Shown here piece by piece: positions 1 through 64,000 of a stretch of DNA of 64,000 nt (the stretch's first letter is position 1; every line of letters begins with the position of its first letter). Below the pieces are notes generated by a model, which did no database searches, was not told the origin of the DNA, and saw only the letters and a list, made by a program, of their open reading frames with translations. A program made the position numbers and the translations under genes. Source of the stretch: Azadirachta indica (taxonomy: Eukaryota; Streptophyta; Magnoliopsida; Sapindales; Meliaceae); NCBI GenBank assembly GCA_022749755.1, contig CM040441.1, positions 22,941,475 to 23,005,474 on the forward strand, given 5' to 3'.

Positions 1-1117
1 CATTTTGAGACAGGTCATACATCTTGTTATTCACTATAATGCGAGGATCATGGCAGTACATTTTATTTTTAAAACAGAGAAGTTAAAAATATACAATTTT
101 CTATGTTAGAATTGTCAAATGCCAAAACGACTCAAACAACATCTTTATTTCGAGACAGTTTACTCATTTTATTACTCATTATTGTGTGAGGATTATTGCT
201 GTGAATTTTAACTTTTCGAAAATAGAAAAGTTAAATTGTACAATTTTCGGAGCCAAAATTGTCAAACACGAAATAGACTGAAAAAATAATTTGATTTCGA
301 GACGGGCCACACATCTTGTTACTCACCATTGCGTGAGAATCATTTCGGTGCATTTTATTTCGAAAACGGAAAAGTTGAAAATGTACAATTTTCGGTGCCC
401 GAATTGTCAAAAGAAAACGAACTAGAGAAACGATTTCTTTTCGAGATGTGTCACACGTCTTATTACTCACTATAGCGATGATCATTATGGTACATTTTAT
501 TTCAAAAATGCAGAAGTTGAAAATGTACAATTTTCGGGATTGGAATTGTGAAATGCGAAATGGACTCGAACAACGTCTTTATTTCGATACAGGCCAGTCG
601 TCTTGTTATTTACTATCATGTGAGGATCATTGCGGTACATTTTATTTTGAAACCAAAAAATTTAAAAATGTATGATTTTGGGTGCCAGTTGTCCAATGTG
701 AAACAAACTCGAGAAATGACTTCATTTTGAGACGTGTCACATGTCTTGTTGCTCACCATTGCGTGAGAATCATTGAAGTACATTTTATTTCGAAAATGCA
801 AAAGCAGAAAATATTTGATTATCTGTGTCGAAATTATAAAACGCGAAACAGATCTGAAAAACATTTTCGTTTCAAGATAGGCAGACATCTTGTTACTCAT
901 CATTACGTTAGTATCATTTTAGTGTATTCTATTTCAAAAATGAAAAAATTGAAAATGTACGATTTTCGGGACTGGAATTATCAAACGTGAAACAAATTCA
1001 AAAAATGTCTTTGTTTCGAGACAGGCCACACTTCTTATTATTCACCATCACATGAGGATCACTTTCGTGCATTTTATTTCAAAAATGAAAAAGTTGAAAA
1101 CATACAATTTTCGATGC
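1..1117 (+). repeat. ~145-bp satellite array (left arm)
   Basis: About 7-8 diverged head-to-tail monomers of the same satellite as at 33222-36472. Each monomer carries a block like TTTCGAGACRGGYCACAC, then CTTGTTACTCACCAT, GTGAGGATCAT, GCATTTTATTT, AAAATGTACRATTTTCGG and AATTGTCAAA in that order. Short open frames here are by-products of the repeat and occur on both strands, so no gene is called. The array starts before the window and stops where the LTR beginning TGAAATTTAG is inserted. Confidence 0.9.
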
Positions 1118-2417
1118 TGAAATTTAGTCCTTCGTATAAAAAGAATTTCTTGAACCGCAAGATCATATTCCTAGTCAAATAAGTCATAATATAATCTCTT
1201 TTTCTGTTTTTTTTTTTAAATTGACTGGTTGACTAATTCAAAACTAGCTATATATTCCTTTCCATTAGGATTTCTTTTTCTTAAACAATAGTAATCCTTC
1301 TCGAATAGGAATTCTTGTGGCTAAATTAATTTAATTTCGTACTCCATATTTTATTTATTCTATTCGAATTCAATTGTGCACTTGTATCTTTTTAGCTTTG
1401 CTCTTCAATTCATTGCATTCTAGTGATTTCTTTTATATGTTTTTTTTTTTCTTCCTTTTGAAGTTTTCTTATTTTCTTGGCTCTTCTAATTTTCTTTCTC
1501 ATTGCCGTTTGCCTCAACTAAATCTTTAATGTTCTGATTTTGAAATTGGCCACCATTTAATCGATTGCTCCTAAAATTTGTTGATTTTGATTCTTTAAGA
1601 ATATAAAGGGGGCTGGCTTGAGTGGTAAAAGGAGAGAGTGGTGATAATACCGAAAAATAGAGGTTTGTGGGAAAATTAACATTTGCTAAGGAAAATAGGT
1701 TACTAAGCTCTATGATTAATATTAACAACAAAGGGATACGAAAACATCACCCTAAAATTATTATTAAAAGTTGTAGAGCTTCAAAGAAAACACTCACCAC
1801 TCTATGAAAAATTCTCCAAGAGATACAGAGTATAAAATATAAGAATTTTATTAAACTCAGCTCCAAAACCATTTGATTTCAATACTACATACTTGAAACT
1901 TTTATATAGGCTTTTACAAGGAAAGAAATGTTAAAAGTTAAGCTAACAACTATTAAAAATTTTAATGGTAAGGCCAACAACCATTACCTAACTTTGACAA
2001 ATAAAAAGAAATATTTAAAATTCTTTGAAAATAAGTCAAAATAGATAAGATTTTGAATTATAACTCATCGAATCCTTCTATCATCTAGAAATTAAACAAA
2101 ACACATTGAATTTAAGCTAAAAAATCTTTAAAATCCATGCATCCAAATTCTGCCTTAAAAATGAACATATTGTGAAGAAATTGTCATAACTTTCTCTAGA
2201 GAACTTCAAATGCTAAACCGCAAAATTTTATAGAAAGTTTACTTCTTTAACTTTCCAATGATACCAATCTCTTTCTAAAATATTACTTCAGTGAATATAG
2301 TTTAAATTTCAAAGTTACCCCTCTGACAGTATCTTCACAAGTTAGTAAATTAGGATAATCGTCTTAAACTTATTGACACTTAAGTTCTGTTCTTGATATT
2401 TGGACACTCCTATGTTA
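1118..2417 (-). mobile_element. LTR_E: 3' LTR of a reverse-strand Ty3/gypsy element (G2), copy 1
   Basis: About 1.3 kb. On the minus strand it starts with TAACATAGGAGTGTCC (TGACACGGGAGTGTCC in the related copy at 36473) and ends with TTTCA, giving near-canonical TG..CA ends. It lies directly downstream of the G2 integrase, behind a purine-rich tract (AATCAGGGGAGAT on the minus strand, about 2418-2432) that would be the polypurine tract. The left edge cuts into a satellite monomer. GATGC at 1113-1117 may be the target duplication, but the partner end is lost. Other pieces of this LTR lie at 9885-11183, 24612-24925 and 36473-36911. Confidence 0.7.
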
Positions 2418-2432
2418 ATCTCCCCTGATTAG

Positions 2433-3754
2433 AAAAGACTCATCCTTTACCATAACTTTCTGACAACTCAATCTTGTAAGCATTTTCTCTAATTCGTTGC
2501 AATACCTTAAATGGTCTATCAACTTTAGGCTTGAGTTTAGCATATTTTCCAAGTGGAAAACTTGCTCTTTGAAGATGTATCCAAACTAATTCTCCTTCCC
2601 TGAACTCGACATGCTTGCGATGTTTGTTTGCAGAAAGTCGATACTTATCATTTTGCTTCAAATTTCTGTCACGAACTTGCTCATAAAGCTTTTTGATACT
2701 CTTAGCTTTTTCTTCAGCATCTCCACTAAAGTATTGATGAATTAGAAGTGAAGCTAAATCCATTAGACTGATAGGATTTTTTCCATAAACTACCTTAAAA
2801 GGACTTTGACCAATATATTGGCTAGTTGATCGATTATACGCAAATTCAATTTGAGGCAAAATAACATCCTATTGTCGGATATTCTTACCAACATAACTTC
2901 GTATAGAGAGTACCCAAACTCTGATTTGTCACTTCTATTTGACTGTCAATGTGAGGATGATGAGAAGAGCTAAAATTGATACTAGTGCTAAGTTTTCTCC
3001 ATAGTGTTCACCAAAAGTGACTCAAAAACTTGGAATCTCGATAAAAAACGATTGTTTTTAGAATACCATGCATCTTCACTACCTCTTTAAAATATAAATT
3101 AGCCATATTAGAGGCATCTATTGTTTTGTTGCATAGAATAAAATAAGCCATTTTAGAAAACCTATCACTACCACCATGACAAAATCTTTATTTCTTTGAG
3201 TTCTTGGTCACCCAACAATAAAATCTAGACTAACATCTTCCTATGGAGCATTAGGCATGGTAATGGAGTATATAAACCCGTATTTTATCCATGACTTTTT
3301 GCAACATGGCTAATCTTACACCTTTCCATATGCTTCATTACATCACATCCTAGTTTTGGCCAAAAAAACTTATCTTTCAAGAGAACAAGTGTTTTATCTC
3401 TACCAAAGTGACCTCTAACACAACTATTATGAGCTTCCATGATAATAGACTCTCTTAAAGAACACTGAGGAATGCACAAACAATTACCTGTAAAGAGATA
3501 GCCCTCTTGTCACAAGAATTGCTTGTAAGGATGATTTTCACATTCTGCCCATATCTTGCCAAAGTTTGGATCACTTGCATATAATTCCTTCACAACTTTA
3601 AGGCCTATGACTTTCACTTGCATTGAGGATAGCAAGGAATGTTTTCGGTTAAGTGCATCAACTACAACATTTTGAACTCCAGATTTGTGTTTAATGGTGA
3701 AGTTGAAAGATTGAAGAAATTCAACCTATCCAACATGTCTTCGATTTAGCTTTT
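2433..3754 (-). pseudogene. G2 gypsy pol 3' half: RNase H tail and integrase, copy 1 (broken)
   Basis: Read on the minus strand. The RNase H C-terminus (about 3754-3640, VDAL-like end) is followed by the integrase HHCC zinc finger (open frame 3285-3479, with H..CVRGHFGRDKT and FFWPKL), a decayed catalytic core, and the integrase C-terminal region (2440-2859). The C-terminal region has the conserved IEFAYNRS, PFKVVYG, WIHLQ and PFKVLQRI blocks. Stops and frameshifts separate the pieces, so no integrase is made. Strand transfer during retrotransposon integration is the family role. The frame ends at the polypurine tract of LTR_E. The clade was not resolved; it is a chromovirus-type gypsy by its motifs. 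Confidence 0.8.
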
Positions 3755-3816
3755 TAATGCAAATGAAGTTGCGCAACCACGCAAAAAAAGGAGAAACTCA
3801 CACATAAAGCTGGAGA
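3755..3816 (+). mobile_element. 62-bp filler from the start of LTR_C inside G2 pol, copy 1
   Basis: The segment TAATGCAAATGAAGTTGCGC and the bases after it align with the first ~60 bp of the CRM-like LTR that starts at 58851. It sits exactly between the RNase H tail and the RT block (reverse MPFGL motif) of G2, where several hundred bp of pol are missing. It looks like filler at a deletion junction, or the last trace of an inserted element. Confidence 0.6.
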
Positions 3817-4195
3817 CCAAAGGGCATCACCATCCATTCATAAAGCCTATCTCGAGTTTTAAAAGCAGTTTTTCATTCATCTCCAAGCCGCATTCTGATT
3901 TGATGATAACCACTCCAAAGATCATTCTTTGAAAAGATTTTAGCCCTATGAAATTGGTCTAAAAGATCATCTAAGTGTGGAATTGGAAAGGGATAATCAA
4001 TTGTTATCTTGTTTACCACTTACTATTAACGTACATATGCCACGATCCATCTTTCTTTGGTACTAAAAGTGCGAAAAAACAACACAAAGACGCTTACTTT
4101 CTCAAACCAATCCCTTTACAATCAGCTCATCAACTTGTCTTTATAACTCTTCATACTTTTTTGAACTCATTCAGTAACCTGCCTTGTTTGGTAGA
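3817..4195 (-). pseudogene. G2 gypsy reverse transcriptase N-terminal fragment, copy 1
   Basis: Minus-strand translation gives the RT fingers and palm start: [16 protein letters not shown], [24 protein letters not shown] and LYEWMVMPFGL. The catalytic YxDD motif lies in the missing part. Stop codons interrupt the upstream linker (about 4000-4190). The fragment is cut on one side by the 62-bp LTR_C filler and on the other by the Athila LTR that begins at 4196, so G2 was the target of the Athila insertion. Confidence 0.75.
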
Positions 4196-5110
4196 TGATG
4201 AATGTTTAAAAGTGTAGGTTTATGAAGAGAAATATTATGATTTACACTTAATAATGTCCTTCTATTCTCTAATAATGAAGCATATTCCTTTATATTGAAT
4301 TGTAAAACATGAATTGGACTAAATAGTCGGTTTTGCGCAGGTTTCGTATAATGAGTGTATCTTTTAATCAAATCATCAATTGATACGATTCTTGAGCTGG
4401 ACAAACATAAACTCATCATTTCACAACTTTGTAAGCCAAAGGTTGGACCATTTCGAGCAATTAATGGGACAAAATTGGGCTTCAATAGAACTCAAGCGCA
4501 TCTTTGAACCAGCCCAACATGCTTCTGTATTTGGGCCATATCAAAAAATTATATGGTTGCATGATCTAGAAAGCTGAGAAAGGGATCTAAATTTTTTATG
4601 TTTTGTACTTTCTCAAATTTCAATTGGTCGACTACCAAAAAGAGCGATCATTCTAGAAGGGCGGTGGGAGAAATGCGACTTGAACATCTCTGCCTATTTT
4701 CAATACAACTCATGGTTTAAAACAGCAGTAAGGGTGAGATATGGACCATTAGAAAGATGAGTCATCTATCTACAACTTTGAAGAAGGCTATTTTACAAAA
4801 TTCGATGATTTTTTATGGTCAAAAATATGTTGGAAGTTGGTAGAGCGTGATTAATTGGAAATTGACAAAATTATTTTTCACACATATGAATGTGTTTTTG
4901 TTTTACCTATATAAAGGAAGATGTGGAAGTGAGGAGTAGGAGAATTGTTTTTACCATTTCTGTTTTTTTTTTGTAATTTGAACTTCAATTAAATGATATA
5001 TTTCTAATTTTGTAATTAGGGGTAAGGGTGAACTTTTGATGATTTTATAGTTTTGTTCTTTGATCCTTTGTTCTTTGTTCTTCATTGAGTTAAACTTTTA
5101 AGTTGTAACA
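4196..5110 (+). mobile_element. Athila-type 5' LTR with internal deletion, copy 1
   Basis: Starts TGATGAATGTTTAAAAG and ends AAGTTGTAACA (TG..CA). It is 915 bp long, against 1394 bp for the second copy (12967-14360) and 1393 bp for the solo LTR (40119-41511). The 3' part lacks about 480 bp, joined near 5093. A TATA box (TATATAAAGG, about 4910) and the downstream R/U5-like region are retained. It is followed by a tRNA-Asp-type primer-binding site, so it is the 5' LTR. The flanking pentamer GTAGA (4191-4195) would be the target duplication, but the 3' end of the element is absent. Confidence 0.85.
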
Positions 5111-5116
5111 AGTTTT

Positions 5117-5134
5117 TGACACCGTTGCCGGAGA
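5117..5134 (+). promoter_or_regulatory. Primer-binding site (tRNA-Asp type), Athila copy 1
   Basis: TGACACCGTTGCCGGAGA, six bases after the LTR end. It is complementary, with a few changes, to the 3' end of plant tRNA-Asp, the usual Athila primer. The second copy at 14367 keeps TGGCACCG, closer to the canonical site. Confidence 0.85.
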
Positions 5135-5204
5135 GTACGGTTTGTATAAAGTTTACTAATTCTTATTTAATTTTCTTTTACTAACTTTAACCTCTAACTC
5201 TATG

Positions 5205-6045
5205 ATACGAACCCCGAGTATATTAAACTTGAGACCCAATATCTTTACGCATGGAAGCAACTTCTTGGAAAGCTAAATCAGATTCACCCAAGTCTGTAAC
5301 CCAATTTCAACTTGTGAAATAGAACCTTAGAATAAATACCCTCAAAGTAATTAGCTTTGATTGTAAGAACCTTGATTCAAGTAAGAATCAAAATAAGAGA
5401 AAACACTCAATTTAATTTCATTCAAGAAAAGTAATTGCTGCCTTCATGGGAGCATGTGGCTGAATATATAAGGGTACAGGAGATAAGTAACCCTAATTGG
5501 AGTGTTTGGCCACAAAATTAAACTTATTCTAACTTTAAATAAAATAAATTGAATTTAGGCTTAATAATTACCATTAACAGCCCAAACACATAACAAATTA
5601 TAAATATATGTTTATAAATAAGACTAAAATAGATGATGGGCTTGAACAGCAACTTAGCCCAAACTGGCACATGGAATCCGAAACTTGCATCATGATGACG
5701 ATCTGATTCGAACTGCAATTAAAAGAACTTGAACATGCTTGCTTAGCCTTGAGACATCGTTCGAATATGGTCTTATACAAATTTGAGAAGTTGAATTCCG
5801 TAGAAGCTTTAATCTTCAGGTTTTGCCTTCTTGTACTTGTGTCAATGTTACCAAGCTCTGATTATTGTCTTGAAGTCCAAGCTTGATATTTGACTCTTTC
5901 TTACACTCTTTGAATTGTTGTAAGATCATCCCACAAACCTTGAATCATCCCATTCAATGCATCTTTAAATTTCTTCATTCTTGCTCTTGTAACGGGACCA
6001 TTAGGTAGCTGAATTGGATCATTGCTCTTGTGTGCATCCGTATTT
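5205..6045 (-). mobile_element. Inserted 3'-terminal piece of gypsy family F (ORF tail plus LTR) in the Athila leader
   Basis: This ~840-bp block is present in copy 1 and absent from the equivalent place in copy 2 (14442-14460), where CTCTAACTCTAACTCT is continuous. On the minus strand it begins with a coding tail containing GPVTRARMKKFKDAL (a typical gypsy polyprotein C-terminus). It then contains an LTR-like region matching 24091-24611, with TATATTCAGCC and an LTR end TTCTTACA next to ATCAAAGC (a decayed iMet-type primer site), and a leader ending GGGGTTCGTAT. The repeated CTCTAACT on both sides prevents an exact call of the target duplication. Confidence 0.75.
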
Positions 6046-6503
6046 GCATCACTCTAACTCTAACTTTAACATTTTTTTTATTTACTTGTTGTTATTTATT
6101 TTTATTGGGAGGCTCAACCACCCATTTATATTTACATTATGGTTGGTTCTACATATACCACCTAATTTTTGTTTATTTTTGTTTATGGTAGGCTTTGCCA
6201 CCTTTCTTAATTTTTTCTATTAAGTATTGTGTTGTTATTTTGTTGTTATTTTCATTTACAATAATTTTATTAAGAGGAAGGTTATACCACCTCTTTTCTT
6301 TTTTATTTGTTTTATTGTGCTAACATTTTATTTTATTGTCTTTTATTTTATTGTCTTTTATTATTATTATTATTATTTTTATTTTTTTTTTTATACTTGG
6401 ATGGTATCGTGATCCTCATTCTCATCGATTAGTGAAAGGTAATTTTGAAACCTCCTTTGGAAATTGGTTTGATTTATCTTCAAACTCACACACAACTAAC
6501 ACT

Positions 6504-7507
6504 ATGGCTAAAAATAAAAGTATACATGGAGAAAATGAAAATCATCATGTTCGAACTATGCATGAATATTTGCAATCTCCTCGAAATTCATCTCCTTCAT
6601 GCTTTATTTTTCCGCTTAATGCAAATAACTTCATATTTAAGCCTGGTATGATCCCTTTACTTCCTAATTTCCATGGCTTAGAGTCTGAGAGTTCTTATTT
6701 GTACTTGAAAGAATTTGAGGAAGTATGTGCCACATTATGGATCAAACATGTAGTGAAGAAATAATTAAGCTAAAATTGTTTCCTTTTCCTTTAAAAGATA
6801 AAGCAAAAACATGACTTAATTCATTAAGACCTAGATCTATAGGCACATGGTAAGAAATACAAACCAAGTTTTTAAAGCAATTTTTTCCAATATATAAAAC
6901 GAATGCTTTCAAGAGACAAATCCAAAATTTTTGTCAAAAAGGAGGAAATGAGACCTATTTTCAATGTTTGGAAAGATTTAAAGACTTGTTGAATTCATGC
7001 CCACACCATGATTTTGAAAAATGGCGTACGATCAGTTTCTTTTATGAAGGGTTAACGCCAGAGACAAAACAATTTGTTAAAACAATGTGTAATGGTGAAT
7101 TTTTAGATAAAGACCCAGAAGAAGGTCTAGAGTATTTAGACCATTTAGCTGAGAACTCTCAATTCTGGCAAACCACTAGTTTATCTGAAAATCCAATTAG
7201 ATCTAATATAGCTAGTTCTAGTGTGGGTAAATATAATTTAAGTCAAGAAGATGATTTAAGTGCCAGAATTACAAATTTAACGAGAAAGATTGAAGCCATG
7301 GAATTAAGGAAAGTTAAAGAAGTCAAATTTGTGCATAATGATGAAGTTTGTGAAATTTGTGAAGTCATGGGACATTCCGCTCAAGATTGTCCAAATATTC
7401 CAATTTTTAAAGAAGCGTTGCATGATCAAACAAATTCTATAAATTCTTTCAAAAAGCTTTTTTTTTTCTCTAATTCTCCATATTCTGAAACACACAATCC
7501 TAGATAG
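6504..7507 (+). pseudogene. Athila gag, copy 1 (frameshifted)
   Basis: Starts at ATG 6504 (MAKNKSIHGEN). The first open segment runs to 6764 and contains the FHGLESESSYLYLKEF block. A broken stretch follows (FPFPLKDKAKT with a stop), then a second open segment, 6968-7507. That segment carries the hallmark NSCPHHDFEKW, FFYEGLTPETKQFV and MCNGEFLDKDPEE blocks and a CCHC zinc knuckle (CEICEVMGHSAQDC). Gag packages the RNA and forms the virus-like particle. The frame is lost between 6765 and 6967, so no full Gag can be made. The long T-rich open frame upstream of 6504 is leader, not Gag. Confidence 0.85.
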
Positions 7508-7888
7508 AGAAATCAACTAAATTTTAGTTGAAAAAATGATAATAATGCCCATCCACCACCTCAAAGACCTTCAAATTTTTCATCATATCATTCACCACAT
7601 TTGAAAACTCTTGAGGAAATGTTGCAAACATTCATGTAAGGGCAAACAAGCATAAACAATCAAACATCACAACCCATTAATGATATCAAGAATACACTTT
7701 TAACATTGACCTCAGCTTTGCACAGTCAAGAGAAAGGTAAATTTCCTGCTCAACCACAACCAAATCCAGCAGGTCAATTTCATGTAAGTGATTCTAACCC
7801 AAATGGCACACAACATGAGAATGCCAACTCCATCACTACTCTCTGAAGTGGTAAGGTCATTGATAAAACCATTTCTTTGAAAGAGATT
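7508..7888 (+). pseudogene. Athila gag-protease linker, truncated at a junction, copy 1
   Basis: Decayed coding DNA following the zinc knuckle. It matches 15837-16250 in the second copy up to TTTGAAAGAGATTG, where it stops abruptly and reverse-strand CRM-like sequence begins. No protease, RT or integrase follows in this copy. Confidence 0.8.
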
Positions 7889-9060
7889 GTTGCACTGGGT
7901 ATAAAATCAATTTGATGTTTAATTCCTCAAATTGGAGGTAAATCAGGGGGCACCTCTTTAGGAAAGACATCCTCGAATTCCTACAAAAAAACATAACATT
8001 ACTCAGTAAAGATCTGGTAAGATCGTTAGTACAAAAAAAGGCCTCTTTATATATCAGGGGCTGTTGTGAAAGTAAAGTTCTCTTTATCTCACTTTTTTTT
8101 GCGATGAAATTTATATTTTCCTCTCTCTCACACATCAATGTTGTAACTCTCTCATTTTTTCTCTCACTCTCTTTCACATTTTTGCTTTTCTCGTTTTCTT
8201 TTTTCTTTTCATTTGTTTTTTCATTTTTAATTATTCTTGGACAACTTGTTTTGGAGTCAATGGTACAAGTGATATAAGTTGTCTTTTGATGGTAAAAGAG
8301 TATCTATTAGTAAAACCATCGTGTGTGACTCGTTGATCATTTTGCCATGGTCTGCCAAATAGGATGTGACATGCGTGCATACGTATCATGTCACAAAGGA
8401 CCTCATCCTCATACTTTCTAATAGAAAATGCCACCAACACTTGTATTGTTACCTTAATTTTTCCACAACTGTATAGCCATTGAAGTCGGTACGGTCGTGG
8501 ATGTTTCATGGTAGGTAACAACAATTTCTCCACTAATTCAGTGCTGACCAAGTTGGTGCAACTTCCTCCATCAATTATAACGCTGCAAACTTTGTTGTTG
8601 ACGAAACATCAAGTATGAAACAAGTTTTCCTACTGATCATTTTCTTCTTCCTTAACCTGTGTGCTAAGAGCTCGTTTTGCCACTAATAATTCTCCTTCTG
8701 CAGCATATTGCCCTTCATAGTTATCTTCAAGAGGTGGCATGTCTTCTATTTCGTCTTCTTCTTCTCTTTTCCACTCAATCTCCCCTTGAGTATTGATCAC
8801 CATTACCCTTTTATTCGGGCATTGGCTAGTTATATATAACCCCTGCCTTAACATTTAAAATACTTAATGTCACGATTTCCAGAAGCGGTGGATTCAATGT
8901 TATCTTGTTTTTGCGGCACAACTTGTTTGGTATCTTTAGAGGCTTCAGACTTAGACTTTGTTAATAGAAATTCCTCTTGTGTAAGTGTTGATCTCTGATG
9001 TGGAAATTTTAAATGCTCGCAAGTGCACGAATTATTAATAGCTGATAATAAGTTCACTCC
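7889..9060 (-). pseudogene. CRM-like gypsy gag C-terminus and protease, copy 1
   Basis: On the minus strand, from 9060 downward: gag tail and zinc knuckle (YFKC, a stop, then GYITSQCPNKRV); acidic linker (EEDEIEDMPPLED); protease with the D-G-G active-site form (IIDGGSCTN); the conserved LLGRPW-like block (HILFGRPWQ) and RVTHDGF; a charged Lys/Glu-rich linker; and the start of the RT-preceding segment (FPKEVPPDLPPI-like). Stops and frameshifts break it. It is nearly identical to 55400-56570 and is separated from Athila at 7888 by a sharp junction. Confidence 0.8.
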
Positions 9061-9232
9061 GAGATCAATCTCTTGGGAAATTGTAATGGTTTAAATCCTT
9101 ATTGCTTCTTATTAATTACTAATTTAAGTAAATATAAAATTGTAAATAGACTAATACAATTAAATGACAAATTCAGATTATTCCAATTGAAGTGATTAAA
9201 AAGCTAAATTACAAGAACTTGAAATCAATAAA
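9061..9232. other. Gene-free AT-rich flank beside the first gap
   Basis: Matches 56571-56743 almost base for base. No coding signal. The nearby GCAAGTGCACGAAT box (about 9018) resembles a motif found in the non-coding parts of Athila/Tat retrotransposons. It stops at the run of N. Confidence 0.6.
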
Positions 9233-9332
9233 NNNNNNNNNNNNNNNNNNNNNNNNNNNNNNNNNNNNNNNNNNNNNNNNNNNNNNNNNNNNNNNNNNNN
9301 NNNNNNNNNNNNNNNNNNNNNNNNNNNNNNNN
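9233..9332. other. Assembly gap (100 N)
   Basis: Exactly 100 N, the usual placeholder for a gap of unknown size. The sequence after it restarts inside a block already seen at 572, so order and distance across the gap are not established. Confidence 0.98.
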
Positions 9333-9884
9333 AACAACGTCTTTATTTCGATACAGGCCAGTCGTCTTGTTATTTACTATCATGTGAGGATCATTGCGGT
9401 ACATTTTATTTTGAAACCAAAAAATTTAAAAATGTATGATTTTGGGTGCCAGTTGTCCAATGTGAAACAAACTCGAGAAATGACTTCATTTTGAGACGTG
9501 TCACATGTCTTGTTGCTCACCATTGCGTGAGAATCATTGAAGTACATTTTATTTCAAAAATGCAAAAGCAGAAAATATTTGATTATCTGTGTCGAAATTA
9601 TAAAACGCGAAACAGATCTGAAAAACATTTTCGTTTCAAGATAGGCAGACATCTTGTTACTCATCATTACGTTAGTATCATTTTAGTGTATTCTATTTCA
9701 AAAATGAAAAAATTGAAAATGTACGATTTTCGGGACTGGAATTATCAAACGTGAAACAAATTCAAAAAATGTCTTTGTTTCGAGACAGGCCACACTTCTT
9801 ATTATTCACCATCACATGAGGATCACTTTCGTGCATGCATTTATTTCAAAAATGAAAAAGTTGAAAACATACAATTTTCGATGC
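9333..9884 (+). repeat. ~145-bp satellite array, second copy of 572-1117
   Basis: About four monomers, nearly identical to 572-1117. One small difference is GTGCATGCATTTATTTC at about 9832. It ends at the same LTR_E junction as the first copy. Confidence 0.9.
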
Positions 9885-11183
9885 TGAAATTTAGTCCTTC
9901 GTATAAAAAAATTTCTTGAACCGCAAGATCATATTCCTAGTCAAATAAGTCATAATATAATCTCTTTTTCTGTTTTTTTTTTTTAAATTGACTGGTTGAC
10001 TAATTCAAAACTAGCTATATATTCCTTTCCATTAGGATTTCTTTTTCTTAAACAATAGTAATCCTTCTCGAATAGGAATTCTTGTGGCTAAATTAATTTA
10101 ATTTCGTACTCCATATTTTATTTATTCTATTCGAATTCAATTGTGCACTTGTATCTTTTTAGCTTTGCTCTTCAATTCATTGCATTCTAGTGATTTCTTT
10201 TATATGTTTTTTTTCTTCCTTTTGAAGTTTTCTTATTTTCTTGGCTCTTCTAATTTTCTTTCTCATTGCCGTTTGCCTCAACTAAATCTTTAATGTTCTG
10301 ATTTTGAAATTGGCCACCATTTAATCGATTGCTCCTAAAATTTGTTTTTGATTTTGATTCTTTAAGAATATAAAGGGGGCTGGCTTGAGTGGTAAAAGGA
10401 GAGAGTGGTGATAATACCGAAAAATAGAGGTTTGTGGGAAAATTAACATTTGCTAAGGAAAATAGGTTACTAAGCTCTATGATTAATATTAACAACAAAG
10501 GGATACGAAAACATCACCCTAAAATTATTATTAAAAGTTGTAGAGCTTCAAAGAAAACACTCACCACTCTATGAAAAATTCTCCAAGAGATACAGAGTAT
10601 AAAATATAAGAATTTTATTAAACTCAGCTCCAAAACCATTTGATTTCAATACTACATACTTGAAACTTTTATATAGGCTTTTACAAGGAAAGAAATGTTA
10701 AAAGTTAAGCTAACAACTATTAAAAATTTTAATGGTAAGGCCAACAACCATTACCTAACTTTGACAAATAAAAAGAAATATTTAAATTCTTTGAAAATAA
10801 GTCAAAATAGATAAGATTTTGAATTATAACTCATCGAATCCTTCTATCATCTAGAAATTAAACAAAACACATTGAATTTAAGCTAAAAAATCTTTAAAAT
10901 CCATGCATCCAAATTCTGCCTTAAAAATGAACATATTGTGAAGAAATTGTCATAACTTTCTCTAGAGAACTTCAAATGCTAAACCGCAAAATTTTATAGA
11001 AAGTTTACTTCTTTAACTTTCCAATGATACCAATCTCTTTCTAAAATATTACTTCAGTGAATATAGTTTAAATTTCAAAGTTACCCCTCTGACAGTATCT
11101 TCACAAGTTAGTAAATTAGGATAATCGTCTTAAACTTATTGACACTTAAGTTCTGTTCTTGATATTTGGACACTCCTATGTTA
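9885..11183 (-). mobile_element. LTR_E: 3' LTR of G2, copy 2
   Basis: Collinear with 1118-2417, with a few single-base changes and small indels in poly-T runs. Same minus-strand start (TAACATAGGAGTGTCC) and end. Confidence 0.7.
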
Positions 11184-12524
11184 ATCTCCCCTGATTAGAA
11201 AAGACTCATCCTTTTTACCCATAACTTTCTGACAACTCAATCTTGTAAGCATTTTCTCTAATTCGTTGCAATACCTTAAATGGTCTATCAACTTTAGGCT
11301 TGAGTTTAGCATATTTTCCAAGTGGAAAACTTGCTCTTTGAAGATGTATCCAAACTAATTCTCCTTCCCTGAACTCGACATGCTTGCGATGTTTGTTTGC
11401 AGAAAGTCGATACTTATCATTTTGCTTCAAATTTCTGTCACGAACTTGCTCATAAAGCTTTTTGATACTCTTAGCTTTTTCTTCAGCATCTCCACTAAAG
11501 TATTGATGAATTAGAAGTGAAGCTAAATCCATTAGACTGATAGGATTTTTTCCATAAACTACCTTAAAAGGACTTTGACCAATATATTGGCTAGTTGATC
11601 GATTATACGCAAATTCAATTTGAGGCAAAATAACATCCTATTGTCGGATATTCTTACCAACATAACTTCGTATAGAGAGTACCCAAACTCTGATTTGTCA
11701 TTTCTATTTGACTGTCAATGTGAGGATGATGAGAAGAGCTAAAATTGATACTAGTGCTAAGTTTTCTCCATAGTGTTCACCAAAAGTGACTCAAAAACTT
11801 GGAATCTCGATAAAAAACGATGGTTTTTAGAATACCATGCATCTTCACTACCTCTTTAAAATATAAATTAGCCATATTAGAGGCATCTATTGTTTTATTG
11901 CATAGAATAAAATAAGCCATTTTAGAAAACCTATCACTACCACCATGACAAAATCTTTATTTGTTTGAGTTCTTGGTCACCCAACAATAAAATCTAGACT
12001 AACATCTTCCTATGGAGCATTAGGCATGGTAATGGAGTATATAAACCCGTATTTTATCCATGACTTTTTGCAACATGGCTAATCTTACACCTTTCCATAT
12101 GCTTCATTACATCACATCCTAGTTTTGGCCAAAAAAACTTATCTTTCAAGAGAACAAGTGTTTTTATCTCTACCAAAGTGACCTCTAACACAACTATTAT
12201 GAGCTTCCATGATAATAGACTCTCTTAAAGAACACTGAGGAATGCACAAACAATTACCTGTAAAGAGATAGCCCTCTTGTCACAAGAATTGCTTGTAAAG
12301 ATGATTTTCACATTCTGCCCATATCTTGCCAAAGTTTGGATCACTTGCATATAATTCCTTCACAACTTTAAGGCCTATGACTTTCACTTGCATTGAGGAT
12401 AGCAAGGAATGTTTTCGGTTAAGTGCATCAACTACAACATTTTGAACTCCAGATTTGTGTTTAATGGTGAAGTTGAAAGATTGAAGAAATTCAACCTATC
12501 CAACATGTCTTCGATTTAGCTTTT
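11184..12524 (-). pseudogene. G2 gypsy RNase H tail and integrase, copy 2 (broken)
   Basis: Same content as 2433-3754: integrase C-terminal block open at 11215-11628, decayed catalytic core, HHCC region. An extra T near 12162 shifts the zinc-finger frame that is still open in copy 1, so this copy is slightly more decayed there. Confidence 0.8.
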
Positions 12525-12587
12525 TAATGCAAATGAAGTTGCCCAACCACGCAAACAAAAGGAGAAACTCACACATAAAGCTGGAGA
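12525..12587 (+). mobile_element. LTR_C filler inside G2 pol, copy 2
   Basis: TAATGCAAATGAAGTTGCCC and the following bases occupy the same place as 3755-3816, so the event predates the duplication. Confidence 0.6.
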
Positions 12588-12966
12588 CCAAAGGGCATCA
12601 CCATCCATTCATAAAGCCTATCTCGAGTTTTAAAAGCAGTTTTTCATTCATCTCCAAGCCGCATTCTGATTTGATGATAACCACTCCAAAGATCATTCTT
12701 TGAAAAGATTTTAGCCCTATGAAATTGGTTTAAAAGATCATCTAAGTGTGGAATTGGAAAGGGATAATCAATTGTTATCTTGTTTACCACTTACTATTAA
12801 CGTACATATGCCACGATCCATCTTTCTTTGGTACTAAAAGTGCGAAAACAACACACAAAGACGCTTACTTTCTCAAACCAATCCCTTTACAATCAGCTCA
12901 TCAACTTGTCTTTGTAACTCTTCATACTTTTTTGAACTCATTCAGTAACCTGCCTTGTTTGGTAGA
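12588..12966 (-). pseudogene. G2 reverse transcriptase N-terminal fragment, copy 2
   Basis: Same RT fingers/palm fragment as 3817-4195, with the [17 protein letters not shown] and LYEWMVMPFGL blocks on the minus strand, ended by the Athila LTR. The pentamer GTAGA at 12962-12966 is next to the LTR. Confidence 0.75.
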
Positions 12967-14360
12967 TGATGAATGTTTAAAAGTGTAAGTTTATGAAGAG
13001 AAATATTATGATTTACACTTAATAATGTCCTTCTATTCTCTAATAATGAAGCATATTCCTTTATATTGAATTGTAAAACATGAATTGGACTAAATAGTCG
13101 GTTTTGCGCAGGTTTCGTATAATGAGTGTATCTTTTAATCAAATCATCAATTGATACGATTCTTGAGCTGGACAAACATAAACTCATCATTTCACAACTT
13201 TGTAAGCCAAAGGTTGGACCATTTCGAGCAATTAATGGGACAAAATTGGGCTTCAATAGAACTCAAGCGCATCTTTGAACCAGCCCAACATGCTTCTTTA
13301 TTTGGGCCATATCAAAAAATTATATGGTTGCATGATCTAGAAAGCTGAGAAAGGGATCTAAATTTTTTATGTTTTGTACTTTCTCAAATTTCAATTGGTC
13401 GACTACCAAAAAGAGCGATCATTCTAGAAGGGCGGTGGAGAAATGCGACTTGAACATCTCTGCCTATTTTCAATACAACTCATGGTTTAAAATAGCAGTA
13501 AGGGTGAGATATGGACCATTGGAAAGATGAGTCATCTATCTACAACTTTGAAGAAGGCTATTTTACAAAATTCGATGGTTTTTATGGTCAAAAATATGTT
13601 GGAAGTTGGTAGAGCGTAATTAATTGGAAATTGACAAAATTATTTTCACACATATGAAATGTTTTTTGTTTTACCTATATAAAGGAAGATGTGGAAGTGA
13701 GGAGTAGGAGAATTGTTTTACCATTTCTGTTTTCTTTTTGTAATTTGAACTTCAATTAAATGATATATTTCTAATTTTGTAATTAGGGGTAAGGGTGAAC
13801 TTTTGATGATTTTATAGTTTTGTTCTTTGATCCTTTGTTCTGTTCTTCATTGTCAATCTTTTTATTGATTGAGTACTATATTTTGCAAGTGATTTTGAAT
13901 TGTTAGAAACCTTGATTCATTGTTAACAAATGGTACATTGAATGCTTGGATGTTTTCTATATATCAAGAGTAAGGCAACTTATAGTTTTTCACCATCAAC
14001 TAAAAGGTAAGTCTTTTGATTTCTTTGTGCTTAAATATTTTTTTCATCATCCAATTAAGATCACTTCTTTTGATTCTTAATTTTTTTTTTAAAAAGAAAA
14101 AAAGGATCAAGAATAAATTCTATACAAATCATTAAAATGGATCTCTATTGCCCTAATATATAATAATATTAAATTTAAATTTGACAATAAGCAAATTCAT
14201 TCCATTTCTTATAATATTTGAATATTTGGACTTGTAATATTTAAACGTTGGGACTTGTGGACTTAATATAACGTATTCCCTATGGACCGACACTCAGACT
14301 TCCAAACTTTATTACTTGAGACAACCTATACTTGAGAGTTACAACTTTTAAGTTGTAACA
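12967..14360 (+). mobile_element. Athila-type 5' LTR, full length, copy 2
   Basis: 1394 bp from TGATGAATG to AGTTGTAACA, matching the length of the solo LTR at 40119-41511. A TATA box (TATATAAAGG) lies at 13676-13685. A tRNA-Asp primer-binding site follows 6 bp after the LTR. It is inserted in the G2 RT fragment. Confidence 0.9.
13676..13685 (+). promoter_or_regulatory. TATA box in Athila LTR
   Basis: TATATAAAGG preceded by ACC, conserved in the solo LTR at 40844-40853 and in copy 1. It is the only strong TATA element in the LTR and the likely start region for retrotransposon RNA. This is inference from position. Confidence 0.6.
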
Positions 14361-14366
14361 AGTTTT

Positions 14367-14384
14367 TGGCACCGTTGCCGGAGA
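14367..14384 (+). promoter_or_regulatory. Primer-binding site (tRNA-Asp type), Athila copy 2
   Basis: TGGCACCGTTGCCGGAGA. The stretch TGG and CACCGTTGCCGG pairs with the tRNA-Asp 3' end apart from one or two changes. This supports the Athila assignment and fixes the 5' LTR end at 14360. Confidence 0.9.
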
Positions 14385-14871
14385 GTACGGTTTGTATAAA
14401 GTTTACTAATTCTTGTTTAATTTTCTTTTACTAAGTTTAACCTCTAACTCTAACTCTAACTTTAACATTTTTTTTATTTACTTGTTGTTATTTATTTTTA
14501 TTGGGAGGCTCAACCACCCATTTATATTTACATTATGGTTGGTTCTACATATGCCACTTATTTTTTGTTTATTTTGTTTATGGTAGGCTTTGCCACCTTT
14601 CTTAATTTTTTCTATTAAGTATTGTGTTGTTATTTTTATTTACAATAATTTTATTAAGAGGAAGGTTATACCACCTCTTTTCTCTTTTATTTGTTTTATT
14701 GTGCTAACATTTTATTTTATTGTCTTTTATTATTATTATTATTATTTTTATTTTTTTTTTATGCTTGGATGGTATCGTGATCCTCATTCTCATCGATTAG
14801 TGAAAGGTAATTTTGAAACCTCCTTTGGAAATTGGTTTGATTTATCTTCAAACTCACACACAACTAACACT
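14385..14871 (+). other. Athila 5' leader
   Basis: AT-rich untranslated leader between the primer-binding site and gag. It has a short CTAACT tandem run (14442-14460), the site where copy 1 carries the family F insertion, and a TAT microsatellite (about 14727-14747). The long T-rich open frame here is low-complexity and is not supported as protein. Confidence 0.7.
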
Positions 14872-15836
14872 ATGGCTAAAAATGAAAGTATACATGGAGA
14901 AAATGAAAATCATCATGTTCGAACTATGTGTGAATATTTGCAATCTCCTCGAAATTCATCTCTTTCATGCTTTATTTTTCTGCTTAATGCAAATAACTTC
15001 ATATTTAAGCCTGGTATGATCCCTTTACTTCCTAAATTCCATGGCTTAGAGTCTGAGAGTTCTTATTTGCACTTGAAAGAATTTGAGGAAGTATGTGCCA
15101 CATTATGGATCAAACATGTAGTGAAGAAATAATTAAGCTAAAATTGTTTCCTTTTCCTTTAAAAGATAAAGCAAAAACAGGACTTAATTCATTAAGACCT
15201 AGATCTATAGGCACATGACAAGAAATACAAACCAAGTTTTCAAAGCAATTTTTTTCAATATATAAAACGAATGCTTTCAAGAGACAAATCCAAAATTTTT
15301 GTCAAAGAGGAAATGAGACCTATTTTCAATGTTTGGAAAGATTTAAAGACTTTTTGAATTCATGCCCACACCATGATTTTGAAAAATGGCGTACGATCAG
15401 TTTCTTTTATGAAGGGTTAACGCTAGAGACAAAACAATTTGTTAAAACAATGTGTAATGGTGAATTTTTAGATAAAGACCCAGAAGAAGGTCTAGAGTAT
15501 TTAGACCATTTAGCTGAGAACTCTCAATCCTGGCAAACCACTAGTTTCTCTGAAAATCCAATTAAATCTAATATAGCTAGTTCTAGTGTGGGTAAATATA
15601 ATTTAAGTCAAGAAGATGATTTAAGTGCCAGAATTACAAATTTAACGAGAAAGATTGAAGCCATGGAATTAAGGAAAGTTAAAGAAGTCAAATTTGTGCA
15701 TAATGATGAAGTTTGTGAAATTTGTAAAGTCATGGGACATTCCGCTCAAGATTGTCCAAATATTCCAATTTTTAAAGAAGCGTTGCATGATCAAACAAAT
15801 TCTATGAATTCTTTCAAAAAACTTTTTTTTCTCTAA
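14872..15836 (+). pseudogene. Athila gag, copy 2 (frameshifted)
   Basis: Starts at ATG 14872 (MAKNESIHGEN). The N-terminal part with FHGLESESSYLHLKEF is open to 15132. A broken segment follows, then 15333-15836 is open with NSCPHHDFEKW, FYEGLTLETKQFV, MCNGEFLDKDPEE and the CCHC knuckle CEICKVMGHSAQDC. Nucleocapsid and particle-forming role by family. Unlike copy 1 it continues into protease and pol. The frame break after 15132 is in the same place as in copy 1, so the lesion was inherited by both. Confidence 0.85.
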
Positions 15837-16239
15837 TTTTCCATATTCTGAAACACACAATCCTAGATAGAGAAATCAACTAAATTTTAGTTGAAAAAAT
15901 GATAATAATGCCCATCCACCACCTCAAAGACCTTCAAATTTTTCATCATATCATTCACCATATTTGAAAACTCTTGAGGAAATGTTGCAAACATTCATGT
16001 AAGGGCAAACAAGCATAAACAATCAAACATCACAACCCATTAATGATATCAAGAATACACTTTCAACATTGACCTCAGCTTTGCACAGTCAAGAGAAAGG
16101 TAAATTTCCTGCTCAACCACAATCAAATCCAACAGGTCAATTTCATGTAAGTGATTCTAACCCAAATGGCACACAGCATGAGAATGCCAACTCTATCACT
16201 ACTCTCTGAAGTGGTAAGGTCATTGATAAAACCATTTCT

Positions 16240-17490
16240 TTGAAAGAGATTGAACCTAAAGAACCATCAAAATTAGTGAGTGAGGAAAATAATGTTGAAC
16301 CTAAAATGTGTGATGTTGAAAAATGCCCTATCCTTGCTCCTTTTCCTCAAAGATTGCAACCAATTCAAAAGTTGAACCAAAATTCTGAAATTTTTGAACT
16401 TTTTAAGCAAGTCAAAATTAACATTCCTGTGTTAAATGCAATTAAACAAGTTCCTTCTTATGCCAAATTTTTGAAAGATTTACGCACTGTTAAAAGAAAG
16501 CTTAATGTTCAAAAGAAAGCATTTTTAACTGAGAATGTTAGTTCAATTATCCAACATAACACTCCACAAAAATATAAAGATCCTAGTTGTCCTACAATTT
16601 TTTGTGTAATTGGAAACTTTAGGATAAACCATACTTTACTTGATCTTGGTGCAAGTGTTAATTTGTTGCCATATTCAATGTATGAGCAATTAGGTTTAGG
16701 TGAGCTTAAACCTACTTCTACAACACTTTAACTTGCTGATCGTTTTGTGAAAGTACCACAAGGAATACTTGAGGATGTGTTAATCCAAGTAAATAAATTT
16801 TTTTTTCCCGTAGATTTTATTGTCTTAGACACACAACATGTTCCTAGCTCAAGCACTCAAATTCTTGTCATATTAGGACGTCCATTTCTTACTACATCTA
16901 ATGCAATAATCAACTATAGAAATGGAGTTCTAAAATTATCCTTTGAAAACACGACATTGGAAATGAATGTGTTCAATATTTGCAAGCAACCTAGTGAAAA
17001 TTATGACATGCATGAAGTTAGTTATATTGAGGAACTCGTTCATTATTACTTTAATGTTTCATCTTTTTCTGATCCCTTGGATGTTTGTTTAAATGGTTGC
17101 AATGATTTCAATTATGATGAAAATTCTGAAATGTCTCATATTTATTCTCTTTTAAAATCTTCTCAGGTTTTGGAAGTTAAAGGATGCAGACCAAAATTTG
17201 AAGACTTACCTCAATGTGCTGATAAACCGATGCCATCGAGTGTTCAACCACCAAAATTTAAATTGAAACCATTACCATTTGACCTCAAGTATGCTTTCTT
17301 GGGTGCTAATGAAACTTTTCCGGTGATAATTTCTTTTAAACTCAGTGCTCTTCAAGAATATAAGTTGCTCGAAATTCTAAGATTGCATAAACATGCCTTA
17401 GGATGGACAATAACTGACATAAAAGGAATTAATCCTTTGATTTGCACACATAAGATATATTTGGAAGATAATGCCAAATCATCTAGATAA
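16240..17490 (+). pseudogene. Athila aspartic protease region
   Basis: One reading frame interrupted by a single TAA at 16729-16731, where a Gln is expected (L-stop-LADRFVKVP). The protease active site reads LLDLGASVNLLPYSMY, the DLGAS form seen in Athila elements. Downstream blocks are PVDFIVLDTQ, LGRPFLTTSNAIINYRNG, FNICKQP and the hinge LSFE. The segment ends with another in-frame stop at the junction to RT (SSR-stop-MQRRINPNMKEVV). The protease cleaves Gag-Pol. Two nonsense changes make it non-functional as it stands. Confidence 0.9.
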
Positions 17491-17946
17491 ATGCAACGTA
17501 GGATAAATCCTAATATGAAAGAGGTAGTGAGAAATGAAGTTCTCAAGTTTTTAGATGTAGGGATTATTTATCCTATTTCTGATAGCACACGGGTAAATCT
17601 TACACAAGTTGTACCTAAAAAATCTGGAGTTACTGTAGTCAAAAATGAAAATAATGAATTAATTCCAACTAGAATAATTACTGGCTGGAGCATGTGCATT
17701 GACTATAGGAAACTCAATTCAATGATTAGGAAAGACCATTTCCCGTTACTATTAATGGATCAAATGTTAGAAAAGGTAGCTGGACATGCATTTTATTGTT
17801 TTCTAGATGGGTATTCTGGGTATAACCAAATTGAAATTGCACCTGAATACCAAGAAAAGACCACTTTCACTTGTTCATTTGGAACTTTTGCATATAAAAG
17901 GATGCCATTTGGATTGTGTAATGCACCAGCTACATTTCAAAGATGC
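17491..17946 (+). pseudogene. Athila reverse transcriptase, N-terminal half
   Basis: Open frame with MKEVVRNEVLKFLDVGIIY, VVPKKSG, CIDYRKLNSMIRKDHFP, FLDGYSGYNQIEIAP, TTFTCSFGTFAYKRMPFGL and CNAPATFQRC. These are the RT finger and palm motifs in order. It is cut after CNAPATFQRC by a 318-bp inverted piece of the element's own LTR. The second half, with the catalytic aspartates, resumes at 18265 in the same frame. Confidence 0.9.
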
Positions 17947-18264
17947 GCTTGAGTTCTGTTGAAACCCAATTTCGTCCCATTAATTGCTCGAATTGGTCCA
18001 ACTTTTGGCTTACAAAGTTGTGAAATAATGAGTTTATGTTTGTCCAACTCAAGAATCGTATCAATTGATGATTTGGATTAAAAGATACGCTCATTATACG
18101 AAACTTGCGCAAAACCGACTATTTAGTTCAATTCATGTTTTACAATTCAATATAAAGGAATATGCTTCATTATTGGGTAACAAAAGGACATTATTAAGTG
18201 TAAATCATAATATTTCTCTTGATAAACCTACACTTTTAAACATTCATCACACCCCCCAACCAGC
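17947..18264 (-). mobile_element. Inverted Athila LTR-start fragment inserted in its own RT
   Basis: The reverse complement matches the first ~303 bp of the Athila LTR (4196 onward, 12967 onward, 40119 onward), preceded on that strand by GGTTGGGGGGTG, a polypurine tract like that at 22287. The left junction lies in an 11-bp identity (TTCAAAGATGC) shared by the RT and the LTR. It introduces a stop immediately (GCGCTTGA). Confidence 0.85.
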
Positions 18265-18664
18265 ATGCTTAGTATTTTTAGTGATATGGTTGAACGATTT
18301 CTTGAAGTTTTCATGGATGATTTTTCTGTTTTTGATGATTCATTTGATGATTGCTTATCTAACTTGAAAAAAGTTTTGATTAGGTGTGAAGAAAAGAATC
18401 TTGTGCTTAATTGGGAAAAATGTCATTTCATGGTCACAAATGGTATTGTGCTTGGTCACATTGTCTCATCAAAAGGAATTGAAGTAGATAAATCTAAAAT
18501 TGAATTAATTGCCAATTTACCCGTTCCTAAGTTTGTCAAAAATGTTAGATCATTTTTAGGACATGCTGGTTTTTATATCAAGACCGTTGTGCAATCTCTT
18601 ATTAAAAGATGCTGTCTTTGAATGGACTGAGTCATGTTAAGAAGCTTTTGTCAAACTTAAAACC
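18265..18664 (+). pseudogene. Athila reverse transcriptase, C-terminal half
   Basis: Resumes with MLSIFSDMVERFLEVF and the intact catalytic FMDD (18310-18321), then FDDCLSNL, LVLNWEKCHFMV, GIVLGHIVSSKGIEVD and VRSFLGHAGFY. The connection after HAGFY is shifted (open segment ends 18621) before KTMLTSAP and RNase H. With the inverted insert removed the two halves are collinear and in frame, so the insert is the major lesion. Confidence 0.9.
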
Positions 18665-19207
18665 ATGCTAACATCTGCTCCTATCATGCAGCCTCCAAAT
18701 TGGACTTTGCCTTTTGAAATCATGTGTGATGCTAGCAATTATGCTGTTGGAGCTGTTTTAGGACAACGAAAGAACAAGAAACCTTATGTGATTTACTATG
18801 CTAGTAAAACCTTAAATAGTGCTCAAATGAATTATTTTACCATTGAAAAGGAATTACTTGCAGTAGTATTTGCATCGGATAAATTTTGATCTTATCTTAT
18901 TGGCTCACCCATTGTGATTTTTAGTGATCATGCAGCATTAAAATATCTTCTCTCAAAAAAGGATGCTAAACCTAAATTGATTAGGTGGATCCTACTACTC
19001 CAAGAATTTGATCTCACAATTCAAGACAAAAAAAGAGTACAAAATGTGGTTGCTAATCACTTGTCAAGACTTATGTTTGAAGAACCGATTGAGGCAACAC
19101 CAATTAATGACAATTTTTCTGATGAGCAACTTTTCAATGTCTCTATTTTACCTTGGTTTGCTGATATTGTCAATTTTCTTGTTACAGGTCAAATGCCAAA
19201 TCATTGA
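18665..19207 (+). pseudogene. Athila RNase H
   Basis: Contains the RNase H acidic residues in their usual contexts: MCDASNYAVGAVLG, YFTIEKELLAVVFA and IFSDHAALKYLL, followed by the connection end VVANHLSRL. One stop after ASDKF (18887-18889) replaces a codon between the second and third motifs. RNase H degrades the RNA strand of the hybrid during reverse transcription. Confidence 0.88.
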
Positions 19208-20448
19208 AATGCTCAAGATAAAAAGAAATTTTTAAGGGAGGTACGCAATTTCTTTTAAGATGATCCATATCTTTTCAAATATTGCCCTGATCACATTATA
19301 AAGAGATGTGTACCTAACAATGAAATTCAAAATGTCATTTCTTTTTGTCATTCTGAAGCATGTGGTGGTCATTTTTCTTCAAAGAAAACTGCTGCGAAAA
19401 TCTTGCAATATGGATTTTATTGGCCCACCTTATTTAAAGACACACATACATTTTGTAAAACATGTGACCGTTATCAAAAATTAGGTAAAATAACTCGTAA
19501 AAACATAATGCTATTAAATCCTATTTTAGTCATAGAAATATTTGATTGTTGAGGTATTGATTTTATGGGTCCTTTTCCATCTTCTTTTAGGTATCAATAC
19601 ATTTTAGTTGGATTGACTATGTTTCAAAATGGGTAGAGACAATTTCTTGCAAAAATAATGATCATAAAATTGTTTTGAAATTTTTGAAAGAAAACATTTT
19701 TTCAAGATTTGGAGTGTCTCGAGCCATAATAAGTGATGGAGGTTTACACTTTTGTAATAATCCTTTTGAGAATTTAATGGAAAAATACGGAATTAAAAAT
19801 AAAGTGTCTACCCCTTATCACCCACAAACAAGTGGACAAGTTGAACTTGCCAATAGAGAAATAAAATACATTTTAGAAAAAATGGTAAACCCGAATCGTA
19901 AGGATTGGTCTTTAAGACTAACCGATGTACTTTAAGCTTATCGAACTGCTTTTAAATCATCACTTGGCATGTCTCCTTATAGACTTGTTTTTGGAAAGGT
20001 TTGTCACCTACTTGTGGAATTGGAACATAAAGCTTTTTGGGCCATTAAAATGCTTAATTTTGATTTAGATAAAACAGGATCATTGAGAAAACTCCAAATA
20101 GATGAACTCGAAGAAATTAGGAATGAAGCTTATGAGAATTCTAAAATTTACAAAGAGAAAATGAAGGTGTTTCATGATAAACGTATCATTAGAAAATCAT
20201 TTGAACCTTCACAAAAAGTTCTTTTGTATGATTCAAGATTGCATCTGTTTCCTGGCAAACTTCGTTCAATATGGATAGGTCATTTCATTGTTAAGAAGGT
20301 TTACGCACATGGCGCTACTGAGATTGAGAACCCTAAAAATGGTAATGTTTTTAAAGTTAATGGATACCGTTTAAAGCCATTCTTTGAGAATTTTCCAAAC
20401 GAGTTAGAGTCCATCACTTTGATTGAACCTGTTTACAACACTGGATGA
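19208..20448 (+). pseudogene. Athila integrase
   Basis: HHCC zinc-binding region (CHSEACGGHFSSKKT, then FCKTCDRYQ), then the DDE core: GIDFMGPFP, IISDGGLHFCN and TSGQVELANREI, so all three acidic residues are present. The C-terminal part is open at 19969-20448 ([38 protein letters not shown]). Frameshifts and stops occur at about 19551, 19620-19670 and 19933. The frame ends in EPVYNTG, close to the usual Athila pol end. The expected 3' untranslated region begins only after an extra ~1.7 kb that carries two non-retroviral frames. Confidence 0.9.
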
Positions 20449-20647
20449 TTTTTTTTTATTGTATATACATTACTTGTTTTCTTGTGTTATTAATTTTATT
20501 GATTCCATTATTTGTTTTTAATTACTTTCCCGGTCAAGTGGCGGATAATGGTACTCCGTCACTCTTCAAATCGATTCTTTCAGTTGCCCAAAATTACTGA
20601 TACTAAATTTTCTCTCACTTGTTTTTCTGTTCTTTTCTTTTTTCATT
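20449..20647 (+). other. Athila post-pol spacer
   Basis: T-rich spacer. The TTTCCCGGTCAAGTGGCGGA / TACTCCGTCACTC stretch (about 20527-20575) looks like the conserved non-coding segment that follows pol in this retroelement lineage. The second copy begins here (61354 equals about 20474). Confidence 0.55.
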
Positions 20648-21190
20648 ATGAATGTCATTCTTTATAGATTGCAAACATATTTTCCTTCTTTTCCTAAAGA
20701 TGTTTTACGAAAATTGTACCAAGTTAGGTGTGCAAGATTAAGAATGCTTATGTAAAAAGGTATTCCTGAAGATATGCGGTGGATAATTGAAGTAAAGGTA
20801 CGTTTAGCAGGTGAGTTTTATGATTCATTTGTTTCACACATGTCTGGTTTAGGTAAGAGCTCTTTTGCAAAGAAACGAAGAGCGAAAAGGTTACAAGTGT
20901 GTCACAAATGTGCACATTCAACCTGTAACAAGCGATGTCGTTCTCTAGGGATGGTGTTTACTAATAGAGAAGATAAAATTAAATTCATCAAGGATGGACT
21001 GAGTAAGGAGTCTTTAGGTAATATCTTATTGACTCTTGAGACGCATCCTAGTGGATATGCGCAACGTGAAATTCTTAATTTGTATACATTATTTCAAAAA
21101 GAACGTGATCATCTTGGGAATCTGACTTTAAAAGACCTTATTTGCCAATTTGTAAAAAAATTGGATAGGAAGCCAATTCTTGACCCATAG
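20648..21190 (+). pseudogene. Flexivirus-type nucleic-acid-binding protein-like frame, copy 1
   Basis: From ATG 20648 the frame runs about 180 codons with one internal TAA at 20753-20755. The open part from 20774 is 138 residues. Residues 27-39 of that part are GKSSFAKKRRAKR, an Arg/Lys-rich motif, followed at once by a compact Cys cluster C43-x2-C46-x4-C51-x3-C55 and then FTNREDKIKFIKDGL. A basic patch next to a zinc-finger-like Cys cluster is the signature of the small 3'-proximal nucleic-acid-binding proteins of plant Betaflexiviridae (carla- and vitivirus type). No retrotransposon protein I know has it. The C-terminal ~70 residues are not recognised. It lies between Athila pol and a LOG-like gene on the same strand. 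An unrelated plant zinc-finger fragment remains possible. Confidence 0.5.
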
Positions 21191-21487
21191 AAGGCGTTTA
21201 AGCTATTACTGGATGTAAAATCAGAGGAAGATGTGAGCCACAATCACAACTATCTGTAAATATTTACTTTTAGTTGCCATTGTTGAAATTTTTATGTTTT
21301 AGATTCCTATATTAGCCGTTATCTTTGACATTTTTACATTTTTAAATTTTAACTTTTATGACAACAGCTGGCTTACCTCTATTGGTTTCATTAATACATT
21401 CTCTTTAAGTTGTATAAATGCAGGACCTCATTTCTTTATTTTCATACAAAATTTGAATTACTGACGAAGGTAAAAGACTGCAAAAGA
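21191..21487 (+). other. Spacer between the flexivirus-like and LOG-like frames
   Basis: AT-rich, no convincing coding. A short upstream in-frame extension of the LOG-like frame (from 21410) exists, but ATG 21488 gives the normal LOG start context. TTGTATAAATGCAG at about 21410-21423 looks like an intron 3' end, but no matching donor is certain. Confidence 0.4.
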
Positions 21488-22132
21488 ATGGAAGGAGCTT
21501 CTATTCATCAATTTACAACTATTTGTGTTTTTTGTGGGTCAAGCTCCGGGAAAGGTGAAGAGTTTGTAAAAGCAGCAGACGATCTGGGTCGAGTTTTAGC
21601 TGAGCAAAAACTTAACCTACTATATAGAGGAGGTAGCCTTGGGTTAATGGGGTGTATGTCAATTGCCGAATATGTAGGAGGAAGTGGAGTCATAGATATC
21701 ATACCAAAGGCTTTATCTGTAGATAACATAACCGGCAAAACAGTTGGAGAAGAACTAATGGTCTTAACAATGCATGAAAGAATTGCATTTTAATTCTGCA
21801 GATGCTTTTATTGCCTTACCATGTGGTTTTGGGACCTTAGAGAAATTTTTCAAGTTGCATCTTGGGCACAACTCACCATTCACAAAAAACTCATAGGATT
21901 GTTAAATGTTAATGGTTTCTTTAACAAGTTATTGTCTTTTCTTGATCATGCTGTAGAACAGAATTTTATTTCACAGATGGCTCGTAAACTCCTCATTTCT
22001 ACTCCAACTATTAATAACTTGATCAATCAGTTGCAGAACTTTATCCATGAATCAGATCCAACGATGGCACGATTAGAATGGTCAAGTGAAAGCAGTAAAA
22101 AGCGAAAGCTGGATTTGTCGCTTCATTTGTAA
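21488..22132 (+). pseudogene. LOG-like: Intronless LONELY GUY-like cytokinin-activating enzyme, copy 1
   Basis: Family role: LOG hydrolyses cytokinin riboside 5'-monophosphate to free cytokinin plus ribose 5-phosphate, in the cytosol. ATG 21488 opens MEGASIHQFTTICVFCGSSS, the normal LOG N-terminus. Then come LGRVLAEQ, RGGSLGLMG (family GGGS-GLMG, first Gly changed to Arg), VIDIIPKAL, ITGKTVGE and MHER. A frameshift with a stop at 21791-21793 and a second one near 21845 split the protein. After them come ADAFIALPCGFGTLE (family PGG-GT--E, one Gly changed to Cys), WAQLTIHKKLIGLLNVNG and the C-terminal helices to 22132. The few residues around the catalytic Arg after MHER are missing. Plant LOG genes have several introns; none is seen here, so this is a processed copy. 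It sits inside an Athila element, downstream of pol. Confidence 0.85.
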
Positions 22133-23045
22133 CTTTTCTTATCTCTTTTTTCTACTCATTGCATTTTGTTATTTTTGCTTAAATTTGTTTCAGGTTTTAC
22201 TTGTGTTTCAATAACTACCATCTCAGGTAATGTTCTCTATACTGTACCTCTTTACATTCAAACATTGGGGACAATGTTACAATCTGGTTGGGGGGAGTGT
22301 AGTTGACATAAGTAACCCTTTTTTTTTAATACACAACTAAAAATATATATATATATTTTTAGATTCATAATTTGTAAGGATGGTAGAGCAAGGAGTAATC
22401 TTACTCCTAAGACATATCTTAGTAGATATGCATTATCATTTGTTTTGATTTTTGAATTTCATAACAAAGGATTTATCATTCACTTTCTTTTGAATTGATC
22501 AAATCTACAGACTCTCACATCATCATCATATAACAAAAATTCTGCTTAAATACTCAATCAGTAAAATATTTATAAACCATCTTTCACACACACACTTTGA
22601 TACATGATTGTGGATGATATATTAGAATTTTACAATATTTGAGCTTTTTTGTTTTGTCAAAGGTAGCAACTAAGGGTTAAAAAAAAAAAAACTCCAAAAA
22701 AAAAAAAAAGTAAAAATTCTAACCAAAGCTTTTACTTAGTAACCGGGCTTCTTACCTAATTAACAGCAAATGTTCGCGTAAAACAGTAAAGTTTTGGTAT
22801 GAATAAGTTCATAACTTTAATTCGAGTAATTAAGCCCGTAGAGATGTTTTAACACCAATACCCTAAGGCCAACTGGTCTGGGAGTTATTGGCCCAAAGCT
22901 CGCTACATGGGTTAGGTTATTCAAAAAAAAAAAAAAAAAGAGATAGAATTAATTTTTGCCCAAATAAGTTTACCTTGACAAAATTTAGAACCAATATTAT
23001 TTGATTCCAATTAAGTCCCATAATATATATTAGTTATAAAAAAGC
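22133..23045 (+). other. Athila 3' untranslated region
   Basis: Non-coding. Carries ACATTGGGGACAATGTTACA and GGTTGGGGGGAG (about 22265-22300), the post-pol G-rich box of Athila-type elements, an AT dinucleotide run (about 22343), poly-A stretches, and the CTAAGGCCAACTGGTCTGGG / GCTCGCTACATGGGTTAGG segment. No 3' LTR follows; at about 23046 it meets a reverse-strand gypsy. Confidence 0.65.
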
Positions 23046-24090
23046 ACAAAAAGAAGGTTTATTAATAATTTGACTGATGAGTATTTGGCAGTAGAACAGC
23101 TTCTGGTACAAGATCAATGCAATGTTGAATGTCTCTCATCGGAGGAAGTTCGGGCGGAATCTCCTCTGGAACAACATCATGAAACTCTTCAAGATGTTTC
23201 TTCATCTGTGATGGTTCATTGCCATCTTCATTTTCCTTTAATATAACTAGAACATAAACTTCATTACCTAAATTCAACTCCTTTTGACATTCTGATATGA
23301 CAAGCAAATTGTTTCCCTCCCCTTTTACAGGTTTAGGAATATTTTCCATCGACGAACTTAAAACTACCTTTGGTTCCATTTTTGACAAAAATATAAGTGT
23401 TTTTATACCCATCATGTATAACCTTTCTATCATATTGCTAAAGTCTTCCCAAAAGTAAATGACAAGCATCCATGGGCACAACATCACACGAAACTTCATC
23501 CATATATTTTTTTCCAATTGAAAACGAAATAAGACAGCATTTTTTTACCTTTATCTCACTGCCCTTTCGAAGCCAAGAAAGTTTGTATGGTTGAGGATGT
23601 TGCTCAGTTTTAAGACACAACTTCTTTACCATTTCAGTAGACACCACATTCTCAAAAGCTGCCTCCATCAATGATGACGTTACAAACCTTACCATTAGAA
23701 GTACATCTTGTGTGAAAAATATTCTTTTGCAACCAATCTTCTCCTTCAAATGCAACGCTTAAACTTCGCCGCATAACAAGGGACGTGCCATAATCAGCAT
23801 ATATAACATCATCTTTTTCTACATTTTTTGGAACTTTAGAATCCAATTGTGGACCCTCCCTCAATTTCTTCATCAGCATCTTCTTCAATAAGTGTGATAA
23901 TTTTGCGATTAGGATATTCGCAAGCAATATGCCCAACACCTTGACATTTGAAGCATCATTGAGAATTCGTGCTTGGTTGCTACTTAGAGCTAGTTCCCAC
24001 ATCATTTTTGGCAAGAATCTTGGTTCCTGATTTCACGTTAGAAGTATTTTTAGAAATGAAGGTGTTCCCATGATTGGAAGTGATGTCTTT
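23046..24090 (-). pseudogene. Gypsy family F gag zinc knuckle and protease, up to the RT start
   Basis: On the minus strand from 24090: gag tail, zinc knuckle (CFKCQGVGHIACEYPN, frame shifted), linker, HTRCTSNGKVCNVIIDGG (protease D-G-G site), SWLRKGSEIKV, CHLLLGRLW, then a linker with DVVPEEIPPELPPM and DIQHCIDLVP, the usual entry to RT. It stops there against the Athila 3' region. Three overlapping frames show several frameshifts. Family resemblance is to chromovirus Gag-Pol. RT and integrase are missing. Confidence 0.75.
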
Positions 24091-24611
24091 TAATTGCAAT
24101 TCGAATCAGATCTTCATCATGATTCAAGTTTCGAATTCCATATGTCATTTGTACTAAGTTGCTGCTCAATCCCATTATCTATCTTAATCTTATTTATAAA
24201 TATATGTTATTTAGTTTGTTATGTGTTTGGGCTATTAATGTTAATTATTAAGCCCAAATTTGATTTGTTTTAATTTAAATTAGAATAAGTTTAGTTTTGT
24301 AACCAAACACTCTATTGAGGGTTGCTAATTTCTTATATCCTTATATATTCAGCCACATGCTCCCATAGAAATATGATTACTTTTTGAATGAAATAAAATA
24401 ACTGAGAGTATTTCTCTTCTTTTGATTCTTGGTTGAATCAAAGTTCTTACAATCAGAGCTAATTGCTTTGAAGATATTTAATTCCAAAAGTTCTATTTCA
24501 TAAGTTAAAATTGGGTCGCGGTCTTGGGTAAATCTGATTTAATTTTTCAAGAAGTTGGACCCATGCATAAAGATATTGGGTCTCAAGTTTAATATACTCG
24601 GGGTTCGTATA
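24091..24611 (+). mobile_element. Family F LTR end, primer site and leader fragment
   Basis: Plus-strand match to the block inserted in reverse at 5205-6045: TATATTCAGCCACATGCTCC, an LTR end TTCTTACA at 24451, a residual iMet-type primer site ATCAGAGC (24452-24459), and a leader ending CTCGGGGTTCGTAT. It faces away from the neighbouring family F gag, so the two do not form one simple element. Confidence 0.65.
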
Positions 24612-24925
24612 AAAATACATTGAATTTAAAATAAAATATTTAAAATTCGTGCATCCAAATTCTACCTTGAAAATGAATATGTTGTGAAAAAATTGTCATA
24701 ACTTTATTTAAAGAACTCCAATGTTAAACCGTAAAATTCTATAGAAAGCTTACTTCTTCAACTTTCCAGTGGTACCATCTACTTTCTAAAATATTACTTT
24801 AGTGAATACTATTTAAATTTAGAAATTATCCCTCTGACAGTGTCTTCACAACTTTGTAAATTAAATTAGAATAAGTTTAGTTTTGTAACCAAACACTCTA
24901 TTGATTTTTGAATACTCCTATGTCA
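24612..24925 (-). mobile_element. LTR_E start fragment
   Basis: Related to 2100-2417. The minus strand starts TGACATAGGAGTATTC at 24925. It includes a 40-45 bp stretch that is identical to part of the adjacent family F LTR (24275-24316 and 24860-24903), so the fragment is mosaic. Confidence 0.6.
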
Positions 24926-25049
24926 GGTGAGACCATCATCAAATTAGTGTGAAACACGAGTCATAACAATCTGATTTAAGTGCAAACACTTGAGGGACTG
25001 TGAGAGAAATAAATTTCTTTAATTTATAACAAGTTTTACAAGTTATAAA

Positions 25050-25665
25050 CATAAGTAGTAAAGGAGATCCACAAGAAGTTGATATGAAAATGCTCATAAA
25101 GGCTGTTAACGAAGAATTTAGAAAGTTGAATACTAAACTGGATGAATTGCAATCCCCATCCATATCTAAAACTACTAGAAGATGTGTGTTTGAGGAAAAA
25201 GAGGAAGACGACTCAAATTTGGAGGAATCAAGTTCTAAATGAGGCAAGAAAGCCATTTAAAAAAGAGATAGTAATTTGGGTAGCATAAAAATAAAGATTC
25301 CAACCTTTCAAGAAAAAAAATGATTCCGAACTATACTTGGAGTGAGAAAGAAAGCTTGAACACATATTTGATTGCCATAATTACTCCGAGAAGAAGAAAT
25401 AAAAACTAGCAACAATAGAGTTCACAGATTATGCAAGCATATGGTAGGATCAATTGATGATCAATAGGCATAGGAATAGGGACACGCCAATTCAGTCATG
25501 GGAAGAGATGAAAGTGGTACTGTGCAAGAGATGCAAGTTCTAATGCACAAGAGATTTGCATAGAAAGTTGCAAGGGCTGATTCATGGTTTCATGAGTGTA
25601 GAGGACTATTACAAGGAGATGGAGATAGCTATGATTAGAGCAAATGTAGAAGAAGATCGAGATGT
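25050..25665 (+). pseudogene. CRM-like element B: gag N-terminal part
   Basis: Decayed gag with recognisable blocks split over frames: GSIKIKIPTFQ (normally followed by GKNDPE), HNYSE-like, EFTDYAS, WDQLMINRHRNRD, SWEEMKVV and [14 protein letters not shown]. It is interrupted at 25671 by an LTR_C solo insertion, and gag resumes at 26455. Many stops; it cannot produce Gag. Confidence 0.75.
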
Positions 25666-25670
25666 AACAA

Positions 25671-26449
25671 TGATACGAACCTCGCCAATAATGTGACGAA
25701 ACCCAACATCGAATGTAGTAACGAAACTCAAGATTTTCCTAAGACGCAAGTTTATTAAGTTTTAACTCGATACCTATCTAGATAACAACTAAAAATATGC
25801 ATTACTTAAACGACACACTAACAATCCTTACGAAAATACTTAACAATTTAGATGATAAGTTTGGTTGTTTTGAATGCCACAAGAAATTAAATTTGAAGAG
25901 TTCAAGAACAAAACCTTGTAAAAAACACTCAAAATTACTTGTTTCATTTAAAAAATGAAAACCTTTTTATAGGCAAATACAAAAGGAAAATGTTAAAGGG
26001 TAGGCTAACAATTCTACCCAACAATTTAACAAATTAAATACAAACTTTATGACTTTTAAAACTACAAATTTCAAACATGAAAACGTAAGCAATGACATCA
26101 TATGTATATGACATAAGCAATGACGTTATACGTGTATGATGTAAGTGATTACATCATTTTAAGAATCTTAAAAATTACACAAGTGAACTATAATTTTTAA
26201 ACATTTCCATATTAGTTTTCTTGAACTCCAATCGCTTGAATAATGTTCACTGAGCCTAATTTTTCAAGACGTGTATCTTAAATTGCATTTGAATTATACA
26301 TCTTTTTAATTAGTTCATTTAAGACACTTTGTAATCGGTCCGCTCGGTATGCTTAAAACGAATCATATAAATGCTATAATTGAGTGTCTCCAGTCTTATG
26401 TGTGAGTTTCTCCTCTAGTTTGCGTGGTTACACAACTTCATTTGCATCA
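25671..26449 (-). mobile_element. LTR_C solo LTR with perfect target duplication
   Basis: 779 bp. The plus strand reads TGATACGAACC...TTTGCATCA, the exact reverse of LTR_C ends (TGATGCAAA...GGTTCGTATCA). Flanked by AACAA at 25666-25670 and 26450-26454. No internal sequence remains, so it formed by LTR-LTR recombination. It lies in the gag of element B. Confidence 0.92.
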
Positions 26450-26454
26450 AACAA

Positions 26455-27367
26455 TGCAACATGTGTTGGCAGCTTAAACAAAGAGATTGGTGATGTAATT
26501 GATTTACAATACTATGTGGAGATAGAGGAGCTATTGCACAAAGTAGTTAAAGTGGAAATGCAAATCAAATCAAAAAGGTTCTGATCTAAATCAGTTTCTA
26601 GTTCTTCATGGAAATCTAATTAGAAGTACAATCAAGCTATCTTAAAAACAAAAAAAGAAGGACAGTAAAAGGATTCTATTATTGTTTCTAAAGCTAAAAT
26701 TGAAACTAAAACTTGTTTTAAATCATGTGAAGTTAAGTGTATAGGTACCAAGGGTTTAGGCATATTGCTTTTCAATGCCCAAACAAAAGAGTTATGATTG
26801 TGTTGGAGAATGGAAAAATAAAAAGTGCTAACTTAAATGAGGATTGGAGAATTGTTTAATGTTAAAGTTGAAGAATTGGAGAGCCCTAAGTATATAGCCT
26901 AAGGATAATGTTGATGAGGAGCAATGTGAGCATATTTTTCATACAAGACACCATATGAAGTATAAGGTATGTACTATGATCACTGATAGTGGAAGTTATA
27001 CTAATGTTGCTAGTACTTTATTGGTAGATAAGCTGAATTTGCATACCATAAAGCATCATAAACTGTACAAATTGTAATAGCTGAATGAATATAGAGAAGT
27101 TAGGTAACCAAGCAAGCTCTAGTTTCCTTTTCAATTGACAAGTACGAGGATGAGGTTCTATGTGATATGGCTCCAATGCATGCTGGTTATATATTGTTTG
27201 GCCGACTATGGCAGTTTAATCGAAAGGTTACACATGATGGGTATAAAAATTGTTATTTTTTTGTAAAGAATAACCTAACTATTGTACTAACTCCTCTTAA
27301 ACCTTTATAAGCTTATGAAGATCATATTAGGATAGCAGAGAGTGCAAAATGAGGGAGGGAAGAACAA
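26455..27367 (+). pseudogene. CRM-like element B: gag C-terminus and protease
   Basis: Resumes in gag (SLNKEIGDVIDLQYYVEIEE), then a decayed zinc knuckle (CQ..GHIAFQCPNKRVMIV in mixed frames), an acidic linker, the protease-like HIFHTRHHMKYKVCTMI and TNVASTLLVDKLN, then SFSIDKYEDEVLCDM, HAGYILFGRLWQFNRKVTHD. Frameshifts are frequent. Confidence 0.75.
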
Positions 27368-29022
27368 ATGTGTGAGCAAGAGGAAAAGAAAAAGAAGGAA
27401 AGTGAACAAGCAAAAGTAAAGAAAGCAAGTGAAATCGAGAGGAAAAGTGCAAGTGGAAAGAGTGAGGCCAATAGGAAAATAAGAGAGAAAAGTGTGCAAA
27501 AAGGAGAGAAAACTAGGGGAATGAGTGTATTTGCTTGCAAAAATGAGGTTAAGAGTGTCATGATTACAAGGCAGCAACTACTTATACTTATGTTCAAGGA
27601 TATTTACTTTTCGACTAATAACCTTAACCCGTCATTGCCTAATGCTGTTGTTTTTTTATTACAGGAGTTTGCAGACATATTCCCCAAGGAGATTCCCTAT
27701 AGATTACCTCTCTTAAGAGGTATTGAGCATCAAATAGACTTCATACCCAGTTCCTCCATACCAAATCAACCTACTTATAGAGCTAATCCTGAGAAAACAA
27801 AATAGATACAAAGGCAAGTAGATGAGTTAGAGCAAAAGGGTTTTGTAAGGGAGAGTCTTAGCCCATGTTCAATTCCTGTCATTCCAAAGAAGGATGGAAC
27901 GTGGCATATGTGTATGGATTGTCAAGCCATTAATAAAATAACGGTTAAGTATAGACATCCTAACCCTAGATTAGATAATGTGTTTGATGAATTATATGGC
28001 TCTTGTTTGTTTTCTAAAATTGATTTAAAAAATGGCTATCATCAAATTCACATGAAAAAAAGAGAGGAATGGAAGATAGCATTTAAAACTAAATATGGAT
28101 TGTGTGAGTGGTTAGTAATGCATTTTGGTTTAATTAATGTATCTAGTACATTCATAAGGTTAATGAATCATATCCTGCGTGCTTTTATAGTGAAATTTGC
28201 GGTAGTTTACTTTGTTAATATTTTAATTTATAGCAAAAATTTGGATGAACATGTGAAACACTTGCATGTTGTTTTTAATGTGTTAAGAGAGCATCAATTG
28301 TATCCTAATCTTAAGACGTGCAAGTTTTGCATGGAATTTGTTGTGTTTTTTGGATATATTGTTAGTTTGTAAGGTATTAGTGTTGATATAGAGAAGGTTA
28401 AGGTAATAAGCAACTGGCCTACACCTAAGAATGTAAACGAGGTAAGAAGTTTGCACGGATTAGTAAGATTCTATCAAGGATTTATTAGGGATTTTAGTTC
28501 TATTGCTACACCTTTGAATGAACTTGTTAAAAAGAATATTATTTTTAAGTGGGATGTTGTGCATGATCGGGCTTTCAAAACTTTGAAAGATAAGCTAACT
28601 AATACACCTTTGTTGTGTTTGTCTAATTTTGATAAAGCTTTTGAGGTGGAATGTGATGCATCTGGAATTGGAATAAGGGTTGTTTTAACGCAAGATTTCA
28701 AAGCAATTGCTTATTTTAGTGAAAAGCTAAGTGGGGCAGCCTTGAATTATCCTACTTATAACAAGAAACTTTATGCATTAGTGAGAACTCTTCAAACATG
28801 GTAACATTACTTGTGGCCAAGGGAATTCATTATTCATTTTGATCATGAGAGCTTAAAGTTCTTTAAATCCCAAGATAAGCTTAATAAAAGGCATGCTAAG
28901 TGGCTGGAGTTCATAGAAACATTTCCTTATGTGATTAGGTACAAACATGGAAAGGAAAATGTTGTTGTTGATGCATTATCTAGGAGGTACACATTACTTA
29001 CATCTTCGCAAACCAACGAGGT
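27368..29022 (+). pseudogene. CRM-like element B: pre-RT linker, reverse transcriptase, RNase H
   Basis: A Lys/Glu-rich linker (27368-27560) leads to FADIFPKEIPYRLPLLRGIE, then [68 protein letters not shown]. The catalytic YFDD is YFVN (about 28208-28219), so both aspartates are lost. RNase H follows ([64 protein letters not shown]) with its acidic residues. Stops at 27803, 28370 and 28802. Reads almost continuously otherwise, so it is a moderately old copy. Confidence 0.88.
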
Positions 29023-29843
29023 GACAAAACCTAATACCAAACGTGACATTGAATCTTGCCAAGAATGTGACGAAACCCAAAACCAATATAATAATAAACT
29101 TTGTCAACAATGTAATAGAAACTTGACACCAAATATAATACGAAACCCCAAGATTTTCATGAAACAAGTTTGTTGAGTCTCGACTCATTATCTAATAAGA
29201 TAAAAATCAAGAACTACAGTTGTTTGATGACGCCACACCAAGAATCTCAAGAATAAGTAAAGAATTAAGATGATAAGTCTAGTTATTTAATGCCATAAGA
29301 ATATAATTCTTGATAAGTTCACAAGTTCTTAAAAGAACTAAAGAAATAATTTATTTCTTATTGAAAATAATATTGAGAGTCAAGGTTCTGAATTCCAACA
29401 TAATGTTAGCGCCATATAAATAGGCTAATAAAAATCTTAAATAAAATAAAAAAAATAGAAATCCAAAATTAAGTAGGAATAAAAAATCCTAACTTATATA
29501 AGAATAAAAATTCTAAATTAAAGAAAAAACTATAATCCTAATCTAAGTAAGAAACATAAAAATAACAATTCTAAACAAATTAGGAAACTAATTCTAAATT
29601 AAATAAGGAATCTTCAAAAGTCCAAATTATCCATGTGACATTAGAATTTAGTAGTGCAGAGATATTTTATTCCTCTTATTGCAATCAACTTGAATTCTTG
29701 TCACGCATTCAGCTCATCTCTTTTAATTTGGCCCACTCGAAAAATTTAATGAATTATGTGAATGCTGCCATTAAGTCTTTCCAAGCCTATATGAGAGTTT
29801 TCCATCTTGTATGCATGGTTGATAGTTTTGTTCGCATCACTTG
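29023..29843 (-). mobile_element. LTR_D-type insertion in element B pol
   Basis: Interrupts pol between [12 protein letters not shown] and GFKLIKNLYAND. Most of it (about 29033-29683) is the reverse complement of 39064-39763, with the CAATAAGAGGAATAAAATAT start region on the minus strand. The last ~150 bp before 29843 is not recognised. No clear target duplication. Confidence 0.65.
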
Positions 29844-30684
29844 GTTTTAAATTGATTAAGAACTTGTACGCTAATGATTTTGATTTCAACCAAGTGTGGA
29901 ATGCATGTGAGAAGTGTGCATTTACTGATTTCTATAGGCACAAAGGATTTTTGTTTAAGAAAGATAAATTGTGTGTGCCTATTTGTTCTATTCGTGAGTT
30001 ACTTGTTAGAAAAACTCACGGAAGTGACTTGATGGAACACTTTAGTGTGCAAAAGACTTTAAATATATTGTATGTGCATTTTATTGGCCTAATATGAAGT
30101 ATGATGTACAATTTATTTGTGATAAGTGCATTACATATATTACAAGGCAAGGAAAATCTAAAGTTAAACCGCATGGCTTGTATACCCCTTTACCAATGCC
30201 TACCCAAGCTTGAATTAATATTTTTATGGATTTTGTTTTAGGTTGACCAAGGTCTCAAAGTGGTAATGACAGAATATTTGTTGATGTTGATAAGTTTAGT
30301 AAAATGGCCCATTTTATTGCTTGTTCAAAAACCAATGATACAGCACATGTTGTTGACTTATTCTTTAAAGAAGTTGTTTGTTTGCATGGTTTGCCTAAAA
30401 CAATAGTTAGTGATAGAGATGTTAAGTTTTTAACTCATTTTTGATGCACTTTACGGAATAAAATAAAAACTAAACTTTTATTTTCTATTGTTGCACATCC
30501 GCAAATGGATGGTCAAACTGAAGTAATTAATAGGACACTCACTACTTTGTTACGTGCTATTATTGAAAAGAACTTAAAGCAATAAAAAAAGTACTTGCCA
30601 CATATTGAGTTTGCATATAATAGTTCTGTTCATTCTACTACTTCTTTTTCACCTTTTAAAATTGTTAATGCTTTAATCTTTTAA
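29844..30684 (+). pseudogene. CRM-like element B: integrase
   Basis: FYRHKGFLFKKDKLCVP, ELLVRKTHGSDLMEHFSVQKT (HHCC first half), a shifted CDKCIT, then [47 protein letters not shown] and [18 protein letters not shown] residues still visible across frames. IEFAYNSSVHSTT leads into the tandemly duplicated segment. Confidence 0.8.
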
Positions 30685-31720
30685 CTCTTATGGATATTTT
30701 ACCTTTGCCTACTAATAAAGACCATGCTAATTTTGATAGTTAGAAAAAGGTAGATTTTGTGAAGGATTTACCTGCCAAAGTTCAGGCTAACAAAGGAAGA
30801 ATGAGCAATATACTAAACAAGCTAATAAGGGGTGTTTGAGGGTTCTTTTTGAACTTGGACATTGGGTTTGGATGCATATGTGTAAGGAGAGGTTTCCTAC
30901 ACAAAAAAAATTAAATTTGTAGCCTAAAGGAGATGGATCTTTTCAACTCTTGGAGAGAATCAATGATAACTAGATTTACCATATAACTATGGTAATGTTA
31001 GTGCGACTTTTAATGTTGTTGATTTATCTTTCTTTGATGTAGGCAATTCGAGGACGAATCCTTTTGAAGAGGGAGGAAATAATGGAGATCGTGACGCTAG
31101 CCAAATAGTTCAAGCTAACATTTCCAAATATTTTCAAGATCCTTTGCAAAGAATCAGAGTTCCAATGACTAGAGCAAGGACAAAGAGGATGAAAAAGACT
31201 TGACAAGGCTTGATTATAGAAGTGCATGACAAAGAAGCTATTCTATAAGATTCTAAGGCTATTCTAGAAGTTTCTAAAGTCTCATCAAAGATAATCACTT
31301 ACCTTTATGTGCAAGAAGAAAAATAGCCGTGCGCTACTAAATCCTAATACCACATAGGAAAATTAGGGCTTTAAAGATTCCTTATTTGTTTTAGATTATT
31401 TACTTTACACATAATTAATTTCTTAATTTGTTTAGGATTGTTATGCTTCTTAATTAGATTAGGATTTTAGTTTTCTCTTTTATTTGAGATTTCTATTCTC
31501 ATTTATGTTAGGATTTTATTCTTATTTAGTTTTGAACTAATGTTTTCATACCTATATAAAGGCTACTACTATGTAAATGAATAATCATCACATCATTAAT
31601 AATATTGAGATATTTTGAGCAAGTGTAGCTTTGCCTTCTTGTGTTTTTGGTAGAATACAATATCCTAACTTATCAAAGGAGTGATCAACTTTTGTGGCGT
31701 TTTCAAGATTGGAATTTTAA
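30685..31720 (+). repeat. 1036-bp tandem duplication, unit 1 (integrase C-terminus to LTR_B)
   Basis: Contains the integrase C-terminal region (decayed WVWMHM and KERFPTQKK blocks, GDGSFQLLERIND, NNEED-like tail), the polyprotein end with PMTRARTKRMKK, and most of LTR_B including TATATAAAGG (31553-31562). It is immediately repeated at 31721 with only a few base differences (for example GACTTGAC versus GACTTAAC). Units are delimited by TTTTAA. Confidence 0.95.
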
Positions 31721-32756
31721 CTCTTATGGATATTTTACCTTTGCCTACTAATAAAGACCATGCTAATTTTGATAGTTAGAAAAAGGTAGATTTTGTGAAG
31801 GATTTACCTGCCAAAGTTCAGGCTAACAAAGGAAGAATGAGCAATATACTAAACAAGCTAATAAGGGGTGTTTGAGGGTTCTTTTTGAACTTGGACATTG
31901 GGTTTGGATGCATATGTGTAAGGAGAGGTTTCCTACACAAAAAAAATTAAATTTGTAGCCTAAAGGAGATGGATCTTTTCAACTCTTGGAGAGAATCAAT
32001 GATAACTAGATTTACCATATAACTATGGTAATGTTAGTGCGACTTTTAATGTTGTTGATTTATCTTTCTTTGATGTAGGCAATTCGAGGACGAATCCTTT
32101 TGAAGAGGGAGGAAATAATGGAGATCGTGACGCTAGCCAAATAGTTCAAGCTAACATTTCCAAATATTTTCAAGATCCTTTGCAAAGAATCAGAGTTCCA
32201 ATGACTAGAGCAAGGACAAAGAGGATGAAAAAGACTTAACAAGGCTTGATTATAGAAGTGCATGACAAAGAAGCTATTCTATAAGATTCTAAGGCTATTC
32301 TAGAAGTTTCTAAAGTCTCATCAAAGATAATCACTTACCTTTATGTGCAAGAAGAAAAATAGCCGTGCGCTACTAAATCCTAATACCACATAGGAAAATT
32401 AGGGCTTTAAAGATTCCTTATTTGTTTTAGATTATTTACTTTACATATAATTAATTTCTTAATTTGTTTAGGATTGTTATGCTTCTTAATTAGATTAGGA
32501 TTTTAGTTTTCTCTTTTATTTGAGATTTCTATTCTCATTTATGTTAGGATTTTATTCTTATTTAGTTTTGAACTAATGTTTTCATACCTATATAAAGGCT
32601 ACTACTATGTAAATGAATAATCATCACATCATTAATAATATTGAGATATTTTGAGCAAGTGTAGCTTTGCCTTCTTGTGTTTTTGGTAGAATACAATATC
32701 CTAACTTATCAAAGGAGTGATCAACTTTTGTGGCGTTTTCAAGATTGGAATTTTAA
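31721..32756 (+). repeat. 1036-bp tandem duplication, unit 2
   Basis: Nearly identical direct repeat of 30685-31720, ending at GGAATTTTAA. After it, the sequence continues into the rest of LTR_B. Confidence 0.95.
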
Positions 32757-33221
32757 AAATTTATTTTCTTAAGTTCTAATCTGATAATCTACAACTTATT
32801 TTTTGGTTCTTAGGATGCACATAACAATTGATTTAAGAGTTCGTAGAGCAAGTCGTCTAATGGGTTCTTATCACTTACGGCAATTGAATTTATTAATTAT
32901 GCTATTATTTGGTGGAATCAATTGTTGAAGGATAGAAGAAGAAATCAAGAATGTCTTGTTGACACGTAGGACGAGATGAAGGTAATAATGAGAAGATGTT
33001 TCATTCCAAGCTACTATCATCCGAAGTTGTTCAACAAATTACAATGATTAACTCAAAAGGATCCAAAAGCGTAGATGAATACTACAAAGAGATGAAGGTT
33101 GCTATGATTCAAGCAAATGTAGAGGAGGATAGAGAAGCTACCATTGCTAGGTTCTTATGTGGTTTAAATCGTGAGGTTGCGGACGTAGGGGAGATGTAAT
33201 ATTATGTAGAGTTGACAAATA
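32757..33221 (+). pseudogene. LTR_B end joined to a CRM-like gag fragment
   Basis: The end of LTR_B (to about 32880) is followed without primer site or leader by gag coding DNA: INYAIIWWNQLLKDRRRNQE, DEMKVIMRRCF, SKGSKSVDEYYKEMKVAMIQ, EEDREATIARFLCGLNREV, then YYVELTN. It breaks off into satellite at about 33222. A large deletion has removed the intervening 5' part. Confidence 0.75.
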
Positions 33222-36200
33222 TGGACTCCAAAAATGTCTTCATTTCGAGAAAGGCCATACATCTCCTACAAACCATCACGTGAGGATTATTTTCTTGCAT
33301 TTTATTTCGAAAACAAAGAAATTGAACATGTACGATTTTCGAGACTAGAATTGTCAAATGCGAAACGGGACTTGAACAACGTCTTCGTTTTGAGACCTAC
33401 CATATGTCTTATTACTCACCATCGCATGAAGATCATTGCGATGCACTTTATTTTGAAAACAGAAAAGTTAAAATTGTACGATTTTTTGTGTTAGAATTGT
33501 CACATGCAAAACGGACTAGGAAAATGTTTTCGTTTCGAGACTGGCCACACGTCTTGGTACTCACCATTGTGTGAGGATCGTTTTGGTGCATTTTATCTCA
33601 AAAAAGAGAAAGTTGAAAATGTATGATTTTCGTGGCCTAAATTGTCAAATACAAAACGGACTTGAAAAACGTCTTTGTTTCGAGATGGCCATACGTCATG
33701 TTACTTACCATCACATAAGGATCATTTCAGTGTATTTTATTTAAAAAATGAAAATGTTGAAAATGTACAATTTTCAGGGCCAAAATTGTCAAATGTGAAA
33801 CGGACTCAAAAAATATCTTCGTTTCGAGACAGGTCACACATCTTGTTACTCACCATAGCGTGAGAATCACTTCGATGCATTTTATTTCGAATAAGAAAAA
33901 GTTAAAAACATAAAATTTTCGGTGCCGACAATGTCAAATGCGAAATGGCCTAGAGAAATGACTTCGTTTCAAAACGGCTCACAGGTCTTGTTACTAACTA
34001 TAGGGCAAGGATCATTGGAATACATTTTATTTCAAAAATAAATAAGTTAAAAATGTGCGATTTTCAAGGCTGAAATTGTCAAATGCGAAACAGACTTGAA
34101 CAACGTCTTCATTTAAGGATGGGTCACTTGTCTTGTTAGTCACTATCATGTGAGAATCATTGCAGTGCATTTTATTTTGAAAACGGAAAGTTAAAAATGT
34201 ACGATTTTCGATGCCGAAATTGTCAAACAGGTAAGGGACTCGAGAAACGACTTGTTTTTAGAACGGCAATAAGTCTTATTACTCACTATCATGTGAAGGT
34301 TGTTGCGTTACATTTGATCTCAAAAATGCAGAAGTTGAAAATGTACGATTATCAGAGTCAAAATTGTCAAAAACGAAATAGATCCGAAAAATGTCTTTGT
34401 TTCGAGAAGGGCACATGTCTTGCTACTCACCGTCACGTGAGGATCACTTTGGTGCATTTTATTTAGAAAACGAAAAAATTAAAACGTACAATTTTCGGCA
34501 CTGGAATTGTCAAACGCAAAACTGGTTGAGAAATGACTTTTTTTCGAGATAGGGCATATGTCTTGTTACTCACGATTGCATGAGGATCATTGCAGTGTAC
34601 TTTATTTCGAAAATAGAGAAATTAAAATGTATGATTTTCGATGTCGAAATTGTCAAATGCAAAACGGATTCGAAAAATGACTTCGTTTTGAGACAGACCA
34701 CACACATCTTGGCAACAAATTGTCAAATACGAAATACACTCCAGAAACGTCTTCATTTCAAGACAGGTCATACATCTTCCTACTGACCATCACGTGAGGA
34801 TCATTTTTGTGCATTTTATTTCGAAAATAGAGAAGTTAAAAATGTACGATTTTTGGAGCTAGAATTGTCAAATGTGAAACTGCCTTGAAAAACGTCTTCA
34901 TTTCAAGACCTGTCACACGTCTTGTTACTCACCATTACGTGAAGATCATTGCGGCGCAATTTATTTCAAAAATCGAAAAGTTAAAATTGTACGATTTTTT
35001 GTGCCAGAATTGTCACACGCGAAACGAACTCAGAAAACATCTTCGTTTTGAGATAAGCCAAACGTCTTGCTATTGATCATCATGTGAGGATCATTTTGGT
35101 GCATTTTATTTTGAAAACTAGAAAGTTAAAAATGTACGATTTTCGTAGCCGGAATTGTCAAATGCTAAACGAACTCGAAAAACGTATTTATTTCGAGACT
35201 GGCCACACGTCTCGTTACTCACCATAATGCGAGAGTTAGTTTGGTGCATTTTATTTTGAAAATGGAGAAGTTGAAAATGAACGATTTTCGGGGCCGCAAT
35301 TGTCAAATATGAAATGGACCCAAAAACCGTATTTGTTTAGAGATAGGCCAAAAGTCTTGTTACTCACCATTACGTGGGGATCCTTCCAGTGTATTTCATT
35401 TCGAAAATGAATAAATAGAAAATTTATCATTTTTGGTGCCAAAATTCTCAAACGCGAAACGGACTCGAGAAACGATTTCTTTTTGAGACAGACCATATGT
35501 CTTATTACTTACCATTGTGTGAGGATCATTGCAATACATTCTATTTTGAAAACAGAAAAGTTAAAAATGTTCGATTTTTTATACTAGAATCGTTAAGTGC
35601 AAAACGGACTCAAGAAATGATTTCGTTTCAAAACAGAACGCATGGCTAGCTACTTACCATCACGTGAGTATCATTGTGGTGCATTTCATTTCGAAAACGA
35701 AAAAGTTGAAAATGTATAATTTTTGGCACCAGAATTCTCAAATGTAAAATGGACTTGAGAAATGACTTCGTTTTGTGACGGACCATACGTCTTGTTACTA
35801 ACCACCGCATGAGGTTCATTATATTACATTTTATTTCAAAAATAGAAAAGTTAAAAATGCACGATTTTCGAGACTAGAATTGTCAAATGCGAAACGGACT
35901 TGAAAAACGACTTTGTTTTGTGACGGACCACACGTCTTATTACCCATTACAGCGTGAGGATTATTGCTATGCATTTTATTTTAAAAATGGAAAAGTTGAA
36001 AATGTAAGATTTTCAGGGCCAGAATTTTCAAACACAAAATGTACTCGAAAAATGCCTTTGTCTGGAAACGGACCACATTTCTCATCACTCACCATCACGT
36101 GAGGATCATTTTAATGCATTTTATTTTGAAAACGGAAAATTTAAAAATATACTCTTTTCTGACCAGAATCGTCAAACATGAAACGGACTAAAGAAACAAC

Positions 36201-36472
36201 TTCATTTCGAGAAGGGTTACACATCTTTTTACTCACTATCACATGAGAATTATTATGGTGCATTCTATTTTGAGAACAGAGAAGTTAAAAATCTATGATT
36301 TTCGGGGCTGAAATCGTCAAATGCAAAACGGAGTCAAAAAACGTCTTCATTTCGAGATACGCAACACGTCTTATTACTCATTATTGCGTGAAGATTATTT
36401 CGGTACATTTTTATTTCAAAAAAAAAGTTAAAGATGTACAATTTTTGTGACCAGAATTGTCAAAGTAGAAAC
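33222..36472 (+). repeat. ~145-bp satellite array (main plus-oriented array)
   Basis: About 22 head-to-tail monomers. Spacing measured between successive GTCTTCGTTTCGAGA blocks near the left end is 145, 144, 146 and 145 bp. Many monomers contain the palindrome TCACGTGA (a CACGTG core) and the block AAATGTACGATTTTCGG. Divergence between neighbours is substantial, so the array is not freshly homogenised. Confidence 0.93.
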
Positions 36473-36911
36473 TGACACGGGAGTGTCCAAACATCAAGAG
36501 CAGAACTTAAGTGCCAATAAGTTCAAGATGATTTCTCTAATTTACTAAGTTGTGATGACACTGTTAAGAGGGGCAATTTCGAAATTTAAACTATATTCAC
36601 TAAAGTAATATTTTGAAAAGACCTTAGTACCATTGAAAAGTTGGAGATATAAGTTTTCTATAAAATTTTACGGTTTAGCATTTAGAGTTTTTTAGAAAAA
36701 GTTATGACAATTTCTTCACAACACATTCATTTTCAAGGCAAAATATGAATGCACAAATTTTAAAGGTTTTTTAGCTTAAAGTTAATGTGTTTTATTTAAT
36801 TTTTAGATGATAGAAGTATTTGTTTAGTTGTAATTCAAAATCTTAGCTATTTTGATTTATTTTTTAAAGATTCTTAAATACTTGTATAAGTTTGTCAATG
36901 TTAGATAGTGG
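36473..36911 (+). mobile_element. LTR_E 5' part inserted at the satellite edge
   Basis: Starts TGACACGGGAGTGTCC, directly after the satellite GAAAC. Matches the reverse of about 1980-2417. It is interrupted at 36912 by an LTR_C in reverse orientation. Confidence 0.75.
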
Positions 36912-37671
36912 TGATACCAACTTCGCTAATAACGTGACGAATCCCAACACCTAATGAATAATGAACCCTAAGATTTTTCCAACATACAAGTTTATTGAGT
37001 TTTAACCCGATACCTATTTAGATATGAATCAAAACTACGATTGTTCAAACGCTACATCAAAAATCCTTAAAAAACACTTAAGAATTTAGGTGATAAATTT
37101 AGTTGTTTTGAATGCCACAAGAAACTAAATTTGAAGAGTTCAAGAACAAAAACTTATATGGAATAACTCAATACTCCAATTTTGCTTATTTCATTTAAGA
37201 AATGAAGCCTTTCTATAAACAAATACAAAATGAAAAATGTCAAAAATTAGGCCAACAATCCTACTTAACAATTTGACAAAGTAATACGAAATTTATAACT
37301 TTTGAAAAATACAAACTTCGAACATAAAGATGTAAGCAATGACATCATAGCTATCTTATATAAACATAAAAATGTAAGTGATTACATCATTTAAGATTCT
37401 TAAAATTACACAAACGGACTACAATTTTTGAACATTTCCACATTAATCTTCTTGGACTCTAAATGCTTGAACGATGTTTACTGAGCCTAATTCTTCAAAA
37501 CATGTATTTTCAATTCCATTTAAGACACTTTGCAATGTCTTGGCTTTAATTCTTGTAATCGGTCTACTCGCCACGCTGAACAAATCATATAAATGCTGCA
37601 ATTGAGTATCTCCATCCTTATATGTGAGTTTCTCCTCTTGTTTGCATGGTTGCGCAACTTCGTTTGCATTA
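36912..37671 (-). mobile_element. LTR_C, 3' LTR of a reverse-strand CRM-like fragment
   Basis: Plus strand reads TGATACCAACTTCGC...CGTTTGCATTA, with decayed LTR_C ends. Behind it (37672-37690) the complement of a polypurine tract, TTCTCCCCCCTCTTG, marks it as the 3' LTR. Confidence 0.8.
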
Positions 37672-37855
37672 TTCTCCCCCCTCTTGAAAAAGATTTGTCC
37701 TCAAATCGCTACCCACATTAAAAGAAGATAAGGCAAAAGCATTAAAGCTTGTACTAACCCCATACTTATCTGATAGTTCAAGTTTGTAGGCATTGTCATT
37801 GATGTGTTCCACTACTCGAAATGAGGCATCTCCCTTTAGTAGAAGTTTAGAACAT
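37672..37855 (-). pseudogene. CRM-like integrase C-terminus fragment
   Basis: On the minus strand: GDASFRVVEHINDNAYKLEL-type block, DKYG, SSFNVGSDLRTN and the polypurine tract. Truncated upstream where a plus-strand integrase fragment begins. Confidence 0.7.
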
Positions 37856-38620
37856 TTTTATGGAATAAATTAGAAAGTATACTCTTGTTTTCTATTGTTA
37901 CACATCCGCAAACGGATGGTCAAACTAAAGTAGTTAATAGAACACTCATTACTTTGTTGCGTGCTATCATTCAAAAGAACTTAAAGTACTAGGAGAAGTG
38001 TTTGCCACAAATTGAGTTTGCATATAGTAGGTCTATTTATTCTATTACTTTTTTTTTTTTACCTTTGAAAATTGTTTATGGCTTTAATCCTCTAACTCTT
38101 ATGGATATTTTACTTTTACTTACTAATGAACATGCTAATCTTGATGGAAAGAAAAAAACAAATTTTGTGAAAGATTTACATACCAAAGTTCAGGGGCGTT
38201 CTAAGATTGTTTTTGAACCTGGAGATTGGGTGGTGTACACATGCGAAAGGAGAGGTTTCCAATACAAAGAAAATTGAGATTGCAGCCTAGAAGAGATGGA
38301 CTATTTCAAATCTTGGAGAGAAAATCAATGGTAATGCTTACAAAATAGATTTACCAAACAACTATGGTAACTTAGTGCGACTTTTAATGTTGCTGATTTA
38401 TCTTTATTTGATGTAGGTGATTCGAGGATGACTCCTTTCGAGGAAGAAGGGAATAATGGAGATCAAGACGCTGGCCAACTGGTTCAAGCTAATATTCTCA
38501 AATATTTTCAAAATCCTTTGCAAGGAATCGGTGGTCTAATGACTAGAGTAAGGACAATAAAGATGAAAGAGACTTTACAAGGCTTAATTATGGAAGTGCA
38601 TGACAAAGAAGCTATTCTGT
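37856..38620 (+). pseudogene. CRM-like element B integrase C-terminal half and polyprotein end
   Basis: Begins mid-integrase ([13 protein letters not shown]), then [23 protein letters not shown] with Glu replaced by Lys at the DDE position, QIEFAYSRS, FKIVYGFNPLT, FEPGDWVVYTCERRGF, a shifted GNAYKIDLPNNYGN, and the C-terminal tail DAGQLVQANILKYFQNPLQG. It is related to, but diverged from, 30400-31200. Confidence 0.8.
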
Positions 38621-39063
38621 AAGATTCTAAGGCTGTTTTAGAAGTTTCCAAATCCTCACCAAAGATAATCATTTATCTTTATGTACAAGAAGAAGAATAG
38701 CCCTGAACTACTAAAATCCTAATGCCATATGGAAAAATTAGGGTTTTAAAGATTTTTGTTTGATTTAAATTATTTACTTTACATAAAATTAGTTTCTTAC
38801 TTTGTTTAGAATTGTTATGTTTCCTAATTAGATTAGGATTTTAGTTTTTTCTTTTATTTGGGGGGTTCTAAATCTTATTTACGCTAAGATTTCTTTTCTT
38901 ACTTAATTTTGAAATGATATTCACATGCCTATATAAAAGGCTACTACTAGATTTATATAGATTGACATTATTATTTTATTTATGATTTAAAAACTTATTT
39001 TCTAGTTCCTGGGGTATGCATAAAAATTGATTTAAGAGTTTGTAGAGCAGGTCGTTTAGTAGG
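38621..39063 (+). mobile_element. LTR_B (partial)
   Basis: Follows the polyprotein end. It has the AAATTAGGG, TTAGATTAGGATTTTAG and CTATATAAAAGGCTACTACT (TATA) blocks seen in 31350-31570, then ATTGATTTAAGAGTTTGTAGAGCAGG as at 32825-32860. Confidence 0.7.
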
Positions 39064-39763
39064 TTTACATCAAGTAGATTGCAAAAAAAAGAATAAAATA
39101 TCTCTGCGTCACCAAATTCTAATGCCACATGGATAATTTTGGCTTTTGAAGATTTTTAATTTAATATAGAATTAGTTTCCTAATTTATTTAGGATTGTTA
39201 TTTTTATATTTCTTAATTAGATTAGAATTATAGTTTTTTTTTTAATTTAGGATTTTTTATTCTCATATAAGTTATGATTTTTTATTCCTACTTAATTTTT
39301 TATTTCTATTTTATTTATATTTCTTTTTAGTAGCTTATTTATATGGGGCTAAAATTGTGTTGAAATTCAGAATATTGGTTCTCAAATATTGTTTTCAATG
39401 AAAAATAAATTATTTATTTAGTTCTTTTTAAAAACTTGTGAATTTATTAAGAATTATATTCTTGTGGCATTCAATAACTAGACTTATCACCTTAATTCTT
39501 TAGTGGTTCTTGAGATTCTTGGTGTGGCGCCTTTAAATAATTATAGTTCTTGATTCTTATCTTGTTAGGTGATGGTTCAAGGTTTACTAAACTTGCATCT
39601 TAAAAATTTTCGGGTTCTGTATCACATTTAGTATCGGGTTTCTGTTACATTGTTAACAAGGTTTATTATCAAGTTGATTTTTGGTTTTGTCACATTGTTA
39701 TTAAGGTTTAATATCACGTTCGGTATTAGGTTTTGTCACATCTTGGTTGTGAGGTTCACATCA
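39064..39763 (+). mobile_element. LTR_D (about 700 bp)
   Basis: Starts near TTGCAAAAAAAAGAATAAAA and ends GAGGTTCACATCA. The end resembles the LTR_C end (GAGGTTCGTATCA), so LTR_C and LTR_D are probably related CRM-like families. A reverse relative lies at 29033-29683. It contains short internal echoes of TTGTCACATTGTTA. Confidence 0.65.
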
Positions 39764-40118
39764 TTAATCAATTTTTCTTTGATGAATTTAAATGCCTTTT
39801 CTTGCTCTTTTCCTGACTTGAATGGAACATTCTTCTTCATGACTTTGGTTAACAGTGTAGCTATGCTACTAAAAAATTTTGAACAAAGCGCTGATAAAAA
39901 TTGGCTAATCCATGAAAGTTTCTTACTTGATTCGTCGAAGTATGTGTTAGCCATTCTTAAATTGCCTTCACCTTCTCATCATCGACCTCAATCCTTTTAG
40001 CACTTACAACTAAATCAAGAAACACAAGTTTATCCATACAAAATGTACATTTCTTAAAATTAGCAAATAACCTTTCTTTCCTTAAAACTTTTAAAACAAG
40101 TTTTAAATGTTCAACATG
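39764..40118 (-). pseudogene. CRM-like element C RNase H start and RT end, left part
   Basis: On the minus strand: thumb and connection blocks (VVSAKRIEVDDEKVKAI-like, then FSSIATLLTKVMKKNVPFK and KEQEKAFKFIKEKL). Continues across the Athila solo LTR into 41512-42562. Shares its layout with 54575-54930. Confidence 0.75.
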
Positions 40119-41511
40119 TGATGAATGTTTAAAAGTGTAGGTTTATCAAGAGAAATATTATGATTTAAGCTTAATAATGTCTTTCTATTCCCCAATAATA
40201 AAGTATATTCCTTTATATTGAATTGCAAAATATGAATTGGACTAAATAGTTAGTTTTGCGCTGGTTTCGTATAATGAGCGTATCTTTCAATCCACAACAT
40301 CAATTGATACGACTTTTATGTTGGACAAACATAAACTCATCATTTCACAACATTATAAGCCAAAGGTTGGACCAGTTCAAGCAATTAATGGGACAAAATT
40401 GGGTTTCAACAGAACTCAAGCGCATCTTTGATCTATCCCAACATCCTTCTATTTTTGGGCCGTATCCCCCTAAATACGTGACGAAAAATTATATGCTTTG
40501 GTGATCTAAAAAGCTAAGAAAAGGATTTAAATCGTTTATATTTTGCACTTTCTCAAATTTCAACTGGTCGGCTACCAAAAAAAACTATCATTCTAGAAGG
40601 GCGGTGGAGAAATGCGACTTGAACATTTCTGCCTATTTTCAACACAACTCACGTTTTCAAACATCAATAAAGGTAAGATTTAGACCATTAGAAAGCTGAA
40701 TTATCCACCTACAACTTTGAAGAAGGCTGTTTTATGAAATTCAGTGGTTTTAATGGTAAAAAATATGTTGGAAGTTGGTAGAGCGTGATTAATTAAAAAT
40801 TGACGAATTATGTTCACACATGTGAAATGTCTTTTGTTTTACCTATATAAAGGAAGATGTGGAAGTGAGGAGGCAGATTTTGAGTTACCATTTTTGTTTC
40901 CTTTTGTAATTTGAACTTCAATTAAATAGTGTCTTTCTAAATTACTAATTAGGGCTAAGGGTGTAGTTTTGTTGATTTTATAGCATTGTTTTTTTATCAT
41001 TCTAAGTTGTGCTCAATGCAAAATCTTTTCAATTGAGTGAACTATATTTCTTAAAAGTGTTTTGGTTTGTTAGGAGGTTTGATTCATTGTTAACAAAAGG
41101 TACACTAAATGCTTGCATATTTTCTACAAACCAAGAACAAGATATGTTATATTTTTCACAAATAAATTGAATAATTAATCTTTCATTTTGTTACCTTTTC
41201 TTCAAAGAAGTATTGTAATGTATTTCAATATATTTATCTTCTGATCTATTAAGTAATTCTTAATTGAGTTAAAAAAATGAGTAAAGGATGATTTCTATAA
41301 TTTTCAACAAAATGAATCCCTAATGCCCTAATGCCCTAATAATATTAAATTTACATTGAACAAGAAACAAATTCATTTTATTTTCATCCTATTTTGACAT
41401 TGAATTTGTGGACCTTATATAACGTATTCCCTGTAAATCGACACTCGGACTTCTAAACTTTATTACTTAAAACAACCTATATTTGAGAGTTACAATCTTT
41501 AAGTTGTAACA
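40119..41511 (+). mobile_element. Athila solo LTR
   Basis: 1393 bp, TGATGAATG to AGTTGTAACA, splitting CRM-like pol. Flanks ACATG (40114-40118) and ATATG (41512-41516) fit a 5-bp target duplication with one later change. No primer site or internal DNA follows. It carries TATATAAAGG at 40844-40853 and is a few percent diverged from 12967-14360 by eye. Confidence 0.9.
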
Positions 41512-42562
41512 ATATGATCATCAAAGTTTTTACTATAAATCAAGATATCATCAAAATAGACTATTATGAATTTGCCAATGAGAGCACACAAAATATGATT
41601 CATAAGTCTCATGAGAGTACTAGATGCATTAGTTAGCCTAAAAGTCATAACTAACCATTCATACAAATCATATTTTGTTTTAAATGCAATTTTCTACTCA
41701 TCCCCTTCTTTCATCCTAATTTAATAGTATCCACTCTTAACATCAATTTAGAAAACACATAAGATCCATACAATTCATCTAACATATCATTTAATCGAGG
41801 AATAGGATGTCGATACTTTACCATAATATGTTGATAGCTCGACAATCAACATAGATCCTCCATATCCCATCTTTCTTAGGCACTAGTAGCATCGAAACTG
41901 CACAAGGACTCATGCTTTCTTTAACATACCCTTTCTCCATCAACTCGTTAACTTGTCGTTAAAGTTCCTTCATCTTCTCATAATTACTTCTATAGGCTGG
42001 ACGGTTCGAAATTGTTACACCGGGTATAAAATTAATTTGATGTTCAATTCCTCGAATTGAAGTTAATCTAGGGGCAACCTCTTTAGAAAAGACATTCTCG
42101 AATTCTTGCAATAGAAACATATCATTGCTCGACAAAATCCAGCAAGATCGTTAGTACACAAAAAGGCTTCCTTATACATACGTACTACAAGGGGCTATTG
42201 TGATAGTAAAGCTCTTTTGATCTCACTATTTTTTACAATGAAATTATATTTTTCTTCTTTCTCACACAATAATTTTGCAACTCTCTTATTTTTACTCTCA
42301 CTCTTTTTCACATTTATGCCATTCTCTTTTTCTTTTCTATTTTCACTTGCTTTTTGCACCTTTAATTGGTTTTTGAGAACTTGTTTTGGAGTCAATGGTA
42401 CAAGTGATATAGGTTGCTTTTTTATGGTAAAAGAGTATTTATTGATGAAATTGTTATGTGTGACTCGTCGATTGTACTGCCATGACTGCCCATTACGATG
42501 TGACATGCGTGCATAAGTATCACGTCGCAAAGTACCTCATTTTCATACTTGCCAATGGAAAA
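41512..42562 (-). pseudogene. CRM-like element C reverse transcriptase, linker and protease end
   Basis: On the minus strand from 42562: RRVTHNNFINKYSF, PISLVPLTPKQVL, a Lys/Glu-rich linker, the pre-RT block, [12 protein letters not shown], a decayed palm, then MNHILCAL and [14 protein letters not shown] with the catalytic YFDD intact (about 41560). Broken by stops. Cut at 42562 by satellite. Confidence 0.8.
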
Positions 42563-43298
42563 TGTTGGTTACTCATCGTAGTGTGACGATCATTATAATG
42601 CATTTCATTTAAAAAATGGAAGAGTAAAAAATGTGCGATTCTCGAAGACTAAATTATCAAACGCGAAACGGGGGCAGAAAAATAGTTTTGTTTTGAGACG
42701 GGACGCGTTTCTTGTTACTTATCATGGGGTGCGATCATTCCAATGCATTTGATTTCAGAAACAGAAGAGTTGGAAATGTACAATTTTCGAGGATGAAATT
42801 GTTAAAAGCGAAACAGACTCAAAAAAATGGTTTCGCTTCGAGATGGGATGCATGTTTTGTTACTCACCGTGGTGTGCGATCATTACTATGCATTTAATTT
42901 AAAAAACAGAATAGTCTGAAATGTACGATTCTCGAAGGCAAAATTGTCAAATGCAAAACAGGCACAAGAAAGTAGTTTCGTTTTGAGACGGGATGCATGT
43001 CTTATTACTCACCGTAGCATCATGATCGTTGCAATGCATTTTATTTAAAAAAAATGAAAGGGTCAGAAATGTAAGATTCTTGGGGACAAAATTGTCAAAC
43101 GTGAATTAGGCACAAAATAATGGTTTTGTTTCGAGATGGGACACGTGTCTAATTACTCACCGTGGGGTGACGATCATTACAATGCATTTGATTTAAAAAA
43201 TGGAAGAATCAGAAATGTACGATTCTCGAAGGCAAAATTGTTAAACGCGAGACATGCACAAAAAATGGTTTCGTTTCGAGACGGGACGCGTGTCTTGT
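42563..43298 (+). repeat. Satellite array, subfamily 2, plus orientation
   Basis: About 5 monomers near 145 bp with variant blocks not seen in the main array: TTTCGAGACGGGACGCGTGTC, CACCGTGGTGTGACGATCATTACAATGC and GGAAGAGTCAGAAATGTACG. Read head to tail up to 43298, where the orientation flips. Confidence 0.9.
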
Positions 43299-44547
43299 CC
43301 ATGAGAATCGTACATTTTTTACTCTTCCGTTTATGAAATGAAATGCATTGTAATGATTGTCACACCACGGTGAGTAACAAGCTATGCGTCCCATCTCGAA
43401 ACGAAAAGAATTTTTTGCGCCCGTTTCGCGTTTGACAATTTCTTCCTCAAAAATCGTATATTTCTGACTCTTCCATTTTATAAATGAAATGCATTGTACA
43501 AATTATCACCCACAGTGAGTAACAAGACATGTGTCGCGTTTCGAAACGAAACCATTTTTCTCACCCATTTTCCATTTGACAATGTCGTCCCCAAAAATCC
43601 TTCATTTCCTACTCTTCCTTTTTTCTAATGAAATGCAATTTAACGATCGCATCACCACAATGAGTAATAAGATATGCATCCCGTCTCGAAACAAAACCAT
43701 TTTTTTGCGCCCGTTTCGCGTTTGACAAGTTCGTCTCCCGACTCTTCCGTTTTTCCAATGAAATGCATTGTAACGATCATGATGCCACAGTGAGTAAAGA
43801 GACATGCATTCCGTCTCGAAACGAAACCATTTTCTTGCTCCTGCTTTGTGTTTGACACTTTTGAGAATCATACCTTTCCGACTCTTCCATTTTTGAAATG
43901 AAATGCATTATAATGATTGTCACCACACGGTGAATAATAAGACACTTGTCATGTGTCTAAACGAAACCATTTTTTTTTCCTGTTTTGCGTTTGACAATGT
44001 CGTCCCCAAAAATTGTGCATTTCCTACTCTTCCTTTTTTCAAATGAAATGCATTTTAATGATCTTGACGCTACAGTGAATAACAAGACATACGTTCAGTC
44101 TTGAAACGAAGCCTTTTTCTTGCGCTTATTTCGCTTTTGACAGTTTTGTCCCTAAGAATCGTACATTTTTTACTCTTCCATTTTTGAAATGAAATGCATT
44201 GTCACGATCGTCACCACACAGTTTGTAAGAAGACACGCGTCATATCTCAAAATGAAACCATTTCTTTTCACCCGTTTGGCATTTGACAATGTCGTCCCCA
44301 AAAATCGTTCATTTCCCACTCTTCTTATTTTCAAATGAAATGCATTTTAATGATCTTGATGCCACAGTAAGTAACAAGACATGGTTCCATCCCCAAACGA
44401 AGCCATTTTTTTACGTCCGTTTTGCGTTTAACAATTTCGTCCCCGAGAATCGTACAATTATGACTCTTCCGTCTTTTAAATGAAATATATTGTAATGATC
44501 GTGACACCACGGTGAGTACCAAGACACGTGTACTATCTCAAAACGAA
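43299..44547 (-). repeat. Satellite array, subfamily 2, minus orientation
   Basis: About 8-9 monomers of the same subfamily, reversed (GACTCTTCCRTTTTTGAAATG, CACCACGGTGAGTAACAAGAC). The switch happens inside a monomer after GTGTCTTGTCC. It ends where a CRM-like RNase H fragment starts. Confidence 0.9.
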
Positions 44548-44873
44548 CACCGATTACATACTTTAGTGAGAAACTAAATGGCACGGCTTTAAACTATCTC
44601 ACTTACGACAAAGAATTATATGCATTGGTTCGAACTCTAGAAACTTGGCAGCATTACCCTTGGCCCAAAGAGTTTGTGATTCATACGGATCATGAATCCT
44701 TAAAACATTTAAAGGCGCAGCACAAATCAAGCAGACGTCATGCCAAACGGGTGGAGTTCATTGAAACATTTTCTTATGTGATCAAATACAAACAAGGCAA
44801 AGAAAATATAGTTGCTGATGCACTATCATGCAGGTAGCGATTTGAGGATAAATTCTTTTCAAGAGGGGGGGAA
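44548..44873 (+). pseudogene. CRM-like RNase H fragment fused to the polyprotein end
   Basis: [75 protein letters not shown], then directly GTAGCGATTTGAGG and a purine-rich tract (AAGAGGGGGGGAA). About 1.9 kb of integrase coding DNA expected between them is missing. The join falls in AGGTA, present on both sides. Confidence 0.85.
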
Positions 44874-45632
44874 TGATGCAAAAAAGTTATGCAACCACGT
44901 AAACAAGACATAAGGTTGGAGACACTCAATTACAGCATTTATATGATTCGCTAAGTGTGCCAAGTGGAACGATTACAAGAGTTAGAACCAAGATATTGGA
45001 AAGTGCCTTAAATGGACTAATTGAAAAGATGTGTGATTCAAATACAATTTAAGATACATGTCTTAAAGAATTAGGCTCAGTGAACATCATTCAAGCGATT
45101 GAAATCCAAGAAAACTGATATGAAAATGTTCGAAAATTATAGTCCATTTATGTAATTTGAAGAATCTTAAAATGATATAATCACTTACATCATACGCATT
45201 CGACGCCATTGCTTACATTTTCATGTTTGAAATTTTTAGGTTTTAAAAGTCATAAAGTTTGAATTTATTTTGTCAAATTGTTAGGTAAGATTGATAACCT
45301 AACTTTTGACATTTTTCCTTTGTATTTGCCTATAAAAAGGTTTTCATTTCTTGAAATGAAACAAACAATTTTGAGTGTTAAATTATTTCTTATAAGTTCT
45401 TATTCTTGAGCTCTTCAAGTTTAATTTCTTGTAGCGTTCAAAACAACCAAACTTATCATCTAAATTCTTAAGTGTTTTTTTAAGAATTCTTGGTGTGGCG
45501 TTTGAGTAAATCATAGTCTTGATTAGATAGGTATCGGGTCAAAGCTCAATAAACTTGCGTCTTGAAGAAATCTTGGGGTTCTTTACTACATTCGGTGTTG
45601 GGTTTGTTATGATATTGGCGAGGTTCGTATCA
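44874..45632 (+). mobile_element. LTR_C, 3' LTR
   Basis: 759 bp, TGATGCAAA to GGTTCGTATCA, preceded by the polypurine tract. It includes the coding tail of the polyprotein (LQHLYDSLS, LESALNGLIEKMC) in decayed form, and a TATA box TATAAAAAGG at 45331-45340. Followed directly by satellite. Confidence 0.9.
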
Positions 45633-46645
45633 TCCGACTCCTCCATTTTCGAATAGAAATGCATTGTAAAGATCATCACCCCATGGTGAGTAAAAAGACA
45701 TGCATCCCGTCTCAAAACGAAACCATTTTTTTGCACCCGTTTCGCGTTTGACAATTTCATTCTCAAAAATCGTGCATTTCCAACTCTTCCGTTTTTTTAA
45801 TGAAATACATTGTAACGATCATCATGTCATGGTTAGTCACAAGACATTCATCCTGTGCCGAAAGAAAACCATTTTTTGGCACCCATTTTGCATTAGACAA
45901 TTTTGTCCACGAAAATCGTTCATTTCCGACGCGTTTGACAATTTCATTCCCGAGAATCATATGTTTCTGACTCTTCCATTTTTTCAATGAAATGCATTGT
46001 AATGGTCATGACGCCACGGTGAGTAAAAAGACATGCGATCTCTATTGAAACAAAACCATTTTCTTGTGCCTGTTTCGCGTTTGACTATTTCGTCCTCGAG
46101 AATCGTCCATTTTCGACTCTTCTGTTTTTGAAACGAAATGCATTGTAATGATCGTCTCCACACGGTGAGTAATAGGACACAAGTCACGTCTCGAAACGAA
46201 ACCATTTTCTTGGCGCCAGTTTCGCGTTTGACAATTTTGCCCTAGAGAATCGTACATTTCTAACTCTTCTGTTTTTGAAATGAAATACATTGTACCGATC
46301 GTCACACCACGGTGAGTAACAAGACATGCGTCCCATCTCGAAACAACAAGGATTTTATTATGCCCGTTTCGCGTTTGACAATTTCGTTTCCGACAATCGC
46401 ACATTTTTGACTGTTTCATTTTTTAAAAGAAATGCATTGTAATGATCGTAACCACACTGTAAGTAATAAGACATGGATCACGTCTCAAAATGAAACCATT
46501 TTTTCGCGCTCGTTTCACGTTTGATTATTTGGTCCCTGAGAATTGTACATTTCTGACCCTTCCGTTTTCTAAATGAAATACATTGTAACAATCGTGACAC
46601 CACAATAAGTAACAAGACATGCGTCCCGTCTTGAAAGGAAACCAT
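45633..46645 (-). repeat. Satellite array, subfamily 2, minus orientation
   Basis: About 7 monomers of the same subfamily as 43299-44547. The open frames seen on the minus strand repeat the same short peptide each ~145 bp and are satellite by-products. Confidence 0.9.
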
Positions 46646-47679
46646 TTTTGGTGTAGCTAATACTTTACACATATTGCATGAACATTTCTTTTGGCTGCAC
46701 AGGAAACGTGACGTACAAAGGGTTTGTGCGAGATGCATTACTTGTAGACAAGTTAAGTCTAGGTAACAACCATATGGATTGTATACACCACTTTTTATTC
46801 CTAGTGTACCTTAGGTCGATATTTTTATGGATTTTATTTTGGGATTACCTAGAACAAAAAGGGGGAGAGACTCAGTTTTTGTGGTTGTCGATAGATTTTC
46901 TAAACTGGCACACTTTATTGCATGTTATAAAACTGATGATGCATTGCATATAACTGATTTGTTTTTCAAGGAAGTTGTTAGGTTGCATGGAATGCTCAAG
47001 ACTATTGTCTCAAATCGAGATACAAAGTTCTTAAGTTATTTTTGGAAGACATTGTGGGAAAAGTTGGGAACTAAATTATTATTTTCTACTATTTGTCACC
47101 CACAAACAAATGGTCAAACCGAAATAGCAAATAGGACATTGTCTACTTTGTTGCGTATTATCATACAAAAAAACTTGAAAACTTGGGAAGATTGCTTGAC
47201 GCATGTTGAATTTGTTTATAATCGTTGTGGTCATTCTGTCACTAAATTTTCACCTTTTCAAATTGTCTATGGTTTTAATCTACTAACTCCTTTACCTATG
47301 AATAAGCGCATTAATTTAGATGGTAAGAATAAATCAAATTTCATCAAGCAGATTCATGAGAAAGCAAGGCAACACATAGAACAACGAACGAAATAATATG
47401 CCAAGTAAGCCAATAAGGACGCAAGAAGGTTGTCTTTAAATCAGGAGATTTGGTTTGATTATATATGAGGAAGGGGCGTTTTCCTGAGTAAAGACGTTCT
47501 AAACTTCTGCCAAGGGGGAATGGCCCATTTCGAGTAGTAGAACACATCAATGACAATGCCTACAAATTTGAACTACCAGGTGAGTATGGGGTTAGTACAA
47601 CCTTTAATATTTTAACTAACTTATCTTCTTTTGATGTAGGTAACGATTTGAGGACAAATTCTTTTCAAAAAGGGGAGAA
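46646..47679 (+). pseudogene. CRM-like element C integrase and polyprotein tail
   Basis: Starts mid zinc-binding domain (LHEHFFW in one frame) and then reads [59 protein letters not shown] (family SDRD; the catalytic Asp is Asn here), [32 protein letters not shown] and GFNLLTPL. It then breaks at 47396 and recovers near the end (GNDLRTNSF). The polypurine tract AAAAAGGGGAGAA ends it at 47679. Confidence 0.88.
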
Positions 47680-48496
47680 TGATGCAAATGAAGTTATGCG
47701 ACCACGTAAACAAGAGGAGAACCTTCGACATAAGGTTAGAGACACTCAATTACAGCATCTATATGATTCGCTAAGCGTACTGAGTAGACCGATTATAAGA
47801 GCTAGAGCCAAGACATTGGAAAGTGTCTTAAATGGACTAATTAAAAATATGTGTGATTCAAATACAATTCAAGACACACGTCTTGAAGAATTAGGCTCAG
47901 TGAACATCATTCGAAGTGTGACTGGAGTCCAAGAAAACAAATATGAAAATGTTCAAAAATTATAATCCATTTATGTAATTTTAAGAATCTTAAAATGATG
48001 TAATCACTTACATCATATACATTCGACGTCATTGCTTACGTCATATATATATATGACGTCATTGCTTACGTTTTCATATTTGAAATTTGTAAGTTTTAAA
48101 AGTCATAAAATTTGAATTTATTTTTATCAAATTGTTAGGTAAGATTGATAACCTAATTTTTGACATTTTCCCTTTATATTTGCCTATAAAAAGACTTTCA
48201 TTTCTTGAAATGAGACAAACAATTTTTTGAGTGTTAAATTATTTCTTATAAGTTCTTATTCTTGATCTCTTCAAGTTTAATTTCTTGTGGCGTTTAAAAC
48301 AACAAAACTTATCATCTAGATTCTTAAGTATTTTCTTAAGGATTCTTGGTGTGGCGTTTGAGTAAATCATAGTCTTGGTTCTTATATAAATAAGTATCAG
48401 GTCAAGGCTCTATAAACTTACGTCTTGGGGAAATCTTGGGGTTCTTTACTACATTCGGTGTTTGGTTTCCTTACAATATTGGTGAGGTTCGTATCT
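47680..48496 (+). mobile_element. LTR_C carrying the 3' end of the polyprotein frame
   Basis: 817 bp, TGATGCAAATG to GGTTCGTATCT. The reading frame from the polypurine tract (47648) stays open to 47965, so about 95 codons of polyprotein lie inside the LTR, with LRHKVRDTQLQHLYDSL and LESVLNGLIKNM. Extension of the coding region into the 3' LTR is characteristic of CRM centromeric retrotransposons. The U3 part holds TGACGTCA at 48054-48061 and TATAAAAAG at 48185-48193. Confidence 0.9.
48054..48061 (+). promoter_or_regulatory. TGACGTCA palindrome in LTR_C U3
   Basis: A bZIP-type (TGACG) palindrome inside two close repeats of GACGTCATTGCTTACG separated by an AT run. Conserved in position at 59221-59228, and in degraded form in 25671-26449 and 44874-45632. 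About 130 bp upstream of the LTR TATA box. Likely a transcriptional control site; function is inferred from the motif. Confidence 0.5.
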
Positions 48497-49540
48497 AATT
48501 CTAATGCGATGGTGAGTAATAAGACATCCAGTTTGTCTCCAAATGAAGTCATTTTCAAGTCCGCTTCGCGTTTGATAATTCCAATACCAAAAATCGTACG
48601 TTTTCATTTTCTTCATTTTTGAAATAAAATGCACCATAACGATTCTCACGTAATGATAATTAACAAGACATGCGGCCCATCTCGAAATGAAGTCGTTTTT
48701 CGAGTCCGTATCTTGTTTGACAATTCCGACCCGAAAACCATATGTTTTAAACTTCTCTATTTTTGAAATAAAATGCACCATAATGATCCTCAGGTGATGG
48801 TGAGTAGCAAGATGTGCGGCTCGTTTGGAAACGAAGTCGTTTTTTGAGCTCGTATCCCATTTGAAAATTCCGACCCCGAAAATGGTATGTTTCAACTTCT
48901 TCGTTTCCAAAATAAAATGCACCATAATGATCCACAAGTGACAGTGAGGAACAAGAAGTGCGGCCCTTCTCGAAATGAAGTTGTTTTTTGAGTCCTTTCA
49001 CGTTTGACAATTTTGGCTCCGAAAATCGAACGTTTTCATTTTGCGCGTTTCGAAATAAAATGCAATGTAACAATCCCCACGTGATGGTTCATAACAAGAC
49101 GTGCGGTCGATCTCCAAAGGAAATCGTTCTTTGAGTCCATTTCGCGTTTGATAATTCTGGCCCCGAAAATGGTACATTTTCAACTTCTTTGTTTTCAAAA
49201 AAAATGCACCGTAACGATGTTGAACTGATGGTTTGTAATAAGTCGTGCAGCCCATCTCAAAATGAAGTCGTTTTTCGAATCCGTCTCACGTTTGACAATT
49301 TTGACCCCGAAAATCGTATGCTTTCAACTTCTTCGTTTTTAAAATAAAATGCACCATAAAGAATCTCATGTGATGGTGAATAACAAGACGTGCGGCCGGT
49401 CTCGAAACAAATTCGTTCTTCGAATTCGTTTTGCGTTTGATTATTCCGGCTCCAAAAATCATACATTTTCAACTTCTCTATTTTTTAAATAAAATGCACC
49501 AGAACGATCCACATGCAATGATAAGTAACAAAGCATACCT
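48497..49540 (-). repeat. Satellite array, subfamily 1, minus orientation
   Basis: About 7 monomers of the 33222-36472 type in reverse (TTGAGTCCGTATCACGTTTG, AAAATCGTACGTTTTCAAC, GAAATAAAATGCACCATAAC blocks). Ends at the start of a reversed RNase H fragment with overlap TTTGTTACT. Confidence 0.92.
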
Positions 49541-49822
49541 GCATGATAGTGCATCAGTAAGTATATTTTCTTTACATTGCTTGTATTTGATCACATATGG
49601 AAATGTCTCAATGAACTCTACCCATTTGGGATGACATTTGCTTAATTTTTGCTGCGCCTTTAAATGTTTTAAAGATGTATGATCCGTATGAATCACAAAC
49701 TCTTTGCGTCAAATGTAATGCTGCCAAGTTTCTAGAGTTCGAACCAATGTATACAATTTTTATCGTAAGTGGGATAGTTTAAAACCACTCCATTTCGTTT
49801 TTCACTAAAGTATGCAAACGGT
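49541..49822 (-). pseudogene. CRM-like RNase H fragment, reversed
   Basis: On the minus strand: YFSEKRNG-type start, then [34 protein letters not shown] and [13 protein letters not shown]. It covers almost exactly the same stretch of RNase H as 44548-44838 but in the opposite orientation. It is flanked on both sides by satellite, with no LTR. Confidence 0.85.
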
Positions 49823-52800
49823 CTTCCGTATCACGTTTAACAATTCTGACCTCAAAAATCATACGTTTTCAACCTCTCCGTTTTTGAAATAAAATGTACC
49901 GTAAGCATCCTCCCACAATGGTGACATGAACCCCGACTGGGAATGAAGTAATTTTTAGAGTCCGTATCATATTGACATTTCCGTCACCGAAAATCTTGCG
50001 CATTGAACTTCTACGCTTTCGAAATAAAATGCACCGTAACGATCCTCACGTGATGTTATGTAATAATACGGGTGGACCGTCTCGAAACGAAGTCGTTTTT
50101 TGAGCACGTATCATGTTTCACAATTTCGTCCTCAAAAATCGTACGTTTTTCACTTCTCCATTTTCCAAATGACACGCATGGTGATGATCTTCACGCAATT
50201 GTGAGTAACAATACGAGCAGCGTGTCTCGAATTAAAGTCATTTTTCGAGTCCGTATCACTTTTGACAATTCCTATCCCGAAAATCATTCGTATTGAACTT
50301 TTCTATTTTTGAAATAAAATGCACCGTAACGATCCTCACGCATTGCTGAGAAACAATACATGTAGCCCATCTCCAATCGTTTTTCGAGTCCATATCACGT
50401 TTGACAATTTCATCTCCAAAAATCGTATGTTTTCAACTTTTCCGTTTTTGAAATAAAATATACCGTAACGATTTTTACGCGATGGTGAGTAACAATACAT
50501 GTGGCCTGTTTTAAAACGAAATCGTTTTTCAAGTCCATATCACGATTGACAATTTCAGCCTGAAAATCATTCGTTTTCAACTTTTTTGTTTTTAAAATAA
50601 AATGCACTGTAACAATCCTCACATGATGCTGAGTAATAATATGTGTGGCCCTATCAAAACTAAGTCGTTTTCTGAGTCCATATCACCTTTTACAATTCTG
50701 TCCCCGAAAATCATACGTTTTCAACATTTTTGTTTTAAAAGAAAAAATGGACTGTAAGGATCCTCACATGATGGCGAGTTACAAGATGTGCAGCCCGTCT
50801 CAAAACGAAATCTTTTTCCGAGTCCATATCACGTTTGACAATTCCAGCACAAAAAATCGTACATTTTTCAACTTCTCTATTTTCGAAATAAAATTCACCA
50901 TAACGATTCTCACATGATGCTGAGTAAAAATACATGTGGCACGTCTCAAAAAGAAGTCGTTTTTCGAGTTTTTATCACGTTGGACAATTTCGTCCACGAA
51001 AAATAGACATTTTTGAAATAAAATGCACCGTAAGGATTCTCACGCGTGAAGTGAGTAACAAGACTTGCTGCCCATCTCGAAACGAAGTCCTTTTTCGATT
51101 TCGTATCACATTCGACAATTTCATCACCGAAAATCGTACGTTTTCAACTTCTCTGTTTTCAAAAAGAAATGCACTGTAAGGATCCTCACGGGATGGTGAA
51201 TAATAGGACGTGCAACCTGTTTTGAAACAAAAATTGTATGTTTTCAACCTCTTCTTTTTCAAAATGAAGTGCACCGTAAGGATCCTGACACGATGGTTAG
51301 TAACAACATGTGCAGCCGGCCTCAAAACGAAGTCCTTTTCCAAATTCGTGTCACGTTTAACAATTCCAGCCTCGAAAATCATACGTTTGCAAGCTCTCTA
51401 TTTAAAAAATAAAATGTGCCATAAGGATCCTCACACGATGGTGAGTAACAAGACATGTGGGCTGTCTCCACCAAACTTGTTTTTTGAGTCCATATCACAT
51501 TTGCCAATTCCAACCCCAAAAATTATACGTTTTCAACTTTTCCATTTTCAAAATAAAATGCATCATAAGGATTTTCACATGATAGTGAGTAACAAGACGT
51601 GTAGCCCCTATCCAAACGAAGTCGTTTTTTGAGTCCGTATCACGTTTGACAGTTCTGGCCCCGAAAATTGTATGTTTTCAACCTCTTTATTTTTAAAATA
51701 AAATGCACCTCAAAAATCCTCACACAATGATGTAAGAAGACATGCAGCCGTCTCAGAACGAAGTCGCTTTTCGAGTCTGTATCACGTTTGACAATTCCGT
51801 CCTTGAAAAAAGGACGTTTTTGAAATAAAGTGCACCATAAGGATCCTCACGTGATGGTGAGTAATAAGACTTGTGGCTCGTCTCGAAACAAAGTCATTTT
51901 TCGAGTCAGTATCACATTTGACAATTTCATCACCAAAAATCATACATTTTCAATTTCTCTGTTCTCAAAATAAAATGCACCGTAAGGATCCTCACATGAT
52001 AATGAGTAACAAGATGTGCAACCCGTCACGAACGGAAGTCATTTTTTGAGTCCAGCACGTTTGACAATTCCAGCCCAGAAAATCATACGTTTTGAATCTC
52101 TCCATTTTTTAAATAAAGTGTACGCAAGGATCCTCATACGATGGTGAGTAACAAGACGTGAGGACGGTGTCAAAATGAAATCCTTTTCCAAATCCATATC
52201 ACATTTGAAAATTCTAGCAACAAAAATCGTACATTTTCATCTTCTCTGTTTTCAACACAAAATGCGCCATAAGGATCTTCAGGTGATTGTGAGTAACATT
52301 ACGTGTAGCTCTTCTGGAAACGAAGTCGTTTTTTAAATCAGTATCACATTTGACAATTTCAGCTCTGAAAATCGTACCTTTTCAACCTCTTCATCTTTGA
52401 AATAAAATATATCGTAAGGATCCTAATGTGATGGAGAGTTACAAGATGTGCAGTCTGTGTAGAAACAAAGTACTTTTCCTAGTGCGTATCAAGTTTGACA
52501 ATTCCGGCGCAAAAATTGTATGTTTTTCAACTTCTCTATTTTTGAAATAAATTTCACTGAAACGATCCTCACACAATGCTGAGTAAAAATACATGCGGCA
52601 CGTCTAAAAAAAAATTCGTTTTTCCAGTCCGTATCACGTTTGACAATTCCATCCCAAAAAAAATGGACATTTTTAAAATAAAATGCACTGTGAGGATCCT
52701 CATGCGATGGTGAGTAACAAGACTTGTAGCCCATCTTGAAACGAAATCGTTTTTTTCCAATTCTTATCACATTTGACAGTTCCATCACCGAAAATCGTAT

Positions 52801-54234
52801 GTTTTCAACTTATCCTTTTTTTTTTTTTGAAATAAAATGCATCGTAATGATGCCCATGTGATGGTGAGTAACAAAACGTACGGGCCCTCACGAAATAAGG
52901 TTGTTTTTCAAGTTTGTATCATGTTTAACATTTCCGTCACCAAAAATCTTACGCATTGAACTTCTCCATTTTCAAAATAAAATACACTGTAATGATCCTC
53001 ACAAAATGGTGAGTAACAAAATATGCAGCCCGTCTCAAAACGAAGTCCTTTTTCAAGTACATATCACATTTTAAAATTTCGTCCTCGAAAATTGTACATT
53101 TTTAACTTCCCTGCTCTGAAAATAACATGCACCATAACAATGCCCATGTGATTCTGAGTAACAAAATGTGCTGTCCATCTCAACACAAAGTCATTTTTCG
53201 AGTCCCTATAATGTTTAACAATTCTGTCCCTGAAAATGGTTTGTTATCTACTTATCCGTTTTTTAAATAAAATGCACCGTAAGGATCGTTAGGGGATGGT
53301 GAGGAACAATACGTGCAGCCTATTTTGAATCGAAGTCTTTTTTCGACTCCGTATCACATTTGAAAATTCCATCCCCGAAAATCGTATTTTTTCAACTTCT
53401 CGGTTTTTGAAATAAAATGTACCATAAGCATCCTCACACGATACTAAGTAAGATGACATGCGCCCTTTTTGGAAACGAAGTCATTTTTCGAGTTCGTATC
53501 ACATTTGACAATTTTGACCCCGAAAATCTTGCGCATTGAACTTTTCCATTTTCGAAATAAAATATACCGTAACAGTTTTCACACGATACTGAATAACAAG
53601 ACATGCGGGCCGTCTCGAAACGAAGTTACTTTCCGAGTCAATATCATATTTGACAATTGCGTCTTCGAAAATCGTACTTTTTCAACTTCTTCGTTTTCGA
53701 ATAAAATGCATCGTAACGATCCCCACATGATGATAAATAATAAGGCATGCGACCTTTCTTAAAATGAAGTCGTTTTCCCAGTCCATATAACATTTGACAA
53801 TTCTGTCCCCAAAAATCGTATGGCTTCAACTTCTCCATATTTTAAATAAAATGCACTGTAACGATCCCCACGCGATGGGGAGTAACAAGATGTGCAGCTC
53901 ATTCCAAAACGAAGTTGTTTTTCAAGTCTGTATCACGTTTAACATTTCTGTCACCGAAAATCTTACACATTGAACTTCTCCGTTTTCGAAATAAAATACA
54001 CTTTAATGATCCTCACGCAATAGTGAGTAACAAGACATGCGGCCCGTCTCAAAACGAAGTCATTTTTCAAGTACATAGCATAATTTACAATTTTGTCCCC
54101 GAAAATCATATGTTTTTAACTTCTCCATTCTAAAATTGACATGCACCATAACGATCCCCACGTAATGTTGAGTAATAAGACGAGCGGCCCATCTCAAAAC
54201 AAAGTCGTTTTTTGAGTCTCTATAACATTTGCCT
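49823..54234 (-). repeat. Satellite array, subfamily 1, minus orientation (largest array)
   Basis: About 30 monomers. Spacing between successive GTCCRTATCACG blocks is mostly 143-146 bp. Several monomers are distinctive: shortened ones lacking ~20-25 bp at 50991-51020, 51797-51827 and 52649-52680, and ones with AATCTTGCGCATTGAACTT. Their spacing suggests a higher-order period. No coding. Confidence 0.93.
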
Positions 54235-56530
54235 TATTTGTATTTGATCACATAAGAAAATGTCTCAATGAACTCCACCCATTTGGCATGATGTCTGCTT
54301 AACTTGTGCTGCGCCATTAAATGTTTCAAAAATTTATGATCCATATGAATCATAAACTCTTGGGGCCAAAGGTAATACCGCCAAGTTTTTAGAGTTCAAA
54401 CCAATGCATACAATATTTTGTAGTAAGTGGGATAGTTTAAAGACGCCCCATTTAGTTTCTCACTAAATTACGCAATCGGTCTTCCTTCTTGCATTAATAC
54501 GCCTCTGATTTTTACACCTGAAACATCACACTCAATCTCAAAGGTTTTAGCGAAGTTAGGTAAAACAAGTAAAGGTGCATTAGTCAATTTTTTTTTGATG
54601 AGTTTTAATGCTTTTTCTTGCTCTTTTCCCTATTTGAACGGAACATTCTTCTTGATGATTTCGATTAAGGGTACAGTTATGCTGATAAAAATTGGCCAAT
54701 CCATGAAGGCTTCTTACTTGATTCGTCGAAGTAGGCGTTAGCCATTCTGAATTGCCTTCACCTTCTCCTCATCGACCTCAACACTTACAACAAAACCAAG
54801 AAACACAAGCTTATTCGTGCAAAATATATATTTCTTAAATTTAGTAAATAGCCTTTGTTTCCTTAAAACCTTTAAAACAAGTTTTAAGTGTTCAACATAA
54901 TCATCCAACTTTTTGATATAAATCAAGATATCATCAAAATAGACAACTACGAATTTGCCAATAAAAGCACGCAAAACATGGTTCATAAGTCTCATGAAAG
55001 TACTAGTGCATTAGTTAACTCAAAAGGCATAACTAACCATTCATACAAATCAAATTTTGTTTTAAATGCAGTTTTCCACTCATTCCCTTCTTTCATCCTA
55101 ATTTGATAATATCTATTTTTAAGATCAATTTTAGAAAACACACAAGATCCATGCAATTCATCTAACATATCATCTAATCGAGGAATGGGATGTCGATTTT
55201 TTACTGTAATATTATTGACAACTCGGCAATCAATACGCGTCCTCAATGTTCCATCTTTTTTAGGCACTAGTAGCACCGGAACCGCACAAGGACTCATGCT
55301 TTTTCTAACATACCCTTTTTTCATCAGCTAGTTAACTTGTCGTTGAAATTTCTTCGTCTCCTCGGGATTACTTCTATAAGCTGGTTAGTTCGGAATTGTT
55401 GCACCGGGTATAAAATCAATTTGATGTTTAATTCCTCAAATTGGAGGTAAATCAGGGGGCACCTCTTTAGGAAAGACATCCTCGAATTCCTACAAAAAAA
55501 ACATAACATTACTCAGTAAAAATCCGGTAAGATCGTTAGTACAAAAAAATGCCTCTTTATATATCAGGGGCTGTTGTGAAAGTAAAGTTCTCTTTATCTC
55601 ACTTTTTTTTGCGATGAAATTATATTTTCCTCTCTCTCACACATCAATGTTGTAACTCTCTCATTTTTCCTCTCACTCTCTTTCACATTTTTGCTTTTCT
55701 CGTTTTCTTTTTTCTTTTCATTTGTTTTTTGCATTTTTAATTATTCTTCGACAACTTGTTTTGGAGTTAATAGTACAAGTGATATAAGTTGTCTTTTGAT
55801 GGTAAAAGAGTATCTATTAGTAAAACCATCGTGTGTGACTCGTTGATCATTTTGCCATGGTCTGCCAAATAGGATGTGACATGCGTGCATACGTATCATG
55901 TCACAAAGGACCTCATCCTCATACTTTCTAATAGAAAATGCCACCAACACTTGTATTGTTACCTTAATTTTTCCACAAATGTGTAGCCATTGAAGTCGGT
56001 ACGGTCGTGGATGTTTCATGGTAGGTAACAACAATTTCTCCACTAATTCAGTGCTGGCCAAGTTGGTGCAACTTCCTCCATCAATTATAACGTTGCAAAC
56101 TTTGTTGTTGACGAAACATCAAGTATGAAACAAGTTCTCCTACTGATCATTTTCTTCTTCCTTAACCTGTGCGCTAAGAGCTCGTCTTGCCACTAATAAT
56201 TCTCCTTCCACAGCATATTGCCCTTCATAGTTATCTTCAAGAGGTGGCATGTCTTCTATTTCGTCTTCTTCTTCTCTTTTCCACTCAATCTCCCCTTGAG
56301 TATTGATCACCATTACCCTTTTATTCGGGCATTGGCTAGTTATATATGACCCCTGCCTTAACATTTAAAATACTTAATGTCACGATTTCCAGAAGCGGTG
56401 TATTCAATGTTATCTTGTTTTTGCGGCACAACTTGTTTGGTATCTTTAGAGGCTTCAGACTTAGACTTTGTTAATAGAAATTCCTCTTGTGTAAGTGTTG
56501 ATCTCTGATGTGGAAATTTTAAATGCTCGC
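54235..56530 (-). pseudogene. CRM-like element C RNase H, RT, protease and gag tail, reversed
   Basis: On the minus strand from 56530: gag tail and zinc knuckle (YFKC, stop, GYITSQCPNKRV), acidic linker, protease (IIDGGSCTN), HILFGRPWQNDQRVTHDGF, linker, then RT with [84 protein letters not shown] and the intact FDDILIYIK. Then the connection and RNase H (to about 54235, ending in KYKQ). Frames break at 54738/54995/55324/55740. The longest CRM-like stretch on this strand. Confidence 0.88.
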
Positions 56531-58850
56531 AAGTGCACGAATTATTAATAGCTGATAATAAGTTCACTCCGAGATCGATCTCTTGCGAAATTGTAATGGT
56601 TTAAATCCTTATTGCTTCTTATTAATTACTAATTTAAGTAAATATAAAATTGTAAATAGACTAATACAATTAAATGACAAATTCAGATTATTCCAATTGA
56701 AGTGATTAAAAAGCTAAATTATAAGAACTTGAAATCAATAAAATTCTGTTGAATTCAATGAAACTAGATGGGATTTGGCTAGTTATCTAATTTGGTATTG
56801 AAATATTAGGTGAATTAAACAACCATTATATAATTTAGATTATTGGTTTTTCCACTAAAGGTAGAGAATTCTAATAATTATGATAATTTTCACTTACAAT
56901 TAATTAAATATATCCTTGATATGAAGCTTCTACTTAATTAATTGTATTGTTCAATAAATAAGAAATAATCTCAATCTCTAATTAATCACATTTCACAAAA
57001 TATTTAATATCATTTGAATAGTAAAGCTAAACTCCCAAAATATGTTTACACTTCCATTCTTAAATTCAAATTTATGAATCTAATTACAAAAATTCTAAAC
57101 ATATTTGAAAAATAAACAAACTTAAAGAAAGCTTCTCTTTTTGAAGGTGCATCACCAAGTTTTGAAGAAGATGATAATTCTGCCCAGCAAGAATGTCCTC
57201 CTCTTCAATCCAGTAATTATGCTCCTCCAATGGAAAACTCCCTCTTAGAAAACCCTCTTTTTCATCAAATCCTTCTTTAATTCATTCTCTACCCAATAGC
57301 ACCTCCAAAGTCCTCCCTTTAATTCGTTAAAGAAAGTCTGCCTTCTAGTTGTCTTCTTTTCAGCTGAAATTTTGACCATTAAATTTTAACATTTGCTTTC
57401 TTTTTGAAATGTAGGATTGTAAATCATTATGTCTAATTTTCAAATTATTTTGTATCATCCAAAATACGAGTATTGATGATAAAGTTATATTTAGTAAATA
57501 CGAGCCTTCAAGCATCTTGAGTTTTTTTTTAGGCTTTCTACAATAATTCCTGCAAGTAATAAAAAGAAGTTCAAAATAATAAAATTTTAAGATAAAATAT
57601 ATGAATAAAGGACATAAATATAATAAAATATTAGGACAAATATTGATTTATCAAATTCCCCCAAACTAAATTTTGCTCGTTCTCGAGCAAAAAATAAAAA
57701 TAAAAGACTCGACATACATGTGAAAATTCCTTTTTAAAGATGATTCCTCAAAATGATAATGGCTTCAAAAGAATGCAACAAGACATAGGGTCAATCAATT
57801 ACTTATCCAATTATTAACAATTTTTCAGAAATTATCCTCATGTGTAGTGTGTGATAGCTATAAATCAATTATCATCTCTCTTGTCATCTTTCACATTATC
57901 AAAATATAGCATGCATTGATATTTCAACTCCAAACTTCACAAAGGTGATCACTCTAAAAGAAATGCACTCGAAATTTAGGTTATTACTAAACTGTATGTA
58001 AGACAAGCATAAAATTTAGATTTTTAATGGAAAATAAAGCTCACATACAAAATAAAGAATGCACTATTTCTGATGTAATGATGTTGATCTTATGAACGGA
58101 ATACTATCAACTTGATTTTCCTAACAATAAATGCAAACTAATCATATGATACACAAAATCAACATAGAACTTTTCTTTTTGAGTTGTAATAAGGCTATTG
58201 GGTAAGGTGAGGATAAGAATTGGTGGATAAAAGATAAACTAAAGCCATAAAAACTCAATAATATATGCACCTATCATCAAACTCTCATTTTTCAGTTTTC
58301 TTTCATATTCTGCAACCACTCATTTACATTCACCTCTTTTTTTATTTTTCTCTTTTCTTTTTAATCTCAAATTTCATTTTGCAGCCCCATTTTTTTTACT
58401 GCACTTTCCTAATCAACCTTAGCATTTCTCCCTTCTTTTTTTTTTTTTAGTGCAGCACATTGATAAAACATGATAACACCAGGCACTATTTTAAGAAATA
58501 ACAGCCCCCAAACCTATTATAAGGAACATATCCAATCAACTTATTTATGGCTTAAAGAATAGAATAAAGATAAGGATATTGGATACTTCGTTATTGGGTT
58601 TGATTGTGATTGATTTTAAGAAAGAAAAAGAACATATTGAAGGTCAAAATGGTTACTAAGAAAGAATATACATTAGGTAGGCAAGAAAGGCGCAAACGAT
58701 TCAAATAAGGCCTAAAATCACTTCTTATGTATCATACAATCAGTATTACAATCAAAGCATGAATAATCAACTTAATTAACCAAAACAAAGTATAATGAGA
58801 TCATTTGAAAGAAAATATGATAAGAAAATATAGAGTAATGATAAACACTT
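56531..58850. other. Gene-free AT-rich interval
   Basis: No coding frame is supported. The first part (to 56743) is duplicated at 9004-9232. It contains the GCAAGTGCACGAATTATTAATA box, typical of untranslated regions of some plant gypsy elements. It also contains a perfect 9-bp inverted repeat TTTTGCTCG/CGAGCAAAA with a 4-base loop (57671-57692), and poly-T and poly-A runs. It is probably retroelement-derived. Confidence 0.55.
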
Positions 58851-59659
58851 TGATGCAAACGAGGTTGCGCAACCACGTAAACAAGAGGAGAACTTTAGAC
58901 ATAAGGTTAGAGACACTTAATTACAGCATTTATATGATTCACTAAGTGTGTCGAGTAGACCGATTACAAGAGTTAGAGCCAAAATATTGGCAAGTGCCTT
59001 AAATGGACTAATTAAAAAGATGTGTGATTCAAATATAATTCAAGATACGCGTCTTGAAGAATTAGGCTCAGTGAACATCATTCAAGTGATCGGAGTCCAA
59101 GAAGACTAATCTGAAAATGTTCGAAAATTATAGTTCATTTGTATAATTTTTAAGAATATTAAAATGATGTAATCACTTATATCATATATATTCGACATCA
59201 TTGCTTACGTCATATATATATGACGTCATTACTTACGTTTTCATATTTGAAATTTGTAATTTTTAAAAGTCATAAAGTTTGTAATTATTTTGTCAAATTG
59301 TTAGGTAGGATTGTTAGCCTAACTTTTGACATTTTCCCTTTATATTTGCTTATAAAAAGGCTTTTATTTTTTAAAATGAAATAAACAATTTGAGTGTTAA
59401 ATTATTTCTTATAAGTTCTTGTTCTTGAGCTCTTCAAGTTTAATTTCTTGTGGCGTTCAAAATAACCAAACTTATCATCTAAATTTTTAAGCATTTTCTT
59501 AAGGATTCTTAGTGTGGCGTTTGGGTAAATCATAGTCTTAGTTTTTATCTAGATAGGTATCGGGTTAAGACTTTATAAACTTGTATCTTGGGGAAATCTT
59601 GGGGTTCTTTACTACATTCAGTGTTGAGTTTCGTCATGTTATTGGCGAGATTCATATCA
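58851..59659 (+). mobile_element. LTR_C, 5' LTR
   Basis: 809 bp, TGATGCAAACG to ATTCATATCA. It is followed by a primer-binding site, so this is a 5' LTR. TGACGTCA lies at 59221-59228 and TATAAAAAGG at 59351-59360. The left flank CACTT (58846-58850) would be the target duplication; the 3' end lies beyond the gap. Confidence 0.92.
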
Positions 59660-59661
59660 TT

Positions 59662-59673
59662 TGGTATCAAAGC
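59662..59673 (+). promoter_or_regulatory. Primer-binding site (initiator tRNA-Met type)
   Basis: TGGTATCAAAGC, two bases after the LTR end, one change from the standard TGGTATCAGAGC complementary to tRNA-iMet. It confirms the orientation and 5' status of LTR_C here. Confidence 0.9.
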
Positions 59674-60181
59674 TTTGGTTCCAAGGCAAGTTTAAATTAT
59701 CCTTTACATTTTTGTTGTTTCTTTACTTCTTCAATTAGAATTTTGAAAAAAAAAAGAAATACAAAAAAATATATATATTGTGGCCAAATTCCTCCTTGAT
59801 TGATCCAAATTTCAATTTTGTGTTTTACTTCCTTCAATTTATTTTGAGTTCATATTTTCATTTCTACTTCCTAAAAAAAAAGAGAGAAATAAAAAAAAAG
59901 AGAGAATTATTGTTATCTATTATATTCATAATTTCTTGTAATATTAGCCTAATATTCCTTATTTTTGATCCAATATTGTCATTGCTTGCATCAATTTCTT
60001 AAGAATTGCTTGTTGAATCCTGTGATTTGTTTTAGTTGTTTCTCATCTTAAAATTGCCACTATAATTTTGATTAAAGAGTGTGCAAGTATGAGAGCATTT
60101 GAGTGCTCAAACACGAAAGTGAGTGAAAACATGTGAGGAAGTGCTTATGAGGTTTCTAATTTTGTTTTGCAGATTTTAAAT
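59674..60181 (+). other. CRM-like element leader
   Basis: AT-rich untranslated leader with several A-rich runs (59745-59780, 59872-59905). Short open frames in it are low-complexity and unsupported. Confidence 0.7.
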
Positions 60182-61253
60182 ATGTCTCACAATCAAGAAG
60201 AAAATTCAACCTCAGGGGTACAACAGCTAACTATCTCGAATCTACAATTACAAGCGAGATGAGACGAATGTTGAAGGCTAAGTTAGAACCAATTCATGAG
60301 AGGATTGATAGGTTGGAAGAAGAGACACCACGAGGGCAACATCAAATCTCTTCCATTAGACAATCACCTAGGCAAGTGCAACCAAGGGTACAATGGGGTA
60401 ATATTGAGGATGATAAGGAGTTAAATGAATCACCAATGAATCAGGGCAGGTATTTGGGTGGTTATGGGAATAGAGAAGCTAGGTTGGGTAGATCTAAGTT
60501 ATTGGATGATGATTTAGGAAGCATTAAGGTAAAAATTCCACCGTTACAAGGAAAAAACGATCCTGAAGCTTATTTAAAGTAGAGTGAGAGAAGAAAATAG
60601 AGATAGTTTTCGATTGTCACAACTACTCCAACACCAAAAAGATAAAACCTGCGGCCATTGAATTTACTGATTATGCTATTATTTGGTGGGATCAATTATT
60701 AAAGGATAAGAGAAGAAATCAAGAACGCTCTGTTGAAACGTGGGACGAGATGAAGACAATAATGAGAAGACGTTTCATTCCAAGCCACTACCATCAAGAG
60801 TTGTTCAACAAATTGCAACGTCTAACTCGAAAATCTAAAAGCCTAGATAAATAGTATAAAGAGATGGAGGTTGCTATGATTCGAGCAAATGTGGAGGAGG
60901 ATAGAGAAGCTACCATGGCTAGATTCTTACATAGTTTAAATCGTGAGATCACAAACGTGGTGAAGATGCAATATTATGTAGAATTGACAGATATGATACA
61001 CCAAGCCATCAAAGTTGAGCAACAATTGAAGCGAAGAAACATGGCTAGAAGAGGGGCAAGCACGACTGCTACAAACTCATGGAGATCAACTCCTAAACGG
61101 GAGGAATTTCCATTAACAAAGTTTAATTCTGAAGCTTCTAAGGATGTGAAACAAGTTGTGCCATAAAAATAAGGTAACATTGAATCCACCTCTTCTAAAA
61201 ATCATGACATTAAGTGCTTTAAATGTCAAAGCAGGGGTCATATAGCTAGCCAA
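60182..61253 (+). pseudogene. CRM-like element C gag (frameshifted, cut by gap)
   Basis: Starts at ATG 60182 (MSHNQEENSTSG) and shifts frame into LKAKLEPIHERIDRLEEETP. Then come [98 protein letters not shown] and the first half of the zinc knuckle, CFKCQSRGHIASQ, just before the N run. Gag assembles the particle. Stops at 60580, 60852 and 61164. It is the best-preserved CRM-like gag in the window. Confidence 0.88.
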
Positions 61254-61353
61254 NNNNNNNNNNNNNNNNNNNNNNNNNNNNNNNNNNNNNNNNNNNNNNN
61301 NNNNNNNNNNNNNNNNNNNNNNNNNNNNNNNNNNNNNNNNNNNNNNNNNNNNN
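61254..61353. other. Assembly gap (100 N)
   Basis: Exactly 100 N. It cuts the gag zinc knuckle of the CRM-like element. The sequence after it restarts in the Athila post-pol spacer, so the two sides are not contiguous in any known element. Confidence 0.98.
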
Positions 61354-61523
61354 TTTCTTGTGTTATTAATTTTATTGATTCCATTATTTGTTTTTAATTA
61401 CTTTCCCGGTCAAGTGGCGGATAATGGTACTCCGTCACTCTTCAAATCGATTCTTTCAGTTGCCCAAAATTACTGATACTAAATTTTCTCTCACTTGTTT
61501 TTCTGTTCTTTTCTTTTTTCATT
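61354..61523 (+). other. Athila post-pol spacer, second copy
   Basis: Identical to about 20474-20647 except single bases. It has the TCAAGTGGCGGATAATGG stretch. No pol precedes it in this contig. Confidence 0.7.
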
Positions 61524-62066
61524 ATGAATGTCATTTTTAATAGATTGCAAACATATTTTCCTTCTTTTCCTAAAGATGTTTTACGAAAATTGTACCAAGT
61601 TAGGTGTGCAAGATTAAGAATGCTTATGTAAAAAGGTATTCCTGAAGATATGCGGTGGATAATTGAAGTAAAGGTACGTTTAGCAGGTGAGTTTTCTGAT
61701 TCATTTGTTTCACACATGTCTGGTTTAGGTAAGAGCTCTTTTGCAAAGAAACGAAGAGCGAAAAGGTTACAAGTGTGTCACAAATGTGCACATTCAACCT
61801 GTAACAAGCGATGTCGTTCTCTAGGGATGGTGTTTACTAATAGAGAAGATAAAATTAAATTCATCAAGGATGGACTGAGTAAGGAGTCTTTAGGTAATAT
61901 CTTATTGACTCTTGAGACGCATCCTAGTGGATATGCGCAACGTGAAATTCTTAATTTGTATACATTATTTCAAAAAGAACGTGATCATCTTGGGAATCTG
62001 ACTTTAAAAGACCTTATTTGCCAATTTGTAAAAAAATTGGATAGGAAGCCAATTCTTGACCCATAG
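61524..62066 (+). pseudogene. Flexivirus-type nucleic-acid-binding protein-like frame, copy 2
   Basis: Same frame as 20648-21190, with the same internal TAA (61629-61631) and the same basic motif GKSSFAKKRRAKR plus four-Cys cluster. Only a few residue changes are seen (for example Tyr to Ser at codon 16 of the part from 61650). The shared stop shows it was already broken, or already had this form, before the two copies separated. Confidence 0.5.
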
Positions 62067-62363
62067 AAGGCGTTTAAGCTATTACTGGATGTAAAATCAG
62101 AGGAAGATGTGAGCCACAATCACAACTATCTGTAAATATTTACTTTTAGTTGCCATTGTTGAAATTTTTATGTTTTAGATTCCTATATTAGCCGTTATCT
62201 TTGACATTTTTACATTTTTAAATTTTAACTTTTATGACAACAGCTGGCTTACCTCTATTGGTTTCATTAATACATTCTCTTTAAGTTGTATAAATGCAGG
62301 ACCTCATTTCTTTATTTTCATACAAAATTTGAATTACTGACGAAGGTAAAAGACTGCAAAAGA

Positions 62364-63008
62364 ATGGAAGGAGCTTCTATTCATCAATTTACAACTATTT
62401 GTGTTTTTTGTGGGTCAAGCTCCGGGAAAGGTGAAGAGTTTGTAAAAGCAGCAGACGATCTGGGTCGAGTTTTAGCTGAGCAAAAACTTAACCTACTATA
62501 TAGAGGAGGTAGCCTTGGGTTAATGGGGTGTATGTCAATTGCCGAATATGTAGGAGGAAGTGGAGTCATAGATATCATACCAAAGGCTTTATCTGTAGAT
62601 AACATAACCGGCAAAACAGTTGGAGAAGAACTAATGGTCTTAACAATGCATGAAAGAATTGCATTTTGATTCTGCAGATGCTTTTATTGCCTTACCATGT
62701 GGTTTTGGGACCTTAGAGAAATTTTTCAAGTTGCATCTTGGGCACAACTCACCATTCACAAAAAACTCATAGGATTGTTAAATGTTAATGGTTTCTTTAA
62801 CAAGTTATTGTCTTTTCTTGATCATGCTGTAGAACAGAATTTTATTTCACAGATGGCTCGTAAACTCCTCATTTCTACTCCAACTATTAATAACTTGATC
62901 AATCAGTTGCAGAACTTTATCCATGAATCAGATCCAACGATGGCACGATTAGAATGGTCAAGTGAAAGCAGTAAAAAGAGAAAGCTGGATTTGTCGCTTC
63001 ATTTGTAA
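62364..63008 (+). pseudogene. LOG-like: Intronless LONELY GUY-like gene, copy 2
   Basis: Starts MEGASIHQFTTICVFCGSS, with the same Arg-for-Gly change in RGGSLGLMG, the same two frameshifts (stop TGA at 62667-62669 where copy 1 has TAA, and the second near 62721) and the same Cys in PCGFGT. The C-terminal open segment runs to 63008. More than 99 percent identical to copy 1 by eye. It lies in a contig without the pol genes, because the gap precedes it. Confidence 0.85.
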
Positions 63009-63921
63009 CTTTTCTTATCTCTTTTTTCTACTCATTGCATTTTGTTATTTTTGCTTAAATTTGTTTCAGGTTTTACTTGTGTTTCAATAACTACCATCTC
63101 AGGTAATGTTCTCTATACTGTACCTCTTTACATTCAAACATTGGGGACAATGTTACAATCTGGTTGGGGGAGTGTAGTTGACATAAGTAACCCTTTTTTT
63201 TTAATACACAACTAAAAATATATATATATATATTTTTAGATTCATAATTTGTAAGGATGGTAGAGCAAGGAGTAATCTTACTCCTAAGACATATCTTAGT
63301 AGATATGCATTATCATTTGTTTTGATTTTTGAATTTCATAACAAAGGATTTATCATTCACTTTCTTTTGAATTGATCAAATCTACAGACTCTCACATCAT
63401 CATCATATAACAAATTCTGCTTAAATACTCAATCAGTAAAATATTTATAAACCATCTTTCACACACACACTTTGATACATGATTGTGGATGATATATTAG
63501 AATTTTACAATATTTGAGCTTTTTTGTTTTGTCAAAGGTAGCAACTAAGGGTTAAAAAAAAAACTCCAAAAAAAAAAAAAGTAAAAATTCTACCAAAGCT
63601 TTTACTTAGTAACCGGGCTTCTTACCTAATTAACAGCAAATGTTCGCGTAAAACAGTAAAGTTTTGGTATGAATAAGTTCATAACTTTAATTCGAGTAAT
63701 TAAGCCCGTAGAGATGTTTTAACACCCAATACCCTAAGGCCAACTGGTCTGGGAGTTATTGGCCCAAAGCTCGCTACATGGGTTAGGTTATTCAAAAAAA
63801 AAAAAAAAAGAGATAGAATTAATTTTTGCCCAAATAAGTTTACCTTGACAAAATTTAGAACCAATATTATTTGATTCCAATTAAGTCCCATAATATATAT
63901 TAGTTATAAAAGCACAAAAAG
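63009..63921 (+). other. Athila 3' untranslated region, second copy
   Basis: Matches 22133-23045: GGGGACAATGTTACA, TGGTTGGGGGAGTG (one G fewer), AT run, poly-A runs, CTAAGGCCAACTGGTCTGGG. No 3' LTR here either. Confidence 0.65.
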
Positions 63922-64000
63922 AAGGTTTATTAATAATTTGACTGATGAGTATTTGGCAGTAGAACAGCTTCTGGTACAAGATCAATGCAATGTTGAATGT
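63922..64000 (-). pseudogene. Gypsy family F fragment, second copy (runs off the window)
   Basis: Identical to about 23046-23130, the RT-proximal end of family F on the minus strand. The duplication therefore crosses the Athila/family F junction and continues past the window end. Confidence 0.75.

Follow-up and report, generated by a model that had tools for sequence, protein, structure and literature searches.

A CRP-type reading frame and a captured LOG gene in an Athila-type retrotransposon family of Azadirachta indica

The 64,000-nucleotide stretch of Azadirachta indica DNA analyzed here (the window) contains a degenerate copy belonging to a multicopy family of Athila-type Ty3/gypsy retrotransposons; between integrase and the 3′ LTR, the family carries a CRP-type open reading frame (ORF) of ~182 aa and a LOG ORF of ~216 aa. 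We regard this anatomy as close to certain. That the two genes form an accessory module that acts on the host and benefits the element is an interpretation to which we give slightly less than even chances, and each molecular step by which such a module might work is less probable still.

Anatomy of the window copy and of complete copies

The recognizable pieces of the window copy (gag, reverse transcriptase, integrase, CRP-type, and LOG) all lie on the + strand. The 5′ LTR at 12967-14360 (+), which begins TGATGAATG, shows 88.9% identity to a complete copy's LTR and is followed after 6 bp by a primer binding site at 14367-14384 (+) with 2 mismatches relative to TGGCGCCGTTGCCGGGGA; a search of the window for this site returned 2 matches against 0 expected. 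We take the TGGCGCCGTTGCCGGGGA type to be that of tRNA-Asp, and a primer site of this type lying 5-6 bp beyond the 5′ LTR, as found here, is a mark of the Athila lineage. Downstream lie a gag piece with a zinc knuckle (15219-15836, +; PF03732, 1.7e-8; PF00098, 0.0018, under its cut-off), a reverse transcriptase piece (17491-17952, +; PF00078, 9.9e-13), and integrase core and C-terminal pieces (19591-20448, +; PF00665, 3.2e-11 on 19591-19935) with a frame open up to 20448. Within pol there is also a reversed fragment comprising the LTR start and a G-rich tract (17936-18264, −), which matches the 3′ terminus of a complete copy at 94% identity.

Past the integrase, a carlavirus-type CRP/NABP-like zinc-finger coding region occupies 20648-21190 (+), its frame broken by a stop at 20753-20755 and its remainder (20756-21190) matching PF01623 and PF05515. 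The captured LOG coding region follows at 21488-22132 (+), and its frame is likewise broken in this copy: the open piece 21395-21793 matches At2g37210 (1.3e-22) and the open piece 21794-22132 matches PF03641 (1.5e-13), with the break falling between MHERIAF and the FIALPCGFGTLE segment. The C-terminal tail of LOG, KKRKLDLSLHL, is encoded at 22097-22129 (+) and combines a basic patch with LxLxL. A preliminary description of this DNA had placed an intronless LOG-like gene on the same strand downstream of the integrase end at 20448, and this was borne out on both counts, as no intron is present in 21488-22132.

Beyond LOG lies a G-rich, polypurine-like box (22263-22300, +), near-identical versions of which occur in four of the six complete copies examined. 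The preliminary description had taken 22287-22300 as the 3′ box of the element. In the six complete copies, the 3′ LTR begins 1079-1153 bp past the LOG stop, so the box is internal, and its identification as the tract adjoining the 3′ LTR was rejected. Similarity of the window copy to complete copies ends at 23090 (+), before the 3′ LTR, and comparison with those copies revealed no 3′ LTR after this point; given this end and the broken frames, the window copy is dead. At 61354-64000 (+), truncated where the window stops, lies a second copy of the CRP/LOG region, 99.3% identical to 20478-23132.

Between pol and the end of the window copy, Pfam gave CRP-type and LOG matches and no env-like match on the window pieces scanned, and the longest other open frame downstream of LOG in the six complete copies is 64-108 aa. 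The Athila/Calypso/Diaspora lineage (PMC1142308) shares with this family the Ty3/gypsy order, the same type of primer site 5-6 bp past the LTR, and a lengthy stretch separating pol from the 3′ LTR, but here that stretch is occupied by the CRP-type and LOG ORFs.

The genome (280.8 Mb, 21 contigs) was searched with a 101-aa LOG query, yielding 276 candidates, 150 of which were scored. All 150 scored places matched at E <= 0.001, so the genome holds at least 150. Duplicates are counted in this number: the query recurs with 100% identity at four places on C2, and the same 5′ flank is shared within two pairs of copies (L031/L033 and L035/L039). The surroundings were inspected for 30 of the 150 places and for six more. 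CRP-type motifs were present upstream of LOG in 30/30 loci, integrase residues ahead of these motifs in 28/30, and a related G-rich box downstream of LOG in 26/30. Ten copies were examined, each in two parts. In six of them LOG lies between two full LTRs of ~1.4 kb, with 93.3-97.8% identity within each pair, and the remaining four had partial LTR matches, one of these adjoining a withheld stretch and another being truncated by the limit of the piece analyzed. All six complete copies are flanked by 5-bp target duplications, four of them exact (ATCTG, GACAT, CTAAA, and TTGGC) and two with one mismatch each (tgact/taact and aggtc/agatc). Uninterrupted ORFs in other copies encode a CRP-type protein of 182 aa and a LOG of 216 aa. 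The LTR-bounded copies and the primer site support the earlier proposal that LOG lies within an Athila-type element, and the search suggested at the time, for LOG between two LTRs with target duplications, succeeded for these six of ten copies, although not for the window copy.

Origin and relatives of the element LOG

Judged by the positions of splice sites, the element LOG is derived from a spliced mRNA. An exon test across the 150 scored places used the final segment of an Arabidopsis LOG as its query. Ten of these resemble single exons, matching query residues 3/4 to 51-53 only, whereas most element copies match residues 2 to 66-68 in one frame. Four of the ten were read as host LOG exons, and each of the four is preceded by AG and followed by GT at the exon limits. 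Three element copies set beside the host exons read through the splice points, as do eight more well-scoring places, two of which are the retrocopy L051/L052. Because the host splice sites coincide exactly with points at which element copies continue without a break, the earlier proposal in the preliminary description that a spliced mRNA was captured is supported. The same evidence bears on the idea that LOG is an ordinary, decayed genomic gene adjoining an Athila element by chance, as the window copy, taken alone and lacking a 3′ LTR, might suggest. The absence of host LOG introns from element copies, together with the six other insertions in which LOG sits between full LTRs and target duplications, rules this out for practical purposes, and we consider it extremely improbable.

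Relatives of the element LOG were drawn from the best 120 of 7621 matches, among which the named sources are Xanthoceras, Melia, Diplodiscus, Reevesia, Pterospermum, Populus, and Parasponia; the closest named relative in this set is from Melia azedarach (P0004; Meliaceae). For the CRP-type ORF, the best 120 of 330 relatives include Xanthoceras, Populus, Rhamnella, and Acer as named sources. One Rhamnella gene model (P0227) contains both the CRP-type and LOG domains, and in another (P0211) integrase residues are joined to the CRP-type ORF. Equal-sized contigs were also considered as proof that CRP and LOG share a contig, and this was rejected, as two of them, at 905 bp, cannot contain both full ORFs.

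A LOG tree of 67 rows combined 38 relatives and 23 host LOGs, taken from length-filtered sets of 114 and 90, respectively, with two genome copies, one retrocopy, At5g11950, and two bacterial LOGs. The 40 element LOG rows fall on one side of a branch with support of 99/98; the host sample consists mainly of LOG1/LOG3-like sequences, and the root may be affected by long branches. For the relatives sampled, element LOGs of several rosid orders thus appear to form one clade. From this clade and the tail, rather than from genomic context, we infer that all 114 relatives are element-borne. Three Populus models named LOGL10 (P0056, P0061, and P0089) are, by these sequence features, element-type LOGs: P0056 and P0089 lie within the element clade, and LDLSLSL is the C-terminal sequence of P0056 and P0061. 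Their names are a warning to annotators.

Across several rosid orders, the relatives, at ~60-68% identity, still have reading frames without interruption, the catalytic motifs, and the tail, conservation that could stem in part from horizontal spread. Within the genome, median pairwise dN/dS was 0.78 for LOG (11 uninterrupted copies, 55 pairs), 0.81 for the CRP-type ORF (9 uninterrupted copies, 36 pairs), and 0.79 for the integrase end (8 uninterrupted copies, 28 pairs). As values near 0.8 are alike for all three, they do not demonstrate selection on LOG; conservation of motifs between species may be the stronger hint, one that horizontal spread could partly mimic. The LOG value, the broken state of most copies, and the fact that retroelements are known to capture host genes are all consistent with LOG being a passenger, captured once and kept via a shared, recently amplified ancestor without benefit to the element. 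The persistence of LOG across orders (a point that horizontal spread could weaken) and its pairing with the same upstream ORF argue against such a passenger, which we consider unlikely.

Active site and C-terminal tail of the element LOG

PF03641 was detected in 46/46 LOG relatives scanned and TIGR00730 scored over its cut-off in 3/3, and the predicted structure of the element LOG, of low confidence over the last 15 residues, adopts the LOG fold (2a33, E 5.1e-23). Against the NCBIfam LOG equivalog NF058542, element LOGs score 113-127 relative to a cut-off of 300, which the Arabidopsis-type LOG P0241 (132) also fails to reach. The fold, PGGxGTxxE, and the catalytic arginine are common to the element LOG and the plant enzymes At2g37210 and At5g11950, from which the former differs in being intronless, in the residue after the arginine, and in its basic-LxLxL tail. 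Comparison of 114 element-type relatives with 90 host LOGs showed 95-99% conservation of the P and G of PGGxG and of both E residues, and 94% conservation of the catalytic arginine. In contrast, 93% of the element LOGs have I, M, or L in place of the lysine next after the arginine, a position that is K in 100% of the host LOGs, and in MHxR the M is kept at 84% and the H at 55%. Given the lysine replacement and the weaker histidine, enzyme activity may be altered.

The retained fold, most of the motifs, and the PF03641 matches in every relative scanned would fit a purely enzymatic LOG that supplies active cytokinin locally in meristems, so that the element multiplies in cells leading to the germline, much as the preliminary description had speculated, with the tail serving as a localization signal only. 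This is difficult to reconcile with the replacement of a lysine invariant in hosts and with the weaker M and H, and it leaves the conserved LxLxL unexplained; we therefore think a purely enzymatic role improbable.

LxLxL lies no more than 3 residues from the end in 96/120 of the closest LOG relatives and in 0/120 host LOGs, 6 of which have LxLxL elsewhere in the protein; as the 120 relatives share ancestry, these counts are not independent. A basic patch usually precedes it (e.g., KKRKLDLSLHL), and the basic-plus-LDLxL pattern is found in 90/120 relatives. Mean pairwise identity is 0.72 for the LxLxL segment and 0.69 for the body of the protein, compared to 0.44 for the linker. The 24/120 relatives without an LxLxL end include an early branch (P0080, P0095, and P0111) in which the basic patch is present and the protein ends before LxLxL. 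Among 36 distinct genome copies, four of which are near-identical duplicates, the tail pattern is found in 31 and LxLxL is kept in 30, with L025 breaking LxLxL. This sequence resembles the EAR motif, through which TOPLESS is bound; among the matches listed in the open-licence literature, there was no report of an EAR/TOPLESS motif in retrotransposon proteins.

Loss of the invariant lysine alongside a conserved LxLxL end could also mean that the LOG domain is now a non-enzymatic nucleotide sensor or scaffold, its main task being recruitment of TOPLESS corepressors. PGGxG and the two E residues are nonetheless kept as in a working enzyme, and we judge a scaffold of this kind quite improbable.

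The CRP-type partner and a possible role for the pair

The window piece 20756-21190 scores 24.4 bits against PF01623 (cut-off 20.9) and 24.3 bits against PF05515 (cut-off 23.0), and at E <= 0.01 each profile matches 66/73 CRP-type relatives scanned (best 3.7e-8 and 1.1e-8, respectively). Like carlavirus CRP/NABP proteins, whose profiles it matches, the ORF encodes a basic patch (KKRRAK) followed by a four-cysteine finger, but it is longer (182 aa), is encoded by a retrotransposon, and has the spacing C-X2-C-X4-C-X3-C instead of C-X2-C-X9-C-X4-C. Because of this difference in spacing, we call the ORF CRP-type on the basis of its profile, not a carlavirus CRP. Its AlphaFold model is poor (pLDDT 66.5, pTM 0.37), a PDB profile search with the protein gave 0 matches at E <= 1, and in the viral contigs scanned for it, 79 pattern matches were obtained, 0 of which were confirmed by tblastn. 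The CRP of potato virus H, with a basic motif and the finger C-X2-C-X9-C-X4-C, suppressed local silencing (PMC3689765). For chrysanthemum virus B p12, weak suppressor activity has been described together with a role as transcription factor that causes hyperplasia (PMC12172455), and in an earlier test p12 did not suppress local silencing (PMC3689765).

If the CRP-type and LOG proteins do form a host-acting module, both would act on the host to the element's advantage. By analogy with carlaviral CRPs, the CRP-type protein might serve as a silencing suppressor and nuclear regulator, while the element LOG might enter the nucleus via its basic patch, recruit TOPLESS-type corepressors via LxLxL, and perhaps still bind or hydrolyze cytokinin nucleotides; the outcome would be aid to element expression or spread in dividing cells. 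The host-acting module is supported by the position of CRP before LOG in all 30 loci, the terminal LxLxL in element and not host LOGs, the higher identity of the tail segment than of the linker, and the functions of viral CRPs, and is weakened by dN/dS of ~0.8, the lysine and histidine changes, the 24 relatives without LxLxL, the cysteine spacing of the CRP-type ORF, and its poor model. In its most specific form, a virus-type silencing suppressor or transcription regulator would be joined to a cytokinin enzyme turned nuclear TOPLESS recruiter, and the pair would be kept as a host-manipulation module in several rosid orders. We regard this form as possible but doubtful, its chances being slightly lowered by the reduced conservation of the H and M of MHxR.

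Capture of LOG by a Gypsy element is not in itself new. The abstract of Steinbauerova et al. 2011 reportedly names Athila-like elements similar to LOGL4. In the only relevant paper on LOG in retrotransposons found in the open-licence literature, a YgdH/LOG domain is reported in Gypsy consensuses from two Citrus species and, unfiltered, from Populus trichocarpa as well, a finding stated there to agree with Steinbauerova et al. 2011 (PMC9289625). The novelty that the preliminary description had attached to LOG in a retroelement is thus lost; that description had missed the carlavirus-type coding region at 20648-21190 and the basic-LxLxL tail. The Citrus and Populus elements likewise have a LOG domain in a Gypsy-type element, and Citrus, as Melia, belongs to Sapindales, but the accessible text on them is without a carlavirus-type ORF, a basic-LxLxL tail, or an analysis of LTRs and target duplications (PMC9289625). 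The same source describes a Phalaenopsis Gypsy element with an AlkB/2-ODD domain, which similarly gained a host-type enzyme, but a different one, with in vitro activity reported (PMC9289625). Within the open-licence literature searched, what is apparently new is the CRP-type ORF ahead of LOG, the single rosid clade of element LOGs, and the basic-LxLxL tail; no paper on a carlavirus-type nucleic-acid-binding protein in a retrotransposon was found there.

The CRP-type ORF prompts one to ask in which direction the gene moved, from elements of this kind to carlaviruses or from carlaviruses to the elements. LTR retrotransposons are known to capture host genes, and a further question is what such genes do for the element. 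Should the nuclear TOPLESS-recruiter module be real, its two proteins would reduce silencing, drive the division of meristem cells, and spread the element. A lineage in which a CRP-type ORF accompanies a LOG with a motif like those of corepressor recruiters brings that question within reach of tests on two small proteins.

Surroundings of the insertions

Diverged tandem repeats of about 145 bp form arrays at 33204-36465, 42587-46703 and 48552-54276 of the window, and also make up parts of 1-1130 and 9333-9855. Repeats resembling these arrays were found on both flanks of another copy of the LOG-carrying Athila-type family (L047/L048), indicating that the family has inserted into satellite, which is perhaps centromeric. 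Within the window, 569-5099 and 9333-13862 share 98.9% identity, a 4.5-kb duplication that takes in part of the LTR of the Athila-type element. Elsewhere in the genome, the 5' flanks of the insertion were identical within each of two pairs of places lying far apart (L031/L033 and L035/L039), hinting at either large recent duplications or assembly duplicates.

G-rich tracts in the 3' part of the element

Two G-rich tracts, the first soon after LOG and the second adjoining the 3' LTR about 1 kb further on, have CTG(G/A)TTGGGG in common, as seen in the 3' parts of four copies (L033, L035, L037 and L045); the tract after LOG lies at 22263-22300 in the window. The pairing could represent a second polypurine tract or, alternatively, the remnant of an older 3' end.

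Other LOG-derived sequences

An intronless, host-type LOG retrocopy occupies two near-identical places (L051 and L052; G000:C7:771639-771911 and 5951338-5951610), has an open frame of 241 aa, and groups in the tree with host LOGs, not with element LOGs. Apart from the element LOGs, fragments derived from LOG make up another multicopy set, L053-L060, in which an intron is retained. Frames beside L059 and L060 contain a stretch that we take to resemble CACTA transposase, which suggests that LOG fragments are also present in a DNA transposon.

Among database proteins, three from Populus (P0056, P0061 and P0089), named LOGL10 by their source, were classed as element-type LOGs, and therefore transposon copies may inflate the counts of annotated LOG families.
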